Shown here: positions 1 to 64,000 of the stretch, in pieces
How the letters are laid out: every line of letters begins with the position of its first letter
Numbering within the stretch: position 1 is the stretch's first letter
The notes under the pieces: model-generated
Databases searched by the model: none
Seen by the model: the letters and a program-made list of their open reading frames with translations, nothing else
What the model was told of the DNA's origin: nothing
Program-made: the position numbers and the translations under genes
Source of the DNA: Cytobacillus oceanisediminis 2691
Lineage (GTDB): Bacteria; Bacillota; Bacilli; Bacillales; Cytobacillaceae
DNA: 64,000 nucleotides
Reading direction: 5' to 3'
Assembly: GCF_007678455.1 (NCBI RefSeq)
Contig: NZ_VEEP01000002.1
Span: 469,197-533,196, forward strand

Positions 1-758
1 TCAGCCTTTGAAGGCAGCAAGTTATTAATCCTCGCGATTTCTCCCTCTTCTTCATCTTTTTCCAAAATCGTCTTAAAAACCTCACCAAGCGCGAACAGTC
101 CTACGGCGATCGTCAGGAACTCTATCCCCTGATAAAGCCACGGAACATTAAAGGTGAATCTGGCAATACCTGAAACACTATCAATACCAATTGTCCCAAG
201 CAACAATCCAGTAACGGTCATGATCAATGCCTTTGTCACTGATTTTCCGGCCAGGCCGCTGACAGCTCCAAGTCCTAAAAGCATCAATGAAAAGTATTCT
301 GCTGGACCAAATTTTATCGCCACCGATGATAGTGGCTTGGCCAATGCAATAAGGGCGAAAAGCGTAACGATCCCGGCGACAAAGGAACCAATTGCCGCAA
401 TCGATAAGGCACTGCCTGCTCTCCCCTTTTTGGCCATCTGGTAACCGTCCAGCGTTGTGACCACCGAAGAGGATTCTCCTGGTGTGTTCAATAGAATCGA
501 GGTGGTTGAACCTCCATACATGGCTCCATAATAGACTCCCGCAAGTAAAATGATCGCACTGGTGGCAGCGGATTCCGGCGGCAGCCAGCCAGTAGCTGAT
601 GCGGTTACAGGAATAAGCAGCGCTACTCCACTCATCGGCCCAATCCCCGGAAGAACGCCAACTGCTGTCCCAATCAAGACTCCAATGAAGGCAAATATGA
701 GATTATACCAAATAAAAGCTGTTCCAAAGCCTTGAAATAAATATTCAAGTGTACTCAA
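1..758 (-). CDS. tctA: Tripartite tricarboxylate transporter, large permease TctA (3' truncated by window edge)
   Basis: Reading the minus strand from a TTG at 758 gives an uninterrupted hydrophobic protein of more than 250 residues that runs off position 1. It carries the typical TctA start, with a GVLPGIGP segment around residue 37 and a YGGSTTSILLNTPGE block around residues 80-95. TctA proteins are about 500 residues with about 12 membrane spans and form the channel of a periplasmic-binding-protein-dependent, sodium-coupled carboxylate importer. The TTG start is chosen because GGAGG lies 10 bases upstream. It is the last visible gene of a tctC-tctB-tctA operon, 36 bases after tctB. The substrate (citrate or another carboxylate) cannot be told from the sequence. 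Confidence 0.9.
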   Translation of the reverse strand, partial: MSTLEYLFQGFGTAFIWYNLIFAFIGVLIGTAVGVLPGIGPMSGVALLIPVTASATGWLPPESAATSAIILLAGVYYGAMYGGSTTSILLNTPGESSSVVTTLDGYQMAKKGRAGSALSIAAIGSFVAGIVTLFALIALAKPLSSVAIKFGPAEYFSLMLLGLGAVSGLAGKSVTKALIMTVTGLLLGTIGIDSVSGIARFTFNVPWLYQGIEFLTIAVGLFALGEVFKTILEKDEEEGEIARINNLLPSKA

Positions 759-794
759 AATTCTACAACCTCCAGCGGAAAGGCTGCTCCAAAA

Positions 795-1250
795 CTATGA
801 AAGCCAAATTGGCCATCCTGGCAGCGTTCCTTTTAATACTTCTACATACATAAAATAAACAAATCCGGAAAAACAAGCAGATATGATAAGGGAAGTCATC
901 ACCTTAGTGCGTTCCATCGTTTGAAAACAAACAAATAAAAATAAAAACGTTGTGATGACGTACCCGATTGTTTCCAATGTCAAAATATAAACCAATGTAG
1001 CGAAAAAAATGATCAAGAAAGGTTTATACAGTAATTTTTCTTTCGAACTTTGCTGGGTTTTTGCTACCATGGTTTCATAAAACAAACGAATGCTTAACAG
1101 AACAAGAATGATACCAAGTAATAAAGGAAAAATATCAGGACCAACGGAGCTGCCATATGATGAACTCGCAAGCTGTCTGCTCCCAACAATAAAAAGAACA
1201 CCTGTAGCCAAAAATAGTATCGAGGCAATCCGATCGAATTGAATACTCAT
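795..1250 (-). CDS. tctB: Tripartite tricarboxylate transporter, small permease TctB
   Basis: This 151-residue protein has about four membrane spans, with hydrophobic stretches near residues 10-25, 38-56, 75-105 and 118-140. Length, topology and position between tctC and tctA fit TctB, the small membrane subunit of the tripartite tricarboxylate transporter. TctB proteins are poorly conserved, so the family call rests partly on context. AAAGGAG lies just upstream of the ATG. It is separated from tctC by 53 bases that hold a GC-rich hairpin. Confidence 0.85.
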   Translation of the reverse strand: MSIQFDRIASILFLATGVLFIVGSRQLASSSYGSSVGPDIFPLLLGIILVLLSIRLFYETMVAKTQQSSKEKLLYKPFLIIFFATLVYILTLETIGYVITTFLFLFVCFQTMERTKVMTSLIISACFSGFVYFMYVEVLKGTLPGWPIWLS

Positions 1251-1270
1251 TGCTTACTCCTTTCAAGAAT

Positions 1271-1296
1271 GGGGGAAGGGAGGAAAACCCTCCCCC
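1271..1296 (-). promoter_or_regulatory. GC-rich hairpin between tctC and tctB
   Basis: Five-G and five-C runs with an inner GGG/CCC pair around an AAAA loop form a strong stem. On the minus strand no T-run follows the stem, so it is probably an mRNA-stabilising or partial-termination hairpin that favours tctC over tctB and tctA, as expected where a binding protein must be made in excess. That role is inferred. Confidence 0.5.
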
Positions 1297-1303
1297 TTTT
1301 TGG

Positions 1304-2329
1304 TTACTTCTGCATGCCCAGGACTTCTAATAATTGCTGAACCTGGCCTTCCTGGTCTTCCAGGAACTTTTTGAAATCTTCGCCATTCTTATAATCAAGA
1401 TCCCAGCCCTGCGTCTCTACTTCTTTCTTCCACTCTGGGGAGTTTGCGAGCTTTTCAAGTGATTTCTCCCAATAAGCTTTTGCATCATCAGACATTTTTT
1501 CAGGACCAAACACACCGCGCCAAATCGTAAATTCAGCTTCCACTCCCTGTTCTTTTGCTGTTGGAACATCTTTGAAATCACCTGCTAAACGTTCCGCAGA
1601 AGTGACCGCCAATACCCTTACCTTGCCAGCCTTCAAGAATTCCTTAACACTGGAAGCGTCCGTACCAATGACATCAGCGTTACCGCCAAGCAGAGCAGTA
1701 ATCGCTTCTCCGCCGCCATCATAAGAAACATATTTCACTTTAGTCGGATCAACGCCATATTTATAAGCTGGCAGGATAGAAATCAGATGGTCCATCGAAC
1801 CAGGCGCAGATCCGCCGGCAAATGTAAGTTTACTAGGATCCTTTTTTACCTCTTCCAAAACAGATTTCAGGTCTTTGAATTTCGAGTCCTCTTTTACAAC
1901 AATGGCTCCATAATCTTTTGTCAGCTGGGCCAATGGCGTTGTATTTTTGACCCCATATGGGCTGTTCCCTTCTTTTTTCAGATTGTTGATGATAATCGGA
2001 GGTGAATTGACAAAAAGCATCTCATTATTTTCTGCCTGCGCCGTAGCATATTCAGCCATAAACACAGCACCGCCGCCACCCGGCTTATTCTCCACTGTCA
2101 TAGGCTGTTTCACAATCTTTGTTTCACTCAGTACCTTTGTCAATGAACGGGCAGTTAAATCCCATCCGCCGCCAGCTCCAGATGGCGCCACCACCGTAAT
2201 AGCTTTAGTAGGATAATCTGAACCTTCCTTTTTAGCAGAGGATGCTGGAGCATCACTGCTGCAAGCACCCAGGCTAACCGCCAGTGCACCAGCACAAAAA
2301 ACCGCAGAGATTTTTTTCATAGAAAACAT
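1304..2329 (-). CDS. tctC: Tricarboxylate-binding lipoprotein TctC
   Basis: The 341-residue protein has a lipoprotein signal peptide with lipobox LGAC (Cys23), then a mature TctC/Bug-type solute-binding fold (AITVVAPSGAGGGWD near residue 45, GGNADVIGTD near residue 215). It would sit on the outer face of the membrane and deliver a carboxylate to TctA/TctB. AGGGGGAG lies 5 bases before the ATG at 2329. A second ATG three codons in is possible but less well spaced. It is the first gene of the operon and has a cre-like site immediately upstream, so catabolite repression through CcpA is likely. Confidence 0.9.
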   Translation of the reverse strand: MFSMKKISAVFCAGALAVSLGACSSDAPASSAKKEGSDYPTKAITVVAPSGAGGGWDLTARSLTKVLSETKIVKQPMTVENKPGGGGAVFMAEYATAQAENNEMLFVNSPPIIINNLKKEGNSPYGVKNTTPLAQLTKDYGAIVVKEDSKFKDLKSVLEEVKKDPSKLTFAGGSAPGSMDHLISILPAYKYGVDPTKVKYVSYDGGGEAITALLGGNADVIGTDASSVKEFLKAGKVRVLAVTSAERLAGDFKDVPTAKEQGVEAEFTIWRGVFGPEKMSDDAKAYWEKSLEKLANSPEWKKEVETQGWDLDYKNGEDFKKFLEDQEGQVQQLLEVLGMQK

Positions 2330-2342
2330 TTTAACTCCCCCT

Positions 2343-2356
2343 TGTAAGCGTTTTCT
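2343..2356. promoter_or_regulatory. Putative cre site (CcpA) before tctC
   Basis: TGTAAGCGTTTTCT matches the catabolite-responsive element pattern TGNAANCGNNNNCA except at the last base. It lies 14 bases upstream of the tctC start, downstream of any usable promoter, where CcpA would act as a roadblock. Confidence 0.55.
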
Positions 2357-2485
2357 TAATTTTACAAAGTTTTTGAAAATAGGAAAGATTATTCATTTAA
2401 ACAGCATTAAAAACTTAGTTAACATTTTGTTCATTTTGTTCACGGGGGTTAATTTGGTCATTTTATTAAAATACATTCCTTAAAG

Positions 2486-2529
2486 AAAACAAGATGCCTC
2501 CTCTAATACCGAGGGGCATCCTGTTTTCA
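2486..2529 (-). terminator. Stem-loop terminator
   Basis: GAAAACA-AGATGCC pairs imperfectly with GGCATC-C-TGTTTTC, with a T-rich 3' arm on both strands. It lies downstream of the broken gene at 2656-3262 and upstream of the tct promoter, so it probably separates the two. Confidence 0.65.
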
Positions 2530-2655
2530 CATATATCAAACGCCGTTTCACCATTTGAATTACAAGCCAGATTGGCTAAACAAACCGTGGAGACTTCCGC
2601 TGGCCAAATCTTTTTTACTAATTATCATTAGCTGGCTCTATCCCTTGAAACAATA

Positions 2656-3262
2656 CTAATCTTCCAAATAATCCCCATACTTTTCATTTAATTCACCAAT
2701 CATTTTTTTATGTGCTCTTGAATGAACTTTTTCGTAATGCTTAGTTTCTCTATCCTCAAGTCTATGTCTTTCGTTATTATCCTTTTCAAAAGCAAACTTC
2801 CCCATAACCACTCCTTGAATGTTGAAAGAACCTACAGCAGGTCCTTTTTCCGAATCATTCGGTTCGAGAAATAGCATGTATTGTTTATTATCTTCCATCG
2901 GTAAATAACCACTTACACTTAATATCTGATCATGATTTTCATCAAAAGCACTGGTTTCTAATATAGACACTTCTTGATTTTTTTCTATTTTCCGTCCTGT
3001 ATTATTTTTTAATGACTGATTCAACCTTAAAATCTGAAACTGTAAAATAATAATTCGGAAATCCTTCCTCATCTCTATCGATAATTGATTCTCCACTTAT
3101 TTTTTTCCCAATTAAATTTAAGGAGTTTGTTTTTCCATATCATCCAAAAATTCATAAGAATCCTGCAGTTTTCCTTCAGATACTACTACATTAGTTAAAT
3201 CTTTATTACTGTACACATATCCCTCCTACTACTAGAGCCCCTATTAATATTAGTTTTTTCAT
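2656..3262 (-). pseudogene. Multiply frameshifted secreted or lipoprotein-like gene
   Basis: Reading from ATG 3262 (GGAGGAG upstream) gives a hydrophobic signal start MKKLILIGALVVGG and then a stop. Three shifts of frame, near 3208, near 3122 and in the A-run near 3008, rebuild one coherent protein of about 200 residues. It passes through YSNKDLTNVVVSEG, LIGKKISGESIIDRDEEG, FTVSDFKVESVIK and NNTGRKIEKNQEVS and ends ELNEKYGDYLED at 2656. Each segment joins smoothly to the next at the amino-acid level, which is the evidence for decay and not chance. No function is recognised. Frames were followed by eye, so the exact shift bases are approximate. The last segment alone would be called a 146-residue ORF. 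Confidence 0.7.
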
Positions 3263-3430
3263 TAGTGCTCCTCCTAATATGCATAAATCGAATTTATACC
3301 ATTATAGTCATCCGTTTGAGGGTAGATACAGTTATACCAACCATCTGTTTGCTAATGTCCTAAAGTCTTAACGGCAGTTCTAAGGTTTCAATAAAGAATC
3401 GAGAGTTCTTATTTTAATAAACATTTGCAT
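3263..3430. other. AT-rich spacer
   Basis: The stretch from the relic gene to the terminator of the PlcR-like gene holds no convincing reading frame, repeat or hairpin. Confidence 0.4.
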
Positions 3431-3462
3431 TAAAAAAGCTAGAGTAAATAAAACCCTAGCTT
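3431..3462 (-). terminator. Terminator of the PlcR-like gene
   Basis: AAGCTAG and CTAGCTT arms flank an A-rich loop, followed on the minus strand by TTTTTTAATG. It lies about 100 bases after the stop codon at 3566. Confidence 0.7.
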
Positions 3463-3565
3463 CCGCTTGTTCGATCTATTTATAACCACATTTCTTCGGA
3501 TAAAAGGACATCCCCATTCCTTCCAAAATGAATCACAGCCCACGGTGTCTTCTTTCACAAGACCA

Positions 3566-4441
3566 CTAAGTATATTGATGAAGTTTATCAAGAACTGTTT
3601 TGACATAATGCTCTTTCCCATTCATAGCAAAAAGCATACACGCTTTATCCATTAGTTCCTTGCCTTCATGAATGGCTTTTTCCTCTAAAAGTATTAACCC
3701 CTTCTGATACAGCAATTCTCCTAGCAAGTAATTAGATTCATTGTCTAACGCCAATTTTATTCCCTTTTCCGCAATCAGTATAGCCTCCATGTTTTCATTC
3801 AGATTATAATACACTTTACTCAAGTTGTAATAGATTTTTATCAATATCGTAAAGCCAATCGGATATAACAAATTCTTTGAAATATTTAATGCTTCGAGGA
3901 AATATAATACGGCTTGCTCCCACTCTCCCTCTTCACCATACATGATGCCAATACTATTCATGATTTGAATATCCTGTTTCGTCTTCTGAAATGAGCACTT
4001 AAGATTCAATGCATTCATTAACAAGTTAATAGCTTTAGAAAAATCATCTTCTAAGTAATATGTATAAACTCCTTTATGCCAATATAAGAATTGAACCTCC
4101 TCAAGTTTTTTAAAAGACGGATGTTTTTCTAATCGTCTAATTAATTTTTTTACCTCAACATACTCTTTTTTCTTTGTGTACTCTCTAATTTTCATTTTAG
4201 AATGCTCTACAAATTCATATTGTTCTTTACAGATTTGGTTAATAAAATAGTTTGGATCCATCCCAAGCCTATTGGCGATTTTAACCAAAGTATCTATATA
4301 AGGGCTTATTTCGCCTTTTTCTATTTTGCTGATTTGTGATTGACTGCAAATTCCTTCTGCTAGTTCTTTTTGGGTTACATTTAGCTTTACTCTAATTGTA
4401 TGGATTGTATCACCAAGGTTTTTGAAATTGAATTCATTCAT
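3566..4441 (-). CDS. PlcR-like HTH-TPR quorum-sensing regulator (RRNPP family)
   Basis: The 291-residue protein has an N-terminal XRE helix-turn-helix (residues about 12-65, LNVTQKELAEGICSQSQISKIEKGEI), a linker helix, and TPR-like helical repeats to the C-terminus. This is the layout and size of PlcR of the Bacillus cereus group (about 285 residues), whose TPRs bind a secreted, re-imported peptide before the HTH binds promoters. The candidate peptide gene is divergent, 291 bases away, and ends in a PapR-like tail. The start is the ATG after the GGAAGGAG stretch. It sits beside a bacteriocin-like operon in an AT-rich island, so control of that operon is the natural inference. It could instead be a Rap- or NprR-like protein, but length and pairing favour PlcR. 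Confidence 0.75.
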   Translation of the reverse strand: MNEFNFKNLGDTIHTIRVKLNVTQKELAEGICSQSQISKIEKGEISPYIDTLVKIANRLGMDPNYFINQICKEQYEFVEHSKMKIREYTKKKEYVEVKKLIRRLEKHPSFKKLEEVQFLYWHKGVYTYYLEDDFSKAINLLMNALNLKCSFQKTKQDIQIMNSIGIMYGEEGEWEQAVLYFLEALNISKNLLYPIGFTILIKIYYNLSKVYYNLNENMEAILIAEKGIKLALDNESNYLLGELLYQKGLILLEEKAIHEGKELMDKACMLFAMNGKEHYVKTVLDKLHQYT

Positions 4442-4534
4442 AATCTTGACTCCTTCCCATCATCTCAGAGTTTCTTTACCATTTTCCTTCTTCAAGAATA
4501 TTTGGAAATATATTACTTTAACAATAATCATATA

Positions 4535-4560
4535 ACACCTTTCATCCAGAAGAAAGGTGT
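4535..4560. terminator. Hairpin upstream of the PlcR-like gene
   Basis: Perfect 9-base arms ACACCTTTC and GAAAGGTGT flank an 8-base loop, with CTTTTCTATT on the plus-strand side. It may insulate the divergent regulator and peptide genes or be a leader hairpin. No plus-strand gene ends here. Confidence 0.45.
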
Positions 4561-4664
4561 CTTTTCTATTATTAGAAAAATTTCTTCTAAAATAAAATAT
4601 TCTTATATGAATAAAGAACTATAAAAATCATCGCATTTTTACAAATTATTGAATTTCATCAATT

Positions 4665-4678
4665 ACATATTACTATGT
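4665..4678. promoter_or_regulatory. Small palindrome upstream of the PapR-like gene
   Basis: ACATA-TTAC-TATGT is a perfect 5-base inverted repeat 55 bases before the peptide gene. A looser TATG...T.CA match to the PlcR box lies at 4703-4718. Both are only candidates for the binding site of the neighbouring regulator. Confidence 0.3.
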
Positions 4679-4732
4679 TGCACCATCTAAGTTTCTTAAC
4701 ACTATGCTATATTTCAATTAGGAGGGATAAAA

Positions 4733-4852
4733 ATGAAAAACTTATCAAAGATTATTGTAGGACTAACTCTTATAGGCCTTATTACTTTAAACGGAATTAA
4801 TATTGATATCATCGTTTTAGATCCATTGTATGACTTGCCTTTTGAACATTAA
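4733..4852 (+). CDS. PapR-like signalling pre-peptide
   Basis: This 39-codon gene has a strong AGGAGGGA ribosome site 5-6 bases before ATG. The product has a Lys-containing start (MKNLSKIIVG), a hydrophobic export segment and a C-terminus ...LDPLYDLPFEH. PapR, the PlcR-activating pre-peptide of the B. cereus group, is about 48 residues and matures to a C-terminal heptapeptide of the type xDLPFEF or SDLPFEH. The tail seen here shares DLPFEH. The gene is divergent from the PlcR-like gene, whereas papR follows plcR on the same strand. A bidirectional terminator follows 12 bases downstream. Function is inferred; the sequence match at the tail is direct. Confidence 0.75.
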   Translation: MKNLSKIIVGLTLIGLITLNGINIDIIVLDPLYDLPFEH

Positions 4853-4864
4853 AAAACCACATAA

Positions 4865-4900
4865 AATAAGGCTGAACCAAGATGGTTCAGCCTTATTTTT
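4865..4900. terminator. Bidirectional terminator between peptide gene and bacteriocin operon
   Basis: AATAAGGCTGAACC and GGTTCAGCCTTATT form a 14-base perfect stem with A- and T-runs on the two sides. It serves the converging PapR-like gene (+) and the operon ending at 4900 (-). Confidence 0.9.
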
Positions 4901-5142
4901 TATGAAGTTCTTCTTGCTTTAACAGCAATAATTAGTGCACTAGCCAACAGTGCAATATGCATGGAATATAAAACTACTGAGTATTTCGAATCAACAACAG
5001 ACACAGCTGCCAATGTAGAACTCGAAAGGAGAACCAATACAACAATATTTAATCTGATTTTTTTTTTGTTCCTGTTCCTGATTAACAAAAATAATATAAG
5101 ACTAATAGAAATTGCATAAATGATGATTAATAATGTTTCCAT
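4900..5142 (-). CDS. Small membrane protein, candidate bacteriocin immunity factor
   Basis: The 80-residue product has three hydrophobic segments (about residues 3-20, 28-46 and 54-73) separated by Lys/Arg-rich turns. The ATG at 5142 is preferred because AGAAAGGAGAAAT lies just upstream; a longer frame from 5205 has no such site and would overlap the previous gene. It is the last gene of the three-gene operon, 28 bases after the second Cys-patterned pre-protein. Small multi-span proteins at the end of bacteriocin operons often give self-protection, which is the basis of the guess. No homologue is recognised. Confidence 0.6.
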   Translation of the reverse strand: METLLIIIYAISISLILFLLIRNRNKKKIRLNIVVLVLLSSSTLAAVSVVDSKYSVVLYSMHIALLASALIIAVKARRTS

Positions 5143-5170
5143 ACGGTGATTTCTCCTTTCTTGTTTGATT

Positions 5171-5881
5171 TTACCAGTTAAGATAGAAACAAGTTGCAAT
5201 AGCACCAGTACTCATTCCAAGAGCTACTGCGAGACATGGCAGGCAGAGGACTCCAGTGAGACAAGCAATAGCGCAAATATTACCTAATTGCCAGCCAACA
5301 ATAGAAGGGAGACCCAAACATTTGACGAACCCGCTAAAACTAAAGCCCATAGTGGAAATAGCCCCATCCTGGCTGTCAAAGTACTCTGCTGCTGTATAAA
5401 ACGTTTCATCAGTCACTTCGTTGAAAGTTTCCTCACCATTAATATATGCAATTGTTTGGAAAGTATCAATCTCAGATTTCTGGATTAATATCTCTGAATA
5501 AGATTCCACTTTTCCTGGCTTTAGGAAATGCAGAGCTACATTGCTTATTTCATGGTGGCTTTCGCTAGATACAGGAATCGTTACAGAATGAAAGTCATTT
5601 TCCTTATAAGTAAATACTTTAGCATTCTCAAAATCTAATTCAGTAGAATAGATTTTAACTTGTCCTTTTTGAATTTGTTTCTCTGCTCTTTTAACCCATT
5701 TACTCTTTTCCTTCTTATCCGTAACCTCAACAAGTTTTTCTAATTGATATTTCACAGAATCCTCCAGCTGCGCAAGAGGATCATCTGATGTTACCTCAGC
5801 ATTTACTTGACTTTGAGGGGTTGACATAGAAACAAATAGTAAAACAACTAATGAAACTAGAAAACTTTTCTTAAGCCACAC
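5171..5881 (-). CDS. Secreted pre-protein with six-Cys halocin-C8-like C-terminal domain (paralogue 2)
   Basis: This 236-residue protein has a Sec signal peptide (MWLKKSFLVSLVVLL, cleavage expected near residue 28). A charged middle region carries KSKWVKRA and SHHEISNV, and a hydrophobic C-terminal segment of about 50 residues from Cys188 has six cysteines spaced C-x14-C-x3-C-x5-C-x2-C-x14-C. The upstream neighbour has the same spacing except x7 in the middle gap. The layout (long pro-region, Cys-rich hydrophobic tail) recalls halocin C8 precursors, where the C-terminal part is the antimicrobial and the rest gives immunity. That link is an inference. The start is GTG with AAGGAG upstream. It lies 29 bases downstream of the first paralogue. 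Confidence 0.7.
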   Translation of the reverse strand: MWLKKSFLVSLVVLLFVSMSTPQSQVNAEVTSDDPLAQLEDSVKYQLEKLVEVTDKKEKSKWVKRAEKQIQKGQVKIYSTELDFENAKVFTYKENDFHSVTIPVSSESHHEISNVALHFLKPGKVESYSEILIQKSEIDTFQTIAYINGEETFNEVTDETFYTAAEYFDSQDGAISTMGFSFSGFVKCLGLPSIVGWQLGNICAIACLTGVLCLPCLAVALGMSTGAIATCFYLNW

Positions 5882-5910
5882 TATTTTCCAACTCCTTAAT
5901 TATGATAATG

Positions 5911-6651
5911 TTAATCCCAATATTGACCTAGACAAGCCAGTGCTGTACCACCCGTTACACCAATCGCTGCTGTGACACAGACAACACATGCAGTCCCCAA
6001 AGTGATTACACACGTTGCTCCACAAATGTACGATAACCATCTTGCTGCCATTCCTGAAATACCAAGACAATCACCGACTTTATTCCAATCCACACCTAGA
6101 GCGCCTATTTGTCCAGTTGAATTTTCCCGAACTTCTTTTTCAGTCATGAATGGATCCTCTGTAAGCTCGTTAATCTGTTCTTTTCCGTTAACATTCAAAA
6201 GGATATGGAAAGTATCTTGTTCTGACCTCTTAAATTCCATTTCTGTATAGGTTTGCAGCTTTTTAGTTTTTTCATTAAAATAAATGGACACATTGCTGAC
6301 CTCGTGATGGTTACTACTTACAATCGGTATTCCAACAGCAACATAAGGACTATTGTCGATTTTATAAACTTTAGCAGTTCCATAGGAAAGATGCTCTTCC
6401 TTGACACTTACTTTTTTTGTCCCGATGACCTGCATAGCACGTTTTGTCCAAAAGGATTTGTCTTTACCATTTGTAACTTCACTGATTTTCTCTAAGCTTT
6501 CTAGTAACTTAGAATTCGGATCTTGTTTTATCTGATCACCGCTTTCTCTTGGCACATCAGTCGTTGCTTTTACAGTTAAGCCTTCCACATTCATGCTGAA
6601 TAACAGAATAGTTGTCAGTGTGAGTAAAAATACTTTTTTCATTACATTCAT
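5911..6651 (-). CDS. Secreted pre-protein with six-Cys halocin-C8-like C-terminal domain (paralogue 1)
   Basis: This 246-residue protein has a signal peptide (KKVFLLTLTTILLFSM), a soluble middle part with KSFWTKRA, NHHEVSNV and DTFHILLNVNG, and a hydrophobic tail starting at Cys195 with C-x14-C-x3-C-x7-C-x2-C-x14-C. It aligns along its whole length with the next gene, so the pair arose by tandem duplication. GGGGGAAG lies before the ATG. It is the first gene of the operon, with a perfect palindrome 32 bases upstream. A two-component secreted bacteriocin is the most economical reading. No dedicated ABC exporter, protease or modification enzyme is present, so Sec export is assumed. Confidence 0.7.
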   Translation of the reverse strand: MNVMKKVFLLTLTTILLFSMNVEGLTVKATTDVPRESGDQIKQDPNSKLLESLEKISEVTNGKDKSFWTKRAMQVIGTKKVSVKEEHLSYGTAKVYKIDNSPYVAVGIPIVSSNHHEVSNVSIYFNEKTKKLQTYTEMEFKRSEQDTFHILLNVNGKEQINELTEDPFMTEKEVRENSTGQIGALGVDWNKVGDCLGISGMAARWLSYICGATCVITLGTACVVCVTAAIGVTGGTALACLGQYWD

Positions 6652-6682
6652 TTACTTACTTCCCCCTTTTCCATTTTCTTCA

Positions 6683-6702
6683 TATGGTACATTTCTACCA
6701 TA
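6683..6702. promoter_or_regulatory. Perfect palindrome in the bacteriocin promoter
   Basis: TATGGTA-CATTTC-TACCATA has perfect 7-base arms, 32-51 bases upstream of the first bacteriocin-like gene. The half-sites begin TATG and end CATA as in the PlcR box (TATGNA-N4-TNCATA), but the spacing is 4 bases wider. It is a good candidate operator for the adjacent PlcR-like regulator. Confidence 0.5.
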
Positions 6703-6922
6703 CGTAAATTAATCAAATAATCCGAACCTTCCTATTGCTCTTGTGTCATTTCAATTTCTTTTTTCTACTTTATATACTTCATATTACGGAAAGGCTTACC
6801 CTTTTATAGTTTTATAGGAATATTTCCCACTTAAATCATTATCACCACTTCTTGTATAAACTCGAGTAAAACAACTCATTATTTCTAAAAGACACATTAA
6901 TCTTGAACCTGTAAATAATAAA

Positions 6923-6951
6923 AAGGATCCCTTTTCAGCTAAGGAATCCTT
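6923..6951 (-). terminator. Terminator downstream of 7061-7495
   Basis: AAGGAT-C-CCTT pairs with AAGG-A-ATCCTT, followed on the minus strand by TTTTATTATTT. Confidence 0.6.
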
Positions 6952-6989
6952 CATATAATATTAAGAGGTAACGAATGAGATACATTGAT

Positions 6990-7061
6990 AATCCTTATGT
7001 TCTCACAAAAGATAGTATTCTGAACGATGCATGGATTAATTCTAGGCAACCGATAAGGATT
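6990..7061. repeat. Spaced inverted repeat AATCCTTAT / ATAAGGATT
   Basis: Perfect 9-base arms at 6990-6998 and 7053-7061 lie 54 bases apart between a terminator and the stop codon of the next gene. The meaning is unknown. Confidence 0.35.
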
Positions 7062-7495
7062 TAAAGCCTTTTATGATAATCCAGGTCGATATCAATGCTA
7101 TCCAATGCCGGATCATCAAAAGGATGCATTTTTCTTTTATAGTACTTCACACTTTTCCCGTTGACGGCTTCTTCGTAAAGGGTGAGGAACCTAGTGACCG
7201 GGGTTTCTGGCATATCCAATTCCGGTTCGGTTGTATAGCTGAGGAGGTCCTCCTTTTTTGACTCCGCAAAATCATGGATCAGGTCGCTTTTAAAGCCATG
7301 TTTCTCGTAAGTCCTGATGATTTCCACCAGCTGCTTGATTCTTGTTTCCGCCGGAAGGCCAAGGTGATACTCCACTCCTTCTCCTCCATCTGGATACAGA
7401 ACCTTGCTTGTTTCAATTAGCTCCCAGCCTTCTTCAATCAGCCGATTCACACGATTAATCTCTGTATGCACAAAAATCTTCAAATATTGCTTCAT
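7061..7495 (-). CDS. Conserved hypothetical protein
   Basis: The product is a soluble acidic protein of 144 residues, without signal peptide or membrane span. It begins MKQYLKIFVHTEI and contains GWELIETSKVL, the kind of opening seen in short DUF1737-like proteins, but the family is not recognised with certainty. The ATG at 7495 is preferred over a GTG three codons upstream because GGAGG overlaps the GTG and is well spaced for the ATG. It lies 14 bases after the UDG-fold gene on the same strand and is probably co-transcribed with it. Confidence 0.6.
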   Translation of the reverse strand: MKQYLKIFVHTEINRVNRLIEEGWELIETSKVLYPDGGEGVEYHLGLPAETRIKQLVEIIRTYEKHGFKSDLIHDFAESKKEDLLSYTTEPELDMPETPVTRFLTLYEEAVNGKSVKYYKRKMHPFDDPALDSIDIDLDYHKRL

Positions 7496-7509
7496 GCGAG
7501 GCACCTCCG

Positions 7510-8256
7510 TTATTTTTCAAAATACGCTTTCAATGTTTTTTCCATTGCGGCTTTATTTTCAGCGAACTGGCGGTGACGGTGGCCATTCCCTCCTGATGGG
7601 TGCGGAAAACCACTTAGGATGCTTTCAGGTGAAAGGCGGTTGTTGGCAGCCAGAAACGCTAGTACCTTTTCGACGTTCACTCCTAAAGGTATGATCAAAG
7701 GATTTTTCAGGCTTTCAATTTCCCTTGCGAATCCTTGTAGGATATAGTCCCTCAGCAATTCAGTCTTCAGGATGTTCGGGGTCGAGCCACTGTAATTCTT
7801 TCCTTTGTGAAAAACAGGATAGGTAATGACTGATGTAGTATGTACCAGGCTGCTTGCCTCTCCAAACAATTCGCTGGTTGACGACAGCCCAAGATGTTTA
7901 TGTAAATTCAGTTCATCGAGCATCGTAATCAGATTTTTCCTCATCGGCCCTTCAAAGCTCGAATTTTTCTTCACTTCATGAAGAATTGTTTCGTTTTCCG
8001 TTTCCTGGCCTTTAAAATCCAACACGGTTGAATAGGATTTTTTCATCTGGTGCAAGCCAGGGGTGATCCCCGCAATCACCACCTGAGCATGCTCATTCAC
8101 ATGTTCAAAAGGTGCATAATAGATTTCCAGCTGCTTCTTTTCATCCTTATCCAGCAAAAAGGACTCACTGATGAGAGCCTCATCCTCTAAAGGAAGTGAT
8201 AAGGATTGAATTTCCTCTTTAAAACTATTAAATTTCGAAAAAGCTGCAATTGCCAA
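7510..8256 (-). CDS. Uracil-DNA-glycosylase-superfamily protein
   Basis: The 248-residue protein shows the two marks of the UDG fold: a GITPG-type motif near residue 63 (family motif 1, GxxPG) and GFPHPSGGNGHR near residue 217 (HPS motif 2, which holds the DNA in true glycosylases). Motif 1 lacks the usual Asp or Asn that activates water, so activity on uracil is doubtful and it may act on another substrate. The start is TTG, with GGGGG 9 bases upstream; the frame opens at the same place as the promoter region. It is probably in an operon with 7061-7495. Confidence 0.6.
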   Translation of the reverse strand: MAIAAFSKFNSFKEEIQSLSLPLEDEALISESFLLDKDEKKQLEIYYAPFEHVNEHAQVVIAGITPGLHQMKKSYSTVLDFKGQETENETILHEVKKNSSFEGPMRKNLITMLDELNLHKHLGLSSTSELFGEASSLVHTTSVITYPVFHKGKNYSGSTPNILKTELLRDYILQGFAREIESLKNPLIIPLGVNVEKVLAFLAANNRLSPESILSGFPHPSGGNGHRHRQFAENKAAMEKTLKAYFEK

Positions 8257-8394
8257 GACGGTTTACCCCCAAGCTCTCAAGTTGTTTTCCATTATACATG
8301 ATTGATAGAGCCATTTAAGGCGGATGAATAATTTAAAATTGGTAAGAAAGCACCTGCCAATTCTCAACAGACAAGTGCTTCTTTCCGCTAAGGT

Positions 8395-9027
8395 TTACTC
8401 ATTCTCCTCCATATCATCCGGGAACACAATCTGATCAAATTCTTCGCCGGTCGCCTGGTCCTTGACCTTAATCGTCACTTTATAATCATCTTTGTCAGCA
8501 CCATTGAACAGCTGATAGTAGGCTCCGGAAATACCAAGGCCGAATACCGCAAAGCCATCCATGCTATTTTCATAGGTTTTTTTATCTACTTCCAGGGTAA
8601 ATTCAGAGAAGGTTTTATTGTGATTCACATCCTTGATTGAAGCAAAGTCCCCACTCGTCTTCATTTCCTCAAGTGATTCCTGGATGCCTGTTTCAAGCTC
8701 CTTCATCATTTCTTTATGCTTGGATTTGGACATCTTGTAGGTGACGGAACCATCGTCATTCTTGATGACTTCCTTGACGCCTTCCGCTTTCACTTCCTCA
8801 ATGGCACTGTCAATGTCTTCACCTTCAAACATCGATGCAGGTAAGGTCACTTCCACGTTAAAAAGGCCTTTATCCACCTCGACTGAACCTTCATCTTCTG
8901 CTTTGGCTTTATCCCCTTTTCCAGTCTGTTCCGTTTTAGTCGCTTGCCCACTTACTTTTCCCTCTGATGAACATGCTGCAAGCAAGGCGCTAAGTGTTAA
9001 AAGTAACACAAGTACTAGTTTATTCAT
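8395..9027 (-). CDS. Lipoprotein of unknown function
   Basis: The 210-residue protein has a lipoprotein signal with lipobox LAAC (Cys19), a Lys/Glu-rich linker, and a folded part that begins FNVEVTLPASMFEGED. The charged KMSKSKHKEMMKELE stretch near residue 100 looks helical. It would be anchored to the outside of the membrane. AGGAGGAG precedes the ATG. It follows another lipoprotein gene by 26 bases, and the two form a likely operon. It resembles the many Bacillus lipoproteins with no assigned role. Confidence 0.7.
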   Translation of the reverse strand: MNKLVLVLLLTLSALLAACSSEGKVSGQATKTEQTGKGDKAKAEDEGSVEVDKGLFNVEVTLPASMFEGEDIDSAIEEVKAEGVKEVIKNDDGSVTYKMSKSKHKEMMKELETGIQESLEEMKTSGDFASIKDVNHNKTFSEFTLEVDKKTYENSMDGFAVFGLGISGAYYQLFNGADKDDYKVTIKVKDQATGEEFDQIVFPDDMEENE

Positions 9028-9053
9028 GTCAATCTCCTCCTGTTGTGATATCC

Positions 9054-9668
9054 TTACTTCAATTTGATTTCGAACTCGTACTCCTTGGTCTCAGCTTCAA
9101 AATCATCTTCGTCACCCTGGTGCCCGGTAAAACTCATCTTGATCCATTCAATTGCTTCGGCATTACCTCGTTCCAGGTACCAGATGATATTTCCTTCTTT
9201 AATTACACCTTTATCAATTTCTCCTCCAATAGAATCAGACACCCACATATCAGGCATGTCGATCTGTTCACCAGTACTTGTAACCAAAACAGCCTGGTCT
9301 GGATAAAAAGTGAACTTTCCATCTGTCGTATTTTCCATCCTGAACTTTACTCCAACCGCAGAGGCATTAGCATTTTCATCATCCATAGTGGGGGCTTTAT
9401 CACTCACAACGACCTTTTGGACTTCCAATTTCAGTCCATTATAATCATCAGACCATTTGGCGTTATCATAATATGTCCAAATATCTTCCGCCTTTTCTTC
9501 TTCCTCATCTTCTTGATCCTCATCAGCTTTTGATGCCTTATCCCCTGTCTTCGCTTCCGCCTTGTTTGTATCATTCTTTTCCAGCTCATTCTTTGCCGAA
9601 TCTGCTCCACAGGCAGCCAACATGACCATCAGAAAAATGGTTCCTAAAACCAAAAACATCTTTTTCAT
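9054..9668 (-). CDS. Lipoprotein with DUF4352-like domain
   Basis: The 204-residue protein has lipobox LAAC (Cys20) followed by a highly acidic, low-complexity linker (EDQEDEEEEKAED near residue 55). A C-terminal beta-rich domain shows the VxVKFRMENTTDGKFTFYPDQAVLV pattern near residues 108-130, typical of DUF4352-type extracellular immunoglobulin-like modules. Such proteins are surface lipoproteins of unclear role. AAGGAGGATGAACTGGA precedes the ATG. It is the first gene of the two-lipoprotein operon. The 52-bp tandem repeats lie directly upstream of it. Confidence 0.65.
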   Translation of the reverse strand: MKKMFLVLGTIFLMVMLAACGADSAKNELEKNDTNKAEAKTGDKASKADEDQEDEEEEKAEDIWTYYDNAKWSDDYNGLKLEVQKVVVSDKAPTMDDENANASAVGVKFRMENTTDGKFTFYPDQAVLVTSTGEQIDMPDMWVSDSIGGEIDKGVIKEGNIIWYLERGNAEAIEWIKMSFTGHQGDEDDFEAETKEYEFEIKLK

Positions 9669-9771
9669 TCCAGTTCATCCTCCTTGTATTAAATGGGTTA
9701 ATCAATTGATAAAGTCATTTTACAACGTTTTTCCAGCCCACCCTTACCAAAAACGGGAAGGGTCACAAATC

Positions 9772-9972
9772 TGCGACCGTAAGTGATGACTCTTCTTCTC
9801 TTTGGGCGCAAAACCTCGAAAGGTGTGACCGTATTTGACAACGATCCTTTTTTTCGGGCGCAGAACCACGAAAGCTGCGACCGTATTTGATAACGATCCT
9901 TCTTTTCGGGCACAGAACCCTGAAAGCTGCGACCTTAGTTGACAACGCCCCTTCTTTTTGGGCGCAGAAAAT
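9772..9972. repeat. Four tandem copies of a 52-bp minisatellite
   Basis: Units start at 9772, 9824, 9876 and 9928 with TGYGACC. Each contains a GACAACGATCCTTYTTTT-type core and ends GGGCGCAGAACC..GAAAG. Units 2 and 3 are the most alike; the last is cut short near 9972. Because 52 is not a multiple of 3, reading frames across the array change phase in each unit, and several short open frames over it are artefacts. The array lies between the WYL regulator and the lipoprotein operon. Confidence 0.85.
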
Positions 9973-9999
9973 AGAAAAACACCTGCGAGATTGCAGGTG

Positions 10000-11016
10000 T
10001 TACTGATACACTTTATAAAACCTTTCAACCTCTTCTTTTATTCTTTCCACAAGTGTTGGCGGGGTCATGACCTTGGCATCGCTGCCCCAGGTCATCAGCC
10101 ACCTGACGAGTCCATCGCTGATGATGGCTTGGGTGGAAATCCTGAATTTATCGTCTCCGACTGGGCGAATATTTACGCCGCGTCCGAACCGGTCAATCAC
10201 GACATTGATTAAATCCGCGTTAAACTCGATCTCGACCAGCGCTTCTTCCCCGGAATACATATGAAACAATTTTTCAGTATACTTCGAGACATCAAACCCC
10301 GGATCCGGGACAAAGGTTTCCTCCAGGGCCGCAACCTCTCTCATCCGGTCAACACGGTAATGGCGGATTTCCTCAGTCGGCAGGAATTCACCAATCAAAT
10401 AATAAAAGTTATTATGCCACACAAGCGCATATGGCTTTAGCTGATAAAAATTACCGTTATTGCTCAGCTTGAATTTCTTTTCCAGGTTATATCGTCCATA
10501 TTTGAACTGAATATAACGGTTTTCAAGAATCGCCGTGTGTAGCATATGAATTGAATATTTAATTTTCGTATTTTCATTCTTGGAGTTCTCGGATAAAACA
10601 ATCCGATTCCCCAGTTGCTTAGCCTGATGGATGCTTGTCAGCAGCTTGATTTTATCCACCAAATCCTCGGTTTCCTTGGTGGAAATAAATTTCGCGGATG
10701 AAACCGCATCGATCAGCAGGCGCAGCTCATGGATTTCAAACAACCGCTGCTGATGGCTGTAGTACTTCTCCACCCCGTCCTTCTCCTGGTTCACCGTCAC
10801 ATCAAATAAATCGGACTCCTCCAACTCCTTCAAATCATCACGAATTGCCTTTTTTCCGGCATGAATCATAAACTCTTCGTAAAATAAATCCAGAATCCCA
10901 TCCAATTTAAATTGGTTTTCTTCATCTGTATATTTTCTTAACACTTCCTGTAGTTTAATCAGCCGTTGTTTGGAGGAAAGTTTAGTCGTAACAACCTCAT
11001 CCTGTTTTGTGCTCAA
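10000..11016 (-). CDS. WYL-domain transcriptional regulator
   Basis: The 338-residue protein has an N-terminal winged-helix-like region (residues about 18-80, with an HAGKKAIRDDLKELEESDLF recognition segment). A WYL domain follows at about residues 160-240 (YIQFKYGRYNLEKK, then PYALVWHNNFYYLIGE, then HYRVDRM) and a WCX-type C-terminal part. WYL proteins sense nucleic acids or small ligands and control DNA repair and defence genes among others. The start is TTG with AAAGGAGTG upstream. The array of 52-bp repeats begins just after its stop codon. Its target is unknown. Confidence 0.85.
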   Translation of the reverse strand: MSTKQDEVVTTKLSSKQRLIKLQEVLRKYTDEENQFKLDGILDLFYEEFMIHAGKKAIRDDLKELEESDLFDVTVNQEKDGVEKYYSHQQRLFEIHELRLLIDAVSSAKFISTKETEDLVDKIKLLTSIHQAKQLGNRIVLSENSKNENTKIKYSIHMLHTAILENRYIQFKYGRYNLEKKFKLSNNGNFYQLKPYALVWHNNFYYLIGEFLPTEEIRHYRVDRMREVAALEETFVPDPGFDVSKYTEKLFHMYSGEEALVEIEFNADLINVVIDRFGRGVNIRPVGDDKFRISTQAIISDGLVRWLMTWGSDAKVMTPPTLVERIKEEVERFYKVYQ

Positions 11017-11144
11017 CGATAACTCACTCCTTTATGTTTGCTCCGTCGTATAATTGTCAATATTAGGATAACATGATTCAACTGAATTTTTTCAGCTTTT
11101 TTCCATTTACCTTCACACATTAAGACCTCCCCAACAGCAATAGA

Positions 11145-11176
11145 AAAAGCAATGGAATTTAGTCTCCATTGCTTTT
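11145..11176 (-). terminator. Terminator of the oxidoreductase gene
   Basis: AAAAGCAATGGA and TCCATTGCTTTT make a 12-base perfect stem followed on the minus strand by TTCTATT. A near copy of the same hairpin lies at 61073-61103. Confidence 0.8.
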
Positions 11177-11275
11177 ATGATCATCCTATTAATTTTTATA
11201 GCCAAAGCTTCCCATTGTTAGTCACCGCGCAATGAGGATACAAAGACGTTTTTCACGTCCTCCTAATTTCCCTAT

Positions 11276-12268
11276 TCACCACCACTCACCCGGATACTTC
11301 AATCCCCACTGCCCCCTGATTTCATCCATCAGCTTCATGATTTTCAAGGATTCATCAAGCGGCACGACTGGGCTTTCTAACAGTCCTTGATTCAGGCATC
11401 TTCCTACTTCTTCTATTTCAAATGCATATCCTGCTGATTGCCGGTCATCCTTGAATGTCTCTGCTTCCTCACCATTCTTATATAAGCAGGCAGATTTGGC
11501 ACTATGGAAAGATGGAATTCGAATAGATCCTTCTGTTCCATAGATGTGAGCTTCATTCGTTAAATCAATCCGGAATGCCCCATTGAGGGTAGCGGTTTTT
11601 CCAGAAGGATAGGACATGAGAATGGAAAACTGTTCATCGACACCCGTTTCACCAATATGTGCCGTACTCAAGATTTTCTCTGGGTTGGTTCCGAAGATCA
11701 TGGTTGCAAAGGTTACTGGATAAATCCCTACATCAAGCAAGGCCCCTCCACCAAGGGCCGGATTCAGCAATCGGCGCTCGGGTTCCCACGGTGCACGGAA
11801 GCCAAAATCCGCTTTCACCATCAGGACTTCACCAATCTCCCCGCTGTCGATCCATTCTCTCACTTTTAAAATCGGCGGCAGGAACTTTGTCCACATTGCC
11901 TCCATCAAGAAAAGCTTTTGCTCTCTGGCAAACTGAATGACTTCTTCCAGCTCTCCGCTATTGATGGTAAAAGGCTTCTCGCAAAGCACAGCCTTGCCAG
12001 CACGAAGACAGGCCATTGCATTTTCTTTGTGAAAAGGATGCGGCGTCGCAATGTAAATGGCATCGACATCCGGATCCTGCACCAGTTCTTCGTAGCTTCC
12101 ATAAGCCCTGGCAATGCCATGCTCCTCCGCAAACTTTTCCGCACTCTCTTTTGTACGAGAACCAACTGCAAGCTTCTCGGTATTTTTAGCAAACTCTAAA
12201 TCCCTCGCGAATGCACTGGCGATTCCACCTGTTCCTAAAATCCCCCACTTGATCACTTTTCCGCCCAT
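11276..12268 (-). CDS. Gfo/Idh/MocA-family NAD(P)-dependent oxidoreductase
   Basis: The product has 330 residues. The N-terminal Rossmann fold carries VIKWGILGTGGIASAFA (GxGxxA NAD(P) motif) and the family signature CEKPFTIN near residue 100 with the conserved Lys. The C-terminal alpha/beta domain includes GGGALLDVGIYPV. These enzymes oxidise or reduce sugars, inositols and trans-dihydrodiols; this subgroup (MEAMWTKFLP, GGGALLDVG) resembles dihydrodiol or glucose-fructose oxidoreductase-like members. The substrate cannot be assigned. ATG at 12268 is chosen because AAGGAG lies 12 bases upstream; a TTG at 12280 abuts that site. It stands alone. Confidence 0.85.
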   Translation of the reverse strand: MGGKVIKWGILGTGGIASAFARDLEFAKNTEKLAVGSRTKESAEKFAEEHGIARAYGSYEELVQDPDVDAIYIATPHPFHKENAMACLRAGKAVLCEKPFTINSGELEEVIQFAREQKLFLMEAMWTKFLPPILKVREWIDSGEIGEVLMVKADFGFRAPWEPERRLLNPALGGGALLDVGIYPVTFATMIFGTNPEKILSTAHIGETGVDEQFSILMSYPSGKTATLNGAFRIDLTNEAHIYGTEGSIRIPSFHSAKSACLYKNGEEAETFKDDRQSAGYAFEIEEVGRCLNQGLLESPVVPLDESLKIMKLMDEIRGQWGLKYPGEWW

Positions 12269-12486
12269 AGTTTCATCCAACTCCTTAAGTATCTAGTAGC
12301 CCAATTGGGATCAAACCTTGTTCGTCCATTATACTATTAAGTTTTTTCACAAGGACACCGGGAAGGTTTTTGCTGTCCGCTTGCTCTTTTAGAGTAAAGC
12401 TGGGAACTTCCCTATAACTCATCAAGTCTAAGGAAGGCTCTCATTGGAAAGAATTCTACTAAAAGCTAGAAGAGGTTTTTTCAGAA

Positions 12487-13002
12487 ATGTATTTATTAGT
12501 GGTTATTGTTGTTTATATCATATTTGCAATAAAATTCGTTAAGTGGAAAAAGTGGAAAGAGTACTACCCAACAATTCAGTTCTATATTATCTGTAACCTT
12601 CTGTATAACTTCCTCTTCTATCAACATACTTTATGGAAGTATAAAGCTGTTACAGTAGACTGGTTAAACCACACTCTGATCGAGATTGCCTTCACATTTT
12701 TCATTATCCCTGTCGTCTTGATGCTTTATCTTGAATATTTTCCAAAAGAAAAAGGCAGAGGATTTTTGTATTTGATGGTCTGGGTGGCCTATTTCTCTGT
12801 GATTGAATATCTGTTTAAAACAAAGGGACTCTTTGTTTATGAAAATGGCTGGAGTACCTGGTGGTCTTTATTGTTTAACATCATAACGTTTACTGTCATT
12901 CGGATCCACTACAAAAACGCTCTGGCAGCATTCCTAGTGTCGGCACCCATTATTGCGATTCTCCTTTTGTTTTTTCATCCAGCGTTACATGATTTGAAAT
13001 AG
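12487..13002 (+). CDS. CBO0543-type integral membrane protein
   Basis: The 171-residue protein has about five membrane spans, with conserved features of the CBO0543 family of Firmicutes: NLLYNFLFY near residue 40, the central WLNHTLIE and the aromatic YENGWSTWWSL near residue 118. The function is unknown. GAAGAGG lies upstream of the ATG. It is followed 11 bases later by a 32-codon membrane peptide gene with an excellent ribosome site, probably in the same transcript. Confidence 0.75.
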   Translation: MYLLVVIVVYIIFAIKFVKWKKWKEYYPTIQFYIICNLLYNFLFYQHTLWKYKAVTVDWLNHTLIEIAFTFFIIPVVLMLYLEYFPKEKGRGFLYLMVWVAYFSVIEYLFKTKGLFVYENGWSTWWSLLFNIITFTVIRIHYKNALAAFLVSAPIIAILLLFFHPALHDLK

Positions 13003-13013
13003 GAGGTGATTCG

Positions 13014-13112
13014 ATGGATTCACTGTCCACCCCCTTATTCCTGTTTCTACTGTTTTCCATATACATAGGCATGGCTCTTTACCTGGAGAAACTGAGGAGG
13101 AGAAAAAAATAA
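13014..13112 (+). CDS. Small single-span membrane protein (32 residues)
   Basis: The ATG follows a perfect AGGAGGTGAT ribosome site at 13001-13010, directly after the CBO0543-family stop. The product is one hydrophobic helix (STPLFLFLLFSIYIGMALYL) ending in the basic tail EKLRRRKK, so it should sit in the membrane with its C-terminus inside. It is too short for most gene finders. A terminator-like hairpin follows at once. The role is unknown; a partner of the preceding membrane protein is possible. Confidence 0.65.
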   Translation: MDSLSTPLFLFLLFSIYIGMALYLEKLRRRKK

Positions 13113-13113
13113 A

Positions 13114-13140
13114 AGGTTCCGCTGTCTCAGCAGGAAACCT
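13114..13140 (+). terminator. Terminator-like hairpin
   Basis: AGGTTCC-GCTG and CAGC-AGGAAACCT pair imperfectly after the small membrane gene. The GGTTCCGCTGTC part matches the GGGACGGTTC repeat family listed elsewhere. Confidence 0.5.
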
Positions 13141-13196
13141 AAATAGTTATTCTTGTATAGACCTGAAATCGTCGCAGGTCTCATTTTCACCCATGG

Positions 13197-14402
13197 TTAT
13201 TCCTCTAATTGCAGCTGATACCCCTGGCTCTTTAGAGTCTTATAAAGCTGCTCGATATGTGCATGGTCTTTTGTTTCTACTGAGATTTCCACCAGCGCAT
13301 AACCCGGATAGATATGCTTGCCGATCCGGTGCAGATTGACAAATTGCACGTTCGCGTCCATCTCGGTTACGGAACTTAACACTCTTTGTAATTCTCCAGG
13401 CTTATCTTTTAAGGTCATCGTAAAATGTGCAAATCTTCCTGATTCAACCAACCCGCGTTCAATAATTCGGGAGATGAAATTGACATCTACATTTCCCCCG
13501 CTTAAAATTGCAGCAATCTTCTTGCCGCTAAGATTCGCCTTGTCATATAGCAATGCTGCAAGCGGGCTTGCCCCCGATCCTTCAACCAGCAGTTTGTTCC
13601 TCTCCAGGACGAGAAGCATGGTCCTGGCGATTTCCATTTCATCCACACAAAAAATGCCATCTACATACTCTCTAATGATCTCAAAAGTCTTCTGCCCGGG
13701 TTTCTGGACAGCAATTCCATCTGCCATTGTGGGAGCAGCTTCAACAGCAACTGGCCGGTTTTCTTTTAATGACTGTTTCATGCTCGGACAAGCAAGTGTC
13801 TGGACTCCATATACCTTAATTTCAGGATTCTTCTCCTTTACCGCCATCGCAACACCTGCTATAAGGCCGCCACCGCCAACAGGGCAGATGATCGCCTCAA
13901 CGTCTGGAAGTTGATCAAGAATCTCTAATCCCACTGTTCCCTGCCCGGCAATGACTGCCTCATCATCAAAGGCATGGATAAAAGTAGCGCCTAGCTTGTC
14001 TTTCAGCTCCAGTGCATAGGCCAGAGCTTCATCAAAAACGGCACCTTCCAGGATGACTTCGGCACCATATTGCCGCGTTGCCAGTACTTTGCTAAGTGGA
14101 GCCCCTTTCGGCATGACAATGGTACATGGAATGCCAAGCATCTGGCTCGAATACGCAACACCCTGAGCATGGTTTCCCGCAGAAGCCGCCACCACTCCCT
14201 TTTGAAGCTCTTCAGGTGACAAAGAAATCAGTTTGTTATATGAGCCTCTCACCTTGAAGGAACCTGTCTTTTGCAGATTTTCAAGCTTCAAGAAAATTTC
14301 ATTATTCGAGAGGGTGCTAAATGTTTTAGAATAATCAAGAGGGGTCGAATGCACAATCCCCTTCATTTTTTCACGCGCTAAAATCACATCATCCAAATTC
14401 AT
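13197..14402 (-). CDS. Threonine ammonia-lyase (threonine dehydratase) with C-terminal ACT domain
   Basis: This 401-residue, PLP-dependent enzyme deaminates threonine to 2-oxobutanoate, feeding isoleucine synthesis or threonine breakdown. GSFKVRG holds the PLP lysine (Lys50), ASAGNHAQG binds the substrate, VGGGGLIAG the phosphate, and SGGN closes the catalytic part near residue 314. Residues about 330-401 form one ACT domain (FTMTLKDKPGELQRVL). Length and a single ACT domain match the TdcB/short-IlvA type more than the long E. coli IlvA. The ATG has a GGGGGCTTCACA leader. It is monocistronic, with no attenuator or T-box seen upstream. Confidence 0.9.
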   Translation of the reverse strand: MNLDDVILAREKMKGIVHSTPLDYSKTFSTLSNNEIFLKLENLQKTGSFKVRGSYNKLISLSPEELQKGVVAASAGNHAQGVAYSSQMLGIPCTIVMPKGAPLSKVLATRQYGAEVILEGAVFDEALAYALELKDKLGATFIHAFDDEAVIAGQGTVGLEILDQLPDVEAIICPVGGGGLIAGVAMAVKEKNPEIKVYGVQTLACPSMKQSLKENRPVAVEAAPTMADGIAVQKPGQKTFEIIREYVDGIFCVDEMEIARTMLLVLERNKLLVEGSGASPLAALLYDKANLSGKKIAAILSGGNVDVNFISRIIERGLVESGRFAHFTMTLKDKPGELQRVLSSVTEMDANVQFVNLHRIGKHIYPGYALVEISVETKDHAHIEQLYKTLKSQGYQLQLEE

Positions 14403-14549
14403 TGTGAAGCCCCCTGATCTCCATTCATTTTTTTATAGGTTGCTCAGGGAAAGGAAAAGTATGTAAAATGCTATTTGTGGGATGACTCGGTAAGAGATAG
14501 AGCCGCCCTTTGATAAAAGACAATAAAACATGAAATTGGTGGAACTTAT

Positions 14550-15224
14550 ATGGAAAACTATGTTAAAGCTTTATACCAGGCTGCTTTAAAACACCAGAAT
14601 GAAGAAGAAGCAATCAGGCTATCCAATTACATGCGGAATCAGTTCAGCTTTATTGGTTTGAGAGCGCCGCAGCTGAAAGAAGTATTCAAGCAGCACGTGA
14701 AGAATCATGGCTTGCCAGCTAAAGAAGAATTACACGAGGTCATCACTTCTCTCTGGGAGCTGGAAGAAAGAGAGATGCAGATGGCCGGTCTTCTCTTGTT
14801 GGATTTGATGAAGAAACAGTTCACAGAAGAGGATCTTTCCCTGTTAAAATACATCATCACGACCAAGCCCTGGTGGGACACGATCGACCATATTGCGAAA
14901 AAACATTTCGGTTATTATCTTGAAAAGTTCCCGCTTACCAGGCAGCCGATCGTCGACAGGTGGATTGCCTCCGAGAACATCTGGCTGATCCGTTCTTGCA
15001 TCTTATTCCAACTGGGATATAAAGAAAAAACGGACGTGGCTATGCTAGAGGATATCATCTCAAGAACATGCCACACCAAGGAATTCTTTATCAACAAAGC
15101 GATTGGCTGGGCATTAAGGGAGTACGCTAAACAAGACCCGGAGAAAGTGATCGAAATAACCAATACATATCCTCTGTCAAACTTGAGCCGGAGAGAAGCA
15201 TTGAAGCATTTGAAGGTAGATTAA
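14550..15224 (+). CDS. AlkD-like DNA alkylation repair protein (HEAT-repeat)
   Basis: The 224-residue all-helical protein belongs to the DNA alkylation repair enzyme family. Marks are the N-terminal SNYMRNQFSFIGLRAPQLKEVFK, the central KPWWDTIDHIAKKHFG, ENIWLIRSCILFQ, and the C-terminal FFINKAIGWALREYAKQDPE. AlkD-type enzymes remove bulky alkylated bases by trapping them without flipping. GGTGG lies 7 bases upstream of the ATG. A small membrane gene follows 19 bases after its stop. Confidence 0.85.
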   Translation: MENYVKALYQAALKHQNEEEAIRLSNYMRNQFSFIGLRAPQLKEVFKQHVKNHGLPAKEELHEVITSLWELEEREMQMAGLLLLDLMKKQFTEEDLSLLKYIITTKPWWDTIDHIAKKHFGYYLEKFPLTRQPIVDRWIASENIWLIRSCILFQLGYKEKTDVAMLEDIISRTCHTKEFFINKAIGWALREYAKQDPEKVIEITNTYPLSNLSRREALKHLKVD

Positions 15225-15243
15225 TTAGAGAGCTGGGGGATTC

Positions 15244-15537
15244 ATGAAAAAAGCAATTCTTTTGTTTATATTTTGGTTCCTCATCATTTTTTCCATCATT
15301 GCTCAGCTGTCTGATCGGTTCATTTACTGGCTGAGTCCAAACGCACTTTCTCTCATAGATGAAAGAATGACCTATACGTTTGTGCCTGTGCTGATCAATT
15401 TCTTCATTGTATTTTTACTGTGGAAAATAAGAGTTTCAAAATCTCTTTTCAATATGGTGTTAATCACCAACACTATTTTTTTCTTGTTTTATTTTTATTA
15501 TCAATATGGCGATACGGGCCTTGGAATAACAAGATAG
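15244..15537 (+). CDS. Small membrane protein, unknown
   Basis: The 97-residue product has three membrane spans (about residues 5-22, 45-62 and 70-88). GGGGG is suitably placed before the ATG. It follows the AlkD-like gene by 19 bases, so the two probably share a transcript that ends at the palindrome at 15561. The family is not recognised. Confidence 0.6.
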   Translation: MKKAILLFIFWFLIIFSIIAQLSDRFIYWLSPNALSLIDERMTYTFVPVLINFFIVFLLWKIRVSKSLFNMVLITNTIFFLFYFYYQYGDTGLGITR

Positions 15538-15560
15538 ATTTCAGGCCCATTAACGCCAAA

Positions 15561-15592
15561 AGGGAGCACAGGGTACGTCCCCCATGCTCCCT
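15561..15592. repeat. Dispersed palindrome, family 1, also serving as terminator
   Basis: AGGGAGCA and TGCTCCCT are perfect 8-base arms around an inner GGGTACGTCCC. It lies between two converging genes. Relatives occur at 18056, 50187, 55180 and 63148. Confidence 0.8.
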
Positions 15593-15599
15593 CTTCAAA

Positions 15600-16253
15600 T
15601 TATCCTCTTTTTTTCAAAGAAATAACCAGTGCCAGCAATCCTGCAATCAAAGCAGCGATCGAAAGGTAAAGCGGCAAATTGTTTGTTGCCGATTTTGCTT
15701 CCGTGTCATTTGCTAGGTCTCCAGCAGCATTGTGGTCTTTGGATGGCTCAGCTGCTGCAGCTCCATGTCCGTGATCCGAAGATCCATCAGCGGGATTTAC
15801 TGTTGTCACTGAAGCTGGCTTGTCTGCGTCAGGTGCCCCGATCCATTCCACTGTACTGCCATCGCTGTAGGTTTGATAGGCTTTCCAAACGATTTCAGTC
15901 GCTTCATCGCCAACTTTTCCCTGGATGTTGAATTGAACGAATTCAGTTGCTGACAGGCCTTTTTCTTCCGCTGCCCACACAACACTTGTTATTTTTCCAG
16001 TGTCATCTTTTTGCACTTCATATGTCCAGCCTGGTTTGTCTTCAAAGCGGGTGATGTTCACCTCTTCAGGGAATTTCACTTCCACTTTCGTCGTTTGGGC
16101 ATCCTCTTTTTCAGAAGGAACCCGGACAGTGAAGACTTCATAATTCCCTTGTGAAGTCTCCTGAGGCTGAACGGATACATGCGCGCTTGCCGCACCGGCA
16201 AAAAGTATGATTGCACCAATCATTGCGATCGTTAAGGTTAAAATTTTTTTCAT
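15600..16253 (-). CDS. ycnI: YcnI-family copper-binding membrane protein
   Basis: The 217-residue protein has a Sec signal peptide cut before the metal-binding N-terminal histidine (SAHVSVQPQETSQG). A YcnI beta-sandwich domain spans residues about 25-150 (GNYEVFTVRVPSEK, PGWTYEV), followed by a His/Asp-rich linker (DHGHG) and a C-terminal membrane anchor ending KKRG. YcnI of B. subtilis binds copper at the mature N-terminus and works with YcnJ in copper uptake or handling. The gene lies 24 bases downstream of ycnJ on the same strand. Confidence 0.9.
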   Translation of the reverse strand: MKKILTLTIAMIGAIILFAGAASAHVSVQPQETSQGNYEVFTVRVPSEKEDAQTTKVEVKFPEEVNITRFEDKPGWTYEVQKDDTGKITSVVWAAEEKGLSATEFVQFNIQGKVGDEATEIVWKAYQTYSDGSTVEWIGAPDADKPASVTTVNPADGSSDHGHGAAAAEPSKDHNAAGDLANDTEAKSATNNLPLYLSIAALIAGLLALVISLKKRG

Positions 16254-16277
16254 GATGGAATCTCCTATATCTTCATT

Positions 16278-17864
16278 TTAATAAACAATAAAATCCTTAT
16301 GGAACACCTTTTCATTATCCTCGGAATCTATTATTCGAAGCTCCGCTGTCCAGTTCCCTTCAATTGGCAGATACGAGCCATTGATCTTGAATTGGACTTT
16401 CCTGGATTGTTCGATTTCGGAAAAAGGAACTTGAATCGGTTGGATTTCAAGGTTGTCTTGATAGATTAAAAATAGTTCAATCCTTTTAATCTCCAGGTTT
16501 TCTTTCTGCGCATTTGCGGTCACTTTAAAATGATTGTAGCCAGGTGCCTTCGGTGAGATCGATGTCGTGAAATCAATATATTGATCTTCATTTTTCCAAT
16601 CCAAAGGTTCATTTTCCGGAAGTGGATTCAAGTGGGTTAAGACACCAACAATCCCTAAAATGATGACCATCACACTGAAATCGATTTTCACCAGGATGCT
16701 GAGTGAACCTTCTTTTTTCTTTTTCATACTATGGCGTAAAAGTGCGCCAATCATGAACACAAGTGTGACCAGGCCAACTTTGACTAGAAGCAGTTTTCCC
16801 CATAGTGCATGGAGCAGATAATTGAGCTCCGGCAAGAAGATTAACGTGTAAGACACTCCCGTTAAAATCAGGATCAGCATGCTGATCAGAGCAACCTGCG
16901 AAAAGAATGGAAGGAATTGGCCAACGTGTTCCCTCTGCTTTTTCCAGTAGGCCAGAATATACAGGATGCCTCCTGCCCATATCGCGGCTGCGAGTAAATG
17001 GACGACATCCAGCTGCAATGACATCGAGCGGATTTCCGTTTCAAAGGCGGCAGCATGTCCGTTAAAACTCTTTGCTGACATCACCGCCAATACCCAAATC
17101 AAGTCGAGCCATTTGAAACGAAGCAGTAGCGGTAAACCTAATAGAGACAAAAGCACAGAAGCGACCAGGGACAACCCGACTGTTGTCCCTGTCAGAACCG
17201 ACCCGATTTCAGTCAGTGTCCAGTGATCAACCAAATCGGATAATTGGACGAATACCAATCCCACAGTGGTGATCAACAGGGCAATTTGCAATCGAAACGC
17301 CCGCTGTCTAAAGGATGGCTTCATTTCTTTTTCCAAAGTATGTATGGCTCCCCATATGATCCAGCCAGTCGTCAGGATCATTGACATATAAAACAGGATC
17401 CTCACCGACGACTTCAATACATTAACTGCAGCCGAGCTCTCTTGCTTTTCCAGGACCTGCTGGTTAATATCCCTTTTGAAGACCGTTTCTTCCCCTATGG
17501 AGACGACATAAGAACTCTTTATGGGATGGCCATCCGCTGAAATGACACTATAGGAAATGACATAATTCCCGTCTGGCAGGTCAGGCAACGGCTGCGTGAT
17601 GAATTTTTGATCCTTGCTCATCTCCGGCTTGCCGTTGACAACCATTTCCCCTTTTTCATTAAAGACCTTAATCGAATAGAGTTCGTTTTCAAGCCTTTCA
17701 TCGAAGGTCAGAACAATCTTTTCCGGGGAATCTGTTAATTCACTATCAGGGGCAGGCTCAGCCATCTTTAGCGTCGCATGGGCAAAGACTTGTTGCGGAA
17801 CCATAAAAATGAATATAAGAGAACATAATATAAAAAGATTACTAATAGCACTTCGCTTGCTCAC
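16278..17864 (-). CDS. ycnJ: YcnJ: CopC/CopD fusion copper transport protein
   Basis: The product has 528 residues. After a signal peptide ending in VFAHATL, a CopC-like beta-barrel domain (residues about 25-120; the mature N-terminal His is a copper ligand) is followed by a CopD-type domain of about eight membrane spans (NGHAAAFETE and LHALWGKLLLVKVG). A C-terminal extracellular domain ends the protein. B. subtilis YcnJ imports copper in scarcity. GTG at 17864 is chosen because AGGTGG precedes it; an earlier in-frame GTG overlaps that site. A perfect 8-base palindrome lies 41 bases upstream. No YcnK regulator gene is adjacent. Confidence 0.9.
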   Translation of the reverse strand: MSKRSAISNLFILCSLIFIFMVPQQVFAHATLKMAEPAPDSELTDSPEKIVLTFDERLENELYSIKVFNEKGEMVVNGKPEMSKDQKFITQPLPDLPDGNYVISYSVISADGHPIKSSYVVSIGEETVFKRDINQQVLEKQESSAAVNVLKSSVRILFYMSMILTTGWIIWGAIHTLEKEMKPSFRQRAFRLQIALLITTVGLVFVQLSDLVDHWTLTEIGSVLTGTTVGLSLVASVLLSLLGLPLLLRFKWLDLIWVLAVMSAKSFNGHAAAFETEIRSMSLQLDVVHLLAAAIWAGGILYILAYWKKQREHVGQFLPFFSQVALISMLILILTGVSYTLIFLPELNYLLHALWGKLLLVKVGLVTLVFMIGALLRHSMKKKKEGSLSILVKIDFSVMVIILGIVGVLTHLNPLPENEPLDWKNEDQYIDFTTSISPKAPGYNHFKVTANAQKENLEIKRIELFLIYQDNLEIQPIQVPFSEIEQSRKVQFKINGSYLPIEGNWTAELRIIDSEDNEKVFHKDFIVY

Positions 17865-17904
17865 AATAAATACCACCTGCCTTTTTCAAAACTCACATAC
17901 CCAT

Positions 17905-17931
17905 TAGTGTATCACTTGATTCAATACACTA
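17905..17931. promoter_or_regulatory. Palindrome in the ycnJ promoter
   Basis: TAGTGTAT and ATACACTA are perfect 8-base arms separated by 11 bases, 41-67 bases upstream of ycnJ. It is a candidate operator for a copper-responsive repressor such as YcnK or CsoR. Confidence 0.5.
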
Positions 17932-18055
17932 TCAATAAAAGGTTTATGATAAAAAACATAGGCACAGTGCTTTTCGCTACAAAGGGATTGTTCTGCTGTC
18001 TAATGAAATACATATTTTAACCCATTATGAATAAATCCCTTCATATGAAAAAAGA

Positions 18056-18077
18056 AGCATCGGTTACGTCCCATGCT
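18056..18077. repeat. Dispersed palindrome, family 1 (short copy)
   Basis: AGCAT-CGGTTACGTCCC-ATGCT repeats the core of the element at 15561 with shorter arms. It lies in the ycnJ-mtlD intergenic space. Confidence 0.6.
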
Positions 18078-18147
18078 CTGGTGAAGATATTAAAGTAAAA
18101 AAAAGCACCCGTTCCTCCATGAACTGGCACTCTGCTTCTACAGAAAA

Positions 18148-18206
18148 GACGGTTCTCGATTTCATGTTTGGCTATTTTCACCATTTCATGAACCAGAAGA
18201 ACCGTC
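18148..18206 (-). terminator. Terminator of the mannitol operon built on a GACGGTTCT repeat
   Basis: Perfect 9-base outer arms GACGGTTCT and AGAACCGTC enclose a partly paired TTTCATG/CATGAA region, with TTTTCTG following on the minus strand. It lies 8 bases after the mtlD stop. Confidence 0.75.
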
Positions 18207-18213
18207 CTCGTTT

Positions 18214-19371
18214 TTATTTGCTTTCCTTCAACCGTTTATACTGTTCAACTATAATGTTGAAAAGTGGTGATTCCGGGGAAATCTGGGTAAAAGTTGCGAT
18301 TGCTTTTTCAAACCCATTTTCCTCAATTGTGTTCTGGATTTTAACTGCTTCTTCGTCACCCTGGAAATCGTATAAGAAAGCTGCGGCTACTCCTTTTAGC
18401 AGGTTGACAGGTTCTTTGGCGACTACCTCGGAATACTGTCTTGCCGGACTTACAAGGCGGTCATTCGGACCGAGTTTCCTGATTGGGGAACGGCCGACCC
18501 TTGTCACTTCATCGACGATGTGCGAATTAGAGAAGCGCTGAAGAATCTTCTGAATGTATTTAGCGTGATCTTCAGCATTGAATCCGTATTTTTTGACTAG
18601 AAACTCGCCGCTTTCGTTCAGCGCACCTTCAACCAGCTCACGGATATGAGGGTTTTCCATTGCCTGATTAATGGTTTCTTCCCCGAAGTAATAACCAAAA
18701 TAGGCTGCCAGTGCATGACCCGTATTTACTGTGAACAATTTACGTTCAATATAAGGGACCAGGTCCTGAACATAGGTGATTCCCTTAATTTCCGGCTTTC
18801 CGCCGACAAGCTTTGTTTCTTCTACTACCCATTCATAGAATGGTTCTACCTTCACCATCAATTTATCTTCATTCGTCTGGTTCGGGACAATCCGGTCGAC
18901 AGCTGAATCCGGGAATCCGAACTGGCCGTCAAACTGAGCGATTTCCTCTTCCGATAATTTCTCAAATACCTTCTCTTTTAAAAGGGAACTTCCGCCAATC
19001 ATATTCTCACATGCAATGATGTTCAGCGGTCTGTCAGACTGCGCAGCCCTTTTGCGCAGGCCCTCAGCTACCAATCCCGCAATCAAAGGAAGAATATTCG
19101 GCCCAATCGCAGTTGTGACCAAATCAGCCTCTGCAATTGCCTGAATCACTTGATCCGGATTCTCTGCGCTGTTGATGGCTCTGACATTCTTAATGACATC
19201 TTCTTGTTGGCCAGGCTCTGCGAGAACCACTTTATACTCATTCTTTTCATTAAGCAAATTAACAATTTCAGCGTTAACGTCTACAAAAACCGTTTCATAG
19301 CCTGAGTGATATAATAAATTCCCGATAAAGCCCCGCCCGATATTCCCAGCTCCAAAGTGTACTGCCAGCAT
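18214..19371 (-). CDS. mtlD: Mannitol-1-phosphate 5-dehydrogenase
   Basis: The 385-residue protein oxidises mannitol 1-phosphate to fructose 6-phosphate with NAD+. The N-terminal MLAVHFGAGNIGRGFIG is the NAD-binding loop. The catalytic-domain signature lies around residues 205-225 (LFTVNTGHALAAYFGY), where the Lys-Asn-x5-His type active site of the polyol-specific long-chain dehydrogenases is found. The length is close to the usual 380-385. It is the last gene of the operon, 1 base after mtlF. Confidence 0.95.
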   Translation of the reverse strand: MLAVHFGAGNIGRGFIGNLLYHSGYETVFVDVNAEIVNLLNEKNEYKVVLAEPGQQEDVIKNVRAINSAENPDQVIQAIAEADLVTTAIGPNILPLIAGLVAEGLRKRAAQSDRPLNIIACENMIGGSSLLKEKVFEKLSEEEIAQFDGQFGFPDSAVDRIVPNQTNEDKLMVKVEPFYEWVVEETKLVGGKPEIKGITYVQDLVPYIERKLFTVNTGHALAAYFGYYFGEETINQAMENPHIRELVEGALNESGEFLVKKYGFNAEDHAKYIQKILQRFSNSHIVDEVTRVGRSPIRKLGPNDRLVSPARQYSEVVAKEPVNLLKGVAAAFLYDFQGDEEAVKIQNTIEENGFEKAIATFTQISPESPLFNIIVEQYKRLKESK

Positions 19372-19372
19372 A

Positions 19373-19813
19373 TTAGTTTACTCCTTCAAAAATCTCTATA
19401 ATTTCTTCTGGTGATTTTGCTGAAATAAGCTTTTCGATATTTTCCTCTTCAGAGCAAACGATCGCAATATTAGATAAGATGCTCAGGTGCTCATCGTTTT
19501 TGCCAGCAATACCGATCAGAAGCTTGACAATATTTCCTCCTCCGAAATCGACGCCTTCTGGCACCTGTACAAACGAAATGCCAGATTCTTTAACAAACTG
19601 CTTGGAATCCTCCGTGCCGTGCGGGATCGCTACGAAATTCCCCATATAAGTTGATGTAAGCTCTTCCCTTTCCATCATTTTTTCAATGTAACTGGGTTCG
19701 ACATATCCTCTTTCGACCAGGACACTGCCTGTCAGCTTGATTGCTTCTTCCTTTGTGTTAAGAGACTTATTTAATAGAATGTTTTCTTTCGTTAAAATTG
19801 ATGACATGTTCAT
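19373..19813 (-). CDS. mtlF: PTS mannitol-specific EIIA component
   Basis: The 146-residue cytoplasmic EIIA protein of the mannitol phosphotransferase system receives phosphate from HPr on His65 (in VAIPHGT) and passes it to the EIIB part of MtlA. It matches the Gram-positive arrangement in which IIA is a separate protein. Its start overlaps the mtlR stop by 4 bases, which suggests translational coupling. Confidence 0.95.
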   Translation of the reverse strand: MNMSSILTKENILLNKSLNTKEEAIKLTGSVLVERGYVEPSYIEKMMEREELTSTYMGNFVAIPHGTEDSKQFVKESGISFVQVPEGVDFGGGNIVKLLIGIAGKNDEHLSILSNIAIVCSEEENIEKLISAKSPEEIIEIFEGVN

Positions 19814-21930
19814 ACACTCCTTAGATGTTCTATTTTTTCGGTGAAAAATTGCTCGAATCTGGTTGAAAGATAGGATGAAATTTGATTTTCATCATTAGAT
19901 TCGAAAATAGCTGTACTTTCTTCACTTTCAATCAGCAACGAACTTAAATGGCTAAGCACTTCAAGCGTTTTTTCATCAGGTTCCTCAGGAGAAAGCATCA
20001 AGAGCAGGAATCTGACTCCCATTGGGGAACCATCCATGCCAGCAGTGATGATGGGATGCTCCAGGGAATAAATCGTGAAGCTCGAGTGAATGACGCCCGG
20101 GGAACGGGCATGAAAAAGTGCCATGGCAGTACCCGGAATACCTAATCCCCCTAATTGTTCCCTTGCTTTCAGCGCATCTACCACAAGATCGATATGTTCT
20201 ACTGCCTTTTTCCGGTATAGCTGTTGAACAGCCTGATTTAGGATTTCATCAGTAGTTTTCCGTTCCCTTATTTTAACCAATTCAAAACCCAAAAGAAGTT
20301 TTGAGATCGTTTCACTATATTTTTGAACAGTCTGTAGTTCTTCAATGAAATTTATTGCGTTTTTTGTCTTTCCAGTTTTTTGGCTCGAAAAAGGAAGACT
20401 TCGATCGGAACGGTTGATGAGTTTATATTTATTGATGAAAGAACGAATCTTTTCAATTTCGTCCTTGTTCAGCATTGGACTGACAATGATGTAGTCATTG
20501 TAATCAGGAATTGGAATCGTCGAAATGACGAGCTGGTAATCAGATTGCTTCAACTTTTTGAATTCCATGACTGATACATTTTGGACATTCTTCAGCTCCG
20601 GAAATTCCTTTTGCAGTCTGGTGACAAGCATTTTAGATGTGCCGATGCCGCTCGAGCAGATGACCAGTGTTTTAAAGTCAGCAAGTTCCCTGCGCCCCAG
20701 TACTGCTGCACCAAAATGCATGACAAGGTAACCAACTTCCTCATCAGGAACATGATGTTCCGGGAAAACTTCCTCTACCGCCTGTTTAACGATCGAGAAC
20801 AGTTTAGGATAATCCTTTTTAACCTTCTCTGTTAAAGGGTTACTGATGCCCATCCCCTGTTTGATACGGTACATCGCTGGCTTCAAATGCATGACCAGCC
20901 CTTCAAATAATGAACGGTTCGCCGATAGTTCTGTTTCTACTTTTTTTTCAACATAATCAATCAGGTGCTTCGCCTTTAGCGCAACCTGCATGTTTGATTC
21001 TTCCATCAGATACTCATTATCATGTCTTAGCTTCGCGCCCTTAAGGTGCATGGTGATGTATGCCACTTCTGCTTCAGGAATTCCGATATTGAAAACCTGC
21101 TCCAATTGGGCAACGATTTTTTCGGCGAATTTATATTCCTTTGAGGATTGCTGATCCTCCATATAAGATGGATTAATGGCAATTCCTTCACCTTTTTGGA
21201 TTCTTTCGATTGCCAGAGCAAGATGGACAACCAGTCCAATATAGGCACTGTCCGCCATTGCAAAAGGCAGCTCCTGTATGATGGAATCCACTACTTTTTC
21301 AACAATCAGCAGCTTCTGCTTTTCGACCAGGCCCAACAGCCTATCAGAAATTGTGTTCAATTGCTGGGTTGATCGCTTTTGGATGGTCTCCCTTGCAAGG
21401 GAAAGGATTTCTGATTCATCCAGATGAGCCGAAATCAGGTATCTCATAGCCCGCCTTTTTGCAGCTTCGTCTCCCTCAAGTTCGACTCCATACCCTCTTT
21501 TTCTAATCAGGCTCAAACCGAAGGATTCCAGCTTGTCCTCTAATTTTGATAAATCTGTGCTGACAGTGGCAATCGTGACGTTAAGGTCATTGGCCAGTCC
21601 GAGCAGCTTCACCGGACCCTTTGTTTCCAACAGTTCACACAGGATGATTGTCTGCCGTTCGTCTGGAGTATATTCTGTGTGAAAAAGATTAAACAGGAAA
21701 AGCTCCAATTGATGTATTTTCTCTGGGTCACCAGATATTTGGACGCCGACCCCAGCTTTTTTCAGCAAGGTAAGCTCATATTCCGCCAGGATATCTTCTA
21801 TATTTTTCAAATCCCGATGAACGGTCCTTCCGCTTACACCAATCCTGTCTGCGAGATCTTTCACTGTCATTTCTTCTTTTTCAGTCAGCAAGATTTCTAA
21901 AACCTGTCTCTCTCTTGCTGAAATATACAT
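19810..21930 (-). CDS. mtlR: Mannitol operon transcriptional activator MtlR
   Basis: The product has 706 residues. In order it carries a DeoR-type helix-turn-helix (residues about 2-60, ADRIGVSGRTVHRDLKNIE), a second Mga-like HTH, two PRD domains (about 185-400, with conserved His in MHLKGAKLRHD and MHFGAAV), an EIIB-Gat-like domain (TLVICSSGIGTSKML near residue 420) and a C-terminal EIIA-like domain. This is the layout of MtlR of Bacillus and Geobacillus, which senses the phosphorylation state of HPr and EIIB-Mtl. ATG at 21930 is taken because CGGGAG lies 8 bases upstream; an earlier GTG overlaps it. Two GTTGTTGACAA motifs upstream are probable binding sites. Confidence 0.95.
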   Translation of the reverse strand: MYISARERQVLEILLTEKEEMTVKDLADRIGVSGRTVHRDLKNIEDILAEYELTLLKKAGVGVQISGDPEKIHQLELFLFNLFHTEYTPDERQTIILCELLETKGPVKLLGLANDLNVTIATVSTDLSKLEDKLESFGLSLIRKRGYGVELEGDEAAKRRAMRYLISAHLDESEILSLARETIQKRSTQQLNTISDRLLGLVEKQKLLIVEKVVDSIIQELPFAMADSAYIGLVVHLALAIERIQKGEGIAINPSYMEDQQSSKEYKFAEKIVAQLEQVFNIGIPEAEVAYITMHLKGAKLRHDNEYLMEESNMQVALKAKHLIDYVEKKVETELSANRSLFEGLVMHLKPAMYRIKQGMGISNPLTEKVKKDYPKLFSIVKQAVEEVFPEHHVPDEEVGYLVMHFGAAVLGRRELADFKTLVICSSGIGTSKMLVTRLQKEFPELKNVQNVSVMEFKKLKQSDYQLVISTIPIPDYNDYIIVSPMLNKDEIEKIRSFINKYKLINRSDRSLPFSSQKTGKTKNAINFIEELQTVQKYSETISKLLLGFELVKIRERKTTDEILNQAVQQLYRKKAVEHIDLVVDALKAREQLGGLGIPGTAMALFHARSPGVIHSSFTIYSLEHPIITAGMDGSPMGVRFLLLMLSPEEPDEKTLEVLSHLSSLLIESEESTAIFESNDENQISSYLSTRFEQFFTEKIEHLRSV

Positions 21931-21969
21931 AAAGGTCACTCCCGTCTGATGAAATCCAACTCCTCTTAG

Positions 21970-21984
21970 GTTGTTGACAAAATT
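21970..21984. promoter_or_regulatory. Putative MtlR box 1
   Basis: GTTGTTGACAAAATT occurs upstream of mtlR; near-identical copies are at 22065 and 23641. In the direction of the operon it reads AATTTTGTCAACAAC, so it is not a -35 element for these genes. Confidence 0.5.
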
Positions 21985-22064
21985 GATATTTCATACTGAC
22001 AATTCTATTTTAAAATGCAAAATCCCCTTATACAACAAATGATAAACGAAAATTAGTCAATTGA

Positions 22065-22079
22065 GTTGTTGACAAGATT
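22065..22079. promoter_or_regulatory. Putative MtlR box 2
   Basis: GTTGTTGACAAGATT differs from box 1 at one position. It lies between the mtlA stop and mtlR. Confidence 0.45.
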
Positions 22080-22080
22080 T

Positions 22081-22130
22081 AATAAGTTAAAAGCCCAACC
22101 ACAACTGGCTGGGCTCTTTACTTATTTTTT
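22081..22130 (-). terminator. Terminator or attenuator after mtlA
   Basis: AATAAGT-AAAAGCCCA pairs with TGGGCTCTTT-ACTTATT and overlaps the mtlA stop. It would lower transcription from mtlA into mtlR. Confidence 0.7.
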
Positions 22131-23540
22131 CAGTGAATTGATCAATTCATCATATTTAGGACTGTTCAGGAAGTTTTCAACAGAAATATGAGTAGCATTT
22201 GGCAGTTTTGCCTTCGCACGGTCTGTCAAATCTTTATGTGTAATAACAATGTCTGCGTCCTCTGGAAGATTATTAATCGCAGTATTGATGACTGTTTGAT
22301 CAAGTCCTGCTTTTTGGACTTTATTTCTTAGGATTCCAGCGCCCATCGCACTTGAACCCATCCCTGCATCACAGGCAAACACGATTTTGTTGACATCAAC
22401 AGCTTTCACTTCAGCAGGCTCACTTGTTAATGCAGATGAAACAGAGCTCTTCTTGCCTTTCATTTCTTCCATTTTAGCTGCAGCTGCAGTCAAATCTTCC
22501 TCTGTCGCCTTGCTTGTTTTCAAGATCAGCGATGCAACTGCGAATGAAACGGCTGCGGCTACGATTACACCAGCAAGAGTTGCGAAATAACCGCCTTTTG
22601 GTGTCATCGCAAGTAATGCGAAGATACTTCCTGGTGATGGAGCTGCCACTAGACCTGCATCAAGAAGATTGAATGTGAACACTCCGCTCACACCACCCGC
22701 GATTGCAGCAAGGATCAGCATTGGCTTCATCAGGATATACGGGAAGTAAATCTCATGGATACCACCAAGGAAGTGGATAATGACTGCACCAGGTGCTGTT
22801 TGTTTTGCTGTTCCCTTTCCAAATAACCAGAATGCAAGCAGGATACCCAAACCAGGTCCTGGGTTTGTTTCAAGCAAGAACAGAATTGATTTCCCAGCAT
22901 CTGCTGCCTGGTCAATTGCCAATGGGCTTAAGATACCGTGATTGATTGCATTGTTTAAGAATAAAACTTTTGCTGGTTCGATAAAGATGTTAGCCAATGG
23001 CAGCATTTTTGCATTGATAATCGCTTCCACGCCGCTTGCAAGTACATTGCTTATTCCTTGTACAACTGGACCGATTCCCTTATATGCCAATAAAGTTAAA
23101 AGGCCGCCAAGAATACCAGCTGAGAAGTTATTGACAAGCATTTCAAAACCAGATTTTACTTTTCCATGGATGGCCTGGTCAAACTTCTTGATCACCCATC
23201 CGCCAATAGGTCCCATGATCATTGCGCCAAGGAACATGGGAATATCCGTACCGACGATGACACCCATTGTTGCTGTCGCACCGACTACACCGCCTCGGAC
23301 ATCATAAATCATCTTACCGCCAGTATAACCAATCAACAGTGGCAGCAGGAATGTGATCATTGGGCCAACCAGCTTTGCCAGATCCTCATTCGGAAGCCAG
23401 CCAGTCGGGATGAATAATGCCGTAATCAAGCCCCATGCGATAAAGGCTCCGATATTCGGCATCACCATGCCGCTTAAATAACTACCAAATTTTTGTATCC
23501 TTACTTTGACATCTTGTTTATTATCAACAGATTCATTCAT
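22122..23540 (-). CDS. mtlA: PTS mannitol-specific EIICB component
   Basis: The 472-residue membrane protein brings mannitol in as mannitol 1-phosphate. Residues about 15-345 form the multi-span EIIC domain ([32 protein letters not shown] with the conserved Glu of the GxHE motif). A linker leads to the EIIB domain with phospho-cysteine in [14 protein letters not shown]. The EIIA part is encoded separately (mtlF), as in Bacillus. GGAGGGGG precedes the ATG. The promoter region carries a cre-like site and a putative MtlR box. It is the first gene of mtlA-mtlR-mtlF-mtlD. Confidence 0.95.
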
Positions 23541-23585
23541 CTAGATTCCCCCTCCAATTAGAAGAATTAACTTTATAGTTTTATA

Positions 23586-23599
23586 TTAAAGCGTTTACA
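23586..23599. promoter_or_regulatory. Putative cre site (CcpA) before mtlA
   Basis: TTAAAGCGTTTACA reads TGTAAACGCTTTAA on the operon strand, close to the cre pattern TGNAANCGNNNNCA with one end mismatch. It lies 46 bases upstream of the mtlA start. Confidence 0.55.
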
Positions 23600-23640
23600 A
23601 ATCTGTTTCAATTTAATGAAAAGTGCATTTTGGCAAAAGG

Positions 23641-23655
23641 ATTGTTGACAAAATT
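23641..23655. promoter_or_regulatory. Putative MtlR box 3
   Basis: ATTGTTGACAAAATT shares 14 of 15 bases with box 1. It lies about 100 bases upstream of mtlA; a TTTTGCCAAAA stretch beside it may be part of the site. Confidence 0.5.
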
Positions 23656-23656
23656 A

Positions 23657-23703
23657 AAAAGGGACCAAAAAGCCTAATTCAAAGAATGGCTTTTCGGTCC
23701 TTT
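23657..23703 (-). terminator. Terminator of glmS
   Basis: AAAGGGACC-AAAAGCC and GGCTTTT-GGTCCTTT pair around a short loop, 8 bases after the glmS stop. Confidence 0.8.
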
Positions 23704-23710
23704 ATGATCA

Positions 23711-25513
23711 TTATTCAACCGTCACCGATTTGGCTAGATTGCGCGGTTTATCAACATCGCATCCCCTGTGAAGAGCTGCGTAGTAAGCAATCAATTGCAG
23801 TGGAATGACTGAAATAAGCGGAGTAAGCACCTCATGTACTTTCGGGATGACAAAGCTGTCTTCATCCATATTCAGCCCCTTCATGGAGATGATACAAGGG
23901 TTTGCTCCTCGCGCTGCCACTTCTTTGACATTCCCGCGGATACTTAAATTCACACTCTCCTGGGTTGCCAGGGCAATGATTGGAGTGCCTTCTTCAATCA
24001 AGGCAATGGTTCCATGCTTTAATTCTCCACCGGCAAAGCCTTCAGCCTGAATATAGGAAATTTCCTTCAGCTTCAGGGCTCCTTCCATACCGACAAAATA
24101 GTCGACGCCCCGGCCAATGAAGAAGCAATTAGGTGTTACTGACAAGAACTCAGTCGCGATTTGTTCGAAAATTTCCTTGGAATCGCAAAGGACTTCCATA
24201 GCATTCGCGATGATCCCAAGTTCTCTTAAAAGCTCAAACTTAACTGGAATTTGACGGCTCTGCGCGGAAACATCCGCTAAGATGGCCAGAACAGCAAGCT
24301 GTGCTGTATACGCTTTGGAAGAAGCGACAGCAATTTCAGGGCCTGCATGCAGGAGCAAGGTAAAATCCGCTTCGCGTGATAAAGTTGATCCCGCAACGTT
24401 CGTTATCGTTAATGCAGGGTAACCTAATTCTTTCACTTTTACAAGCACAGCGCGGCTGTCAGCTGTTTCCCCGCTTTGGGAAATAAAGATGAACAACGGC
24501 TTTGCAGACAGCAAAGGCATATTATAGACAAATTCGCTGGCAATATGGACTTCAACCGGCTTTTTAGCAATCGTCTCAATGAATTGCTTTCCTACCAGTC
24601 CGGCATGATACGATGTACCCGCAGCAATAATATAAATACGATCCGAATCATTCACTGCATTTACAATGTTGGGTTCAATCGTTAACTTTCCCTCTTCATT
24701 TTGATAAGTCTGGATAATCTTCCTCATCACCAAAGGCTGTTCATCAATTTCCTTTAACATGTAATGCGGATACGTACCTTTCTCGATATCCGTCGCATCA
24801 ATTTCCGCGAGATAAGGTTCTCGTTCAATGCTTTCTCCATTTCGATCCTGAATCAGCACTTGATCAGCTTTTACAATGACCACTTCTTTATCCATAATTT
24901 CCACATATCTGTTCGTAACCTGGATCATCGCCATAGCATCGCTGGCAACCACATTGAAGTCATCGCCTAATCCAACGAGTAACGGGCTTTTATTCTTTGC
25001 GACATAAATCGTTTCATCGTCCTCATTATCGATCAGTGCAAGCGCATAGGATCCTTGAAGCAGATCAAGCGTTTTCTGGAAGGCTGTTAAAACCTCCTGT
25101 CCTTCCGAAACAAAACGTTCCATCAACTGCACAATCACTTCGGTGTCCGTTTCACTGGCAAAAGGAACATCACTCAAATACTCACGCTTCAACAAATCGT
25201 AATTCTCAATGACTCCGTTATGAACAAGTGTAAAACGCCCTTCAGCGCTTTGATGGGGATGCGAATTCACTTTACTCGGCACACCATGTGTCGCCCAGCG
25301 AGTATGGCCAATCCCCATGGAAGCGTCAATATTCTCATCTACGATCGCTCTTAAATCAGCAATCCGGCCCTTTTCCTTAAAAACATGAACACCCTCGCCA
25401 TTCATGACAGCAATTCCGGCGGAGTCATATCCCCTGTATTCAAGCTTCTCGAGACCCTTCAATAAAATTTCCTTCGTATCTTTATTCCCAATATATCCTA
25501 CAATTCCGCACAT
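23711..25513 (-). CDS. glmS: Glutamine--fructose-6-phosphate aminotransferase (isomerising)
   Basis: This 600-residue enzyme makes glucosamine 6-phosphate from fructose 6-phosphate and glutamine, the first step to UDP-GlcNAc and the cell wall. After Met removal the N-terminal Cys (MCGIVGYIG) is the glutaminase nucleophile. Two SIS domains follow ([13 protein letters not shown] and [13 protein letters not shown]) and the protein ends [11 protein letters not shown]. The start is fixed by this family-wide MCGIVGY and by GGAGG upstream. A longer open frame to 25690 only reads through the ribozyme. Expression is controlled by the self-cleaving glmS ribozyme in the leader. Confidence 0.97.
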
Positions 25514-25533
25514 GTTAGTATCCTCCAATGAAG

Positions 25534-25722
25534 GGGCAGAACGCTTTAAGGGCTTTTCTGCCCCAATAATTTTTCGCATATCCTTCTCTTTGTCCAAAGG
25601 ATTGCCCCTCTGTTTTAAAGAAGAAATTTCGGTTGTGCGAACCAACCGAGAGGTATCCGCCGAAAGTTCGATAAACCTCTTCCTCGTCAACTAACCACTT
25701 CCAGGTTAGTCCAGGCGCTTTC
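25534..25722 (-). ncRNA. glmS ribozyme (glucosamine-6-phosphate-activated)
   Basis: On the minus strand the leader contains AAAGCGCCTGGACT (cleavage expected between A25719 and G25718), GTTGACGAGG, GGTTTATCGA and CGGCGGATACC. These are the conserved core pieces of the glmS ribozyme in the right order. Variable stems lie between them (GGTTGGTTCGCACAACC is one hairpin). A hairpin GGGGCAGAA/TTCTGCCCC at 25534-25565 closes the leader before the ribosome site. Binding of glucosamine 6-phosphate triggers cleavage and mRNA decay. The 3' boundary is approximate. Confidence 0.93.
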
Positions 25723-25905
25723 ACTTACTAAAAACCTTCACAACCCACCTTTCTAAATCTGAAGTTAAAAGAACAACTTAATACTACCTGATGGCCAGAA
25801 ATCCTACAATGCAGTTCATTAATTCGTCAATTTTCATTTTCCTGGCACAGCCACTTTAGAGTAGTGTGACAAGTTATGTCATCATACTCCCGCTCCCTAA
25901 GGTAG

Positions 25906-25986
25906 CAGGACTTAACCTACAGCTTCAACCATAAGCCAAGTCTGCCTGAGAGTAAAATGAAGCTGGCAGACGTGAAAAGAAGATAA
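25906..25986 (+). pseudogene. 3' remnant of a CYP152-type cytochrome P450 gene
   Basis: Twenty-six codons ending in TAA read QDLTYSFNHKPSLPESKM... and match, without gaps, the last 26 codons of the intact P450 gene ending at 40221 (QDLNYSMNDIPSLPESKM...). DNA similarity carries on past both stop codons through a GAGACAGAGGGA-like stretch to about 26012. Upstream of 25906 the match is lost. It is the tail of a lost paralogue or a duplicated gene end. It has no start and no heme region. Confidence 0.8.
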
Positions 25987-26080
25987 TTTTCTTTTAGACA
26001 GAGGGACGGTTCTGTAGTCTCACACCCTTAAGTGTAATGTATTCCCCGACCCTCATTAAAGAAACATGATGTACCAAAAT

Positions 26081-26120
26081 ACCTGTGTAATTGACTCCGT
26101 TTCGAGTCGTCTACACAGGT
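26081..26120. terminator. Terminator at the end of the GGDEF remnant
   Basis: ACCTGTGTA and TACACAGGT perfect arms plus inner GACTC/GAGTC form a strong stem; T-runs occur on both sides. It overlaps the stop codon of the remnant. Confidence 0.75.
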
Positions 26121-26278
26121 TCTTTTTTGGATGTTTCCGCGATTATGGTTTGATTCTTGCCGTTCCTTTTCGCTTGATACAAGCTGTCATCTGCTGCTTT
26201 GAAGAAGTTTTCCTTACCGAGGCCCACTTCGTATGAGCACATCCCGACACTAATCGTGACATTCACGCTGGCCCCAGT
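26111..26278 (-). pseudogene. 3' remnant of a GGDEF (diguanylate cyclase) gene
   Basis: Fifty-five codons read VTISVGMCSYEVG then NFFKAADDSLYQAKRNGKNQ and end in TAG. This is the usual C-terminal end of a GGDEF domain. An in-frame stop lies just upstream and the catalytic GG(D/E)EF loop is absent, so only the tail survives. It converges on the P450 remnant. Confidence 0.75.
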
Positions 26279-26494
26279 TTATGATTGAAACGCAACAGAG
26301 AAAGTGAAATGGCTCTTAATAGACAATTTATCCCCTTCGCATACGGAATTACTAATCAATTAAACCTGTAAAAAATGCTAAATGACCATTCCATGAGTTT
26401 GGGAAAAAGTTACCTGAACGATGTATTCATCGACTTAAAGGTGTGAAAATAGGCGCAAAAAGACGGACTTAAGAGATTACTAGATAAAAATAGA
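26279..26494. other. Spacer between gene remnants and thiC
   Basis: No reading frame, repeat or family signature is recognised here; it may be further decayed sequence. Confidence 0.3.
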
Positions 26495-26511
26495 AAGCGG
26501 CTCGCCTTTTT
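26495..26511 (-). terminator. Short hairpin after thiC
   Basis: AAAGGCG-AGC-CGCTTT on the minus strand is followed by CTATTTTTA, 10 bases after the thiC stop. Confidence 0.5.
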
Positions 26512-26520
26512 AATCAGTTC

Positions 26521-28449
<1,929 letters not shown>

Positions 28450-28452
28450 TCA

Positions 28453-28547
28453 ACTTCCCCACGCTGGTATGATCCAGATCAGGTCCAAAGAGTCAAGGAA
28501 CTTTAACGCGTCCCTTTCTCAGCCCAAGCTATTGGGCACCCCTAGTT
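28453..28547 (-). ncRNA. TPP riboswitch (THI box)
   Basis: The minus strand has ACTAGGGGTGCC, GGGCTGAGA and GACCTGATCTGGATCATACCAGCG followed by GGGAAGT, all conserved parts of the thiamine pyrophosphate aptamer in order. With TPP bound, the downstream terminator forms and thiC is switched off. Confidence 0.97.
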
Positions 28548-29052
28548 ATTGCTATTCAGTTCCCTTCGAGTATACACAATACGAAAAATAAAGAAAAGTT
28601 TTTTAAGCAATAGAGTGCTTATTGCCTATATGGACAATAGAACACACTTTCAAGGAGTTTAGCTAAAGAAGCCCTTAGACAAATACCGACCAAATTCTCC
28701 CTCTTCCCTAGAGAGTACAAATAACTACTTGAAAATTAATATTTAAAAAACATGAAGACGATTAACACAGCTTCGTAAAGGCTGGTTGATTTATGTTATT
28801 AATCATTTTTAAAAAATCCCTCATTTCAAGTTCATACAGTACCTCTTCTGTTGAAAAAGCCATATTAAACATAAGTTTTACAATAGGGAAGTCCAAACAA
28901 CACGGGTGCATTCCTAAATTAGGCAAGAAGGCATGAGGTTAACGCATCTGCTCCGATAAATTATTGTCATCCTCCTGCAACAAAAATCACTTTAATGCAG
29001 GCATGTGATTCTCCCTTCCAATACCACAATAAATTATTAAATATTGGGTTTC
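28548..29052. other. Intergenic region between thiC leader and hssS
   Basis: About 500 AT-rich bases include the thiC promoter on one side. A 49-codon minus-strand frame at 28762-28911 lacks a convincing ribosome site and homology. Nothing else is supported. Confidence 0.35.
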
Positions 29053-30432
29053 TTAGTTACTTGGCAACTCTATAATAAAAGTACTTCCTTCATGATCTTT
29101 ACTATTCACCTTAATTTGACCATCATGAAGTTTAACAACTGTCCAGACAATCGAAAGCCCAAGTCCTGTTCCCTCGGTTGTCCGTGTTCTTGATGTATCT
29201 GCCCGATAAAAGCGATCAAAGATCCTCTCTATTTCTGTTTTGCTCAATCCTATTCCTGTATCTTCAAAGGTTACTTCGATCATTTCTCCTTTTTCTTCAA
29301 TCGATATGTCAATACTGCCGCCAGATTGATTATATTTGATGGCATTCGTCAATAAATTATCCCAAACAGTATTCAGGAGAGAAGGGTCTCCGTTGATTTC
29401 AATGTCTGGTAAGGTGTAGCTGAGCATGATATTTTTTTCATTTACCAGCCATTGATAACTTCGCAGCAACTCCTTGATTTGCTGGCCCACATTATAACGT
29501 CTTTTTTTCAATATATCCTCATTACGATCTAACGACGCAAGGATTAATAATTGTTTGGTTAAAGTAGACAGCCTTCTGATTTCACCATTAATAATGGAAA
29601 AGTAATGGCTTCTTTCTTCTGCACTTACTGATTTATTTTCCAATAGATTTGTATATGCTTTTATATTAGAAAGAGGGGACTGGATATCATGAGAAATGTT
29701 CGAGATGAACTCCTTTCTCATGTCTTCCATTTGCTCCAATCTTCTTGCCATCCGTAAAAAACTATGTGAAAGCTCTCCTAATTCATCATGGCGAGTGATC
29801 TCGAGTTCGACATTAAAGTCGCCATTCGAGAGCGATTTTGTGGCTGTTGTTAATTTCGAAATAGGTTTGACCAAATACTTGGTACTGACGAGCACGATGA
29901 CGATACTTAACATAATCGTGATTAAAAGCATCCATCCAAATAAAAGATGCATCTCATTAAAAAGAAATTTGATATCAGGCCTGACGAAAAGAGCATAATT
30001 CACTCCATTATGTGTTAACGGAACACCAATTGTATTCTTTAATTCATTTGCAAAAAAGCCTGTTACAAACGTTTTTTGCGGAAAATGAAGAATACCATGA
30101 TAATCATTGCCGTTTAATACGGACTCTTTTGTTGAAACAAAAAGACTTTTGTCCCTGAACGGAGAGCCAAAGAAAGCTTCTTCTCCCGAATGGTCAACCA
30201 AGTAAATCTGATAGCCAATTGCAGAGATATTCTCCAGGTACTCGTTCAGGTTGGCATCAGGATGCTCGTCCGTGTACCTGGCAATCGAATGAGCAATCAT
30301 TGTGATTTTTTGATCGTTCTGCGGCTTCAAATTTTGCTGGTAATAAGCATTGGATACGATAAAGGCCAGGATACTGCTAAAAACCATGATTCCGATCGTA
30401 ATGACAACAAACTTCACATAAAGAGATTTCAT
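29053..30432 (-). CDS. hssS: Heme-sensing histidine kinase HssS
   Basis: The 459-residue sensor kinase has membrane spans near residues 7-28 and 163-184 flanking an extracellular sensor, a HAMP domain (about 185-238), a HisKA dimerisation domain with phospho-His248 (FISNISHDIQSPLSN), and an HATPase domain (DNLLTNAIKYN, then DTGIGLS and GTGLGLSIV). Its partner HssR, and hrtA and hrtB next door, identify it as HssS, which senses heme at the membrane. Its start overlaps the hssR stop by 4 bases. Confidence 0.88.
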   Translation of the reverse strand: MKSLYVKFVVITIGIMVFSSILAFIVSNAYYQQNLKPQNDQKITMIAHSIARYTDEHPDANLNEYLENISAIGYQIYLVDHSGEEAFFGSPFRDKSLFVSTKESVLNGNDYHGILHFPQKTFVTGFFANELKNTIGVPLTHNGVNYALFVRPDIKFLFNEMHLLFGWMLLITIMLSIVIVLVSTKYLVKPISKLTTATKSLSNGDFNVELEITRHDELGELSHSFLRMARRLEQMEDMRKEFISNISHDIQSPLSNIKAYTNLLENKSVSAEERSHYFSIINGEIRRLSTLTKQLLILASLDRNEDILKKRRYNVGQQIKELLRSYQWLVNEKNIMLSYTLPDIEINGDPSLLNTVWDNLLTNAIKYNQSGGSIDISIEEKGEMIEVTFEDTGIGLSKTEIERIFDRFYRADTSRTRTTEGTGLGLSIVWTVVKLHDGQIKVNSKDHEGSTFIIELPSN

Positions 30433-31109
30433 TGGCGCTTAGCCTCCAGTGAATAGCCGACACCACGGACTGTTTTTATTTGAAAGTCATCTGTCAGTTT
30501 AGAAAAGCGCTCTCTTAACCTTTTTATATGCACATCAACCGTCCGCTCATCACCTTCATAATCCAAACCCCAGATATGTTCAATCAAATGGTCCCTGGTA
30601 AACACCTGCATCGGTTTGGACATGAGAAAATACAAAAGTTCAAACTCCTTTAAAGGAAGAAGGATTGTCCGTTTTCCGATTGTTACTTCATAGCTTTGTT
30701 TGTTGATCATTGTACTGCCGATGCGGAGGATGGATTCATCTGTTTTATGATCATATCGGCGCAGCAGAGCTTTAATTCGGAAACTTAACTCCTTCGGTTC
30801 GAAAGGTTTAACCAGGTAATCATCCGTACCTGCCCGGAATCCTTGCTCTTTATCCTCAATTTGACTTTTAGCCGTTAACAGGATCACTGGAATATTAAAC
30901 TGGCTTCGAATTTTTTCAGTCAATGTATAGCCATCCATAAAAGGCATCATCACATCAACAACGGCCAGATCACATACTTCCTTATTAAGAATGTTCAGCG
31001 CTTCGAGTCCTTCCTTTGCCTTGTATACTGTATAACCCTGTTCAGATAAATGGATAGTTAAAAACGTTAAGACATTCACATCGTCGTCAACAATCAAGAT
31101 ATTCGCCAT
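30429..31109 (-). CDS. hssR: Heme-response regulator HssR
   Basis: The 226-residue OmpR-family regulator has a receiver domain with phospho-Asp52 (VVDVMMPFMDG) and Lys in LVKPF, and a winged-helix domain with IWGLDYEGDERTVDVHIKRLR. These stretches are very close to Staphylococcus and Bacillus HssR. It activates the heme efflux pump hrtAB from direct repeats of the GTTCATATT type; such a repeat lies upstream of hrtB at 32996-33015. AAGGAG precedes the ATG. Confidence 0.9.
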   Translation of the reverse strand: MANILIVDDDVNVLTFLTIHLSEQGYTVYKAKEGLEALNILNKEVCDLAVVDVMMPFMDGYTLTEKIRSQFNIPVILLTAKSQIEDKEQGFRAGTDDYLVKPFEPKELSFRIKALLRRYDHKTDESILRIGSTMINKQSYEVTIGKRTILLPLKEFELLYFLMSKPMQVFTRDHLIEHIWGLDYEGDERTVDVHIKRLRERFSKLTDDFQIKTVRGVGYSLEAKRQ

Positions 31110-31184
31110 ATTCAGATCTCCTTGGGTAAAAAGTTGCCGTCCACTTTTATTTCGTCACAATAAGCTATGATTCAAACAAAAAAT

Positions 31185-31208
31185 AGCCTGGCGCAATAAG
31201 CCTGGGCT
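31185..31208. terminator. Bidirectional hairpin between hrtA and hssR
   Basis: AGCC-AGGC type arms (AGCCTGGC and GCCTGGGCT) are flanked by A- and T-runs. It would end the hrtB-hrtA transcript before hssR. Confidence 0.7.
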
Positions 31209-31235
31209 GTTTTTTGTGATAAAATACTGCTTTTC

Positions 31236-31913
31236 TCATTTTGCAATTTGGCCATCACTCATTTTAATGATGTGGTCAGCGTAACGAAGCATTTCCTCAT
31301 CATGAGTGACCATTAAGGTAGTAATATTTAATGTCTTGGTTAAATCTCTGATTAATGTCATGATATCTTTAGATCTCTTTGAATCCAGGCTTGCAGTTGG
31401 TTCGTCTGCAAAAAGAACTTTAGGCTTATGAATGATGGCACGGGCAATTGCCACCCTCTGTTTTTCCCCGCCTGATAAGGAAGATGGATAAGCATTTTTC
31501 CGATGTTCCATTCCCACCAATTCCAGAATCCGTTTAATTTCTCTTTTTTGTTCCCGTTTCTCTAACTTTGCTTCCGAAACATCTAACATCAGCATGAGTT
31601 GTTCTTCAACGGTCAGGAACGGGACAAGGTGTGCAAATTGAAAGACAAAACCGAATTTACTTGCCCTTATTTTTCTGACCTGCTCTGGACTCATGTCCGT
31701 CAAATTTTCGCCTTCAAAAATAACATGTCCTTCCGATGTAGGCTGGAGGCCAGCAGCAATTGTAAGCAGCGTACTTTTACCAGAACCGGATGCACCCACT
31801 AAGGCGATGATTTCTCCTTCTTTAAGGGAGAGGTTGATTCCTTTTAGTATTTCTTCTTTGACTTCCCCATTCGTAAACGTCTTTCTCACTTCATCAATTT
31901 GAAATAATGCCAT
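31236..31913 (-). CDS. hrtA: Heme efflux ABC transporter ATPase HrtA
   Basis: This 225-residue MacB/LolD-type ATPase has Walker A GASGSGKST (near residue 40), signature LSGGEKQRVAIARA and Walker B VLFADEPTASLD. With HrtB it protects against toxic heme. The ATG at 31913 follows AGGAGAGG, which lies inside the 3' end of hrtB; a longer upstream frame has no ribosome site and overlaps hrtB. One base separates it from hrtB. Confidence 0.9.
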   Translation of the reverse strand: MALFQIDEVRKTFTNGEVKEEILKGINLSLKEGEIIALVGASGSGKSTLLTIAAGLQPTSEGHVIFEGENLTDMSPEQVRKIRASKFGFVFQFAHLVPFLTVEEQLMLMLDVSEAKLEKREQKREIKRILELVGMEHRKNAYPSSLSGGEKQRVAIARAIIHKPKVLFADEPTASLDSKRSKDIMTLIRDLTKTLNITTLMVTHDEEMLRYADHIIKMSDGQIAK

Positions 31914-31914
31914 T

Positions 31915-32949
31915 TTACACCTCTCCTTGTTGTATCGCATGTAGTGGCTCGACCTTTTTGATTTGAATACCAGACAGTGTAGCTCCGATAAATCCAATGA
32001 CCAAAAATACGACAGACAATTGTGCTGTTGTCTCAATTGGCAAACTGAAAGGCATTTCTTTTGGTGCTATCATATTAAAGATTTGACTGAATGCAATAGA
32101 CAAAGCAAGTGACGTTCCTGTAATAAAAATCATTTGGGCCCACATCATTTTGAATAATTTACTTGTCTTCAGACCGATTGCCTTTAAAATACCGTACAAG
32201 CCAATCTTTTGAACGTTCATCATATAGAAGAAGATCGCGAACAGCATTCCACTAATCACGACTAAGAACCAGACAATCATGTTAAGAGACATCTGTTCCG
32301 CATTATAACTTGGAATACTATTGAGAAATTGGTTCTTGGAAAATGCCTGTAAACCATTCACTTCTTCTGCTTGATCCTCACCAGGTGCGAATACCAATTG
32401 CATTTCCTCTACTCGATACATTTCTTTGTAGTTCTCACTATTAATGAAAGCAACAGGTGCATGGCTGAACTTCGTTTGTTCAACAAATCCTTTTACAATG
32501 AACTCGCCACTGAATTGATTGTTCGTTAACGTATCCCCAACTTTTATCCCTTTATCCTCCATTGAACGGTCCAACCAAACTTCTCCGGCTTTGACATCCT
32601 TAAATAAGTCTGACTCTGTTGAGGTGACAAAAGCCACACTTTGCTGTTTTCCCTGCTCATCATTCAAAAAGCCCATTTGGATCGAAAGTGCCATAGCATC
32701 TTTCTGATCGTTCAGTAACTTTTCCTGGACCTCGCTATCTATTTTAGACAGATTAAAGGTTTCATCTGCCTCTTCATTCATATAAAAATATCCGTCTGGT
32801 AAATCTTTGATTAAAGAAGCATTATCCTGCGACAATCCATTCGCTAAACCAGAAATAATAAAGGTTAATAAACTAACCAGAAAAACAATCGAACCTAATA
32901 TCAAAAATCTTACTTTATTTTTCTTCATTTCTTTCCAGGCAAGGTTCAT
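31915..32949 (-). CDS. hrtB: Heme efflux ABC transporter permease HrtB
   Basis: The 344-residue FtsX/MacB-type permease begins MNLAWKEMKKNKVRF, has a first membrane span near residues 14-36, a large extracellular domain, and three C-terminal spans (about 227-250, 275-300, 312-332). It ends in the usual IKKVEPLHAIQQGEV. ATG at 32949 is chosen because GGAGG lies 8 bases before it; two other in-frame ATGs are closer to or overlap that site. It is the first gene of hrtB-hrtA, with an HssR-box-like repeat 47 bases upstream. Confidence 0.88.
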   Translation of the reverse strand: MNLAWKEMKKNKVRFLILGSIVFLVSLLTFIISGLANGLSQDNASLIKDLPDGYFYMNEEADETFNLSKIDSEVQEKLLNDQKDAMALSIQMGFLNDEQGKQQSVAFVTSTESDLFKDVKAGEVWLDRSMEDKGIKVGDTLTNNQFSGEFIVKGFVEQTKFSHAPVAFINSENYKEMYRVEEMQLVFAPGEDQAEEVNGLQAFSKNQFLNSIPSYNAEQMSLNMIVWFLVVISGMLFAIFFYMMNVQKIGLYGILKAIGLKTSKLFKMMWAQMIFITGTSLALSIAFSQIFNMIAPKEMPFSLPIETTAQLSVVFLVIGFIGATLSGIQIKKVEPLHAIQQGEV

Positions 32950-32995
32950 CATTACATCCTCCATTCTCTCTTTGACTTCCTTAGAATAAACCTCT

Positions 32996-33015
32996 TATAT
33001 GAATGGACGATGAAC
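32996..33015 (-). promoter_or_regulatory. HssR-box-like direct repeat before hrtBA
   Basis: On the minus strand GTTCATCGT-CC-ATTCATATA repeats a 9-base unit with 2-base spacing. It matches the known HssR target of two GTTCATATT units 2 bases apart at most positions. Confidence 0.65.
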
Positions 33016-33151
33016 GGGATGTTACATTTTAAGACCTGGATTAACAAGGACATTGTGTCCCCAAAAATCGATTTCCTGATTAGGAATAAGATGACTCTCC
33101 CCCTGCATGTTTTGCTCTTACTTAATTAAAAAAGCATAAATTCTTCGGGCT

Positions 33152-33180
33152 ATATTTTTGGTTAGCGAACCTAAAAATAT
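33152..33180. promoter_or_regulatory. DtxR/IdeR-box-like palindrome without an obvious gene
   Basis: ATATTTTT-GGTT-AGCG-AACCT-AAAAATAT is a near-perfect dyad. Its core TTAGGTT..CTAACC is one base shorter than the DtxR consensus TTAGGTTAGSCTAACCTAA. It lies 200 bases upstream of hrtB and points on the plus strand at a region with no gene. Confidence 0.4.
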
Positions 33181-33270
33181 GTTAGTATCCTGGGGAAGTT
33201 TTTTTCTACCGAGCTGAAGTCTTTATGGAAACGCGGGCATAGCCAGGTATTTTCATTTTCAAAGTAAAAA

Positions 33271-33294
33271 AAAGAGCATGCATCGATGCTCTTT
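33271..33294. terminator. Terminator
   Basis: AAAGAGCAT and ATGCTCTTT are perfect 9-base arms with A- and T-runs on both sides, 55 bases after the small gene at 33349. Confidence 0.8.
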
Positions 33295-33348
33295 TACCAC
33301 CTATATCGGTTTGTAAGAAGTAACCTACTCCTTTTTAGCTGGCATCTG

Positions 33349-33549
33349 TCAGCCACCTTCAATGCAAGTAGCGCTTGAGCTGCCGACAACAAGATTGAGC
33401 TCTGATAACAAGGCAGATAGAACCGACTCTTGTACCAGCGTACCCAGTGTTTTTTCAGAGATTGGGACATTGTATTTTTTAAAGGTATTCTCTGTGTTTC
33501 CCCACACTTCAACAATTGCTTTTGGAGACATAGTTGATTGAATTACCAC
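33349..33549 (-). CDS. Small protein with C-terminal Cys motif, unknown
   Basis: The 66-residue acidic protein starts at a GTG with GAGGGAG 8 bases upstream and ends ...LNLVVGSSSATCIEGG. Its middle has FKKYNVPISEKTLGTLV. There is no membrane segment. The single Cys in the conserved-looking tail could bind a metal or thiol partner. It is a lone gene between terminators. I do not recognise the family; the frame is supported by the ribosome site and a proper terminator. Confidence 0.55.
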   Translation of the reverse strand: MVIQSTMSPKAIVEVWGNTENTFKKYNVPISEKTLGTLVQESVLSALLSELNLVVGSSSATCIEGG

Positions 33550-33693
33550 CTCTATCACTCCCTCTTTTACATTGTACCACTCTCTATTTCTATAGAACAT
33601 ACAACTTTATTTTCCCTGAAACTGCTTTTTCGATTTGAAATAGCTACTAATTTCTCACACGAAATCTCACAAAAAACAGGCTTAAAATCAAAT

Positions 33694-33732
33694 AAAACAG
33701 ACCACTCCGTCTCCTGCGGAATAGTCTGTTTT
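33694..33732 (-). terminator. Terminator of the acyl-CoA-dehydrogenase-like gene
   Basis: AAAACAGAC and GTCTGTTTT arms plus an inner CCG/CGG pair make a strong hairpin about 100 bases after the stop at 33831. Confidence 0.75.
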
Positions 33733-33830
33733 TTAACTGCTGCTTTTACCCCATCAGAAGGGAACCCGTTAGGATGGACATGCTGTCCATTAACATAAGC
33801 GACAAGCTGTACTGTCAAAAGCAGCCTGCC

Positions 33831-34877
33831 CTATTTAACTTGATGGAGCATTTTTTCAAGATGCTTGACCGTAGGAGTCAGATTAACAAGAAAATAGGAT
33901 TCTCTTAATCTTCTTGATGGCGCACTGTACTTCAGATAACCCGCTCCGCCTTGATGAAGCATGCTGCCATGAGCAGCTTTTGAAGTTAGATAGGCAGTAC
34001 GCAATCGTAATTGAAGGAGGTCTTTCCATTGTTGCAAGAGAGTCTCTCCGCCAGCAAGCTTATATGTTTCTTTACGGATTTGCTCTAATTCTTTTTCTAG
34101 ATCATCAGGCTGAATGGAAAGATAGTCATTGCAGCCTCCCTGCTTATTGCAAACCTGACGGATGGAAGCGATCGATGCCTCTGTTACACCCAGACCAAGC
34201 GGGATTTGATATAGGACAAAGGCCGGCCTGATTTTTTCAATGAATGTATCCACATCATGCGAGACAACCCATTTCTCAGGAATTGTCACTTCATCGAATG
34301 CACATGAATAAGTGGCACTGCCGTTCACGCCTAAATACTCAAGCTTTGCTTTCAAAGTAAGTCCCTCTGCATGGCAAGGAACTACTGCCATCATTCTTTG
34401 ATCGGGGCTAACCTCTGCAATGATCCCGAACCAATGGTCCTTACCCAGATTTGAAACAGAAGGCAATTGCCCATTCACCCTATATCCTTCATTCGTTTTC
34501 GTCGCTTTTAAATGCAATGTTTCCAGCCCGGCATAATACTTCATCGGATTGGAAAGCCCGGTCCCGCCCAGAAGCTGGCCATTTTCCAACTGAGGTAAAA
34601 TTTCTTCCTTTAAGTACCTATTATCACTATTTCGGATATAAGTTAATGATGCAAGGTGGCACCAAAGGTTAAAACCAGTTGTCATGCAGACTTTAGATAC
34701 TTCTTCTACCACATGGACTTCTGTTGAAAAGTCTACCCCAGTATCGGAATTCAAGAATCCAGCTTTGCCAATGCTTTTAAGAAATTCCTCCGCATAATAG
34801 GCTTCAGCGTCAATCCTGCGCACGAATGGCTTAAGCTGTTCCTGGATTAAGACCGCCAAACTCGTCATATCTTTCAA
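33831..34877 (-). CDS. Acyl-CoA-dehydrogenase-fold flavoprotein (possible flavin-dependent monooxygenase)
   Basis: This roughly 348-residue protein has the acyl-CoA dehydrogenase layout: helical N-terminal domain, middle beta domain (GGTGLSNPMKYYAG near residue 105) and C-terminal four-helix domain. The usual catalytic Glu region is not obvious, and it is short. In this fold SfnB and DszC-like members are FMN-dependent monooxygenases that release sulfite or oxidise sulfur compounds, which would fit the SsuABC-like importer nearby. TTG at 34877 follows GAGAGGGAAGC; ATG at 34868 is an alternative. It is downstream of the DUF4242 gene across a weak hairpin. Confidence 0.65.
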   Translation of the reverse strand: MKDMTSLAVLIQEQLKPFVRRIDAEAYYAEEFLKSIGKAGFLNSDTGVDFSTEVHVVEEVSKVCMTTGFNLWCHLASLTYIRNSDNRYLKEEILPQLENGQLLGGTGLSNPMKYYAGLETLHLKATKTNEGYRVNGQLPSVSNLGKDHWFGIIAEVSPDQRMMAVVPCHAEGLTLKAKLEYLGVNGSATYSCAFDEVTIPEKWVVSHDVDTFIEKIRPAFVLYQIPLGLGVTEASIASIRQVCNKQGGCNDYLSIQPDDLEKELEQIRKETYKLAGGETLLQQWKDLLQLRLRTAYLTSKAAHGSMLHQGGAGYLKYSAPSRRLRESYFLVNLTPTVKHLEKMLHQVK

Positions 34878-34914
34878 AGCTTCCCTCTCCCTTTTCATGC
34901 CGTTTTAAAAAGAA

Positions 34915-34934
34915 AACCTCCAGAAAAGGAGGTT
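34915..34934 (-). terminator. Attenuating hairpin between DUF4242 gene and flavoprotein gene
   Basis: AACCTCC-N6-GGAGGTT is followed on the minus strand by TTCTTTTT. It would leave the upstream gene more expressed than the downstream one. Confidence 0.65.
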
Positions 34935-34940
34935 CCGCAC

Positions 34941-35468
34941 TTATGACAATTCAGTAATGGTATCGATCGGCGCCTTAACAGCTTCGCGAGCCTTCTTGAC
35001 TGTAGACTCATCTGGAGAATCATAGAAGCAAAGGCATTTTGTCATATCTTCACATACATAGGTCCTTGAGAATGTGACTTCAGGAACTTCCGAATAGTGA
35101 ACGGAATTCTTGGATTTCCTTTCTAGGTAAGCATCCATTGTCAGGTTTTCTGGAAGGTTCCATTCAACAAGGTAATTCACTTTGTCTGCCTGTTTCTTTA
35201 CTTCCTCTAAATCCCTTCCGACAAGACGGACAGGCTTGATTAGAGTGACAGGAACTCCTAATGCTCTTAAACCTTCATTGATGACATTTCGCTCTTCCGC
35301 CTCAAGAATAAAGAAAGCCCTTGATAAATCCTTTGCCACTTGGACCTCAATTAAAGTGGCATTTTGCTTGCCTAACTCATCACGGATCTCACCGGCCTTC
35401 TTTTCAAAAGCCTCTTTATCTTTCACTGCACTGTTAAAAATTGATTCCACTAAATATAAAGTTGCCAT
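34941..35468 (-). CDS. DUF4242-domain protein
   Basis: This 175-residue protein has two tandem ferredoxin-like halves. The first starts MATLYLVESIF; the second has MDAYLERKSKNSVHYSEV near residue 108 and YVCEDMTKCLCFYDSPDE near 137, the block typical of DUF4242/SCO4226-type proteins, where it forms a possible metal site. The function is unknown. AGGAGGAATAAGGA precedes the ATG. It is divergent from the HxlR gene and first in a two-gene unit with the flavoprotein. Confidence 0.7.
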   Translation of the reverse strand: MATLYLVESIFNSAVKDKEAFEKKAGEIRDELGKQNATLIEVQVAKDLSRAFFILEAEERNVINEGLRALGVPVTLIKPVRLVGRDLEEVKKQADKVNYLVEWNLPENLTMDAYLERKSKNSVHYSEVPEVTFSRTYVCEDMTKCLCFYDSPDESTVKKAREAVKAPIDTITELS

Positions 35469-35509
35469 TCCTTATTCCTCCTTAGTGTATGTGTATATAT
35501 CCAATCTGT

Positions 35510-35569
35510 TTACTTGGTATTACTTATAGATTATTTTATTATACTAAGTAATAAAAAACAACTTAGTTG
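35510..35569. promoter_or_regulatory. Palindromes in the DUF4242/HxlR divergent promoter
   Basis: TTACTTGGTAT (35510) and ATACTAAGTAA (35541) are 11-base arms with one mismatch. CAAC-TTA-GTTG lies at 35559. HxlR regulators bind such dyads. The 15-mer TTATTTTATTATACT at 35531 recurs exactly at 38746 before the ABC operon. Confidence 0.55.
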
Positions 35570-35622
35570 TTTGAAAATTTTTATGATATGATTTATTTAA
35601 CCAAGCTTCGGAGGTTTTATCT

Positions 35623-36075
35623 ATGAGAGAATCTAAATATGATTTGCCATGCAATATCGCCCAGACCTTGAATATCATTGGAGATCGGTGGACCTTACTG
35701 GTATTGCACGAAATCTTAGCAGGAAGAACCACTTTCAATGAAATAAAGAAAGAACTCAATGGTATTTCATCCAATATACTGTCGGACCGCTTAAAACATT
35801 TGGAGCAGGCGGGACTCGTGATCTCTTCCCTTTATTCAGAACATCCCCCAAGATATGAATACAGGCTTACAGAAAGCGGCAAAGAACTCGAAGGAGTTTT
35901 TAATGCCATGATCATGTGGGGCAGGAACAATCTTGAAAAATGCTACAAGAAGTTAATTCATACAGAGTGCAAGCACGAAGTGGAGTTAGCCTACTATTGT
36001 CCCCACTGCAAAAGAAATGTTGATGAAGTTGAAGCAATCGAGCTTGAAAAAGTAGACACAACTGGACTCAAATAA
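35623..36075 (+). CDS. HxlR-family transcriptional regulator
   Basis: The 150-residue protein has a winged-helix HxlR domain (residues about 10-100: DLPCNIAQTLNIIGDRWTLLVLHEI, ISSNILSDRLKHLEQAGL, PPRYEYRLTESGKEL). A C-terminal CPHC motif with an earlier Cys/His (HTECKHEVELAYYCPHCKR) looks like a small zinc ribbon. The N-terminal Cys of the family is present at residue 11 and often serves as a redox or electrophile sensor. CGGAGG precedes the ATG. Divergence from the DUF4242 gene and a shared 15-mer with the ABC operon suggest that it controls both. Confidence 0.88.
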   Translation: MRESKYDLPCNIAQTLNIIGDRWTLLVLHEILAGRTTFNEIKKELNGISSNILSDRLKHLEQAGLVISSLYSEHPPRYEYRLTESGKELEGVFNAMIMWGRNNLEKCYKKLIHTECKHEVELAYYCPHCKRNVDEVEAIELEKVDTTGLK

Positions 36076-36085
36076 AACATCATTG

Positions 36086-36113
36086 AGACAGAGAGCGATC
36101 ATGCCCTCTGTCT
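36086..36113 (+). terminator. Terminator of the HxlR gene
   Basis: AGACAGAG and CTCTGTCT perfect arms are followed by TTTCTG. It also faces the ABC permease gene that ends at 36121. Confidence 0.8.
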
Positions 36114-36120
36114 TTTCTGT

Positions 36121-36882
36121 TTAATTTTTCCCTATCCCCCATTGCCGGTTAATCCAGGCTTCAAATACACCCACTGCTTTATCCAGGAGCAGCCCGGAAA
36201 TCCCAATAAATACAATGCCTGCCATTACTAAGTCAAGTCTCATTGAGTTTCTTGCATCAATGATCAAATATCCCAACCCTGATTGCGCCCCGACCATCTC
36301 GCCTGCCACTAGAAAGATCCAGGCAGTTCCAACCGCAATATGAAGGCCATTCGCAATATAGGGGAAAGCTGCCGGGAAAATGATTTTCGTCAATAGCTTG
36401 AACCCCTTAATTTCTAGGTTCTGAGCCACCTTCAAATAATTCCGATCCACTTTCCGTACGGCCGAAACTGTTGACAGCAATACAGGGAAAAACGCAGCAA
36501 TAAAGATAATGACGATTGCCGGGATATCCCCTATTCCGAACCAAAGGACAATAAAAGGTGACCACGCAATCGGAGAAACTGGACGTAAAATCTGGGCTAC
36601 CGGGTCAAGAACATTCCATAGTAATGGGATTCGCCCAAGAATCAAACCAAGCAGGACCGCTGCTAGGACCGCGGATAAATACCCTGCAAGGAACCGGTAT
36701 AGACTGACCTGAAAATGTGTAAACAGGGTCCCGTCTTGAATCAGGGAAAGGATCCCTTCCCACACCTTGATCGGGGGAGGAAACAGGACCTGATCGTAAT
36801 CGCCAATCACAATGATCAATTGCCATACTGCAATCAATAAGGAAAATCCTATGACCGCATTCAAAATAGTTCTGAGTTTCAT
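36121..36882 (-). CDS. ABC transporter permease, SsuC/TauC type
   Basis: The 253-residue membrane protein has six or so spans and the BPD permease EAA-like loop (ILRPVSPIAWSPFIVLWFGIG near residue 95; DARNSMRLDLVMAG). It forms the channel of an importer for sulfonates, taurine, nitrate or a thiamine precursor. Its start region overlaps the stop of the binding-protein gene; ATG at 36882 is used, with a GTG at 36891 as an alternative. It is the third gene of the operon. Confidence 0.8.
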   Translation of the reverse strand: MKLRTILNAVIGFSLLIAVWQLIIVIGDYDQVLFPPPIKVWEGILSLIQDGTLFTHFQVSLYRFLAGYLSAVLAAVLLGLILGRIPLLWNVLDPVAQILRPVSPIAWSPFIVLWFGIGDIPAIVIIFIAAFFPVLLSTVSAVRKVDRNYLKVAQNLEIKGFKLLTKIIFPAAFPYIANGLHIAVGTAWIFLVAGEMVGAQSGLGYLIIDARNSMRLDLVMAGIVFIGISGLLLDKAVGVFEAWINRQWGIGKN

Positions 36883-36887
36883 GATTT

Positions 36888-37853
36888 TCACTTCGCTTTA
36901 TCTATTAAAGAATGGTCGACAAATTCACTGTAAGTTGGAGGGTTTTCCATCAATCCCATTTCGATGAGATTTTCCCTAAGCTGCTCAAATTCCGCTTCCT
37001 TGATTTTCAAATCATCATAAGAGATCCATTGGAATGAGAGATCAAGCACATCCTTCTCAACTTTCATATACTTTGAAGACATATCCTGGGTCTTTTCATC
37101 CTTTAACTCGGCCACATCACCAGCCTTGACATACTGGTCGACAAATTCCTGCGCAATCTTATTTTCCTTTTTGATAAAATCATTACGCAACACCAAAGTG
37201 CAGTCGATCGAGTCTTTCCAAACGTCCTGATCCTGGTAAAGGACCTTGCCCTTATCAATGGAAACGGAAATGGCACCAAATGGTTCTGCTACTACATAAC
37301 CGGCTATCCTTCCTTCTGCCAAAGCTGCCGGCATTTCTGCAGGCGGCATTTCAACTGCCTTTACATCCTCATATTTCAGCCCATTTTGCTTTAACATCTG
37401 ATACAACAAAATGTTGTGAGTCGAAAATTTATGCGGAATCGCAAAATTTTTCCCTTTTAGATCTTCTGCACTGTTGATATCGTTTGCTGTGACGAATACA
37501 TTTCCATCTCGGTGTCCCAAGGCGACGGCACTTAAATCAATCCCCTGTTCCTTCGCCTTCATCGCTAATGTAACCAAAACAGAAGCTCCATCTATTCGGC
37601 CTGTATTCAATGCATCCATCAGTTCTGGCCAGGAACCGAATTTGACAAGTTCCAAATTGAAATTCTCGTATTCTTGCATTTCTTTTTCAATATAAAGCGG
37701 GACAGCGTGTGTAATTGGCAGATAGCCAATCTTAACCGTTTTTTTCTCGCCATCTCCTGTTGATTGTTTGCTGCCGGAACCGCATGCAGCTAATGACAGG
37801 GTGAGGATTGAAACCAGCATAAGCAGGATGACTTGACGCATTGGCTTTTTCAT
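36888..37853 (-). CDS. ABC transporter substrate-binding lipoprotein, SsuA/TauA/NrtA type
   Basis: The 321-residue protein has lipobox LAAC (Cys24) and a periplasmic-binding fold of the NMT1/SsuA group (KIGYLPITHAVPLYIEKEM near residue 45; PPAEMPAALAEGRIAGYVVAEPFG near 165-190). It catches the substrate outside the cell. ATG at 37853 follows AAAGGAGAATTTTA; the frame upstream of it is not translated. It is the middle gene of the operon. The substrate is unknown, but the flavoprotein near by points to an organosulfur compound. Confidence 0.85.
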   Translation of the reverse strand: MKKPMRQVILLMLVSILTLSLAACGSGSKQSTGDGEKKTVKIGYLPITHAVPLYIEKEMQEYENFNLELVKFGSWPELMDALNTGRIDGASVLVTLAMKAKEQGIDLSAVALGHRDGNVFVTANDINSAEDLKGKNFAIPHKFSTHNILLYQMLKQNGLKYEDVKAVEMPPAEMPAALAEGRIAGYVVAEPFGAISVSIDKGKVLYQDQDVWKDSIDCTLVLRNDFIKKENKIAQEFVDQYVKAGDVAELKDEKTQDMSSKYMKVEKDVLDLSFQWISYDDLKIKEAEFEQLRENLIEMGLMENPPTYSEFVDHSLIDKAK

Positions 37854-37881
37854 TAAAATTCTCCTTTGTCTTTTAAAATAG

Positions 37882-38667
37882 TTAAATATGATACTCAATC
37901 GATGAGTTTGCACGATTAAAATGGAATTCTTCAAAAATCATCTTTCGGTAATGCTGAAAATCGCTGTGGCTGCGATCACGAGGTTTGGACAAGTGGATGT
38001 TGATTTCCTTGTGAATCCTGCCTGGATTGGCTTGCATGATAAAAATGCGATCCGACAAATAGATGGCTTCGTCGATATCATGTGTAACAAGGGCAATCGT
38101 TGTTTTTTCCTTGGATTGTATACGAAGTAGTTCGTCTTGAAGATAGTAGCGATTAAATGTGTCCAGTGCCGCAAACGGCTCATCCATGAGAATCATCTCA
38201 GGCTGCAGTGCAAGAGCCCTTGCAATCGCAATTCTTTGCTTCATCCCGCCTGAAACCTCATGGGGGAACAACTCACCTTTATCTTCTAAGCCCACCAGCG
38301 CCAAATAATGTAAAGCCCGTTCCATTCGCTCCTTTGCATTAAGGTTCAAGCCCTCAAGTCCAAGTTCGATGTTCTTTACAGCAGATCTCCATGGGAGCAG
38401 ACCATAGTTTTGGAACAGCATGACACATTTGCGTGTCGGCTTGGTCACAGGTTTTCCTTCTAATACGACTTGCCCAGAGTCAACGTTTTCAAAGCCGCCG
38501 ATGATGTTCAATAAAGTACTTTTCCCACATCCGCTCTCCCCCAAAATCGAAACGGTTTCCCCATGGTTGATATCAAGTGAAATATCGTCCAGAACCTTCA
38601 TGCTCTTATTGTTGTTAGGAAAGCTTTTACTTACTTGATTCACTTTAATGATCGGACCCTGACTCAC
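37882..38667 (-). CDS. ABC transporter ATPase, SsuB/TauB type
   Basis: The 261-residue ATPase has Walker A GESGCGKST, signature VSGGMKQRIAIARAL, Walker B MILMDEPFAALD and the H-loop VTHDIDEA. It powers the importer formed with the next two genes. The start is one of two GTG codons; 38667 is used because the one at 38682 abuts a GGAAG site. It is the first gene of the operon, with an AT-rich promoter that shares a 15-mer with the HxlR promoter. Confidence 0.85.
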   Translation of the reverse strand: MSQGPIIKVNQVSKSFPNNNKSMKVLDDISLDINHGETVSILGESGCGKSTLLNIIGGFENVDSGQVVLEGKPVTKPTRKCVMLFQNYGLLPWRSAVKNIELGLEGLNLNAKERMERALHYLALVGLEDKGELFPHEVSGGMKQRIAIARALALQPEMILMDEPFAALDTFNRYYLQDELLRIQSKEKTTIALVTHDIDEAIYLSDRIFIMQANPGRIHKEINIHLSKPRDRSHSDFQHYRKMIFEEFHFNRANSSIEYHI

Positions 38668-38735
38668 GTTCCTTACACCCACCTTCCTGACACACTTTAT
38701 AATAATTATATTATTCCTATAAAATTAGTATGAAT

Positions 38736-38760
38736 TAACTTTAAGTTATTTTATTATACT
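38736..38760. promoter_or_regulatory. Candidate HxlR operator before the ABC operon
   Basis: TAACTT-T-AAGTTA is a perfect palindrome (38736-38748) running into TTATTTTATTATACT (38746-38760), the 15-mer also found at 35531-35545. Confidence 0.45.
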
Positions 38761-38818
38761 TTGTTCATTTTTACAACTTATAATGGCAGAATATTTTTTC
38801 AACAATTAGAGAGCGCTC

Positions 38819-38858
38819 CGGTTCCTGTTTTTGGTCCATTTATGGGACACAAGAACCG
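38819..38858. repeat. Dispersed GGTTC repeat, family 2, full hairpin
   Basis: CGGTTC..TGT....GGTCC pairs with GGGAC..ACA.GAACCG. It lies between the ABC operon and the P450 gene and is the most complete copy of the GGGACGGTTC family here. Confidence 0.65.
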
Positions 38859-38964
38859 TTCCCGTGACTCTCAGGACACCGTTTCGGCTGCTTTAAGAAG
38901 TGGTATATAGAAAAGGGAATTTAAAGATAAGAAAAGGAGATTTTAAAATAAAGGGGGAAGAAAC

Positions 38965-40221
38965 ATGACGGAACATAAGGATATGCCGAAAGAGACAGGA
39001 TTGATTGAAAACTTCCGCCTCCTTAGGGAAGGCTATCAATACATAATGAACCGGAGTGATAAGTTCGGCACTCCGGTTTTCGAAACAAATCTTTTAGGGG
39101 AAACCGGCATTTGTCTGATTGGAAAAGAAGCGGCGGAGATTTTTTATGACAATGATCGTTTCAAACGGGAAAATGCAGCCCCTAAACTCGCGCAAAAAAC
39201 TTTATTCGGTGAAGGTGGCGTACAAGGGCTGGACGGCGAACGTCACCACAACAGAAAAGCCATGTTCATGTCCCTGATGTCAAAAGAGTCTCTTAATGAA
39301 GTTCAGGCAATTTTTGCAGAAAAGTGGGAGCGTTATAGCAAGAAGTGGGAAGCCGAAGAGGAAATCATCCTTTATCATGAAGTAAAGAAAATGTTGACTG
39401 AAACAGCCTTCGAGTGGACGGGCGTCCCGCTTCAAAATGATGAGTTAGTGGATTGGACAGACGAGCTCAGCGACATGTTTGAAGGCGCAGCGAATATTGG
39501 CTGGAAGCATTGGCAGGCACGTCGGTCCCGCTCAAAAGCAGAAGAATGGCTTGAAGCATTAGTGGAAAAAGTCCGCTCTCAAGAGATTCATCCGGATGAA
39601 CAAAGAGCGCTTTATCAGTTTTCTTTTCATACAAATCCAAATGGAGAATTACTGGCTCCCTCTATTGTTGCGGTAGAACTCTTAAATTTATTGCGACCCA
39701 TTGTCGCCATCTCTGTTTATGTCGACTTCACTGCTCTGGCTGTTTATGAATATCCAGAGGAAGCCGCGAAAGTGAAAAATGGAGGCAAGGAAGAACAGCA
39801 GCGCTTCATTCAGGAAGTGCGGAGGTTTTATCCGTTTTTTCCTTTTGCTGCAGCCCGAGTGAAGCGGGATTTCAAATGGAAGGGCTATATGTTCAAAAAA
39901 GACACCCTTACACTCCTGGATTTATACGGCACCAACCATCATCCGGAAGTATGGGAGCAGCCGGAGTTATTTGCTCCTGATCGTTTCCTCTCGTGGTCCG
40001 GCAGTCCGTTTGATTTCATCCCTCAAGGCGGAGGAGAATATGAGATTGGCCACCGCTGTGCCGGAGAGTGGATGACTGTGCATCTTCTCAGGGTGGCGGT
40101 TGATTATTTAGTCAATCACTTAAGCTATACCATCCCGAAGCAGGATTTAAACTACAGCATGAACGATATTCCAAGTCTGCCTGAGAGTAAAATGAGGCTG
40201 GCAGACGTGAAAAAAATATAA
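38965..40221 (+). CDS. Cytochrome P450 of the CYP152 family (fatty-acid peroxygenase)
   Basis: The 418-residue P450 has heme-ligand Cys365 in EIGHRCAGEW and the CYP152 features FIPQGGGEYEIGH and EVRRFYPFFPF, the Arg-Pro pair that binds the fatty-acid carboxylate. CYP152 enzymes use hydrogen peroxide, not a reductase, to hydroxylate or decarboxylate fatty acids. The size is normal. AGGGGGAAG precedes the ATG. It stands alone. Its last 26 codons and 3' flank have a partial copy at 25906-26012. Confidence 0.9.
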   Translation: MTEHKDMPKETGLIENFRLLREGYQYIMNRSDKFGTPVFETNLLGETGICLIGKEAAEIFYDNDRFKRENAAPKLAQKTLFGEGGVQGLDGERHHNRKAMFMSLMSKESLNEVQAIFAEKWERYSKKWEAEEEIILYHEVKKMLTETAFEWTGVPLQNDELVDWTDELSDMFEGAANIGWKHWQARRSRSKAEEWLEALVEKVRSQEIHPDEQRALYQFSFHTNPNGELLAPSIVAVELLNLLRPIVAISVYVDFTALAVYEYPEEAAKVKNGGKEEQQRFIQEVRRFYPFFPFAAARVKRDFKWKGYMFKKDTLTLLDLYGTNHHPEVWEQPELFAPDRFLSWSGSPFDFIPQGGGEYEIGHRCAGEWMTVHLLRVAVDYLVNHLSYTIPKQDLNYSMNDIPSLPESKMRLADVKKI

Positions 40222-40267
40222 TTTGCTTTGAGACAGAGGGAACCTTTTGCTCCTAAAAAAAACTAGA

Positions 40268-40299
40268 AAAGTGCCTGTTCTTCAATGAACAGGCACTTT
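40268..40299. terminator. Bidirectional terminator
   Basis: AAAGTGCCTGTTC and GAACAGGCACTTT form a perfect 13-base stem between the P450 and ASCH genes. Confidence 0.9.
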
Positions 40300-40723
40300 A
40301 TACATCATACTCCCATAACCCAAGCCTTCCTTTGGCAGGAATGAAGCTGTCCAGCATCTTCATATCGCTGACTTCCCAGACGTACCCTCCCACTTTAAAA
40401 TCACCGAGGAAAAAGTCATTGCCTGAGACGATCCGTCCATCCTCCAGCACCGCCCATGTCTCGTGGCTTTCCATCACCCTCAAACAATCCTCAAGCAGGC
40501 AGGTGGCAATGATCACACCAGTTGGAAGGTCATCAGCAATATACCCATGCTTTGAAAGCAGCGACTTGATTGCCACATGACTGCAGACAACCTTATCGAC
40601 CTTTTTGCTGGTATGAATCGCAAGAGGTCCGCGATACTTCGTACTCCATGACCTCGTTTCATATTGAGCCTCGCGCAAGACAAACAGACTAGCCCAAGGC
40701 TGAATCATCGACAACACCTTCAC
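40298..40723 (-). CDS. ASCH-domain protein
   Basis: This 141-residue protein begins MKVLSMIQPWASLFVLREAQYETRSWST, the usual opening of ASCH-domain proteins, with the substrate-cradle patches RGPLAIHTSKK and GVIIATCLLEDCL. ASCH is a PUA-related fold that binds RNA or modified nucleosides; some members hydrolyse N4-acetylcytidine. GTG at 40723 is chosen, with GAGGGTGG upstream. It is a single gene whose terminator overlaps its last codon. Confidence 0.8.
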   Translation of the reverse strand: MKVLSMIQPWASLFVLREAQYETRSWSTKYRGPLAIHTSKKVDKVVCSHVAIKSLLSKHGYIADDLPTGVIIATCLLEDCLRVMESHETWAVLEDGRIVSGNDFFLGDFKVGGYVWEVSDMKMLDSFIPAKGRLGLWEYDV

Positions 40724-40820
40724 TCCAGCCACCCTCACCCTCAACAACTATTTAGTCTATAGCATTTCCCGGCAATCGCCTAATCAAACAGGGGGTGGTG
40801 ACCCTGCCTTATGGGCCAGA

Positions 40821-40839
40821 GGGACAGTTGTGACGTCCC
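40821..40839. repeat. Dispersed GGGAC repeat, family 2 (degenerate)
   Basis: GGGAC-AGTTGTGAC-GTCCC has 5-base arms and resembles the other family 2 copies. Confidence 0.5.
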
Positions 40840-40958
40840 ACGAATTCCCGGAATTTCCACTTCATCCATATACATTATCTTTTCCTGCACGAGCAAAGGG
40901 ACCATCAAAAGGGCTGCCTTCATGTAGAGGCAACCAAATTCTTGAGATTAATAGAAGG

Positions 40959-41876
40959 TTAAAGTTGGCCAGAAGACTCCGCCACTACATCTTGCTCCAC
41001 AACCCTATCCACAAACTCCTTTACAGCCAACCCTGCCTGTTCCGGGAGTTGCATCCAAACATAGGCATGCATGGAACCTTTGATGTTGATGATTTCATAG
41101 AAATCCACAAGCTTTGAAAAAGCATCCACGCTACTCCTGACTTTTTCATCAGCCCATTCTTCTTCGCTTGGCATAAAAAGGACCGGACATTTTATTTCCT
41201 TATAATAATCCTGGAATTGAAGCTCCTAATATTTTTCCATGTACTCCATCCTGACATGATTCCGGTAATGACTGGTTATGAAGCCATCTCCATTTTCTTC
41301 TGCTGTGCTTTTCAGGTAGGTCAGGAAATGTTCATTCAAAATCCCCATCCATTCAATAGGTATCTTCGCCTCAGCCAGGAATTCGGTGAGAGAAGGATGT
41401 TCTGGCATTCTTCGTTCCAATAACTTCTCCCTTTGCCTGTTTTTTTCAGCGGTAATCCCCTCAGCTATCCCATTGAAAATTCCATAATCCCCAAACTCAT
41501 TGTATAGTGCACCTTCACAAACAATCGACTTCACCATGTCTGGATGGGACGCTGCCAAACTCAACCCCACTTCTGCCCCCATCGAACTGCCTACAACATG
41601 ACACGTCTTGACATCTAGGGCTTGGAGCAGCAAGTATAAATCATTGGCCAAATCATCAATATGATATCCCGTAGGTGGTTTGGCCGATTTGCCATGCCCT
41701 CTAAAATCAGGAGCAATAATCCGGTATTCCTTACTGAAAATCGGCAAGATGCCATCCCACATATTTAAAGTCCCTCCGCTAAAATGAAGAAATAAGACTG
41801 CGGGTTTAGTTGAATTTGAATACTTTACATTCAATGCGATTGAATTAGATAACTGGATTTTACTTTCTGTTAGCAT
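40959..41876 (-). pseudogene. Alpha/beta hydrolase interrupted by an in-frame amber codon
   Basis: One frame runs from ATG 41876 to 40959 (305 codons) with a single TAG at 41226-41228. The first part has the oxyanion and nucleophile regions (FLHFSGGTLNMWD, VVGSSMGAEVG with Ser in GxSxG). The part after the stop continues in the same frame (CPVLFMPSEEEWADE, then GSMHAYVW, holding the expected catalytic His). The truncated 216-residue product would lack that His. It is the last gene of an operon with the DUF4937 and GNAT genes. A sequencing error cannot be excluded. Confidence 0.8.
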
Positions 41877-42354
41877 TAACGACCCTCCATGCTTCTTCTA
41901 CTTGCATTCTTTCAGACAGGCTAGTTCTTGGATGCCCATTGATACTATTGGCCCTGGCTGTCAAGATGGTCTCTTCATTGCTTTTTCCTCTTAAAATCTT
42001 AAGAGTTGAATCCAATATTTTTATTTGAAGGACCTTGGCCGTTTCCAATACAGAAGCCAATTGTTGTGGCTGATATTCCATCTCAAAAAAACCAACGGAG
42101 ATAGATTCATATGTTTTTCCTTGCCCTGAATCGATGAATATCCGATCATGCTCTTCCTTCATTAACTGCTGATAAGCCAATGGATTTTCCCAGAAAGCGA
42201 TAATCCAGGCTGTGTTTGAATCTTTTTCACACCAGCCGCCCAACTGTCCAAGAAATCCTTTCATATGGCCGAGCTGCTCCCATTGTGTTTGTCCGTCTGA
42301 AAATAATTCCTTCTTTTGTTCTTCCACCTGGCACCGGATTGATTTTATGAGCAT
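41860..42354 (-). CDS. YdbC-like DUF4937-domain protein
   Basis: The 164-residue protein begins MLIKSIRCQVEEQKKELFSDGQTQW and has GFLGQLGGWC and IIAFWENPLAYQQLMKEEHD, the pattern of DUF4937/YdbC proteins, which have a ferredoxin-like antibiotic-biosynthesis-monooxygenase fold. The role is unknown. ATG at 42354 follows AGGGGAAA. It overlaps the GNAT gene at its start and the hydrolase gene at its end, so all three are co-translated. Confidence 0.7.
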   Translation of the reverse strand: MLIKSIRCQVEEQKKELFSDGQTQWEQLGHMKGFLGQLGGWCEKDSNTAWIIAFWENPLAYQQLMKEEHDRIFIDSGQGKTYESISVGFFEMEYQPQQLASVLETAKVLQIKILDSTLKILRGKSNEETILTARANSINGHPRTSLSERMQVEEAWRVVNANRK

Positions 42355-43193
42355 GATTTTTCCCCTAACCCAATCACAATAGATTCTGCAACCCATTCGT
42401 ATCCAATTTCCTGATAGATTTTATTTGAAGTAGGATTGCTGAGGTCGGTATACAAGCTCGTTGTTTGGTAGCCCTGGTCCAGCATCATTTGTGAGAGTGC
42501 TGCAACACAATCAGAAGCAAAGCCTTTCTGTCGATGCTTGATAGGGGTGTAGACAAAATTGATGTTGATGTTTCTTTCCGTGGGCCTTGAGGCATTTGCC
42601 ATCGAAACAATCTCCCCTTCTACTTCCCACCCCAGTAATCTTCCTCTCCGAATTAATTCATCCGCTTTGGCTTCCGCTTCATCCATGGTAATCGGCAGGT
42701 TCACGTCTTCGCAAAATTGATACACCCACTCTTTTACCAAAGCATGTTCCTCTCCTGGCAGTACCCGAGGCCTTCCTTTTGATACGATATTTTTCTTCAC
42801 CTTATCCAGTTTGTATAATCCCTGGTTCATTTCCACAGTCGCCGTCACATCTCTTAGCTTAGAAAGATAGCCAGAGAGTTCAATAATCAGCTTCCTGTCA
42901 CCTATAAGGCCAGGTATCCTCTCCAGCTCGTGATGCATCCGTTGTGCAATCTGGCGAAGTTCGTCCGGTGAAAAAGAAGCAGCTTTCGATAAGATGATCT
43001 TATCCGGCTGAGTTTGAAGCATAACCCACACAATTTCTTCATCCCTTTTCACGACAGCCATTAACAGCGGGGGTTTTCCTGCAGAATTCAGCACTCCCAG
43101 AGATAAATTATTGACCACTTCATCCTGTTTCAAAAACGCGGTTACCTCTTCTTTAAACTGCAAGGGATTTTCATATTTTTGCAGCTTGATCAT
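42345..43193 (-). CDS. GNAT-family N-acetyltransferase
   Basis: The 282-residue protein has an N-terminal arm of about 130 residues and a C-terminal GNAT domain with the acetyl-CoA loop KHRQKGFASDCVAAL near residue 215 and SNPTSNKIYQEIGYE near residue 250. This size and two-part form match uncharacterised Bacillus GNATs that act on small molecules. It is first in the GNAT-DUF4937-hydrolase operon, with overlapping genes. The substrate is unknown. Confidence 0.8.
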   Translation of the reverse strand: MIKLQKYENPLQFKEEVTAFLKQDEVVNNLSLGVLNSAGKPPLLMAVVKRDEEIVWVMLQTQPDKIILSKAASFSPDELRQIAQRMHHELERIPGLIGDRKLIIELSGYLSKLRDVTATVEMNQGLYKLDKVKKNIVSKGRPRVLPGEEHALVKEWVYQFCEDVNLPITMDEAEAKADELIRRGRLLGWEVEGEIVSMANASRPTERNININFVYTPIKHRQKGFASDCVAALSQMMLDQGYQTTSLYTDLSNPTSNKIYQEIGYEWVAESIVIGLGEKSCS

Positions 43194-43293
43194 TCCATCA
43201 TCCCCATTCCATTGCCTTTCTCAACGTCTTGAATATCAAATCTATATTCGCTATTACAAAGTTTTATCCTGCTTTTACGGTGAAAGGACCAAT

Positions 43294-43313
43294 GGAACGG
43301 TTTTGCTGTCCCC
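43294..43313. repeat. Dispersed GGTT repeat, family 2 (degenerate)
   Basis: GGAACGGTTTTGCTGTCCCC resembles the GGGACGGTTC...GTCCC elements. It sits between the HTH-TPR gene end and the GNAT promoter. Confidence 0.45.
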
Positions 43314-43349
43314 GTATTTTTCATGAGATGCTGTCACCGTCTCCATGTT

Positions 43350-44597
43350 TCATTCATAACTATAAAAACTCTTTTTCGAAGATATGTATGTGCTTGCGAG
43401 TTCTAATGCTTTTTCTTTTTCCCCTTTTTCAAAATAGTACTTAAAGAGCTTTCTTTCATAATGGTCGATGAGGATGACGTATCCGATTTGTTTTAAATGG
43501 GGGATTACTTTGTCCTCCAGGAATTGATAGTATTTCTCTTCTTGATTTGTCAGCTGATATATATGGAGCTGGAAGTCGATCCAGGTGTGTGAGTTGCTTG
43601 TTTTGGCATGTTTCAGGCCTTTTTCGGCGAGTGGGATGAGGGCAGCCTCTGAATATAGCTTACCGCTGGAACATGTCATGATATAGCCATCTAAACTGGT
43701 TAAGTAATGCGGCGAGGCATCTCCCATTAAATCGATTGCTTTTTGGTAGTAATCGGCAGACTGTTTATACATCTTGCGGCGGTAGCATTCAAATCCGAGA
43801 TTGTGATAGATCTTTCCGATCCTGTCTTTTGAATGAAGCGATTCGCTCAATTTGATCAATTGCTCGTACTTGGCCTTCGTTTCGGCAAAATCGTGGAGCT
43901 CTTTGGCATTCAGCTGAACAATCAATAGCATTTCCGTATCAATAATTCTCAGGATATTTAATGTCCTTTGGAAATAGGCCAAAGCTTTTTTCCCGTAATA
44001 ATAAGCGGTGATATTTGAGTGAATGGAATGATAGGCAATCGCTAAATGATAGTAATATTCTTCATTGCTGTATTGTTCGGGGTTGATGGAAGTTAAACAG
44101 TCGATACAATCTCGATATTGTCCCTTTAAAAAGTAATAAATCCCAAGGATATGCTTAAGTGTGTTTTGATCCTGAGGAGACATTTCAGCCTCATGCTTTT
44201 GCAGGGTTTGTACTATAGCAAATGCAGGTTCTAGTTTGTGCTCAAATAAGTAATGCCTTGCAGAAAGCAGTTGAAATAAAACCTGGAACTCTGGCATATC
44301 TATTAAACTCTCTTTTTCAAGTTCCTCCTTTAAGGCCCTCGGATCATTTTCACGCTGCATGATGATGGATTCTAACCACTGATGCAATTTCTGTGATGAT
44401 TGATGATAGCGAATGATTTCATCTTCAAGGCTAATGTTCAGTTTCTTTGCCAGCAGCGCCGTTATTTCCGGAGAATATTCGGTAATTCCTCTTTCAATCT
44501 TGCTGATATGGGTAACCGAGCATACTCCATGGCATAGCTCTCCCTGTGTCAACCTTGCTTTTTCTCTGTAAAATTTAATGATTTTCCCCTCTATCAT
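43350..44597 (-). CDS. HTH-TPR regulator (RRNPP/NprR-like)
   Basis: The 415-residue protein has an XRE helix-turn-helix (residues about 8-62, ARLTQGELCHGVCSVTHISKIERG) and about eight TPR-like helical pairs to the end, such as IYHNLGFECYRRKMYKQSADYYQKA. NprR, which controls extracellular proteases in the B. cereus group, has this length and layout. The gene lies directly after a huge secreted subtilase gene, so protease control is plausible. No peptide pheromone gene was found next to it, so a peptide-independent role is possible. GAGGTG precedes the ATG. Confidence 0.7.
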   Translation of the reverse strand: MIEGKIIKFYREKARLTQGELCHGVCSVTHISKIERGITEYSPEITALLAKKLNISLEDEIIRYHQSSQKLHQWLESIIMQRENDPRALKEELEKESLIDMPEFQVLFQLLSARHYLFEHKLEPAFAIVQTLQKHEAEMSPQDQNTLKHILGIYYFLKGQYRDCIDCLTSINPEQYSNEEYYYHLAIAYHSIHSNITAYYYGKKALAYFQRTLNILRIIDTEMLLIVQLNAKELHDFAETKAKYEQLIKLSESLHSKDRIGKIYHNLGFECYRRKMYKQSADYYQKAIDLMGDASPHYLTSLDGYIMTCSSGKLYSEAALIPLAEKGLKHAKTSNSHTWIDFQLHIYQLTNQEEKYYQFLEDKVIPHLKQIGYVILIDHYERKLFKYYFEKGEKEKALELASTYISSKKSFYSYE

Positions 44598-44637
44598 ACG
44601 GCACCTCGACGGAAAATAGTTTTTAACATTATAACAA

Positions 44638-44662
44638 AAGCGGGAGACATTTCTCCCGCTTT
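44638..44662 (-). terminator. Terminator of the subtilase gene
   Basis: AAAGCGGGAGA and TCTCCCGCTTT form an 11-base perfect stem followed by TTG on the minus strand, 14 bases after the stop. Confidence 0.8.
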
Positions 44663-44676
44663 CCTGCTAAAAATAT

Positions 44677-47600
44677 TTATTCCTTTGGTTCAAGCCCAAT
44701 CATCTTCAAAAAGTCTTTTAATCCCTTTTTCCCAATGGTCGCTATCGGCTTTGCACCTGTTCCTGCTGTCTGGCCTTTGGACATGAAGTTCTTCTCAATG
44801 AATCTTACATCGGTTTCATTGACCACGCCATCCTGATTGAGATCCAAGTTGATATTGTCTGGGTTCTTTTCACCATAATGATTTACAGCCTCTTTCAGGT
44901 CACGGATATCAATGATTTGATCTCCCGTCACATCTCCAGCAAGATTATCTTCCGGATTGTCCCTCCAGTAAATGCCACGGTATTCGCCCTCTGCTACAAT
45001 ACCGCCCATGACATTCTTCACCTGTGTCAAGTGTCCCGGAATTTCTGCATATATGCTATAAGAAACATCTGCAGGAACAACCACTTCATATAATCCGCGA
45101 TCATCGATATCGGCAGGATAAATACTGCCGTCTTTTCCTTTTGCATAAACCTTGGCATTCAGCTTTGTTAAATCGTATTTCCGGTCGACCCAGCCGCCAG
45201 GCGTCAAGAAGGCCTCTGGTCCCATGTTTCCGGTCAACCGTGTATGCCTGGAAATGACCTTGAAGCTTGATAGGCCATAGGCCGGAATTTTCGTTAATTC
45301 TGCCTTCCCATATTCTTTATAAGTCAATTCATTCAAGCGGACTCCCAGGCTATCATTGCTGAACGTATCATCAATAAGTTTGAATGTAACATCAAGGAAC
45401 GGTGTATCCCCACTGATTCCCTCAAATCCTTGTTTTTCTACTGCAGCTCCAACCTTGACGGTATTATCACCTACAACCGCTTCGTCCAGCTTCACTTCTG
45501 CGCCCATGCCAGCTGCGAGCTTTTCAAATTCTTCATTTACTTTAACACCCTGGAATTCCAATGTATCAACGTACGTTTTGATATCCAGGGAACCCGAAAC
45601 AAAGTTCTTTACATTATTCAAGTCCAGGGTTACTGTGACCTCGTCATTTAACTCCAGGCGTTCCTTATTAAACCGGCTTGTTGCATACCCAGTTCCCTCT
45701 TTTATAAAGACGTATTTAGGAGATCCTAAGCTGTCTGCTGCGGTTGCTAAATCCCATGGCATCAAACCGAGCTGATATGGCTTTGTCCCATATTCTTCAG
45801 GAAGTACCCCAAATTTCGTGTCACCATTATCGGCAAGACGCAGGAATCCCATGATGAATGGAAGGCCATTTTCATAATAGCCTACAGTATTTGATTTCTG
45901 TGTGTAATCAAAGCCTCTTTGCTGCAGTAAATCGACTGTTGAATCGGTTACCTTTCCATGTACCCAAAGAGCGCGGGCACCATCTTCCTCTGTCAGCATG
46001 CTGTCACTCACTTCTGTTACGCCAGGTTCAATATCAAGCTCCACCTTTGGCGGTGTATTATCGACTAGCCCAACACTTTCAGAATGATAAGTTTTTCCGT
46101 CTTTATCTGTACTGATCAGATCAAGGACATATTCACCTTCCGGAAGCTTGTGAATATAGTCGGCAATTGGCTGCTTCTTATTCCCTGTAAAAGAATAAGC
46201 CAGCCCTCTATGTCCGAAGTAAATAAGGTATTCTTTATCAGGAGCAGCAGCTCTTGCATCATAGCTGCCGATCACGCCAACAGCCTCCCCTGTTTTGGCA
46301 TCTTTTGCAATCAGGTCAAAACGCTCCATCGGGCTTTTGAACTTGAAAACAAAATGAGTTCCAGGTGAATAGTATTGATGGAACGGTGTATCATTCGAGA
46401 CGGAAGGCGAGAGCGGTTCGGCATAAGCAATGCCTTTATCCGTTACCCTGATGGCAAAAGGAATCTGGTAGCTTTCCTCCGGATTTGCTTCATTTGTAAA
46501 ATGAATATACCCCTCGTAGCGCCCTAGTTCAGCATCATGCGGAACTAGAATACTGGCTTCGACCTCTTTTACCTCTCCCGCTCCTACCGAGATGGTTTCC
46601 GGAAGCTGAACCTGGATTTGATTCTTAATCCCATCCTGCACACCTTCCCTAGCCTGATGATACTCGACTTCTGCCTTGAAGGATTGACTCGCAGTTCCTT
46701 CGTTCGTCACTTTAATGGTCCGGCTGTCCTGGACATCCCCGTCCTCTATGTAATGGTTTCCATAGCTGATCGAGCCTGTGATCTCATCGACTTCCACATA
46801 TTCGCCATTTTCGATGTTGTCTGTTTGATCCATCACCTTAAAAGATACCTCAGAATGGACCGCCTGGTAGGCATCCAAACGGCCTGTCCCTACCTCGTAG
46901 ACCGAATAATCGCTCTTCAGATCATCTGCCGTGTTCATAAGGGCAGTCTTTACTGCGAATGGGTCAAGCCCGGGATTTTCTTGTAAAATCAAGGCCGCTA
47001 CACCAGCAACATGAGGGGTAGCCATCGATGTCCCGTTCAACCGGGCATAGGCAGCTGTGTAATCAAGGCCGTCCTCCGGGCTATTCATGAACTCAGGATA
47101 TGTCGAGAAAATGGATACTCCAGGCGCAACCAGGTCAGGCTTAATGTCATAGTTGCTGTTAACCGGCCCTCTTGAGCTGAAGTCCGCAAGCGAATCTCCT
47201 TCTGTTTTAATAGAAGATAGCTGATTGAAAGTAATCGATGCATCATTCCTGCCCTTAAGCTGCTCTCCGTCCGCTTTTGACAGCTGGAACGTCGGTATAT
47301 ATTTCGTATTTTCACCGATATATACTGGGATTTCACCTTCTGCGTTGTTGTAGATGATCACGGCAATAGCCCCAGCATTTTTCGCATTTTGGACCTTGGC
47401 TTCAAAGGTCAGCTCTCCACGTTCAATCAGGGCGATTTTTCCGGGCAGATCCTGGCCATTGAAATCCTCTGGCTTGCCCAATCCCGCGAACACAAGCGGA
47501 TACGATTTCCCTTCTAATTCCTTCAGGTTATCGGTAAAATTTTTCGCAAGCAGTTTCATATTTTCAAAGTTTAAATTCCCGGCACTCGCTTTAAAGGTCG

Positions 47601-48858
47601 GAATCGACATTGCTGCGTCACTTGCGCCAACTGTAATTCCAAATGCACTTGCACCAGGAGAACCCAGCGTTTTTTCATTCGGACCGTTATTTCCTGCAGC
47701 AACAACCGAAACGACTCCGGAAAGCATGGCATTATTAATCGCTACCGAAGTTGGATATAGAGGATCGTTGACGGCTGCTCCAAGTGAAAGGTTGATGACA
47801 TCCATCCCATCAGCAACCGCCTTATCAATTCCTGCCAGTACCCCAGCAGTCTGTCCGGATCCATAAGGGCCCAACACTTTATAGCCATATAAATCCACAT
47901 CAGGCGCAACGCCTTTTACCGAGTAATCCACATTGTTATGCTTCTGCGCAGCAATCGTCCCTGACACATGTGTACCATGGGATGTATAGTAGGCTCCTCC
48001 TGTATAGCTGAATTCCGGATTCTTTGTTGCCTTCCAATCTGCATAGGTTGTCTCCATCGGATCCGCATCATTATTAATGAAATCCCAGCCCTTTACCGAA
48101 GCCGGATCGACGGTTTTAGGATCAATCCCCTCCTGTCCGCGGAAACCTTTATAGGAATCTGCTAAATCAGGATGAGTATAATCAAGACCTGTATCCAACA
48201 CCCCAACTTTGATGCCTTTTCCCGTTATACCTTCAGCATGCAGTTTATCCACACCAATTTGCGGAATGCTGTCTGCCATCTTTGGGGTAATTTTCGGCTG
48301 CTCACCTTTTGGGAACTCCAGCTGAACCTGGGCATTGCTCCAGATTCTTTTTACCGCCCCTGATTGAAGAAGCTCTTCAACGGCTGTTCCAGGCAAACTC
48401 ATAGACACTCCGTTAAAAGCATTTTTGTATTCTCGTTTAATTTCGATTGTACTAGGATCATAGAGGGTGCCACTTCTCTTACTCTTCAAGGCATGTACAT
48501 GCTGCTTGAATTCCTTGTGGGATTGCTCTACTTTGTCCTTCGCAGTAACAAGAGCCAGCTTCTTCCCCTTCAAAGATGCTTTCTTCACCTCAACCTTTGC
48601 TGGCGCCTGGCTGAACTCGACGATCACATCTACTAGTTCAGGAGTTTTCGTATTCACTTCGGGTGAAATGATGAATCCTGGACCTACCTCCAGCTGCTGC
48701 AGCGCCTCTCTTTGTTCTGCAGATAGACTGTTAAGGATCTTCTCAGCTTCTTCAACTGTAACTCTAGGTTTCTCTGCCATAACATTGAAAGGTACAGTAG
48801 CTGAAATCATCAAACCAGCTGCCAAGGCACCCGTTAATAGGTTTTTACGTCTCTTCAT
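44677..48858 (-). CDS. Giant secreted S8 subtilase (Vpr-like) with cohesin-like and dockerin-like modules
   Basis: The product has about 1393 residues. Numbered from the ATG two codons upstream, it has a signal peptide (1-30), an inhibitor-type propeptide (about 75-185), and a subtilisin domain with Asp224 (GVLDTGLDY), His296 (SHGTHVSGT), Asn392 (AAGNNG) and Ser613 (NGTSMATPH). A PA-type insert lies near 430-555. Then come beta-sandwich modules, a cohesin-like module (about 1085-1200) and a dockerin-like pair of calcium loops near 1310-1355 (DVTGDQIIDIRDL, DLNQDGVVNETDV). ATG at 48858 has AGGGGG 6 bases upstream. It is monocistronic and precedes the HTH-TPR regulator gene. Confidence 0.88.
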   Translation of the reverse strand: MKRRKNLLTGALAAGLMISATVPFNVMAEKPRVTVEEAEKILNSLSAEQREALQQLEVGPGFIISPEVNTKTPELVDVIVEFSQAPAKVEVKKASLKGKKLALVTAKDKVEQSHKEFKQHVHALKSKRSGTLYDPSTIEIKREYKNAFNGVSMSLPGTAVEELLQSGAVKRIWSNAQVQLEFPKGEQPKITPKMADSIPQIGVDKLHAEGITGKGIKVGVLDTGLDYTHPDLADSYKGFRGQEGIDPKTVDPASVKGWDFINNDADPMETTYADWKATKNPEFSYTGGAYYTSHGTHVSGTIAAQKHNNVDYSVKGVAPDVDLYGYKVLGPYGSGQTAGVLAGIDKAVADGMDVINLSLGAAVNDPLYPTSVAINNAMLSGVVSVVAAGNNGPNEKTLGSPGASAFGITVGASDAAMSIPTFKASAGNLNFENMKLLAKNFTDNLKELEGKSYPLVFAGLGKPEDFNGQDLPGKIALIERGELTFEAKVQNAKNAGAIAVIIYNNAEGEIPVYIGENTKYIPTFQLSKADGEQLKGRNDASITFNQLSSIKTEGDSLADFSSRGPVNSNYDIKPDLVAPGVSIFSTYPEFMNSPEDGLDYTAAYARLNGTSMATPHVAGVAALILQENPGLDPFAVKTALMNTADDLKSDYSVYEVGTGRLDAYQAVHSEVSFKVMDQTDNIENGEYVEVDEITGSISYGNHYIEDGDVQDSRTIKVTNEGTASQSFKAEVEYHQAREGVQDGIKNQIQVQLPETISVGAGEVKEVEASILVPHDAELGRYEGYIHFTNEANPEESYQIPFAIRVTDKGIAYAEPLSPSVSNDTPFHQYYSPGTHFVFKFKSPMERFDLIAKDAKTGEAVGVIGSYDARAAAPDKEYLIYFGHRGLAYSFTGNKKQPIADYIHKLPEGEYVLDLISTDKDGKTYHSESVGLVDNTPPKVELDIEPGVTEVSDSMLTEEDGARALWVHGKVTDSTVDLLQQRGFDYTQKSNTVGYYENGLPFIMGFLRLADNGDTKFGVLPEEYGTKPYQLGLMPWDLATAADSLGSPKYVFIKEGTGYATSRFNKERLELNDEVTVTLDLNNVKNFVSGSLDIKTYVDTLEFQGVKVNEEFEKLAAGMGAEVKLDEAVVGDNTVKVGAAVEKQGFEGISGDTPFLDVTFKLIDDTFSNDSLGVRLNELTYKEYGKAELTKIPAYGLSSFKVISRHTRLTGNMGPEAFLTPGGWVDRKYDLTKLNAKVYAKGKDGSIYPADIDDRGLYEVVVPADVSYSIYAEIPGHLTQVKNVMGGIVAEGEYRGIYWRDNPEDNLAGDVTGDQIIDIRDLKEAVNHYGEKNPDNINLDLNQDGVVNETDVRFIEKNFMSKGQTAGTGAKPIATIGKKGLKDFLKMIGLEPKE

Positions 48859-49063
48859 GCTCATCCCCCTGATTTCTCAAATTGATAGAAAAGTAAAAAT
48901 ACTTTCTATATTTATAGTAAGGGGGCTAATGCTAGGCGTAAATGGGGGTAATGAAAGCGGGACTAATGAGATATGCAGACGCTTATTCTGACCCTGTCCT
49001 TCCTGTTAAATGGTGATTTATCAGATAAAAGTACCCATCAACTTGGCCTGGTCTGAGCAAAGT

Positions 49064-49094
49064 AAAAGGGAAGCATTATTTTGCTTCCCTTTTT
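49064..49094 (-). terminator. Terminator
   Basis: AAAAGGGAAGCA and TGCTTCCCTTTT are perfect 12-base arms. It lies 40 bases after the haloperoxidase-like gene. A close relative with the same AAGGGAAGC arms is at 62358. Confidence 0.85.
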
Positions 49095-49135
49095 CAAGAG
49101 ACATCGGTCATCTCTGGGTACGATCTTGTGCTTCT

Positions 49136-50035
49136 TTATATGCTTCCCTTCCGTTTTTTTAAGAGGGGCTTTGGAACATTCACATTTTTAAACTTTTCGG
49201 GTTCTGACTTTATGAGGGAGGTACATTCTGCAGAGAAATCAAAAGGAATAAACTGTTGAAAATCTATGGCGAAAATATCAGCATCAAAATTTTCCCTGTA
49301 CTGCTGATCAATTGCCCGCATGCCATGGTCTTGTTCTCTCTTTAAAAATTTAATAATCTGATGTCCGATTGCTCTTCCTAATTCAATTCCTTCTGAGTTG
49401 TCAGAGGGAAAATGGACTCCGGCCAATAAACGGCTTAATGCATCTTCCTCAGCAATTCTTCCCAGCTTCTTTTTTTCAGCAGGAAAGTAAGAACTCAAGA
49501 TGACTTCCGCACAACCAGACACTGCAGCATGTCCTGACGGATATGTTGGAAACCTGGGGGTACATAAAATGGTTTCCAATTCCTGGTCATACTGATTAGG
49601 CCTTGCAACATTCCATTCATACTTCAAACTCCATACAACAACCATTGTATCATTGATCGCTCCATGCAATACGGCCTGGATTCGAGCCGCCTGAGTAGGA
49701 GTAACACCATACGTATCAATTAGGCGGTCAGCGACAGGAGTCCACTGTTTAGTCGGTACTCCTGTCCCATAATAGATTGCTATTTTCTCCTGGGTTGGAG
49801 TTAGATTCTCGAGGGTCCTTTGTACGACCTTCAATTCTTTTTCAAAATTTATCAATCGTGGATGTCTTATGGGAAGCCTCAGCCTTTGTCCAAAAGGATC
49901 AGAAAAATATCCTTCTTCATCTCTTTTCAAAAAAAATAGCGGCCACCGTCCCGCTAAAGGTGTAACCGGATCGCGTGGAGATGATTCTTCTCCAGCATAT
50001 GGCACTTCAGACCACTTTAAATAACTATATCTCAA
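49136..50035 (-). CDS. Vanadium-haloperoxidase/PAP2-superfamily protein
   Basis: The 299-residue protein shows the vanadate/phosphate site of this superfamily: KYEWNVARP (Lys and Arg-Pro), TYPSGHAAVSG (PSGH with catalytic His) and SRLLAGVHFPSDN (SR-x5-H-x3-D). There is no signal peptide. The motifs could serve acid phosphatase or haloperoxidase activity; the sequence does not decide which. TTG start with GGAGG 9 bases upstream. It is a single gene. Confidence 0.85.
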   Translation of the reverse strand: MRYSYLKWSEVPYAGEESSPRDPVTPLAGRWPLFFLKRDEEGYFSDPFGQRLRLPIRHPRLINFEKELKVVQRTLENLTPTQEKIAIYYGTGVPTKQWTPVADRLIDTYGVTPTQAARIQAVLHGAINDTMVVVWSLKYEWNVARPNQYDQELETILCTPRFPTYPSGHAAVSGCAEVILSSYFPAEKKKLGRIAEEDALSRLLAGVHFPSDNSEGIELGRAIGHQIIKFLKREQDHGMRAIDQQYRENFDADIFAIDFQQFIPFDFSAECTSLIKSEPEKFKNVNVPKPLLKKRKGSI

Positions 50036-50186
50036 ATGTTTTCACCTCCAGATTTTTTTATCATTATATGAATGAAAATAAAATGTGGATAGACTTCGGC
50101 GGATTTACTTGGAGGGTCATAGGGACGGTTCACGAATATATAGAATTAGCTTCTCACCGGCTCCTCTCCTTTTCCCCACGAAAAAA

Positions 50187-50209
50187 AGCATAGGGTACGT
50201 TCCCATGCT
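50187..50209. repeat. Dispersed palindrome, family 1
   Basis: AGCAT-A-GGGTACGTTCCC-ATGCT lies 11 bases after the GH31 stop, matching the core of 15561 and 63148. An A-run upstream gives a T-run on the minus strand, so it also ends the GH31 transcript. A lone GGGACGGTTC (family 2) is at 50122. Confidence 0.75.
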
Positions 50210-50219
50210 CCGCTATCGT

Positions 50220-52604
50220 TTAATATAAGCCACTCTTCTCTACTGAAAATTCTATCAACCCAGACCCCGGATCAAACTCCGCTTCGTCTTGAAGCACACC
50301 ATTCATTTGCACCTTCAACTCTTGGGTTGCTCCATGGACAACCAAACTCATCCGCTCCCATTCAGGGTCATACTGATTGTGTAAAACATCGACCGTGATT
50401 TCCAGGGAGTCTGCTGTTCTTTTGCCGTCGATCACCATTTGAAAATAGCTGCCCTGCTTATAATCAAAGGTTTTGCCGTCGTCTTCATAATGGACAAACT
50501 GGTCTAATCCGTTCTCTGAAGGATATAAATGAACCTTGATTTCCGATTCTTTCTGCTCGGTCGTATTTTTCACAGAGCCATGAACAAGAGTTGCCCCTTC
50601 CTTCACGAAAATCGGCATCACCGCTATGTCGGCTTCAACCAGGTGGTGCTTGCACCCCTCCAGTTTTTCGTCAGTCCAATAGTTCACCCAACTGCCCTCT
50701 GGCAAATAAACAACCCTGTGATAGGTGTCGGGCTTCATGATCGGCGCGACAATCACATGTGAACCAATCATGAATTGATCGGAAAGGTTGAAGGTATGTT
50801 GATCCTCTGGATATTCGAACACCAGCGGACGCATGACCGGAACTCCAGTCAGACTGGCTTCACGGAATAAGGTATACAGATATGGCAGCCACACATACCG
50901 CTCTTGAATATACTTCCTGATGATTTTTTCATACTGTTCCCCGAATGACCATGGTTCCTGGCGGATCGAATCGAGCACACTATGATTCCGGAAATACGGA
51001 GTGAACATGCCGACCTGTGTCCAGCGTGTCAGCAGCTGCCCGGTTGTATCATGCGCAAAACCGCCGACATCCGGACCGCAGAACGGAACACCAGACATCC
51101 CAAGATTCATGCACATCGGAAGCGACATCTGCAGATGCTCCCAGAAGCTGCGGTTATCCCCGGTCCAAACCGTGCTGTACCGCTGCACTCCCGCAAAACC
51201 AGCCCTCGTCAGTAAAAATGGCCGTTTACCATCGAGCTGCGCCTTCATTCCCTCATATGTCGCCTCACCCATCAGCAGGCCATAAAGATTATGCAGTTCC
51301 CGATGCGTCTTAGGGTTGCCATCATTCTTATGCATGACCTTCAAGTCCATCGTTTTCGTTTCGTTAAAAACGGCCGGCTCGTTCATATCATTCCAAATTC
51401 CTTCAATCCCCATCTTGGAATAGAGCTCATGCTTCTTCCCCCACCATTTCCGCACATCCTCACTCGTAAAATCAGGAAAAGCACTTTTGCCAGGCCAGAC
51501 ATCCCCGAAGTAAAGATTCCCCTCAAGATATTTGCAAAAGTAATCCCCGATCACACCCTCCTGGTAAATCGGATACTCCGGGTCCTCCTTCACGCCAGGA
51601 TCGACTATCGGAATCACATGGATCCCTTCCTGCTTCAAATCCTCAATCAATTTCTCCGGATTCGGGAACCTCTCTTCATCAAAGGTAAAGACACGATAAC
51701 CATCCATATAATGAATATCCAAATAAATGGCATCCAGCGGAATGTCCCTCTCCCGGAACTCCTTCACAAGCTCCCTCACTTCCTGCTCCGACTCATAGCT
51801 ATACCGCGATTGATGATAGCCCAGCGCCCACTTAGGAGGAAGCGGCATCCTTCCGGTGACTTCCGTATACTGCTCCACCACATCTTTCGGCTTCGGACCT
51901 GCAAAAAGATAATAGTCCAGCTGCCCGCCTTCTGCCCAGAAAGAATACGTGTCGTTCCATGTCTTCATGTCAAAAACGCTCTTGAACGTGTTATCAAAAA
52001 ACAGCCCATACGCCATTCCATTGCGTATACTCATAAAGTAAGGAATAGACTGATACAGCGCATCAATCTCAGGATTATGCGGAGCATACACATCCGTGTT
52101 CCACATCGTCATCTTTTCTCCACGCTTATCCAGGAAGCTCGTCTTCTCCCCAAACCCATAGAAATGATCATCAGGATGCATCTCTTTAAAACAAATAACC
52201 TCTTTCTTCTCATTGAATCCCATCGAAGGCTCATGATCGCGCACGATGGTCCGTCCCTGATCATCCAGCATCGTAATTTGTATCGGGCTTTTATGTATGA
52301 CAACCGTAAGCTTCCCACTCGAAAGCTTCATTTCACCCTCACTCTCGGTAAAAGAAACCTCCACATCTTCAGGCTCTTTTACCACCGCGAAGCTTGATTG
52401 CAATGAAGGTTGCTCCTTAGGATTCATCACAACCCGCATGATGTCATCCCGGTAAAAACGAACTGTTACATACCCATTTTCACAACTTAGGTTCAGTTTG
52501 TTGTTTTCAAACTTACTAGAAACAACAGCTCCCACACTGCGAAAAGCTGGTCCTTTAGTTTTACTCTTCATTCCTGGCTGAATCGCAAAGCTAGTATCTT
52601 GCAT
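50220..52604 (-). CDS. Glycoside hydrolase family 31 alpha-glucosidase
   Basis: The 794-residue enzyme has the GH31 (beta/alpha)8 barrel with nucleophile Asp406 in GIWNDMNEPAVF and acid/base Asp483 in WTGDNRSFWEHL. An N-terminal beta domain precedes it and C-terminal beta domains follow. There is no signal peptide, so it acts on imported maltose- or isomaltose-type sugars or on xylosides. ATG with CTGGAGG upstream. It is a single gene; no sugar transporter or regulator is adjacent. Confidence 0.92.
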   Translation of the reverse strand: MQDTSFAIQPGMKSKTKGPAFRSVGAVVSSKFENNKLNLSCENGYVTVRFYRDDIMRVVMNPKEQPSLQSSFAVVKEPEDVEVSFTESEGEMKLSSGKLTVVIHKSPIQITMLDDQGRTIVRDHEPSMGFNEKKEVICFKEMHPDDHFYGFGEKTSFLDKRGEKMTMWNTDVYAPHNPEIDALYQSIPYFMSIRNGMAYGLFFDNTFKSVFDMKTWNDTYSFWAEGGQLDYYLFAGPKPKDVVEQYTEVTGRMPLPPKWALGYHQSRYSYESEQEVRELVKEFRERDIPLDAIYLDIHYMDGYRVFTFDEERFPNPEKLIEDLKQEGIHVIPIVDPGVKEDPEYPIYQEGVIGDYFCKYLEGNLYFGDVWPGKSAFPDFTSEDVRKWWGKKHELYSKMGIEGIWNDMNEPAVFNETKTMDLKVMHKNDGNPKTHRELHNLYGLLMGEATYEGMKAQLDGKRPFLLTRAGFAGVQRYSTVWTGDNRSFWEHLQMSLPMCMNLGMSGVPFCGPDVGGFAHDTTGQLLTRWTQVGMFTPYFRNHSVLDSIRQEPWSFGEQYEKIIRKYIQERYVWLPYLYTLFREASLTGVPVMRPLVFEYPEDQHTFNLSDQFMIGSHVIVAPIMKPDTYHRVVYLPEGSWVNYWTDEKLEGCKHHLVEADIAVMPIFVKEGATLVHGSVKNTTEQKESEIKVHLYPSENGLDQFVHYEDDGKTFDYKQGSYFQMVIDGKRTADSLEITVDVLHNQYDPEWERMSLVVHGATQELKVQMNGVLQDEAEFDPGSGLIEFSVEKSGLY

Positions 52605-52930
52605 GTATCTATCCTCCAGACTTGTGGTGTACCATTTAGTATTATTCCAGACAGCGGGGCGTCTTCGCTGTACCTCGAGTGAAGTAATTCAACACTCATT
52701 CAAAAAATCGCCCTTCTTCATCAATATACCTTATTTCTTTCTGCTTGACTCCCCCTTTGCCAGCCATCTGTCAGTACCTTCTTTGTAATTTTTTCTTAAA
52801 GGAATTTTTAAGGAATTCGGGAAGATGGTACTGTGTTTTGAGCATGCTTCGGATTGATTAACACCCAATTTCTTGAATATACAGAAAAAAGACCTGTTAG
52901 TAATCTCCTATGGAGCCAGTGAAGAATCTT
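52605..52930. other. Intergenic region between GH31 and phoD promoters
   Basis: Apart from the GH31 promoter expected near its left end, no gene, repeat or strong hairpin is seen. Confidence 0.4.
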
Positions 52931-52936
52931 TCTGGG

Positions 52937-52978
52937 TTTACATATATTCACATTAGCTTAAAACACCCCCTGTATAAT
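52937..52978 (+). promoter_or_regulatory. PhoP-box-like repeats and -10 element of phoD
   Basis: TTTACA (52937), TTCACA (52947) and TTAAAA (52958) repeat with a 10-11 base period, the form of PhoP-binding boxes (TT-A/C-ACA). They are followed by TATAAT at 52973. PhoP-dependent phosphate-starvation induction of phoD is the natural inference. Confidence 0.6.
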
Positions 52979-53022
52979 CTGGTTTGTATTCAAAATCATT
53001 TTGCAGAGGGGAAGGTTTTACA

Positions 53023-54771
53023 ATGAATGAGAGACCGTTTGATGAAATGATCAGCAGCTGGAGTCAAGAAGGTTTGAAAAAGAACATGGACCGCCGCAGC
53101 TTTTTGAATGGGGCTGGCAAGCTTGCAGGGCTTTCGCTTGGACTTGCGATCGCTCAATCACTTGGAGGCGGATTCAAGGTCAATGCTGCCCCAGTGTTTA
53201 ACGAATACCCATTTAAGCTTGGAGTTGCTTCCGGAGATCCTCTTCATGATAGTGTCGTGCTTTGGACAAGGCTTGCGCCAGACCCGCTTGCAGGCGGAGG
53301 AATGCCTCAGCATTCTGTACCGGTAAAATGGGAAATTGCCGCGGATGAACACTTCCGCCAAATCATCAAGCGTGGAACTCAACTTGCTACACCTGCTTTA
53401 GCCCACTCTGTCCATGTCGAAGTAACAGACCTGAAACCGAACACCGTTTATTTTTACCGTTTTAAAAGCGGAGAGGAATTCAGCCCGGTCGGTAAAACCA
53501 AAACGCTTCCTCTACCTGGAGCAAATGTAGCTGCGATGACCTTTGCCTTTGCTTCTTGCCAGCAATACGAACACGGCTACTACACTGCATACCAGCATAT
53601 GGCCAAAGAAAATTTAGATCTTGTTTTTCACCTGGGAGATTACATATACGAATATGGCCCGAATGAATACGTGTCGCCAACCGGCAATGTCAGGGCACAC
53701 AGCAGTTCAGAAATCGTCACTCTTGAAGACTACCGCAACAGGCATGCACAGTATCGTTCGGATGAGCATTTAAAAGCTGCCCATGCTGCTTTCCCCTGGG
53801 TAGTCACATGGGATGACCATGAAGTCGAAAACAATTATGCCAATATCATCCCGGAAAAAGGGCAGTCCGTTGAAGAGTTCATCAAGCGCCGGGCAGCTGC
53901 CTATCAAGCGTATTACGAACATATGCCACTGCGCGTTTCTTCCATGCCGCATAATGAAGGAATGAAACTTTATCGTGACTTTTCGTACGGCAACCTGGCT
54001 GATTTTTATGTACTCGATACACGTCAATACCGTGATGACCAGGCAAATGGGGATGGAACAAAACCACATTCTGAGGAATCACTCGATCCGAATCGCACGG
54101 CACTTGGCGAAGAACAGGAAAAATGGCTCCTTGGTAACCTGGGTAAATCAACTTCCCACTGGAATGTACTGGCCCAGCAAATTTTCTTTGCCCAGCGAAA
54201 ATTCGGGACAAGCACTGCCCCGAAATACAGCATGGACTCATGGGACGGTTACCCGGCTGCCCGCGAACGCATCATCGATTTTGCCGCAAGCAACAGCATC
54301 AACAACCTTGTAGTACTCACGGGTGATGTTCATGCAAGCTGGGCGTCAAACCTTATGGAGGATTTCAATGACCTGAATGCGAGGATTCTCGGTGCGGAAT
54401 TTGTCGGCACCTCGATCACCTCTGGAGGCAATGGCTCTGACGTCCGTGCCGATACAGCGGCAACGCTTGAGCGGAATCCGCATATTAAATTTTTCAATAA
54501 TTACCGTGGTTATGTAAGATGCCATGTAACGCCGGACAAGTGGCAGGCAGATTATCGCGTGGTTCCTTTCGTCACCGTGCCAGGGGCCGATATCTCAACC
54601 AGAGCATCGTTCGTGCTTAAGAAGGATGAGCAAGGAATCAAGGAAACTTCGTCCACGATCGTTCCAAACGGTGTCAAGCTATCAAGTGAAACAGAGGAAG
54701 ACCGCCATAATGCACATGCCAAAGCGCATCAAAAACAGCTCGAAAAAAAGAAGCAAAAGGTCACTAACTAA
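53023..54771 (+). CDS. phoD: Alkaline phosphatase/phosphodiesterase PhoD
   Basis: The 582-residue protein has a twin-arginine signal ([10 protein letters not shown], Arg24-Arg25) followed by a hydrophobic stretch and a cleavage site after VNA. The PhoD metallo-phosphoesterase domain includes [37 protein letters not shown] and LTGDVHASW, which hold metal ligands. PhoD is the classic substrate of the B. subtilis TatAd-TatCd system and frees phosphate from nucleotides and teichoic acids. ATG at 53023 follows AGAGGGGAAGG; the longer frame upstream covers the promoter. tatA follows 32 bases downstream. Confidence 0.95.
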
Positions 54772-54803
54772 TAGCCTTACATGAGGAATGGAGGTACACT
54801 TTT

Positions 54804-54995
54804 ATGCTGCAAAACATCGGGATTCCAGGGTTAATCCTTGTTCTTGTCATCGCCCTGATCATTTTCGGTCCATCGAAGCTGCCTGATATCGGGCGTGCAT
54901 TCGGCACAACGATTAAAGAGTTCAAGAAATCAACGAGGGAATTAGTAGAAGATGCAGAATCGGAACAAGACAACAAAGAGAAGAAAACAGTTTAA
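54804..54995 (+). CDS. tatA: Twin-arginine translocase subunit TatA (paralogue next to phoD)
   Basis: The 63-residue protein has an N-terminal membrane helix ([16 protein letters not shown]), the FGPSKLP hinge and an amphipathic helix [14 protein letters not shown], then a charged tail. It follows phoD in the same direction, as TatAd does in B. subtilis. It is almost the same as the TatA at 56310 through the first 48 residues, and only the tails differ. GGAGG precedes the ATG. Confidence 0.93.
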
Positions 54996-55001
54996 ACGGG
55001 A

Positions 55002-55039
55002 AGATGCAAGCAGTAATTGTACTGCTTGCATCTTTTTTT
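55002..55039 (+). terminator. Terminator of phoD-tatA
   Basis: AGATGCAAGCAGTA and TACTGCTTGCATCT form a 14-base perfect stem followed by seven T. Confidence 0.93.
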
Positions 55040-55179
55040 ACGCTTAATTTGCATTGATCGTTACATCCCTTTTATAACCCTGCCCGATTTTCTTTCTGAT
55101 AGACTGACCATCATTCCGCTATATGAAATCAGCATACATTGATCATGAGCGTCTATCTGAAAAATAAATAACCATAAAA

Positions 55180-55263
55180 AAGAAGCACTGGTACGAAGAA
55201 GTGAGCTCCAGTTGTTAGAGACACCTAACAACTGGAGTTGCAGTTCCCGTCCCAATGCTTCTT
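55180..55263. repeat. Family 1 palindrome carrying a nested hairpin insert
   Basis: Outer arms AAGAAGCA/TGCTTCTT with CTGGTACG and CGTCCC match the family 1 core. In place of the loop sits a second perfect hairpin, CTCCAGTTGTTAG at 55206 and CTAACAACTGGAG at 55225 (13-base arms, AGACAC loop). The whole lies between converging phoD-tatA and tatC. Confidence 0.7.
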
Positions 55264-55479
55264 TCTCAAGTACAATTTCCGCTATAGCATACCTTTCTAA
55301 TACATATGGATATCCCACATTACTTAGGAATCATCTATCCATTCCAGCTTTTAAAAAGAACTATATTTGCCAACTATAAGGAATGACTAGAGCAAAAGTC
55401 AGAGAGCAATTGAATCCTGGGTTCTTTTTGTACCTGTACTAATTAGACAGGAATCCTAGGATAGCCGCTGAAAAGACCT

Positions 55480-55506
55480 CGTGACATTTATTTAACGACT
55501 GTCACG
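55480..55506 (-). terminator. Hairpin after tatC
   Basis: CGTGACA and TGTCACG arms; minus strand continues AGGTCTTTTC. It is a weak terminator 22 bases after the tatC stop. Confidence 0.5.
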
Positions 55507-55527
55507 GCCCTATCTATCCACTCAAGT

Positions 55528-56253
55528 TTACGCTGCGGATAGTTCAGTTCCCTGTTTTCGACGGTATACCACCTTCGATAATAAAACACTGCATTCATAC
55601 AAAAATAACAGCGGGAGTATGACAAGTATGTCTGATAGAAAGTCTGGGGGTGTGATAAGAACCGCCGTTACGATCAACATAAAATAAGAATACTTTCTGG
55701 CTTTTTGCAGTCTGTATGGATTTAACACACCGAGGCTTGTCAGAAACATAATAATGACAGGCAGCTCAAATAAGAATCCGAAGGGCAGGATCATGTTCAG
55801 TAAAAAACGAAAGTATTTCTCTGTTGTGAAAAATTCCATGAACATGTCTTCCGACAGCGATAGCAGGAATTGAAACACAAGCGGAAAAATGACGAAATAA
55901 CCAAAACTAATGCCCATTATAAAAAGCAAGAATAAGGCCGGTATGTAGGCTACTGTTACCTTTTTCTCCTTTTCTGATAAGGCAGGCCGTACAAAAAGCC
56001 AAATTTGATGGGCAGCGATGGGAATCGTACCTGCTATAGCAATCACAGCTGCAAGCATCATATAAACCCACAAAATATCACTCGGACCAAGAACGGCTAA
56101 TTTAATGGATAAATCCTGGATTAACCATTGGTAAATATTCTTAACATAAATAAGAGCCAAAATGACAAATAGCATAAAGCTTCCAACAATGATCATCAAA
56201 CGTTTACGCAATTCGCTCAAGTGGTCCACAAGATTCATCTGTTTTCCATCCAT
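55528..56253 (-). CDS. tatC: Twin-arginine translocase subunit TatC
   Basis: The 241-residue protein has six membrane spans. It has the TatC marks HLSELRKRLMI near the N-terminus (with the conserved Glu), FVRPALSEKEK in the first extracellular-to-membrane turn, and the PFGFLFELPV motif near residue 155. TatC recognises the twin-arginine signal. AAGAGGTGATTTC precedes the ATG. It lies 56 bases after the second tatA and faces phoD-tatA. Confidence 0.94.
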   Translation of the reverse strand: MDGKQMNLVDHLSELRKRLMIIVGSFMLFVILALIYVKNIYQWLIQDLSIKLAVLGPSDILWVYMMLAAVIAIAGTIPIAAHQIWLFVRPALSEKEKKVTVAYIPALFLLFIMGISFGYFVIFPLVFQFLLSLSEDMFMEFFTTEKYFRFLLNMILPFGFLFELPVIIMFLTSLGVLNPYRLQKARKYSYFMLIVTAVLITPPDFLSDILVILPLLFLYECSVLLSKVVYRRKQGTELSAA

Positions 56254-56309
56254 GAAATCACCTCTTAAAAAAGAAGATGAAAGGTAGTTACCTGCATCTT
56301 CTACTATTT

Positions 56310-56504
56310 CTATTGAATTTGCCTGCTTTTCTTTTCATCCTTTTCCGGCTCATCATCTGAAACCAACTCACGTGTTGATTTTTTAAACTCTTTTAATGTA
56401 GACCCAAACGCCCGGCCTATCTCAGGAAGCTTGGATGGACCAAAAATAATTAAGGCAATGACTAGAACTAAAATTAAGCCAGGTATCCCTATATTCTGTA
56501 ACAT
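56310..56504 (-). CDS. tatA: Twin-arginine translocase subunit TatA (paralogue next to tatC)
   Basis: The 64-residue near-twin of 54804-54995 has the same helix and FGPSKLP hinge, with a tail ending KKSRQIQ. GGAGG precedes the ATG. It is encoded just upstream of tatC and downstream of the phoX terminator, so the local system is TatA-TatC with a second TatA across the strand. Confidence 0.93.
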
Positions 56505-56557
56505 TTCATAACCTCCAATTCTTCAATTCTTTCAAGTTCGGCCACAGCTGAGATGTT

Positions 56558-56600
56558 AAAAAGATGTAAACCATACAAAGTGTTCAGTTTACATCTTTTT
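56558..56600 (-). terminator. Terminator between phoX and tatA
   Basis: AAAAAGATGTAAAC and GTTTACATCTTTTT form a perfect 14-base stem 22 bases after the phoX stop. Partial read-through would still make tatA-tatC follow phoX. Confidence 0.85.
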
Positions 56601-56621
56601 AATGGTATCTATTCTATCGTT

Positions 56622-58055
56622 TTAAATCATTTTAACTCCGTGTCGCTCAAATGCCGCTGCTTCAAGAATGGACATACCTTGCGCCTTGGCCGCCTCAGCC
56701 ACTTTTCCAGAAACCTGTGGTGTAAGATTCGCGGGTGCAGCAAAGGACATTTCCCTTGCGCGAGCAACATTACGGCGCTGGAACGGTCCCCAAATGGCAA
56801 ATGTTTTACCAGGGGTTTGAATATTAACGAATAGCGTATTTCCATCTGGAGAGAAGGTCGGACCAGCCAATTCAGAATCGCTTAAACGGTTGGCCGCAAA
56901 AGGATATACCTTGCCCTCTGGAGTAATTCCCATAATCCGGTCCTGGCCAGAACCATCTTCTGCATACCAGAGGTCTCCCCAAGGGGTACAGCAAATATTG
57001 TCCGGATATTCCATGTACTTTTTGTCATTTCCCTCATAGAAAAGCTCCAATGTATTCGTGTGCGGAACATATCGGTACACGCGGCCAAGCTTTTTGTCAC
57101 CAGCAGATGTGTCATCGAACCAGAAAACTCCTTCTTGAAAAAAGGCTCCCTCAAGCCTGGAGAACACAATACAGTTTTGCGCAGCAGCTTCTTCACGGCA
57201 CCAGTGAGGATCTACTTCCTTCCAAACAATTTTAAAAGTTTGTCCTGTCTTAAATGTGCTGGCTGAAGGGTCAACAACTTCCTCAATCGCAGCTGCATAC
57301 AGCTTGCCGCCTTTTTGCAGCGCACCCGGCTTTTGGCTTAAGTCATTCGGGATAAAACGATACAGGAAGCTTGGACTTGCATCCTCGGTTAAGTAGACAT
57401 ATCCTGTCGCTGGATCAATGGCACATGCCTCATGTGCAAACCTTCCCATTTCCTTGATTGGCGTTTTGGACATATCGTTTTCAGGCTGTGTTGGATCCAC
57501 TTCGAATACATAACCGTGGCCCTCGGATCGGTTCTCCTCGCAGGTTAGCCAAGTACCCCATGGTGTCGCGCCACCCGCACAATTTCGGATCGTACCTGAT
57601 GACGTCACATATTCTTTAATCACTTCACGATTTGCCCCTACAACTAGTGCGGTAGTTCCACCCTGGGCATTTGCATCATAAGGATTTCTGCCAAATGCCG
57701 GACCGGATGACAATTCATGGTTGCGAACAAGAATCGTCGTGTTGTTCGGTCCTTCAAAAGCTGCCATTCCATCGAATGCACCAGGAATCTTGGTTCCGTC
57801 TGTCATCAAGCTGCCTTCTTTGGAGATAATTTTGTAATGGAAGCCTTTTGGAAGATCGAGGATACCATTAGGATCTGGAACCAAATCTCCGTATCCGCCA
57901 AATCCGCTCGCTGGATTTTCAGCAGCATCCGCAAGTGCTGTTGAACCCAGTCCCATTACCCCAGTGGAACCAAGAGTAAGAGCAAGCGCGCTCATCCCAC
58001 CCGCTTTCAAGAAATCCCTTCGGTTCAAGCCATTATTAGACATTTGATCAGTCAT
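56622..58055 (-). CDS. phoX: PhoX-family alkaline phosphatase
   Basis: The 477-residue protein has a twin-arginine signal (NRRDFLKAGG, Arg12-Arg13) and cleavage expected after ALADA. The rest is a PhoX/DUF839 beta-propeller (VRNHELSSGP near residue 110, CAGGATPWGTWLTCEEN near 158, FAHEACAIDP near 207). PhoX is a calcium- and iron-dependent phosphomonoesterase exported folded through Tat. It lies upstream of tatA-tatC and opposite phoD, making a two-phosphatase Tat island. PhoP-like repeats lie 79-106 bases before the ATG. Confidence 0.9.
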   Translation of the reverse strand: MTDQMSNNGLNRRDFLKAGGMSALALTLGSTGVMGLGSTALADAAENPASGFGGYGDLVPDPNGILDLPKGFHYKIISKEGSLMTDGTKIPGAFDGMAAFEGPNNTTILVRNHELSSGPAFGRNPYDANAQGGTTALVVGANREVIKEYVTSSGTIRNCAGGATPWGTWLTCEENRSEGHGYVFEVDPTQPENDMSKTPIKEMGRFAHEACAIDPATGYVYLTEDASPSFLYRFIPNDLSQKPGALQKGGKLYAAAIEEVVDPSASTFKTGQTFKIVWKEVDPHWCREEAAAQNCIVFSRLEGAFFQEGVFWFDDTSAGDKKLGRVYRYVPHTNTLELFYEGNDKKYMEYPDNICCTPWGDLWYAEDGSGQDRIMGITPEGKVYPFAANRLSDSELAGPTFSPDGNTLFVNIQTPGKTFAIWGPFQRRNVARAREMSFAAPANLTPQVSGKVAEAAKAQGMSILEAAAFERHGVKMI

Positions 58056-58133
58056 ACCTTATCTCTCCTCATCTATGTATTTTTGAATCTAGTAATAGAT
58101 TAAAAGGAAATTATTAAGACATAACCAGATTAT

Positions 58134-58161
58134 TGTAAAAATTCAGTTTAAAGATAGTAAA
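58134..58161 (-). promoter_or_regulatory. PhoP-box-like repeats of phoX
   Basis: On the minus strand TTTACT, TTAAAC and TTTACA occur with periods of 10 and 12 bases. They mirror the repeats before phoD. Confidence 0.5.
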
Positions 58162-58446
58162 TGCAAATTAACAATACCTATTTGGTAGAGCTATCACCTT
58201 TCTAAGCCGGTGGAAGGAGCCATTCTCAATGTGGCGATTCAAATAAGCAGAGGGAACGAACAATGCTATATAAAATTGAAAACGACTAGAAAGAACCACA
58301 ATAGCCGCAGACAGCAAATCATCAAAAGACTTTATCAGATGATTATTCATAACCACTCCTGAAAATTTGGCCTAACCAATATATAATTCCATAAATATCC
58401 AAATACCCCTTTCGGAAAAATATGAGGCTAAAGACTCAAAAGTCGA

Positions 58447-58484
58447 TAAAAAAAGCTTGCTATCCATTTGCAGGTTAGCAAGCT
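58447..58484 (-). terminator. Terminator of the EamA gene
   Basis: AGCTTGCTA and TAGCAAGCT arms are followed on the minus strand by seven T, 70 bases after the stop. Between it and the phoX promoter lies a doubtful 60-codon frame (58168-58350). Confidence 0.85.
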
Positions 58485-58554
58485 AATGTATCTTCGAGAC
58501 AGTATCACATGTCTAATATTATAAGGTTACTTCATTGACGGCTGCCTTTTTAAC

Positions 58555-59391
58555 TCAAATTTTTGTAAAAATAATACCAAGCAACGCTGAAAAAATTCCA
58601 ACGAGCTGGTACATTTTGATTTTCTCCTTGAAAAGCCAGATGCCAGCAAGTACTACGACCAGGCAATTCAGGCTAACAATCGGGAAGATGATGCTGGCTG
58701 TTCCATTATGCAACGCATAAAAATAACAGCTGTAACCGATGACACTGATCAGCCCAACGAGTGAACCGATATTGGCTTCCGTCCGCTGCCAATGCTCTTT
58801 TTCCCGAATGCTGTTAATCCCCAAATAAATACTTCCGCCTCCATACATGCAAATTAATGTATTAAGCGAACTGATTTGCAAATAAGAAGTAGTCTTCATC
58901 AAGATTCCCAGAACCCCAAACGAAAGAATGGCCAATAGTACCCTGAAAAGCCATGGACCATACTCGGTTCCGCGGTTCGAGCCTGGCGAATATTGAATCA
59001 CTAAGGCTGAGCCCAGTATGAAAACAATGCCTAGCCATTGGAGCAGGCTGATCTGTTCGTGAAAAATAATCGCTGCACCAAGAATGGGAAATATCGCGTT
59101 TGCTCCTACCAGAGGTGATGTCAGGCTGGCCGGTCCGTTCTCAAATGCCCTCGACATTTGGATATTCCCATTTGCATTCAATATTCCAATCAGGCCGCCA
59201 AGGACCATTGCCAGTAAGTTAAACTCCAGCGCACCAGACACCACTCCATAACTAAGGGTGACCAGAAAGGCTATCAAGTAAAAGAAAAACTGAATATGTA
59301 CCTTTGATAGATGTCGTGCAGTGCTCCACTTAAAAAGTGTATTATTGATCCCAAAGCTCAACGTCGTTACAAATGCCGCGGCAATCCACAT
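58555..59391 (-). CDS. EamA-family (DMT) transporter
   Basis: The 278-residue protein has ten membrane spans in two homologous halves, each with the EamA fold (NNTLFKWSTARH at the start, ENGPASLTSPLVGANAIFPILGAAIIFHE near residue 85, and LNCLVVVLAGIWLFKEKIK near the end). Such proteins export amino acids or other metabolites. The N-terminal half resembles the EamA subgroup with one long first loop. AGAAGGATCAGC precedes the ATG. It is a single gene of unknown substrate. Confidence 0.85.
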   Translation of the reverse strand: MWIAAAFVTTLSFGINNTLFKWSTARHLSKVHIQFFFYLIAFLVTLSYGVVSGALEFNLLAMVLGGLIGILNANGNIQMSRAFENGPASLTSPLVGANAIFPILGAAIIFHEQISLLQWLGIVFILGSALVIQYSPGSNRGTEYGPWLFRVLLAILSFGVLGILMKTTSYLQISSLNTLICMYGGGSIYLGINSIREKEHWQRTEANIGSLVGLISVIGYSCYFYALHNGTASIIFPIVSLNCLVVVLAGIWLFKEKIKMYQLVGIFSALLGIIFTKI

Positions 59392-59481
59392 GCTGATCCT
59401 TCTCTCTCTATCACTTTGACTCCCTCATTTTAAAACTCTATCAGAGTATTCGCAATCTATTTTTTCGTGTTTCTAAATAAA

Positions 59482-59507
59482 AAAAGAACCTCAATTAAGG
59501 TTCTTTT
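59482..59507 (-). terminator. Terminator of the sigma/anti-sigma operon
   Basis: AAAAGAACCT and AGGTTCTTTT perfect arms with a T-run on the minus strand. Confidence 0.85.
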
Positions 59508-59643
59508 CACTCTACCACGGATAGCCTGATAAAAAAGTGCCCCTATCCAGAGTTTAGTGTGTTTCAATAGATTGAATGAATGAACATTCCTCGCCTTTTT
59601 CTTCAGTTCGTCCTGGTATTCATTTATTATTTTTGAATGTCTT

Positions 59644-60414
59644 TTATTCTGCATTTTGCGGTTGAAGTGGATTATTTTCTAAAATGTTTTCTACTTCTTC
59701 ATACCCCTCTGGAAATGCATAGTTATATCTAGGTGGAAGTGCAAAAACATACTTATTATTTTGTCCCAGGATTGATGGGCGAACAGGTGCTGCTCCGATA
59801 TGAAATTCCCCCTTTTCAAGTAAGGACCATTGATTAAGTGTAAAAATCATGATCGGAATATCTTGTTTCGGTTTTTCCTCCATCCATTTAGGATGTCTAA
59901 TTGAAAGGATTTGGCCACTTTCAATTATTTGTTGATCAGTAGAAATACCTTCCCAGGAATCAGAGACAATCTTGTAACCCTCCCAACTTTTTGGAAGTTC
60001 AAAGTTGAATCCATATTCTGTATTTTCATAAAGAATCGTATCTGTTACTTTATCATCAGGTTCGTTCTGATCTAGAGGATCTTTATTATCGTCCACTTTG
60101 TTTTCATCTATTGGAGGATTTCCCTTGCTTTGTTGCCCTTGTTCATTTGAATCAGGACTTGATGGACGTTCCTCATTAAACGGAATAATAAGGATGGCGA
60201 ATAATAGTATAGCAGCTACACTCGCTAAACCCGCTGTAATCCTTTTCATTGTCGCAGCTCTCCCTTTTTTCTTCTTATCATTTGACCTTGCAAATTTCAG
60301 CAGATTTTCATGGATAATATCTTGTGTATCCTTAGTGAACTTTTTATCATAATCAGGTTCTGGTAATGATTTGATTTTTCTCTCTAAATCATAAAATTTC
60401 TCATGGTCTTTCAT
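59644..60414 (-). CDS. Membrane-anchored anti-sigma factor (putative)
   Basis: The 256-residue protein has a cytoplasmic N-terminal part (residues 1-54), one membrane span (TAGLASVAAILLFAILIIPF, about 60-80), a low-complexity Asn/Asp/Lys linker, and an extracellular domain from about residue 125 (YENTEYGFNFELPKSWEGY). The last is a PsbP-like fold found in several secreted proteins. It overlaps the ECF sigma gene by 4 bases, the classic arrangement for a cognate anti-sigma factor. No zinc-binding HxxxCxxC is present, so it is not a ZAS-type anti-sigma. AAGGAGG precedes the ATG. Confidence 0.75.
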   Translation of the reverse strand: MKDHEKFYDLERKIKSLPEPDYDKKFTKDTQDIIHENLLKFARSNDKKKKGRAATMKRITAGLASVAAILLFAILIIPFNEERPSSPDSNEQGQQSKGNPPIDENKVDDNKDPLDQNEPDDKVTDTILYENTEYGFNFELPKSWEGYKIVSDSWEGISTDQQIIESGQILSIRHPKWMEEKPKQDIPIMIFTLNQWSLLEKGEFHIGAAPVRPSILGQNNKYVFALPPRYNYAFPEGYEEVENILENNPLQPQNAE

Positions 60415-60911
60415 AGTGAAAATCCTCCTTCGCTTTTTTGCAGTATCTTTAACGCACGATGGTAGTTAATACGCACCTTATTTTCAGTCCAATTTAAAAT
60501 GGATGCTGTTTCAGATACAGAAAGTTCTTTAATACCTCTAAGGATGATGACGTCCCGATAATTTGCTTTAAGCGATTGGACTGCTTGATAAAGCAATCTG
60601 TTATTTTCATTAAGCTGGAGGATTTCCTCAGGCGTTGCCTTATCTGTTTGGTCATCCCAGAACCTGATCATTTGCTTCACCCTAAGACGCTTCCTTTTTC
60701 TAATTTCATCTATCCCCACATGGCGCGCAATCGAAAAAAGCCAGGTTTTGGGACTTGATTTTTCCTGATACGTATCAAAGCCTTTAATTGCCCGCATAAA
60801 AACTTCCTGCACCAGATCTTCCACATCATTTGAGCCGATATAATAAACTAAAAAATGGTATATATCTTTGTTGTACAAGTAAAACCACTCTGAAATTTTG
60901 TTGCTAATCAT
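60411..60911 (-). CDS. ECF-family RNA polymerase sigma factor
   Basis: The 166-residue factor has sigma region 2 (DVEDLVQEVFMRAIKGFDTYQEKSSPKTWLFSIARHVGIDEIRKRKR, residues about 28-80) and region 4 (NYRDVIILRGIKELSVSETASILNWTENKVRINYHRALKIL, 118-158). It directs transcription of a stress regulon that probably includes its own operon. GGAGTTGACCAGCTG precedes the ATG. The neighbouring anti-sigma gene overlaps its end. The stimulus is unknown. Confidence 0.9.
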   Translation of the reverse strand: MISNKISEWFYLYNKDIYHFLVYYIGSNDVEDLVQEVFMRAIKGFDTYQEKSSPKTWLFSIARHVGIDEIRKRKRLRVKQMIRFWDDQTDKATPEEILQLNENNRLLYQAVQSLKANYRDVIILRGIKELSVSETASILNWTENKVRINYHRALKILQKSEGGFSL

Positions 60912-61034
60912 CAGCTGGTCAACTCCATTTTCCCATCAATTTTTTATACTCATAAATTAGTCGAATCCGAACAACATTTATTTCACTTTTTACAGTAATT
61001 TTAAAAATTATTTTTAATTAGTTTAATATGAAAA

Positions 61035-61446
61035 TTAATGTCCCACGCTAAACTTTCTGAAAGATAAATAAAAAAAGCAACGGAACTTATCTCCATTGCT
61101 TTTCTGTTGAAATTTAATTGTGATCGCTAAAGCTCCCCACTGCTTCTCCTGCTGTGGAGTATAAATTTCATAAGTGCCCTCTACCATCTCTTTCATTGTC
61201 CAACCTTCACAATCAAAGTCATGGAATGGAATATTTTCATACATCTCTTTGAAGGTATCATAGCTCCGCAGTTCTGTTACTTTTACAGTCAATGTTTCAT
61301 CTTGTTCAGGCACCTTAACAAATTCGATCAGATTGCCTACTTGAATTTTTTCGTCTCTTTTCATCGTTCAAACGAACTTCTACTTTCTTCTTCCCCTCAA
61401 TGATCGATTAAAGGTATTCTTCATACAAACCCATACGATGCAGCAC
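61035..61446 (-). pseudogene. Decayed ASCH-domain gene
   Basis: From a possible GTG at 61446 the frame reads VLHRMGLYEEYL, hits TAA at 61408-61410, continues SIIEGKKKVEVRLNDEKRRK, then shifts frame in a run of six T (61346-61351) into IQVGNLIEFVKVPEQDE...GTYEIYTPQQEKQWGALAI. Together these make a normal ASCH protein with one stop and one frameshift. The original C-terminal stop also seems lost, because the frame runs into the terminator hairpin. The 109-residue frame starting at 61364 is only the 3' part. The 5' end lies next to a family 2 repeat. Confidence 0.75.
61073..61103 (-). terminator. Terminator inside the tail of the decayed ASCH gene
   Basis: AAAAGCAACGGA and TCCATTGCTTTT arms with a T-run on the minus strand; a close relative of 11145-11176. 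Confidence 0.75.
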
Positions 61447-61471
61447 GTACTACACTCAGAAGAGAAAACAA

Positions 61472-61490
61472 GACGGTTCCGCTGTCCCAC
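61472..61490. repeat. Dispersed GACGGTTCC repeat, family 2
   Basis: GACGGTTCCGCTGTCCCAC lies between the decayed ASCH gene and the YczE-like gene. Confidence 0.55.
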
Positions 61491-61515
61491 AAAACGGCCA
61501 CAAGTCTCTGTTTTA

Positions 61516-62160
61516 TTACATAGAAATCACCTTTTTGTTTTTTAAGCTAGATAACTTTTCAATCCATGTTGTACAGAGCTTGTAGGAAGCCTGGAAAATA
61601 GGACTCTGGATAAATGTATAAATAATGGTGAAAATAAAGACCGGCCCGCCCAGTAACAGGGCAACCACCAGCACGACACTCTCGACAATAATTCGCACTC
61701 TGCTGATTGAATACCCGAGCTTAACTGAAATCGCAAGCATAAACCCGTCTCTGGGCCCTGATCCAATTCGAGCAGCATTATACATTCCGCCTCCGATACC
61801 CATGATCACCACACCAAGCAGCAACACCAAAACATCAAACATGAGCGTGGAAGCCTGGGGCAAGATATCCAGCCAGAGAAAAAAGTCAACCATCGTGCCA
61901 ACCATCAGTGCATTAATAAAAGTACCAATGTTAACATAAGTTCGATCAATCAAAAGCGTTACAAGAACTAACATGATACCAAAAATCACGTTCCATGTTC
62001 CGATTGTCAAACCAAACTTATCATAAAGTGCAATATTCAATACATCCCAAGGGTGGACCCCTAAGTACTTAACCTTGATTGCCACCGCTATACCGTAACT
62101 AAAAAGGATAAGTCCGATTATAAAAAAGGGAATTTGTATTTTCAGCTTCAATTTTATCAC
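61516..62160 (-). CDS. YczE/YitT-type integral membrane protein
   Basis: The 214-residue protein has five membrane spans and the YczE-family marks: GVHPWDVLNIALYDKFGLTIGTWNVIFG (near residue 35) and GIGGGMYNAARIGSGPRDGFML (near 125). The function is unknown; B. subtilis YczE is needed for bacillaene-type product export or activation, but orthology is not shown here. GTG start with AAGAAGTGAA upstream. It is a single gene. Confidence 0.8.
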   Translation of the reverse strand: MIKLKLKIQIPFFIIGLILFSYGIAVAIKVKYLGVHPWDVLNIALYDKFGLTIGTWNVIFGIMLVLVTLLIDRTYVNIGTFINALMVGTMVDFFLWLDILPQASTLMFDVLVLLLGVVIMGIGGGMYNAARIGSGPRDGFMLAISVKLGYSISRVRIIVESVVLVVALLLGGPVFIFTIIYTFIQSPIFQASYKLCTTWIEKLSSLKNKKVISM

Positions 62161-62357
62161 TTCACTTCTTTTAACTTGCTTAATGAATTTAGTTTAAATC
62201 AACACGGAAAGCATTTAAAGCAGAAGTTTTAGTACAAGTGGCAACATAGCACCAGACAGTGAGGGACATGGGGACGGTTCTTGTATCCTGAAAATCCCTG
62301 TTTCTTGGTTATTAAATCACCAAAAAAATTCCGCTCGCATGTCTCTAATCAAATTTA

Positions 62358-62383
62358 AAGGGAAGCGTTATTTAGCTTCCCTT
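62358..62383 (-). terminator. Hairpin after 62459-63103
   Basis: AAGGGAAGC and GCTTCCCTT perfect arms, related to 49064-49094; the minus strand continues TAAATTT. A GGGACGGTTC (family 2) lies at 62271-62280. Confidence 0.65.
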
Positions 62384-62458
62384 AGGTTATTTAAGCACCA
62401 TTCAGCTTTTATTTCGACGCCTGAATGGGACAAGATCATCGTTCCTCTTTCCCTTCCG

Positions 62459-63103
62459 CTATTTTGCACGAATCATACTAATTCCTAATACTGTGGCCGG
62501 AAAAAGTGCCAGGACAGCACCAATAAAAAACTGATAAGATTCCTTTCCCGTATCTGGCTGGGTGAAGATTTTATACCTTATGACATTGAGCATCAAAAAT
62601 ATTAACGCAATAGTTACCACTGCTAAAATTGTTCCTGTTACATAGGCTTTGTAACTATTCATTCTCCGTAGTTTTGGGGAAGAGATAAATAGAGACAAAA
62701 CAACATAAATGACAGCACTAGCAAAATATACGACTAGGGTTAACTGGGAGTAGTTAACTTCCTCGATAATTTGCCCCTCCCTGACTCCAATTGTATACAT
62801 TCCAGTTGAAGTCAGGAGGAGCTGAAAGCTTATGACAAGGAGGAAAAAGAAGATTTGGAGTCCTCCATTAAACCAGGATATGCTCTTTTTAAAAAGTGAT
62901 ACTCCATAACCGAAGATCACAATTGAACAGATTAGTAGAATGATGGAACTTATATTCAACCAACTTGGCAGCGTCGAGATTGATTGTATATTCATCAATG
63001 AAATGAACAGACTGATTATGAAAAACGCAATAGTTACAAATCTGAAGTTCTTTTGCATCTCGTCTTGAGTTGTATGTCCCGACCGGGCTTTTACCGTCTT
63101 CAT
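62459..63103 (-). CDS. Unknown membrane protein
   Basis: The 214-residue protein has six membrane spans, a short Lys/Arg-rich N-terminus and a C-terminal SMIRAK. No signature motif is recognised. ATG at 63103 follows AAAGGAGTTTGCC; an earlier frame to 63127 has no site. It is followed by an unrelated hairpin and has the family 1 palindrome upstream. Confidence 0.6.
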   Translation of the reverse strand: MKTVKARSGHTTQDEMQKNFRFVTIAFFIISLFISLMNIQSISTLPSWLNISSIILLICSIVIFGYGVSLFKKSISWFNGGLQIFFFLLVISFQLLLTSTGMYTIGVREGQIIEEVNYSQLTLVVYFASAVIYVVLSLFISSPKLRRMNSYKAYVTGTILAVVTIALIFLMLNVIRYKIFTQPDTGKESYQFFIGAVLALFPATVLGISMIRAK

Positions 63104-63147
63104 GGCAAACTCCTTTCTGTCTTGCAAACCTTTCTACAATGCAAAAA

Positions 63148-63177
63148 AGGAGCACAGGGTTTGTCCCCACGGCTCCT
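63148..63177. repeat. Dispersed palindrome, family 1
   Basis: AGGAGC and GCTCCT arms around ACAGGGTTTGTCCC. It sits between two small membrane-protein genes and gives a T-run on the minus strand. Confidence 0.75.
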
Positions 63178-63214
63178 AAATGTTCATAGGAAATCACTTA
63201 GCATAAAGGGTATT

Positions 63215-63421
63215 TTAAGCATAACAGCCAATAGCATTTAAAATTATAACCCCAATTCCAGTTACAGCAATCCCTGTTATGGCAGTGACGAATACTGTTC
63301 TTAATTGCTTAGTATCCACCCATACTGTAATCCCTAAAATAATCGTAAATAGAATACCAAAAAATATAGATGCTAAAGGATTAGTTGGTGTTATCCAATC
63401 ATACCAAGACAAAAAATCCAT
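63215..63421 (-). CDS. Small membrane protein, unknown
   Basis: The 68-residue protein has two membrane spans (about residues 18-36 and 45-62) and a C-terminal Cys. GGAGGTGGGTTTA precedes ATG 63421. It stands alone, with a family 1 hairpin as its likely terminator. No family is recognised. Confidence 0.55.
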   Translation of the reverse strand: MDFLSWYDWITPTNPLASIFFGILFTIILGITVWVDTKQLRTVFVTAITGIAVTGIGVIILNAIGCYA

Positions 63422-63608
63422 TAAACCCACCTCCATGAGATCGCAAAAAGTTCTATCATTATATTCTAAATATTACCATAAAAAGTAAATTATTTCAAAC
63501 ACTGTAAAAAAATTAAAACCCCGGTTACCATCCAGTTTAAATAAGTGTTAATGCTATAAATTAAGTGAGCTTAACAAAGACTCTTTGATGCTAAATGTTT
63601 GCAAAAAA

Positions 63609-63638
63609 ATTGCATCAATCCCTGTGGATCGATGCAAT
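63609..63638 (-). terminator. Terminator of the partial regulator gene
   Basis: ATTGCATC-GATCC pairs with GGATT-GATGCAAT and is followed by seven T on the minus strand. Confidence 0.8.
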
Positions 63639-63731
63639 CATACAGCCTGCTTATTCATTATATTTTCGGTGATTTTATCAAGTTCTATTAAAACGCTTTG
63701 CTTAAAAACTCATCATTCTCGATAATCCTAC

Positions 63732-64000
63732 TTATAAATTAGCCATTAACGAAGTAGTGTAATGGTCCAAAATCTTCTGTTTTTCTTCTTTTGCTAGTTT
63801 GTAATAGGGTGTCTCCTTTACAAATAGAACATTGCTGACAAGGATGCCGGTAATCTGGTGTGCAAAGATGCCTGGGTCGGCGGCAATGTTTTGTTTTTCA
63901 AAATGCAGCTGGATTCCTGCCTTCAATCCATTATAAATTACGCTCGGAAAATCAAGATCACCAGTCAGGTTCCCCATCATGCTTTCGGAAACAAGCATTT
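63732..64000 (-). CDS. C-terminal part of a TetR-like regulator (cut by window edge)
   Basis: Eighty-eight or more residues run in from the right edge and end YKLAKEEKQKILDHYTTSLMANL. The helical ligand-domain look (HQITGILVSNVLFVKETPYYKLA) is like the C-terminal domain of TetR-family regulators, but the DNA-binding half is outside the window. The call is tentative. Confidence 0.4.
   Translation of the reverse strand, partial: MLVSESMMGNLTGDLDFPSVIYNGLKAGIQLHFEKQNIAADPGIFAHQITGILVSNVLFVKETPYYKLAKEEKQKILDHYTTSLMANL

Follow-up and report, generated by a model that had tools for sequence, protein, structure and literature searches.

A PlcR-like receptor and a PapR-like peptide gene with their own operator beside a bacteriocin-like operon in Cytobacillus oceanisediminis 2691

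The window analysed here is a 64,000-nucleotide stretch of the genome of Cytobacillus oceanisediminis 2691. Near its start, a gene for a transcription regulator of PlcR type is followed, in the opposite orientation, by a very short gene and then by a small operon for secreted proteins. The features are as follows (clade loci and the composite scan are explained below).

2456..12813, no strand: segment absent here from G006, a genome of the same species, which has 228 bp instead (blastn and junction reading)
3566..4441, minus strand: receptor, an HTH plus five-TPR transcription regulator of the RNPP/PlcR type, 291 aa (Pfam, phmmer, AlphaFold2/Foldseek)
4598..4613, no strand: operator TATTCTTATATGAATA (TATTC-N6-GAATA), 119 bp upstream of the start codon of the peptide gene (exact palindrome, 8/8 clade loci)
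4705..4713, plus strand: extended -10 TGCTATATT of the peptide gene (TGNTATA-type element, 8/8)
4720..4726, plus strand: ribosome binding site AGGAGGG of the peptide gene (direct reading)
4733..4852, plus strand: PapR-like signal peptide precursor gene, 39 aa, MKNLSKIIVGLTLIGLITLNGINIDIIVLDPLYDLPFEH (open reading frame, tail comparison)
4829..4849, plus strand: predicted mature signal YDLPFEH, its length of 7 inferred from PapR7 (tail kept across loci)
4863..4899, no strand: inverted repeat of 37 bp with a T-run, probable two-way terminator between peptide gene and operon (minus-strand self-match)
4900..5142, minus strand: small membrane protein, 80 aa, candidate immunity or accessory protein (G004 copy 94% identical)
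5171..5881, minus strand: secreted precursor 2 with a Cys-rich C-terminal part (6 Cys, by eye; 34% identical to precursor 1)
5911..6651, minus strand: secreted precursor 1, halocin-C8-like / Gpos_C8_like bacteriocin precursor (below-cut-off family matches)
6683..6702, no strand: palindrome TATGGTA-N6-TACCATA, 20 bp, over the probable operon start site (7-bp perfect arms)
6707..6715, minus strand: possible -10 TGATTAATT, 6/8 matches, +107 from the near-operator (composite scan)
6807..6822, minus strand: near-operator TATTCCTATAAAACTA, 14/16 to TATTCCTATAAGAATA, 155 bp upstream of the start codon of precursor 1 (window site ranking)

A first-pass annotation, made from the sequence alone, had described the product of 3566-4441 as an HTH-TPR protein of PlcR size, and this description holds. 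Pfam returned HTH_3 (E 2e-13) and RNPP_C (PF18768; E 2.2e-22, 80 bits against a cut-off of 26.5), with TPR_2 and TPR_8 both above cut-off, and at 291 residues the protein lies in the range given for RRNPP receptors, about 250-500 aa with TPRs (PMC10075063). Its best solved-structure match in phmmer was PlcR (2qfc, E 1.5e-18, residues 7-286). A profile of six receptor sequences matched PlcR over the full length (E 9.5e-33) and matched Rgg, ComR, and PrgX with the N-terminal part only. The AlphaFold2 model, built from 11 receptors, reached a pLDDT of 90.5, and its best five PDB matches in Foldseek were all PlcR chains (2qfc, TMq 0.81; 3u3w, E 3.4e-12). The receptor is PlcR-like in its full-length sequence and in its predicted fold, at an identity to PlcR of about 28%. 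Clustering with non-peptide-binding families, which the annotation had named as a result that would tell against its proposal, was not seen; the receptor groups with peptide-binding RNPP regulators.

In a pairwise alignment, K87, K89, N159, N201, and Y275 of PlcR correspond to K90, K92, N162, N206, and Y279 of the receptor, and Q237 of PlcR corresponds to E242. The asparagines N159 and N201 of PlcR have roles in the peptide-binding pocket. According to PMC6568020, the PapR glutamate is contacted by K89, Q237, and Y275, and an earlier model there had K87 together with K89; the counterparts of the three contacts here are K92, E242, and Y279, so that two of the three are retained, as judged from pairwise alignment only.

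For the 39-codon gene, the annotation had noted an export-type N-terminus and a tail shared with one PapR pherotype; the tail was borne out. By eye, the N-terminus consists of basic residues followed by a hydrophobic stretch, and this small basic-hydrophobic precursor adjoins the receptor. The tail has the PapR form of (D)LPFE followed by an aromatic residue or histidine, and DLPFEH equals the final six residues of PapR-IV (SDLPFEH, PMC8140105). A coded D-L-P-F-E-H-stop occurs in five of 193 family genomes, all five from the genus of the window's strain, to which Mesobacillus subterraneus also belongs, and every one beside this receptor, and the reversed pattern used as a control has 0 matches in the 193 genomes. 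The DLPFEH tail at 4733-4852 is thus not a chance match. Nor is it lost among relatives, the other outcome that had been named as adverse: in eight clade loci the tail reads DLPFEH in five, ELPYEH in REN3 and in OV322, and DLPYEH in M. maritimus. We consider it very probable that the receptor at 3566-4441 and the peptide encoded at 4733-4852 are a working peptide-receptor pair.

A wider pattern, D-L-P-F/Y-E-H/N-stop, matched in 8 of 397 genomes drawn from the order and added one new divergent receptor-peptide pair, in a genome of another family (G333). The matches at L094 and L096 were rejected as pairs, a receptor homologue being absent within the 3-kb locus. Nine loci in G438/G498 shared one repeated match; two of them, L097 and L098, were likewise without a receptor and were taken as unrelated repeats.

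A close receptor is encoded in six of the 21 genus genomes (G000, G014, G019, G011, G010, and G004), and G006, the other genome of the same species, is without one. The G010 receptor is in two pieces around a transposase-like ORF (by eye), and that of G004 is damaged, lacking codons 53-233, with what is left spread over different frames; G004 keeps the peptide gene and the bacteriocin operon. A contig search with a single receptor sequence found no relative, and the search with a receptor alignment returned five named loci. Three of the six loci are those of Bacillus sp. ISL-45 (L034), M. subterraneus MER TA 170 (L035), and Bacillus sp. REN3 (L036, G011). Two members from outside the genus set, M. 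maritimus MER TA 152 (L111, G094) and Bacillus sp. OV322 (L110), bring the clade to eight loci. The peptide gene is divergent from the receptor in the window, as had been claimed; in REN3 the receptor is not divergent from it.

The annotation had proposed a PlcR/PapR-like pair outside its usual setting in the B. cereus group. The pair is indeed of this kind, but the wording overstates its rarity: PlcR-like receptors occur in 20 of 21 genus genomes at E 1e-20 and in 37 of 193 family genomes at E 1e-60. Relatives of PlcR are treated in PMC12700828 and PMC9765709, the former of which mentions a PlcR clade of Bacillaceae. The placement of the window's receptor was analyzed with IQ-TREE in a tree of 23 receptors, among them a single B. 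cereus-group PlcR (B. thuringiensis, residues 4-282). All six intact receptors of the clade fall together (83/69; 100/99 when G060 is added), and the window's receptor is 46-59% identical to the five others. The B. thuringiensis PlcR pairs with another M. subterraneus receptor, L041 (100/100), apart from this clade. L041 matches PlcR at E 4.2e-44, its locus has a PlcR-box-like TATGAAAAATTTCATA between receptor and peptide gene, and its peptide ends in DYDLPYEN. Judged by sequence, the pair belongs to a Mesobacillus-centred subfamily of the PlcR superfamily. PlcR groups with L041 and the clade stands apart, so that the window's pair, although it probably works like PlcR-PapR, is not PlcR-PapR itself.

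Upstream of the peptide gene, the exact 16-bp palindrome TATTC-N6-GAATA is present in all eight clade loci. The gap between it and the ATG (the Met before KK/KN) is 119-124 bp in seven of them and 131 bp in OV322. An extended -10 lies 106-108 bp from the first base of the operator in 8/8 peptide promoters; it has the form TGNTATATT, with TGGTATAGT in M. maritimus and TGGTATATA in OV322, where the promoter also has TGTTATATT at +116. Little sequence is kept in the interval between operator and -10, two near-identical pairs of loci excepted. The spacing holds to the peptide gene whatever the position of the receptor (8/8 loci).

The PlcR box is ATGhAwwwwTdCAT, with an essential G4 (PMC2464732). 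None of the TATG-N6to14-CATA sites in positions 1-16000 of the window is a PlcR box of the form TATGNAN4TNCATA, and TATTC-N6-GAATA is without G4 and A6, positions shown to be essential in the PlcR box. As the two share a 16-bp span and have other half-sites, TATTC-N6-GAATA is a different operator. The boxes alone were rejected as a genome-wide regulon because they also occur in receptor-free genomes: sites fitting TATTCNWWWWNGAATA number 1-5 per genome in 21/21 genus genomes, with or without receptor (reversed control, 0-2), and one of this type, TATTCTTTTTTGAATA, is present in 20 of the 21.

The bacteriocin-like operon lies beside the pair, as had been claimed, and is convergent with the peptide gene across the inverted repeat at 4863-4899. 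Its two tandem precursors each end in a hydrophobic part with six cysteines (by eye). Precursor 1 matches TIGR04450 without reaching the cut-off (E 0.0065; 16.1 vs. 27 bits), as does its G004 copy for NF040679, the halocin C8 precursor-like family (E 4.8e-5; 23 vs. 200 bits); precursor 2 matches phrog_33667 (unknown function) at E 2.7e-8. The family matches of the bacteriocin proteins are thus weak or to a family of unknown function. A homologous operon in G056 continues with a thioredoxin-like and then a disulfide-oxidoreductase-like gene, which fits disulfide-bonded products, and an 83-aa protein behind the G056 bacteriocin homologue is similar, by eye, to the 80-aa membrane protein. No close receptor was seen near this homologous operon in 8.0 kb, and G056 is outside the 37 family genomes with a PlcR-like receptor at E 1e-60.

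The annotation had proposed a reporter fusion of the promoter at 6652-6720 as a check on the pair. The notable feature of that stretch is the palindrome at 6683-6702, which lies just below a candidate -10, is conserved in G004 (L038:3980), and was not found in the bacteriocin-homologue loci L090-L093. It was rejected as the operator of the pair for its different length and half-site and for the lack of a match in L090-L093; it is probably the site of another regulator. The better candidate is the near-operator at 6807-6822, which ranks 3 of 63,985 window positions, tied with a site at 38712, and is second-best within the first 16 kb (leave-one-out matrix, 13.48). It is identical in G004 (L038:3860), at 211 bp before precursor 1. 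The -10 of type TGATTAATT is not retained in G004, where it is poorer.

Other clade loci carry other operons beside the pair. An antimicrobial or biosynthetic operon is close by in 6/8 loci, counting an M. subterraneus operon for an unknown product: halocin-C8-like in two, lactococcin-972-like in two, and an ABC/NRPS and an aminotransferase operon in one each. An exact operator precedes the neighbouring operon in two of the eight (REN3, OV322) and a composite promoter in two (OV322, M. maritimus); one locus has a one-mismatch site there, and two, the window and G004, have the 14/16 site. In REN3, a lactococcin-972 gene (PF09683, E 2.4e-7) has the second exact operator (L036:7578-7593) 70 bp ahead of it, with no matching -10 at +107; the genes after this one match TIGR01654, narrowly missing the cut-off, and TIGR03608, above the cut-off. 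Few genus genomes have a match to TIGR01654, a lactococcin-972-associated membrane protein (3/21, 0 over cut-off); the REN3 copy lies beside the pair. An ABC-transporter/ABC-2 permease/condensation-PCP operon in OV322 (L110) is preceded by an exact operator, with TGCTATAGT at +106. The M. maritimus locus (L111/L122) has a weak box (10.5) with a perfect TGCTATATT at +107 upstream of a lactococcin-972-like operon, the -10 about 325 bp before the bacteriocin gene; this gene is under the TIGR01653 cut-off (18.7 of 32.1 bits), and the ABC gene passes TIGR03608. In M. subterraneus (L035), the aminotransferase/FAD/GNAT-type operon is preceded by the one-mismatch operator, without a -10 at +107, and a site within a gene of that operon scores slightly above it. 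No antimicrobial operon was recognised beside the pair in the ISL-45 and G010 loci. G010 has a site at 8751 that outscores the window's near-operator (leave-one-out 14.85 vs. 13.48), and a comparable site is absent from the ISL-45 locus. The tied window site at 38712 and the G010 site without a recognised antimicrobial operon both count against the reading preferred below.

The complete promoter arrangement was searched for with a composite scan (box score at least 8; -10 at least 7/8 at +105 to +109) over loci that add up to 1.93 Mb with both strands and redundant loci included. It returned ten unique places: the eight peptide promoters from which the motif had been made and the operon promoters of OV322 and M. 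maritimus, which had not been used in making it. With the -10 relaxed to 6/8, 17 further unique places appeared, mostly unrelated, the window's bacteriocin promoter among them. A bacteriocin link was recognised in none of 11 other receptor loci (L140-L150), whose neighbouring proteins were read by eye over their first 60 residues.

In G004, the pair and the bacteriocin operon correspond to 3560-6955 of the window minus the middle of the receptor and are 84-94% identical by segment. This copy lies between the counterparts of window positions 62229 and 62257, which is a different place. From the different locations in the two genomes, it follows that pair and operon move, or are moved, as a unit. 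No integrase or terminal repeats were noticed around them.

We consider it fairly probable that the locus encodes an RNPP quorum-sensing pair, of its own subfamily within the PlcR superfamily, that switches the peptide gene and, most likely, the bacteriocin operon. The 39-residue precursor would leave the cell and be trimmed to a C-terminal peptide near YDLPFEH, which, taken up again, would occupy the TPR groove of the receptor. The peptide-loaded dimer may then bind the 16-bp TATTC-N6-GAATA and activate the promoter with the extended -10 about 107 bp downstream, and positive feedback on the peptide gene would result. The adjacent two-precursor halocin-C8-like operon would most likely also be switched on, via 6807-6822, and 6683-6702 would be the site of a second regulator; in related bacteria the module would travel with, or become attached to, different antimicrobial operons. 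Activation of the peptide promoter by the receptor through 4598-4613 is, from the sequence, quite probable. That the receptor of this strain also governs the bacteriocin operon is rated as likely only, because the window site at 6807-6822 is 14/16. Besides this imperfect site and its 6/8 -10, the boxes in receptor-free genomes, the 17 further places of the relaxed scan, and the operon boxes of REN3 and M. subterraneus with no -10 at +107, the points against the overall reading include the replacement of PlcR Q237 by E242, the G056 operon without a receptor in view, and the damaged receptor of G004.

The most serious competitor, which we nevertheless consider rather unlikely, is that the pair forms a self-contained, autoinducing loop, possibly acting on distant targets, beside which the bacteriocin operon is fortuitous or co-inherited and answers to another factor via 6683-6702. 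The only exact operator within the 64-kb window is indeed that of the peptide gene, and the three other exact sites of the genome have identical-sequence counterparts in the receptor-free G006 (a match of sequence, not of position). The site before the bacteriocin operon matches at 14/16 and has a poor -10, the palindrome at 6683-6702 with its 7-bp perfect arms is conserved in G004, and ISL-45 and G010 carry the pair without a recognised adjacent antimicrobial operon. Against such a loop, four types of antimicrobial or biosynthetic operon lie beside clade pairs, two with exact operators ahead of them, and pair and bacteriocin operon occur together in two genomes at two places.

Two other alternatives concern the nature of the receptor. 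Some RNPP regulators, such as PrgX and some Rgg proteins, repress, and the receptor might be a repressor released by the peptide instead of a peptide-dependent activator. In 5/8 loci an operator lies 18-27 bp ahead of the start codon of the receptor gene, so that the receptor may repress itself. We regard the repressor reading as improbable, since the operator is about 100 bp upstream of the peptide -10, an activator's place, its distance is fixed to the peptide promoter and not to the receptor, and PlcR, the nearest solved relative, is an activator (PMC2464732). Finally, the annotation had suggested a re-wired, locally acting version of PlcR-PapR. Local action beside the bacteriocin operon is plausible; that a true PlcR-PapR was acquired from the B. 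cereus group and re-wired is hardly credible. The tail shared with PapR-IV SDLPFEH (PMC8140105) and the similar size and fold would agree with it, but this origin is contradicted by the tree, in which the one B. cereus-group PlcR goes with L041 (100/100) and the five receptors 46-59% identical to the window's group with the latter (83/69), by the identity of about 28%, and by an operator without G4 and A6.

Compared with PlcR-PapR of the B. cereus group, the RNPP pair described here shares an HTH plus five-TPR receptor of similar size, a predicted C-terminal pheromone in a putatively exported precursor, the PapR-IV tail DLPFEH, a 16-bp palindromic operator, and probable autoinduction. It differs in its separate clade and about 28% identity, in its operator (TATTC-N6-GAATA vs. 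TATGNA-N4-TNCATA), in its divergent peptide gene (convergent in REN3) with an operator and promoter of its own, and in its neighbours, which are often antimicrobial operons as opposed to the scattered virulence regulon of PlcR. TprA/PhrA of Streptococcus pneumoniae likewise combines a PlcR-superfamily receptor with an adjacent antimicrobial cluster, the lanthipeptide cluster that it controls; TprA is a repressor, and receptor, peptide, and host differ from those here. For the regulated cluster, Hoover et al. (2015) is cited in PMC10075063. PlcRa of B. cereus is a PlcR paralogue with its own short peptide, CSIPYEY, but PMC3519770 reports no palindrome found for PlcRa targets and names as direct target abrB2, not a bacteriocin. 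Halocin C8-type precursors (TIGR04450, NF040679) resemble those of the window as long secreted precursors with a hydrophobic, Cys-rich C-terminal part; those of the window fall below the curated cut-offs and are two related precursors in tandem.

RRNPP_detector yielded 196 inferred RRNPP pairs beside biosynthetic gene clusters, 25 of them in Bacillaceae (PMC10075063). The inference is the same, a peptide-receptor pair beside an antimicrobial cluster. Those pairs are described there by co-location within antiSMASH regions, whereas here one subfamily lies beside several unrelated clusters and shares an operator ahead of clusters and, in two cases, the promoter spacing. Among the literature matches listed, no title or abstract dealt with the pair, its operator, or Mesobacillus PapR-like signals; the RRNPP_detector tables may list the loci. 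Quorum-linked antimicrobial clusters are already known, and the pair adds a variant with an operator of its own.

As a tentative extension, the subfamily is possibly a portable quorum switch, in which a fixed promoter grammar is coupled to unrelated antimicrobial operons, each gaining the operator and some the whole grammar. Relatives in other families, G333 and one on the A. pseudofirmus OF4 plasmid, lie beside TOMM clusters, which suggests that the habit of coupling to antimicrobial operons is older than the subfamily. If the switch is portable, the pherotypes DLPFEH, ELPYEH, and DLPYEH would decide who kills together, and a diffusible peptide of about seven residues could be used to switch on silent operons for bacteriocins and natural products across many Bacillaceae. 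The operator with its spaced -10 would then be a searchable signature for responding operons. The loci would also form a natural series for studying how a quorum circuit re-attaches to new outputs, and how strains that retain the signal with a damaged receptor (G004, G010) fare beside intact ones.

Locus L041 of Mesobacillus subterraneus encodes a receptor which is much closer to PlcR (E 4.2e-44) than the receptor of the window is.

L041:5548-6450 (-), PlcR-relative receptor
L041:6471-6486, sequence fitting the PlcR box, TATGAAAAATTTCATA
L041:6622-6726 (+), divergent peptide gene, tail DYDLPYEN

This receptor and its peptide are a PlcR-PapR-like pair outside the Bacillus cereus group. The receptors of genomes G012 and G003, ~35-40% identical to that of the window, are found beside divergent peptide genes with the tail DLPNQH (L039:5632-5754 and L040:5008-5124, both on the (-) strand). 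DLPNQH is a further predicted pherotype.

Contig C455 of strain 2691 itself encodes a second PlcR-like receptor, relatives of which occur in most of the 21 genomes of the genus.

L043:5256-6143, second PlcR-like receptor, ~31% identity to the receptor of the window
L043:6185-6562, repetitive ORF of 125 residues, behind this receptor

The ORF carries an (A/G)(D)LPSQH-type sequence seven times in tandem. It is predicted to be an unusually repetitive pheromone precursor. The site TATTCTTTTTTGAATA (example copy in strain 2691, C444:39589-39604) occurs in 20/21 genus genomes, whether or not they carry the receptor type of the window.

Two clade loci have damaged receptor genes.

L037:5549-8265 (G010), receptor gene split in two around a transposase-like ORF
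L038:6294-6619 (G004), receptor gene with its middle missing and its frame changed

The peptide genes are intact in both despite this damage, and these genomes retain the signal but have probably lost the response.

PlcR-like receptors with divergent peptide genes also occur beside TOMM-type clusters with a Cys/Gly-rich precursor.

L119:1538-5885, Alkalihalophilus pseudofirmus OF4 plasmid pBpOF4-01, peptide tail LDLPYIHT; SagB-type and YcaO genes according to the annotation
L112:1244-6376, G333, peptide tail NDLPYEH; cluster called TOMM-type by eye

A relative of the bacteriocin operon of the window (L090:4221-6223, G056) is followed by thioredoxin-like and disulfide-oxidoreductase-like genes.

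Outside the clade, TATTCCTATAGTTATA with TGTTATGAT at +107 (L134:2866 (+); also L135, L137, L138) adjoins PlcR-like receptors in G053, G054, G073, and G076; in G053, the site stands upstream of a hypothetical 105-residue protein which is also present in G073. Two peptide genes from other genomes of the family have half-matching boxes.

L133:1478 (-), tail LELPSMH, box TATTCCTAAAGTTATA
L150:6232 (-), tail LELPFEH, box TATTCCTATATTCATA

A -10-like element (6/8) follows these boxes at roughly the box to -10 distance of the clade, a hint that the promoter layout may predate the clade itself.
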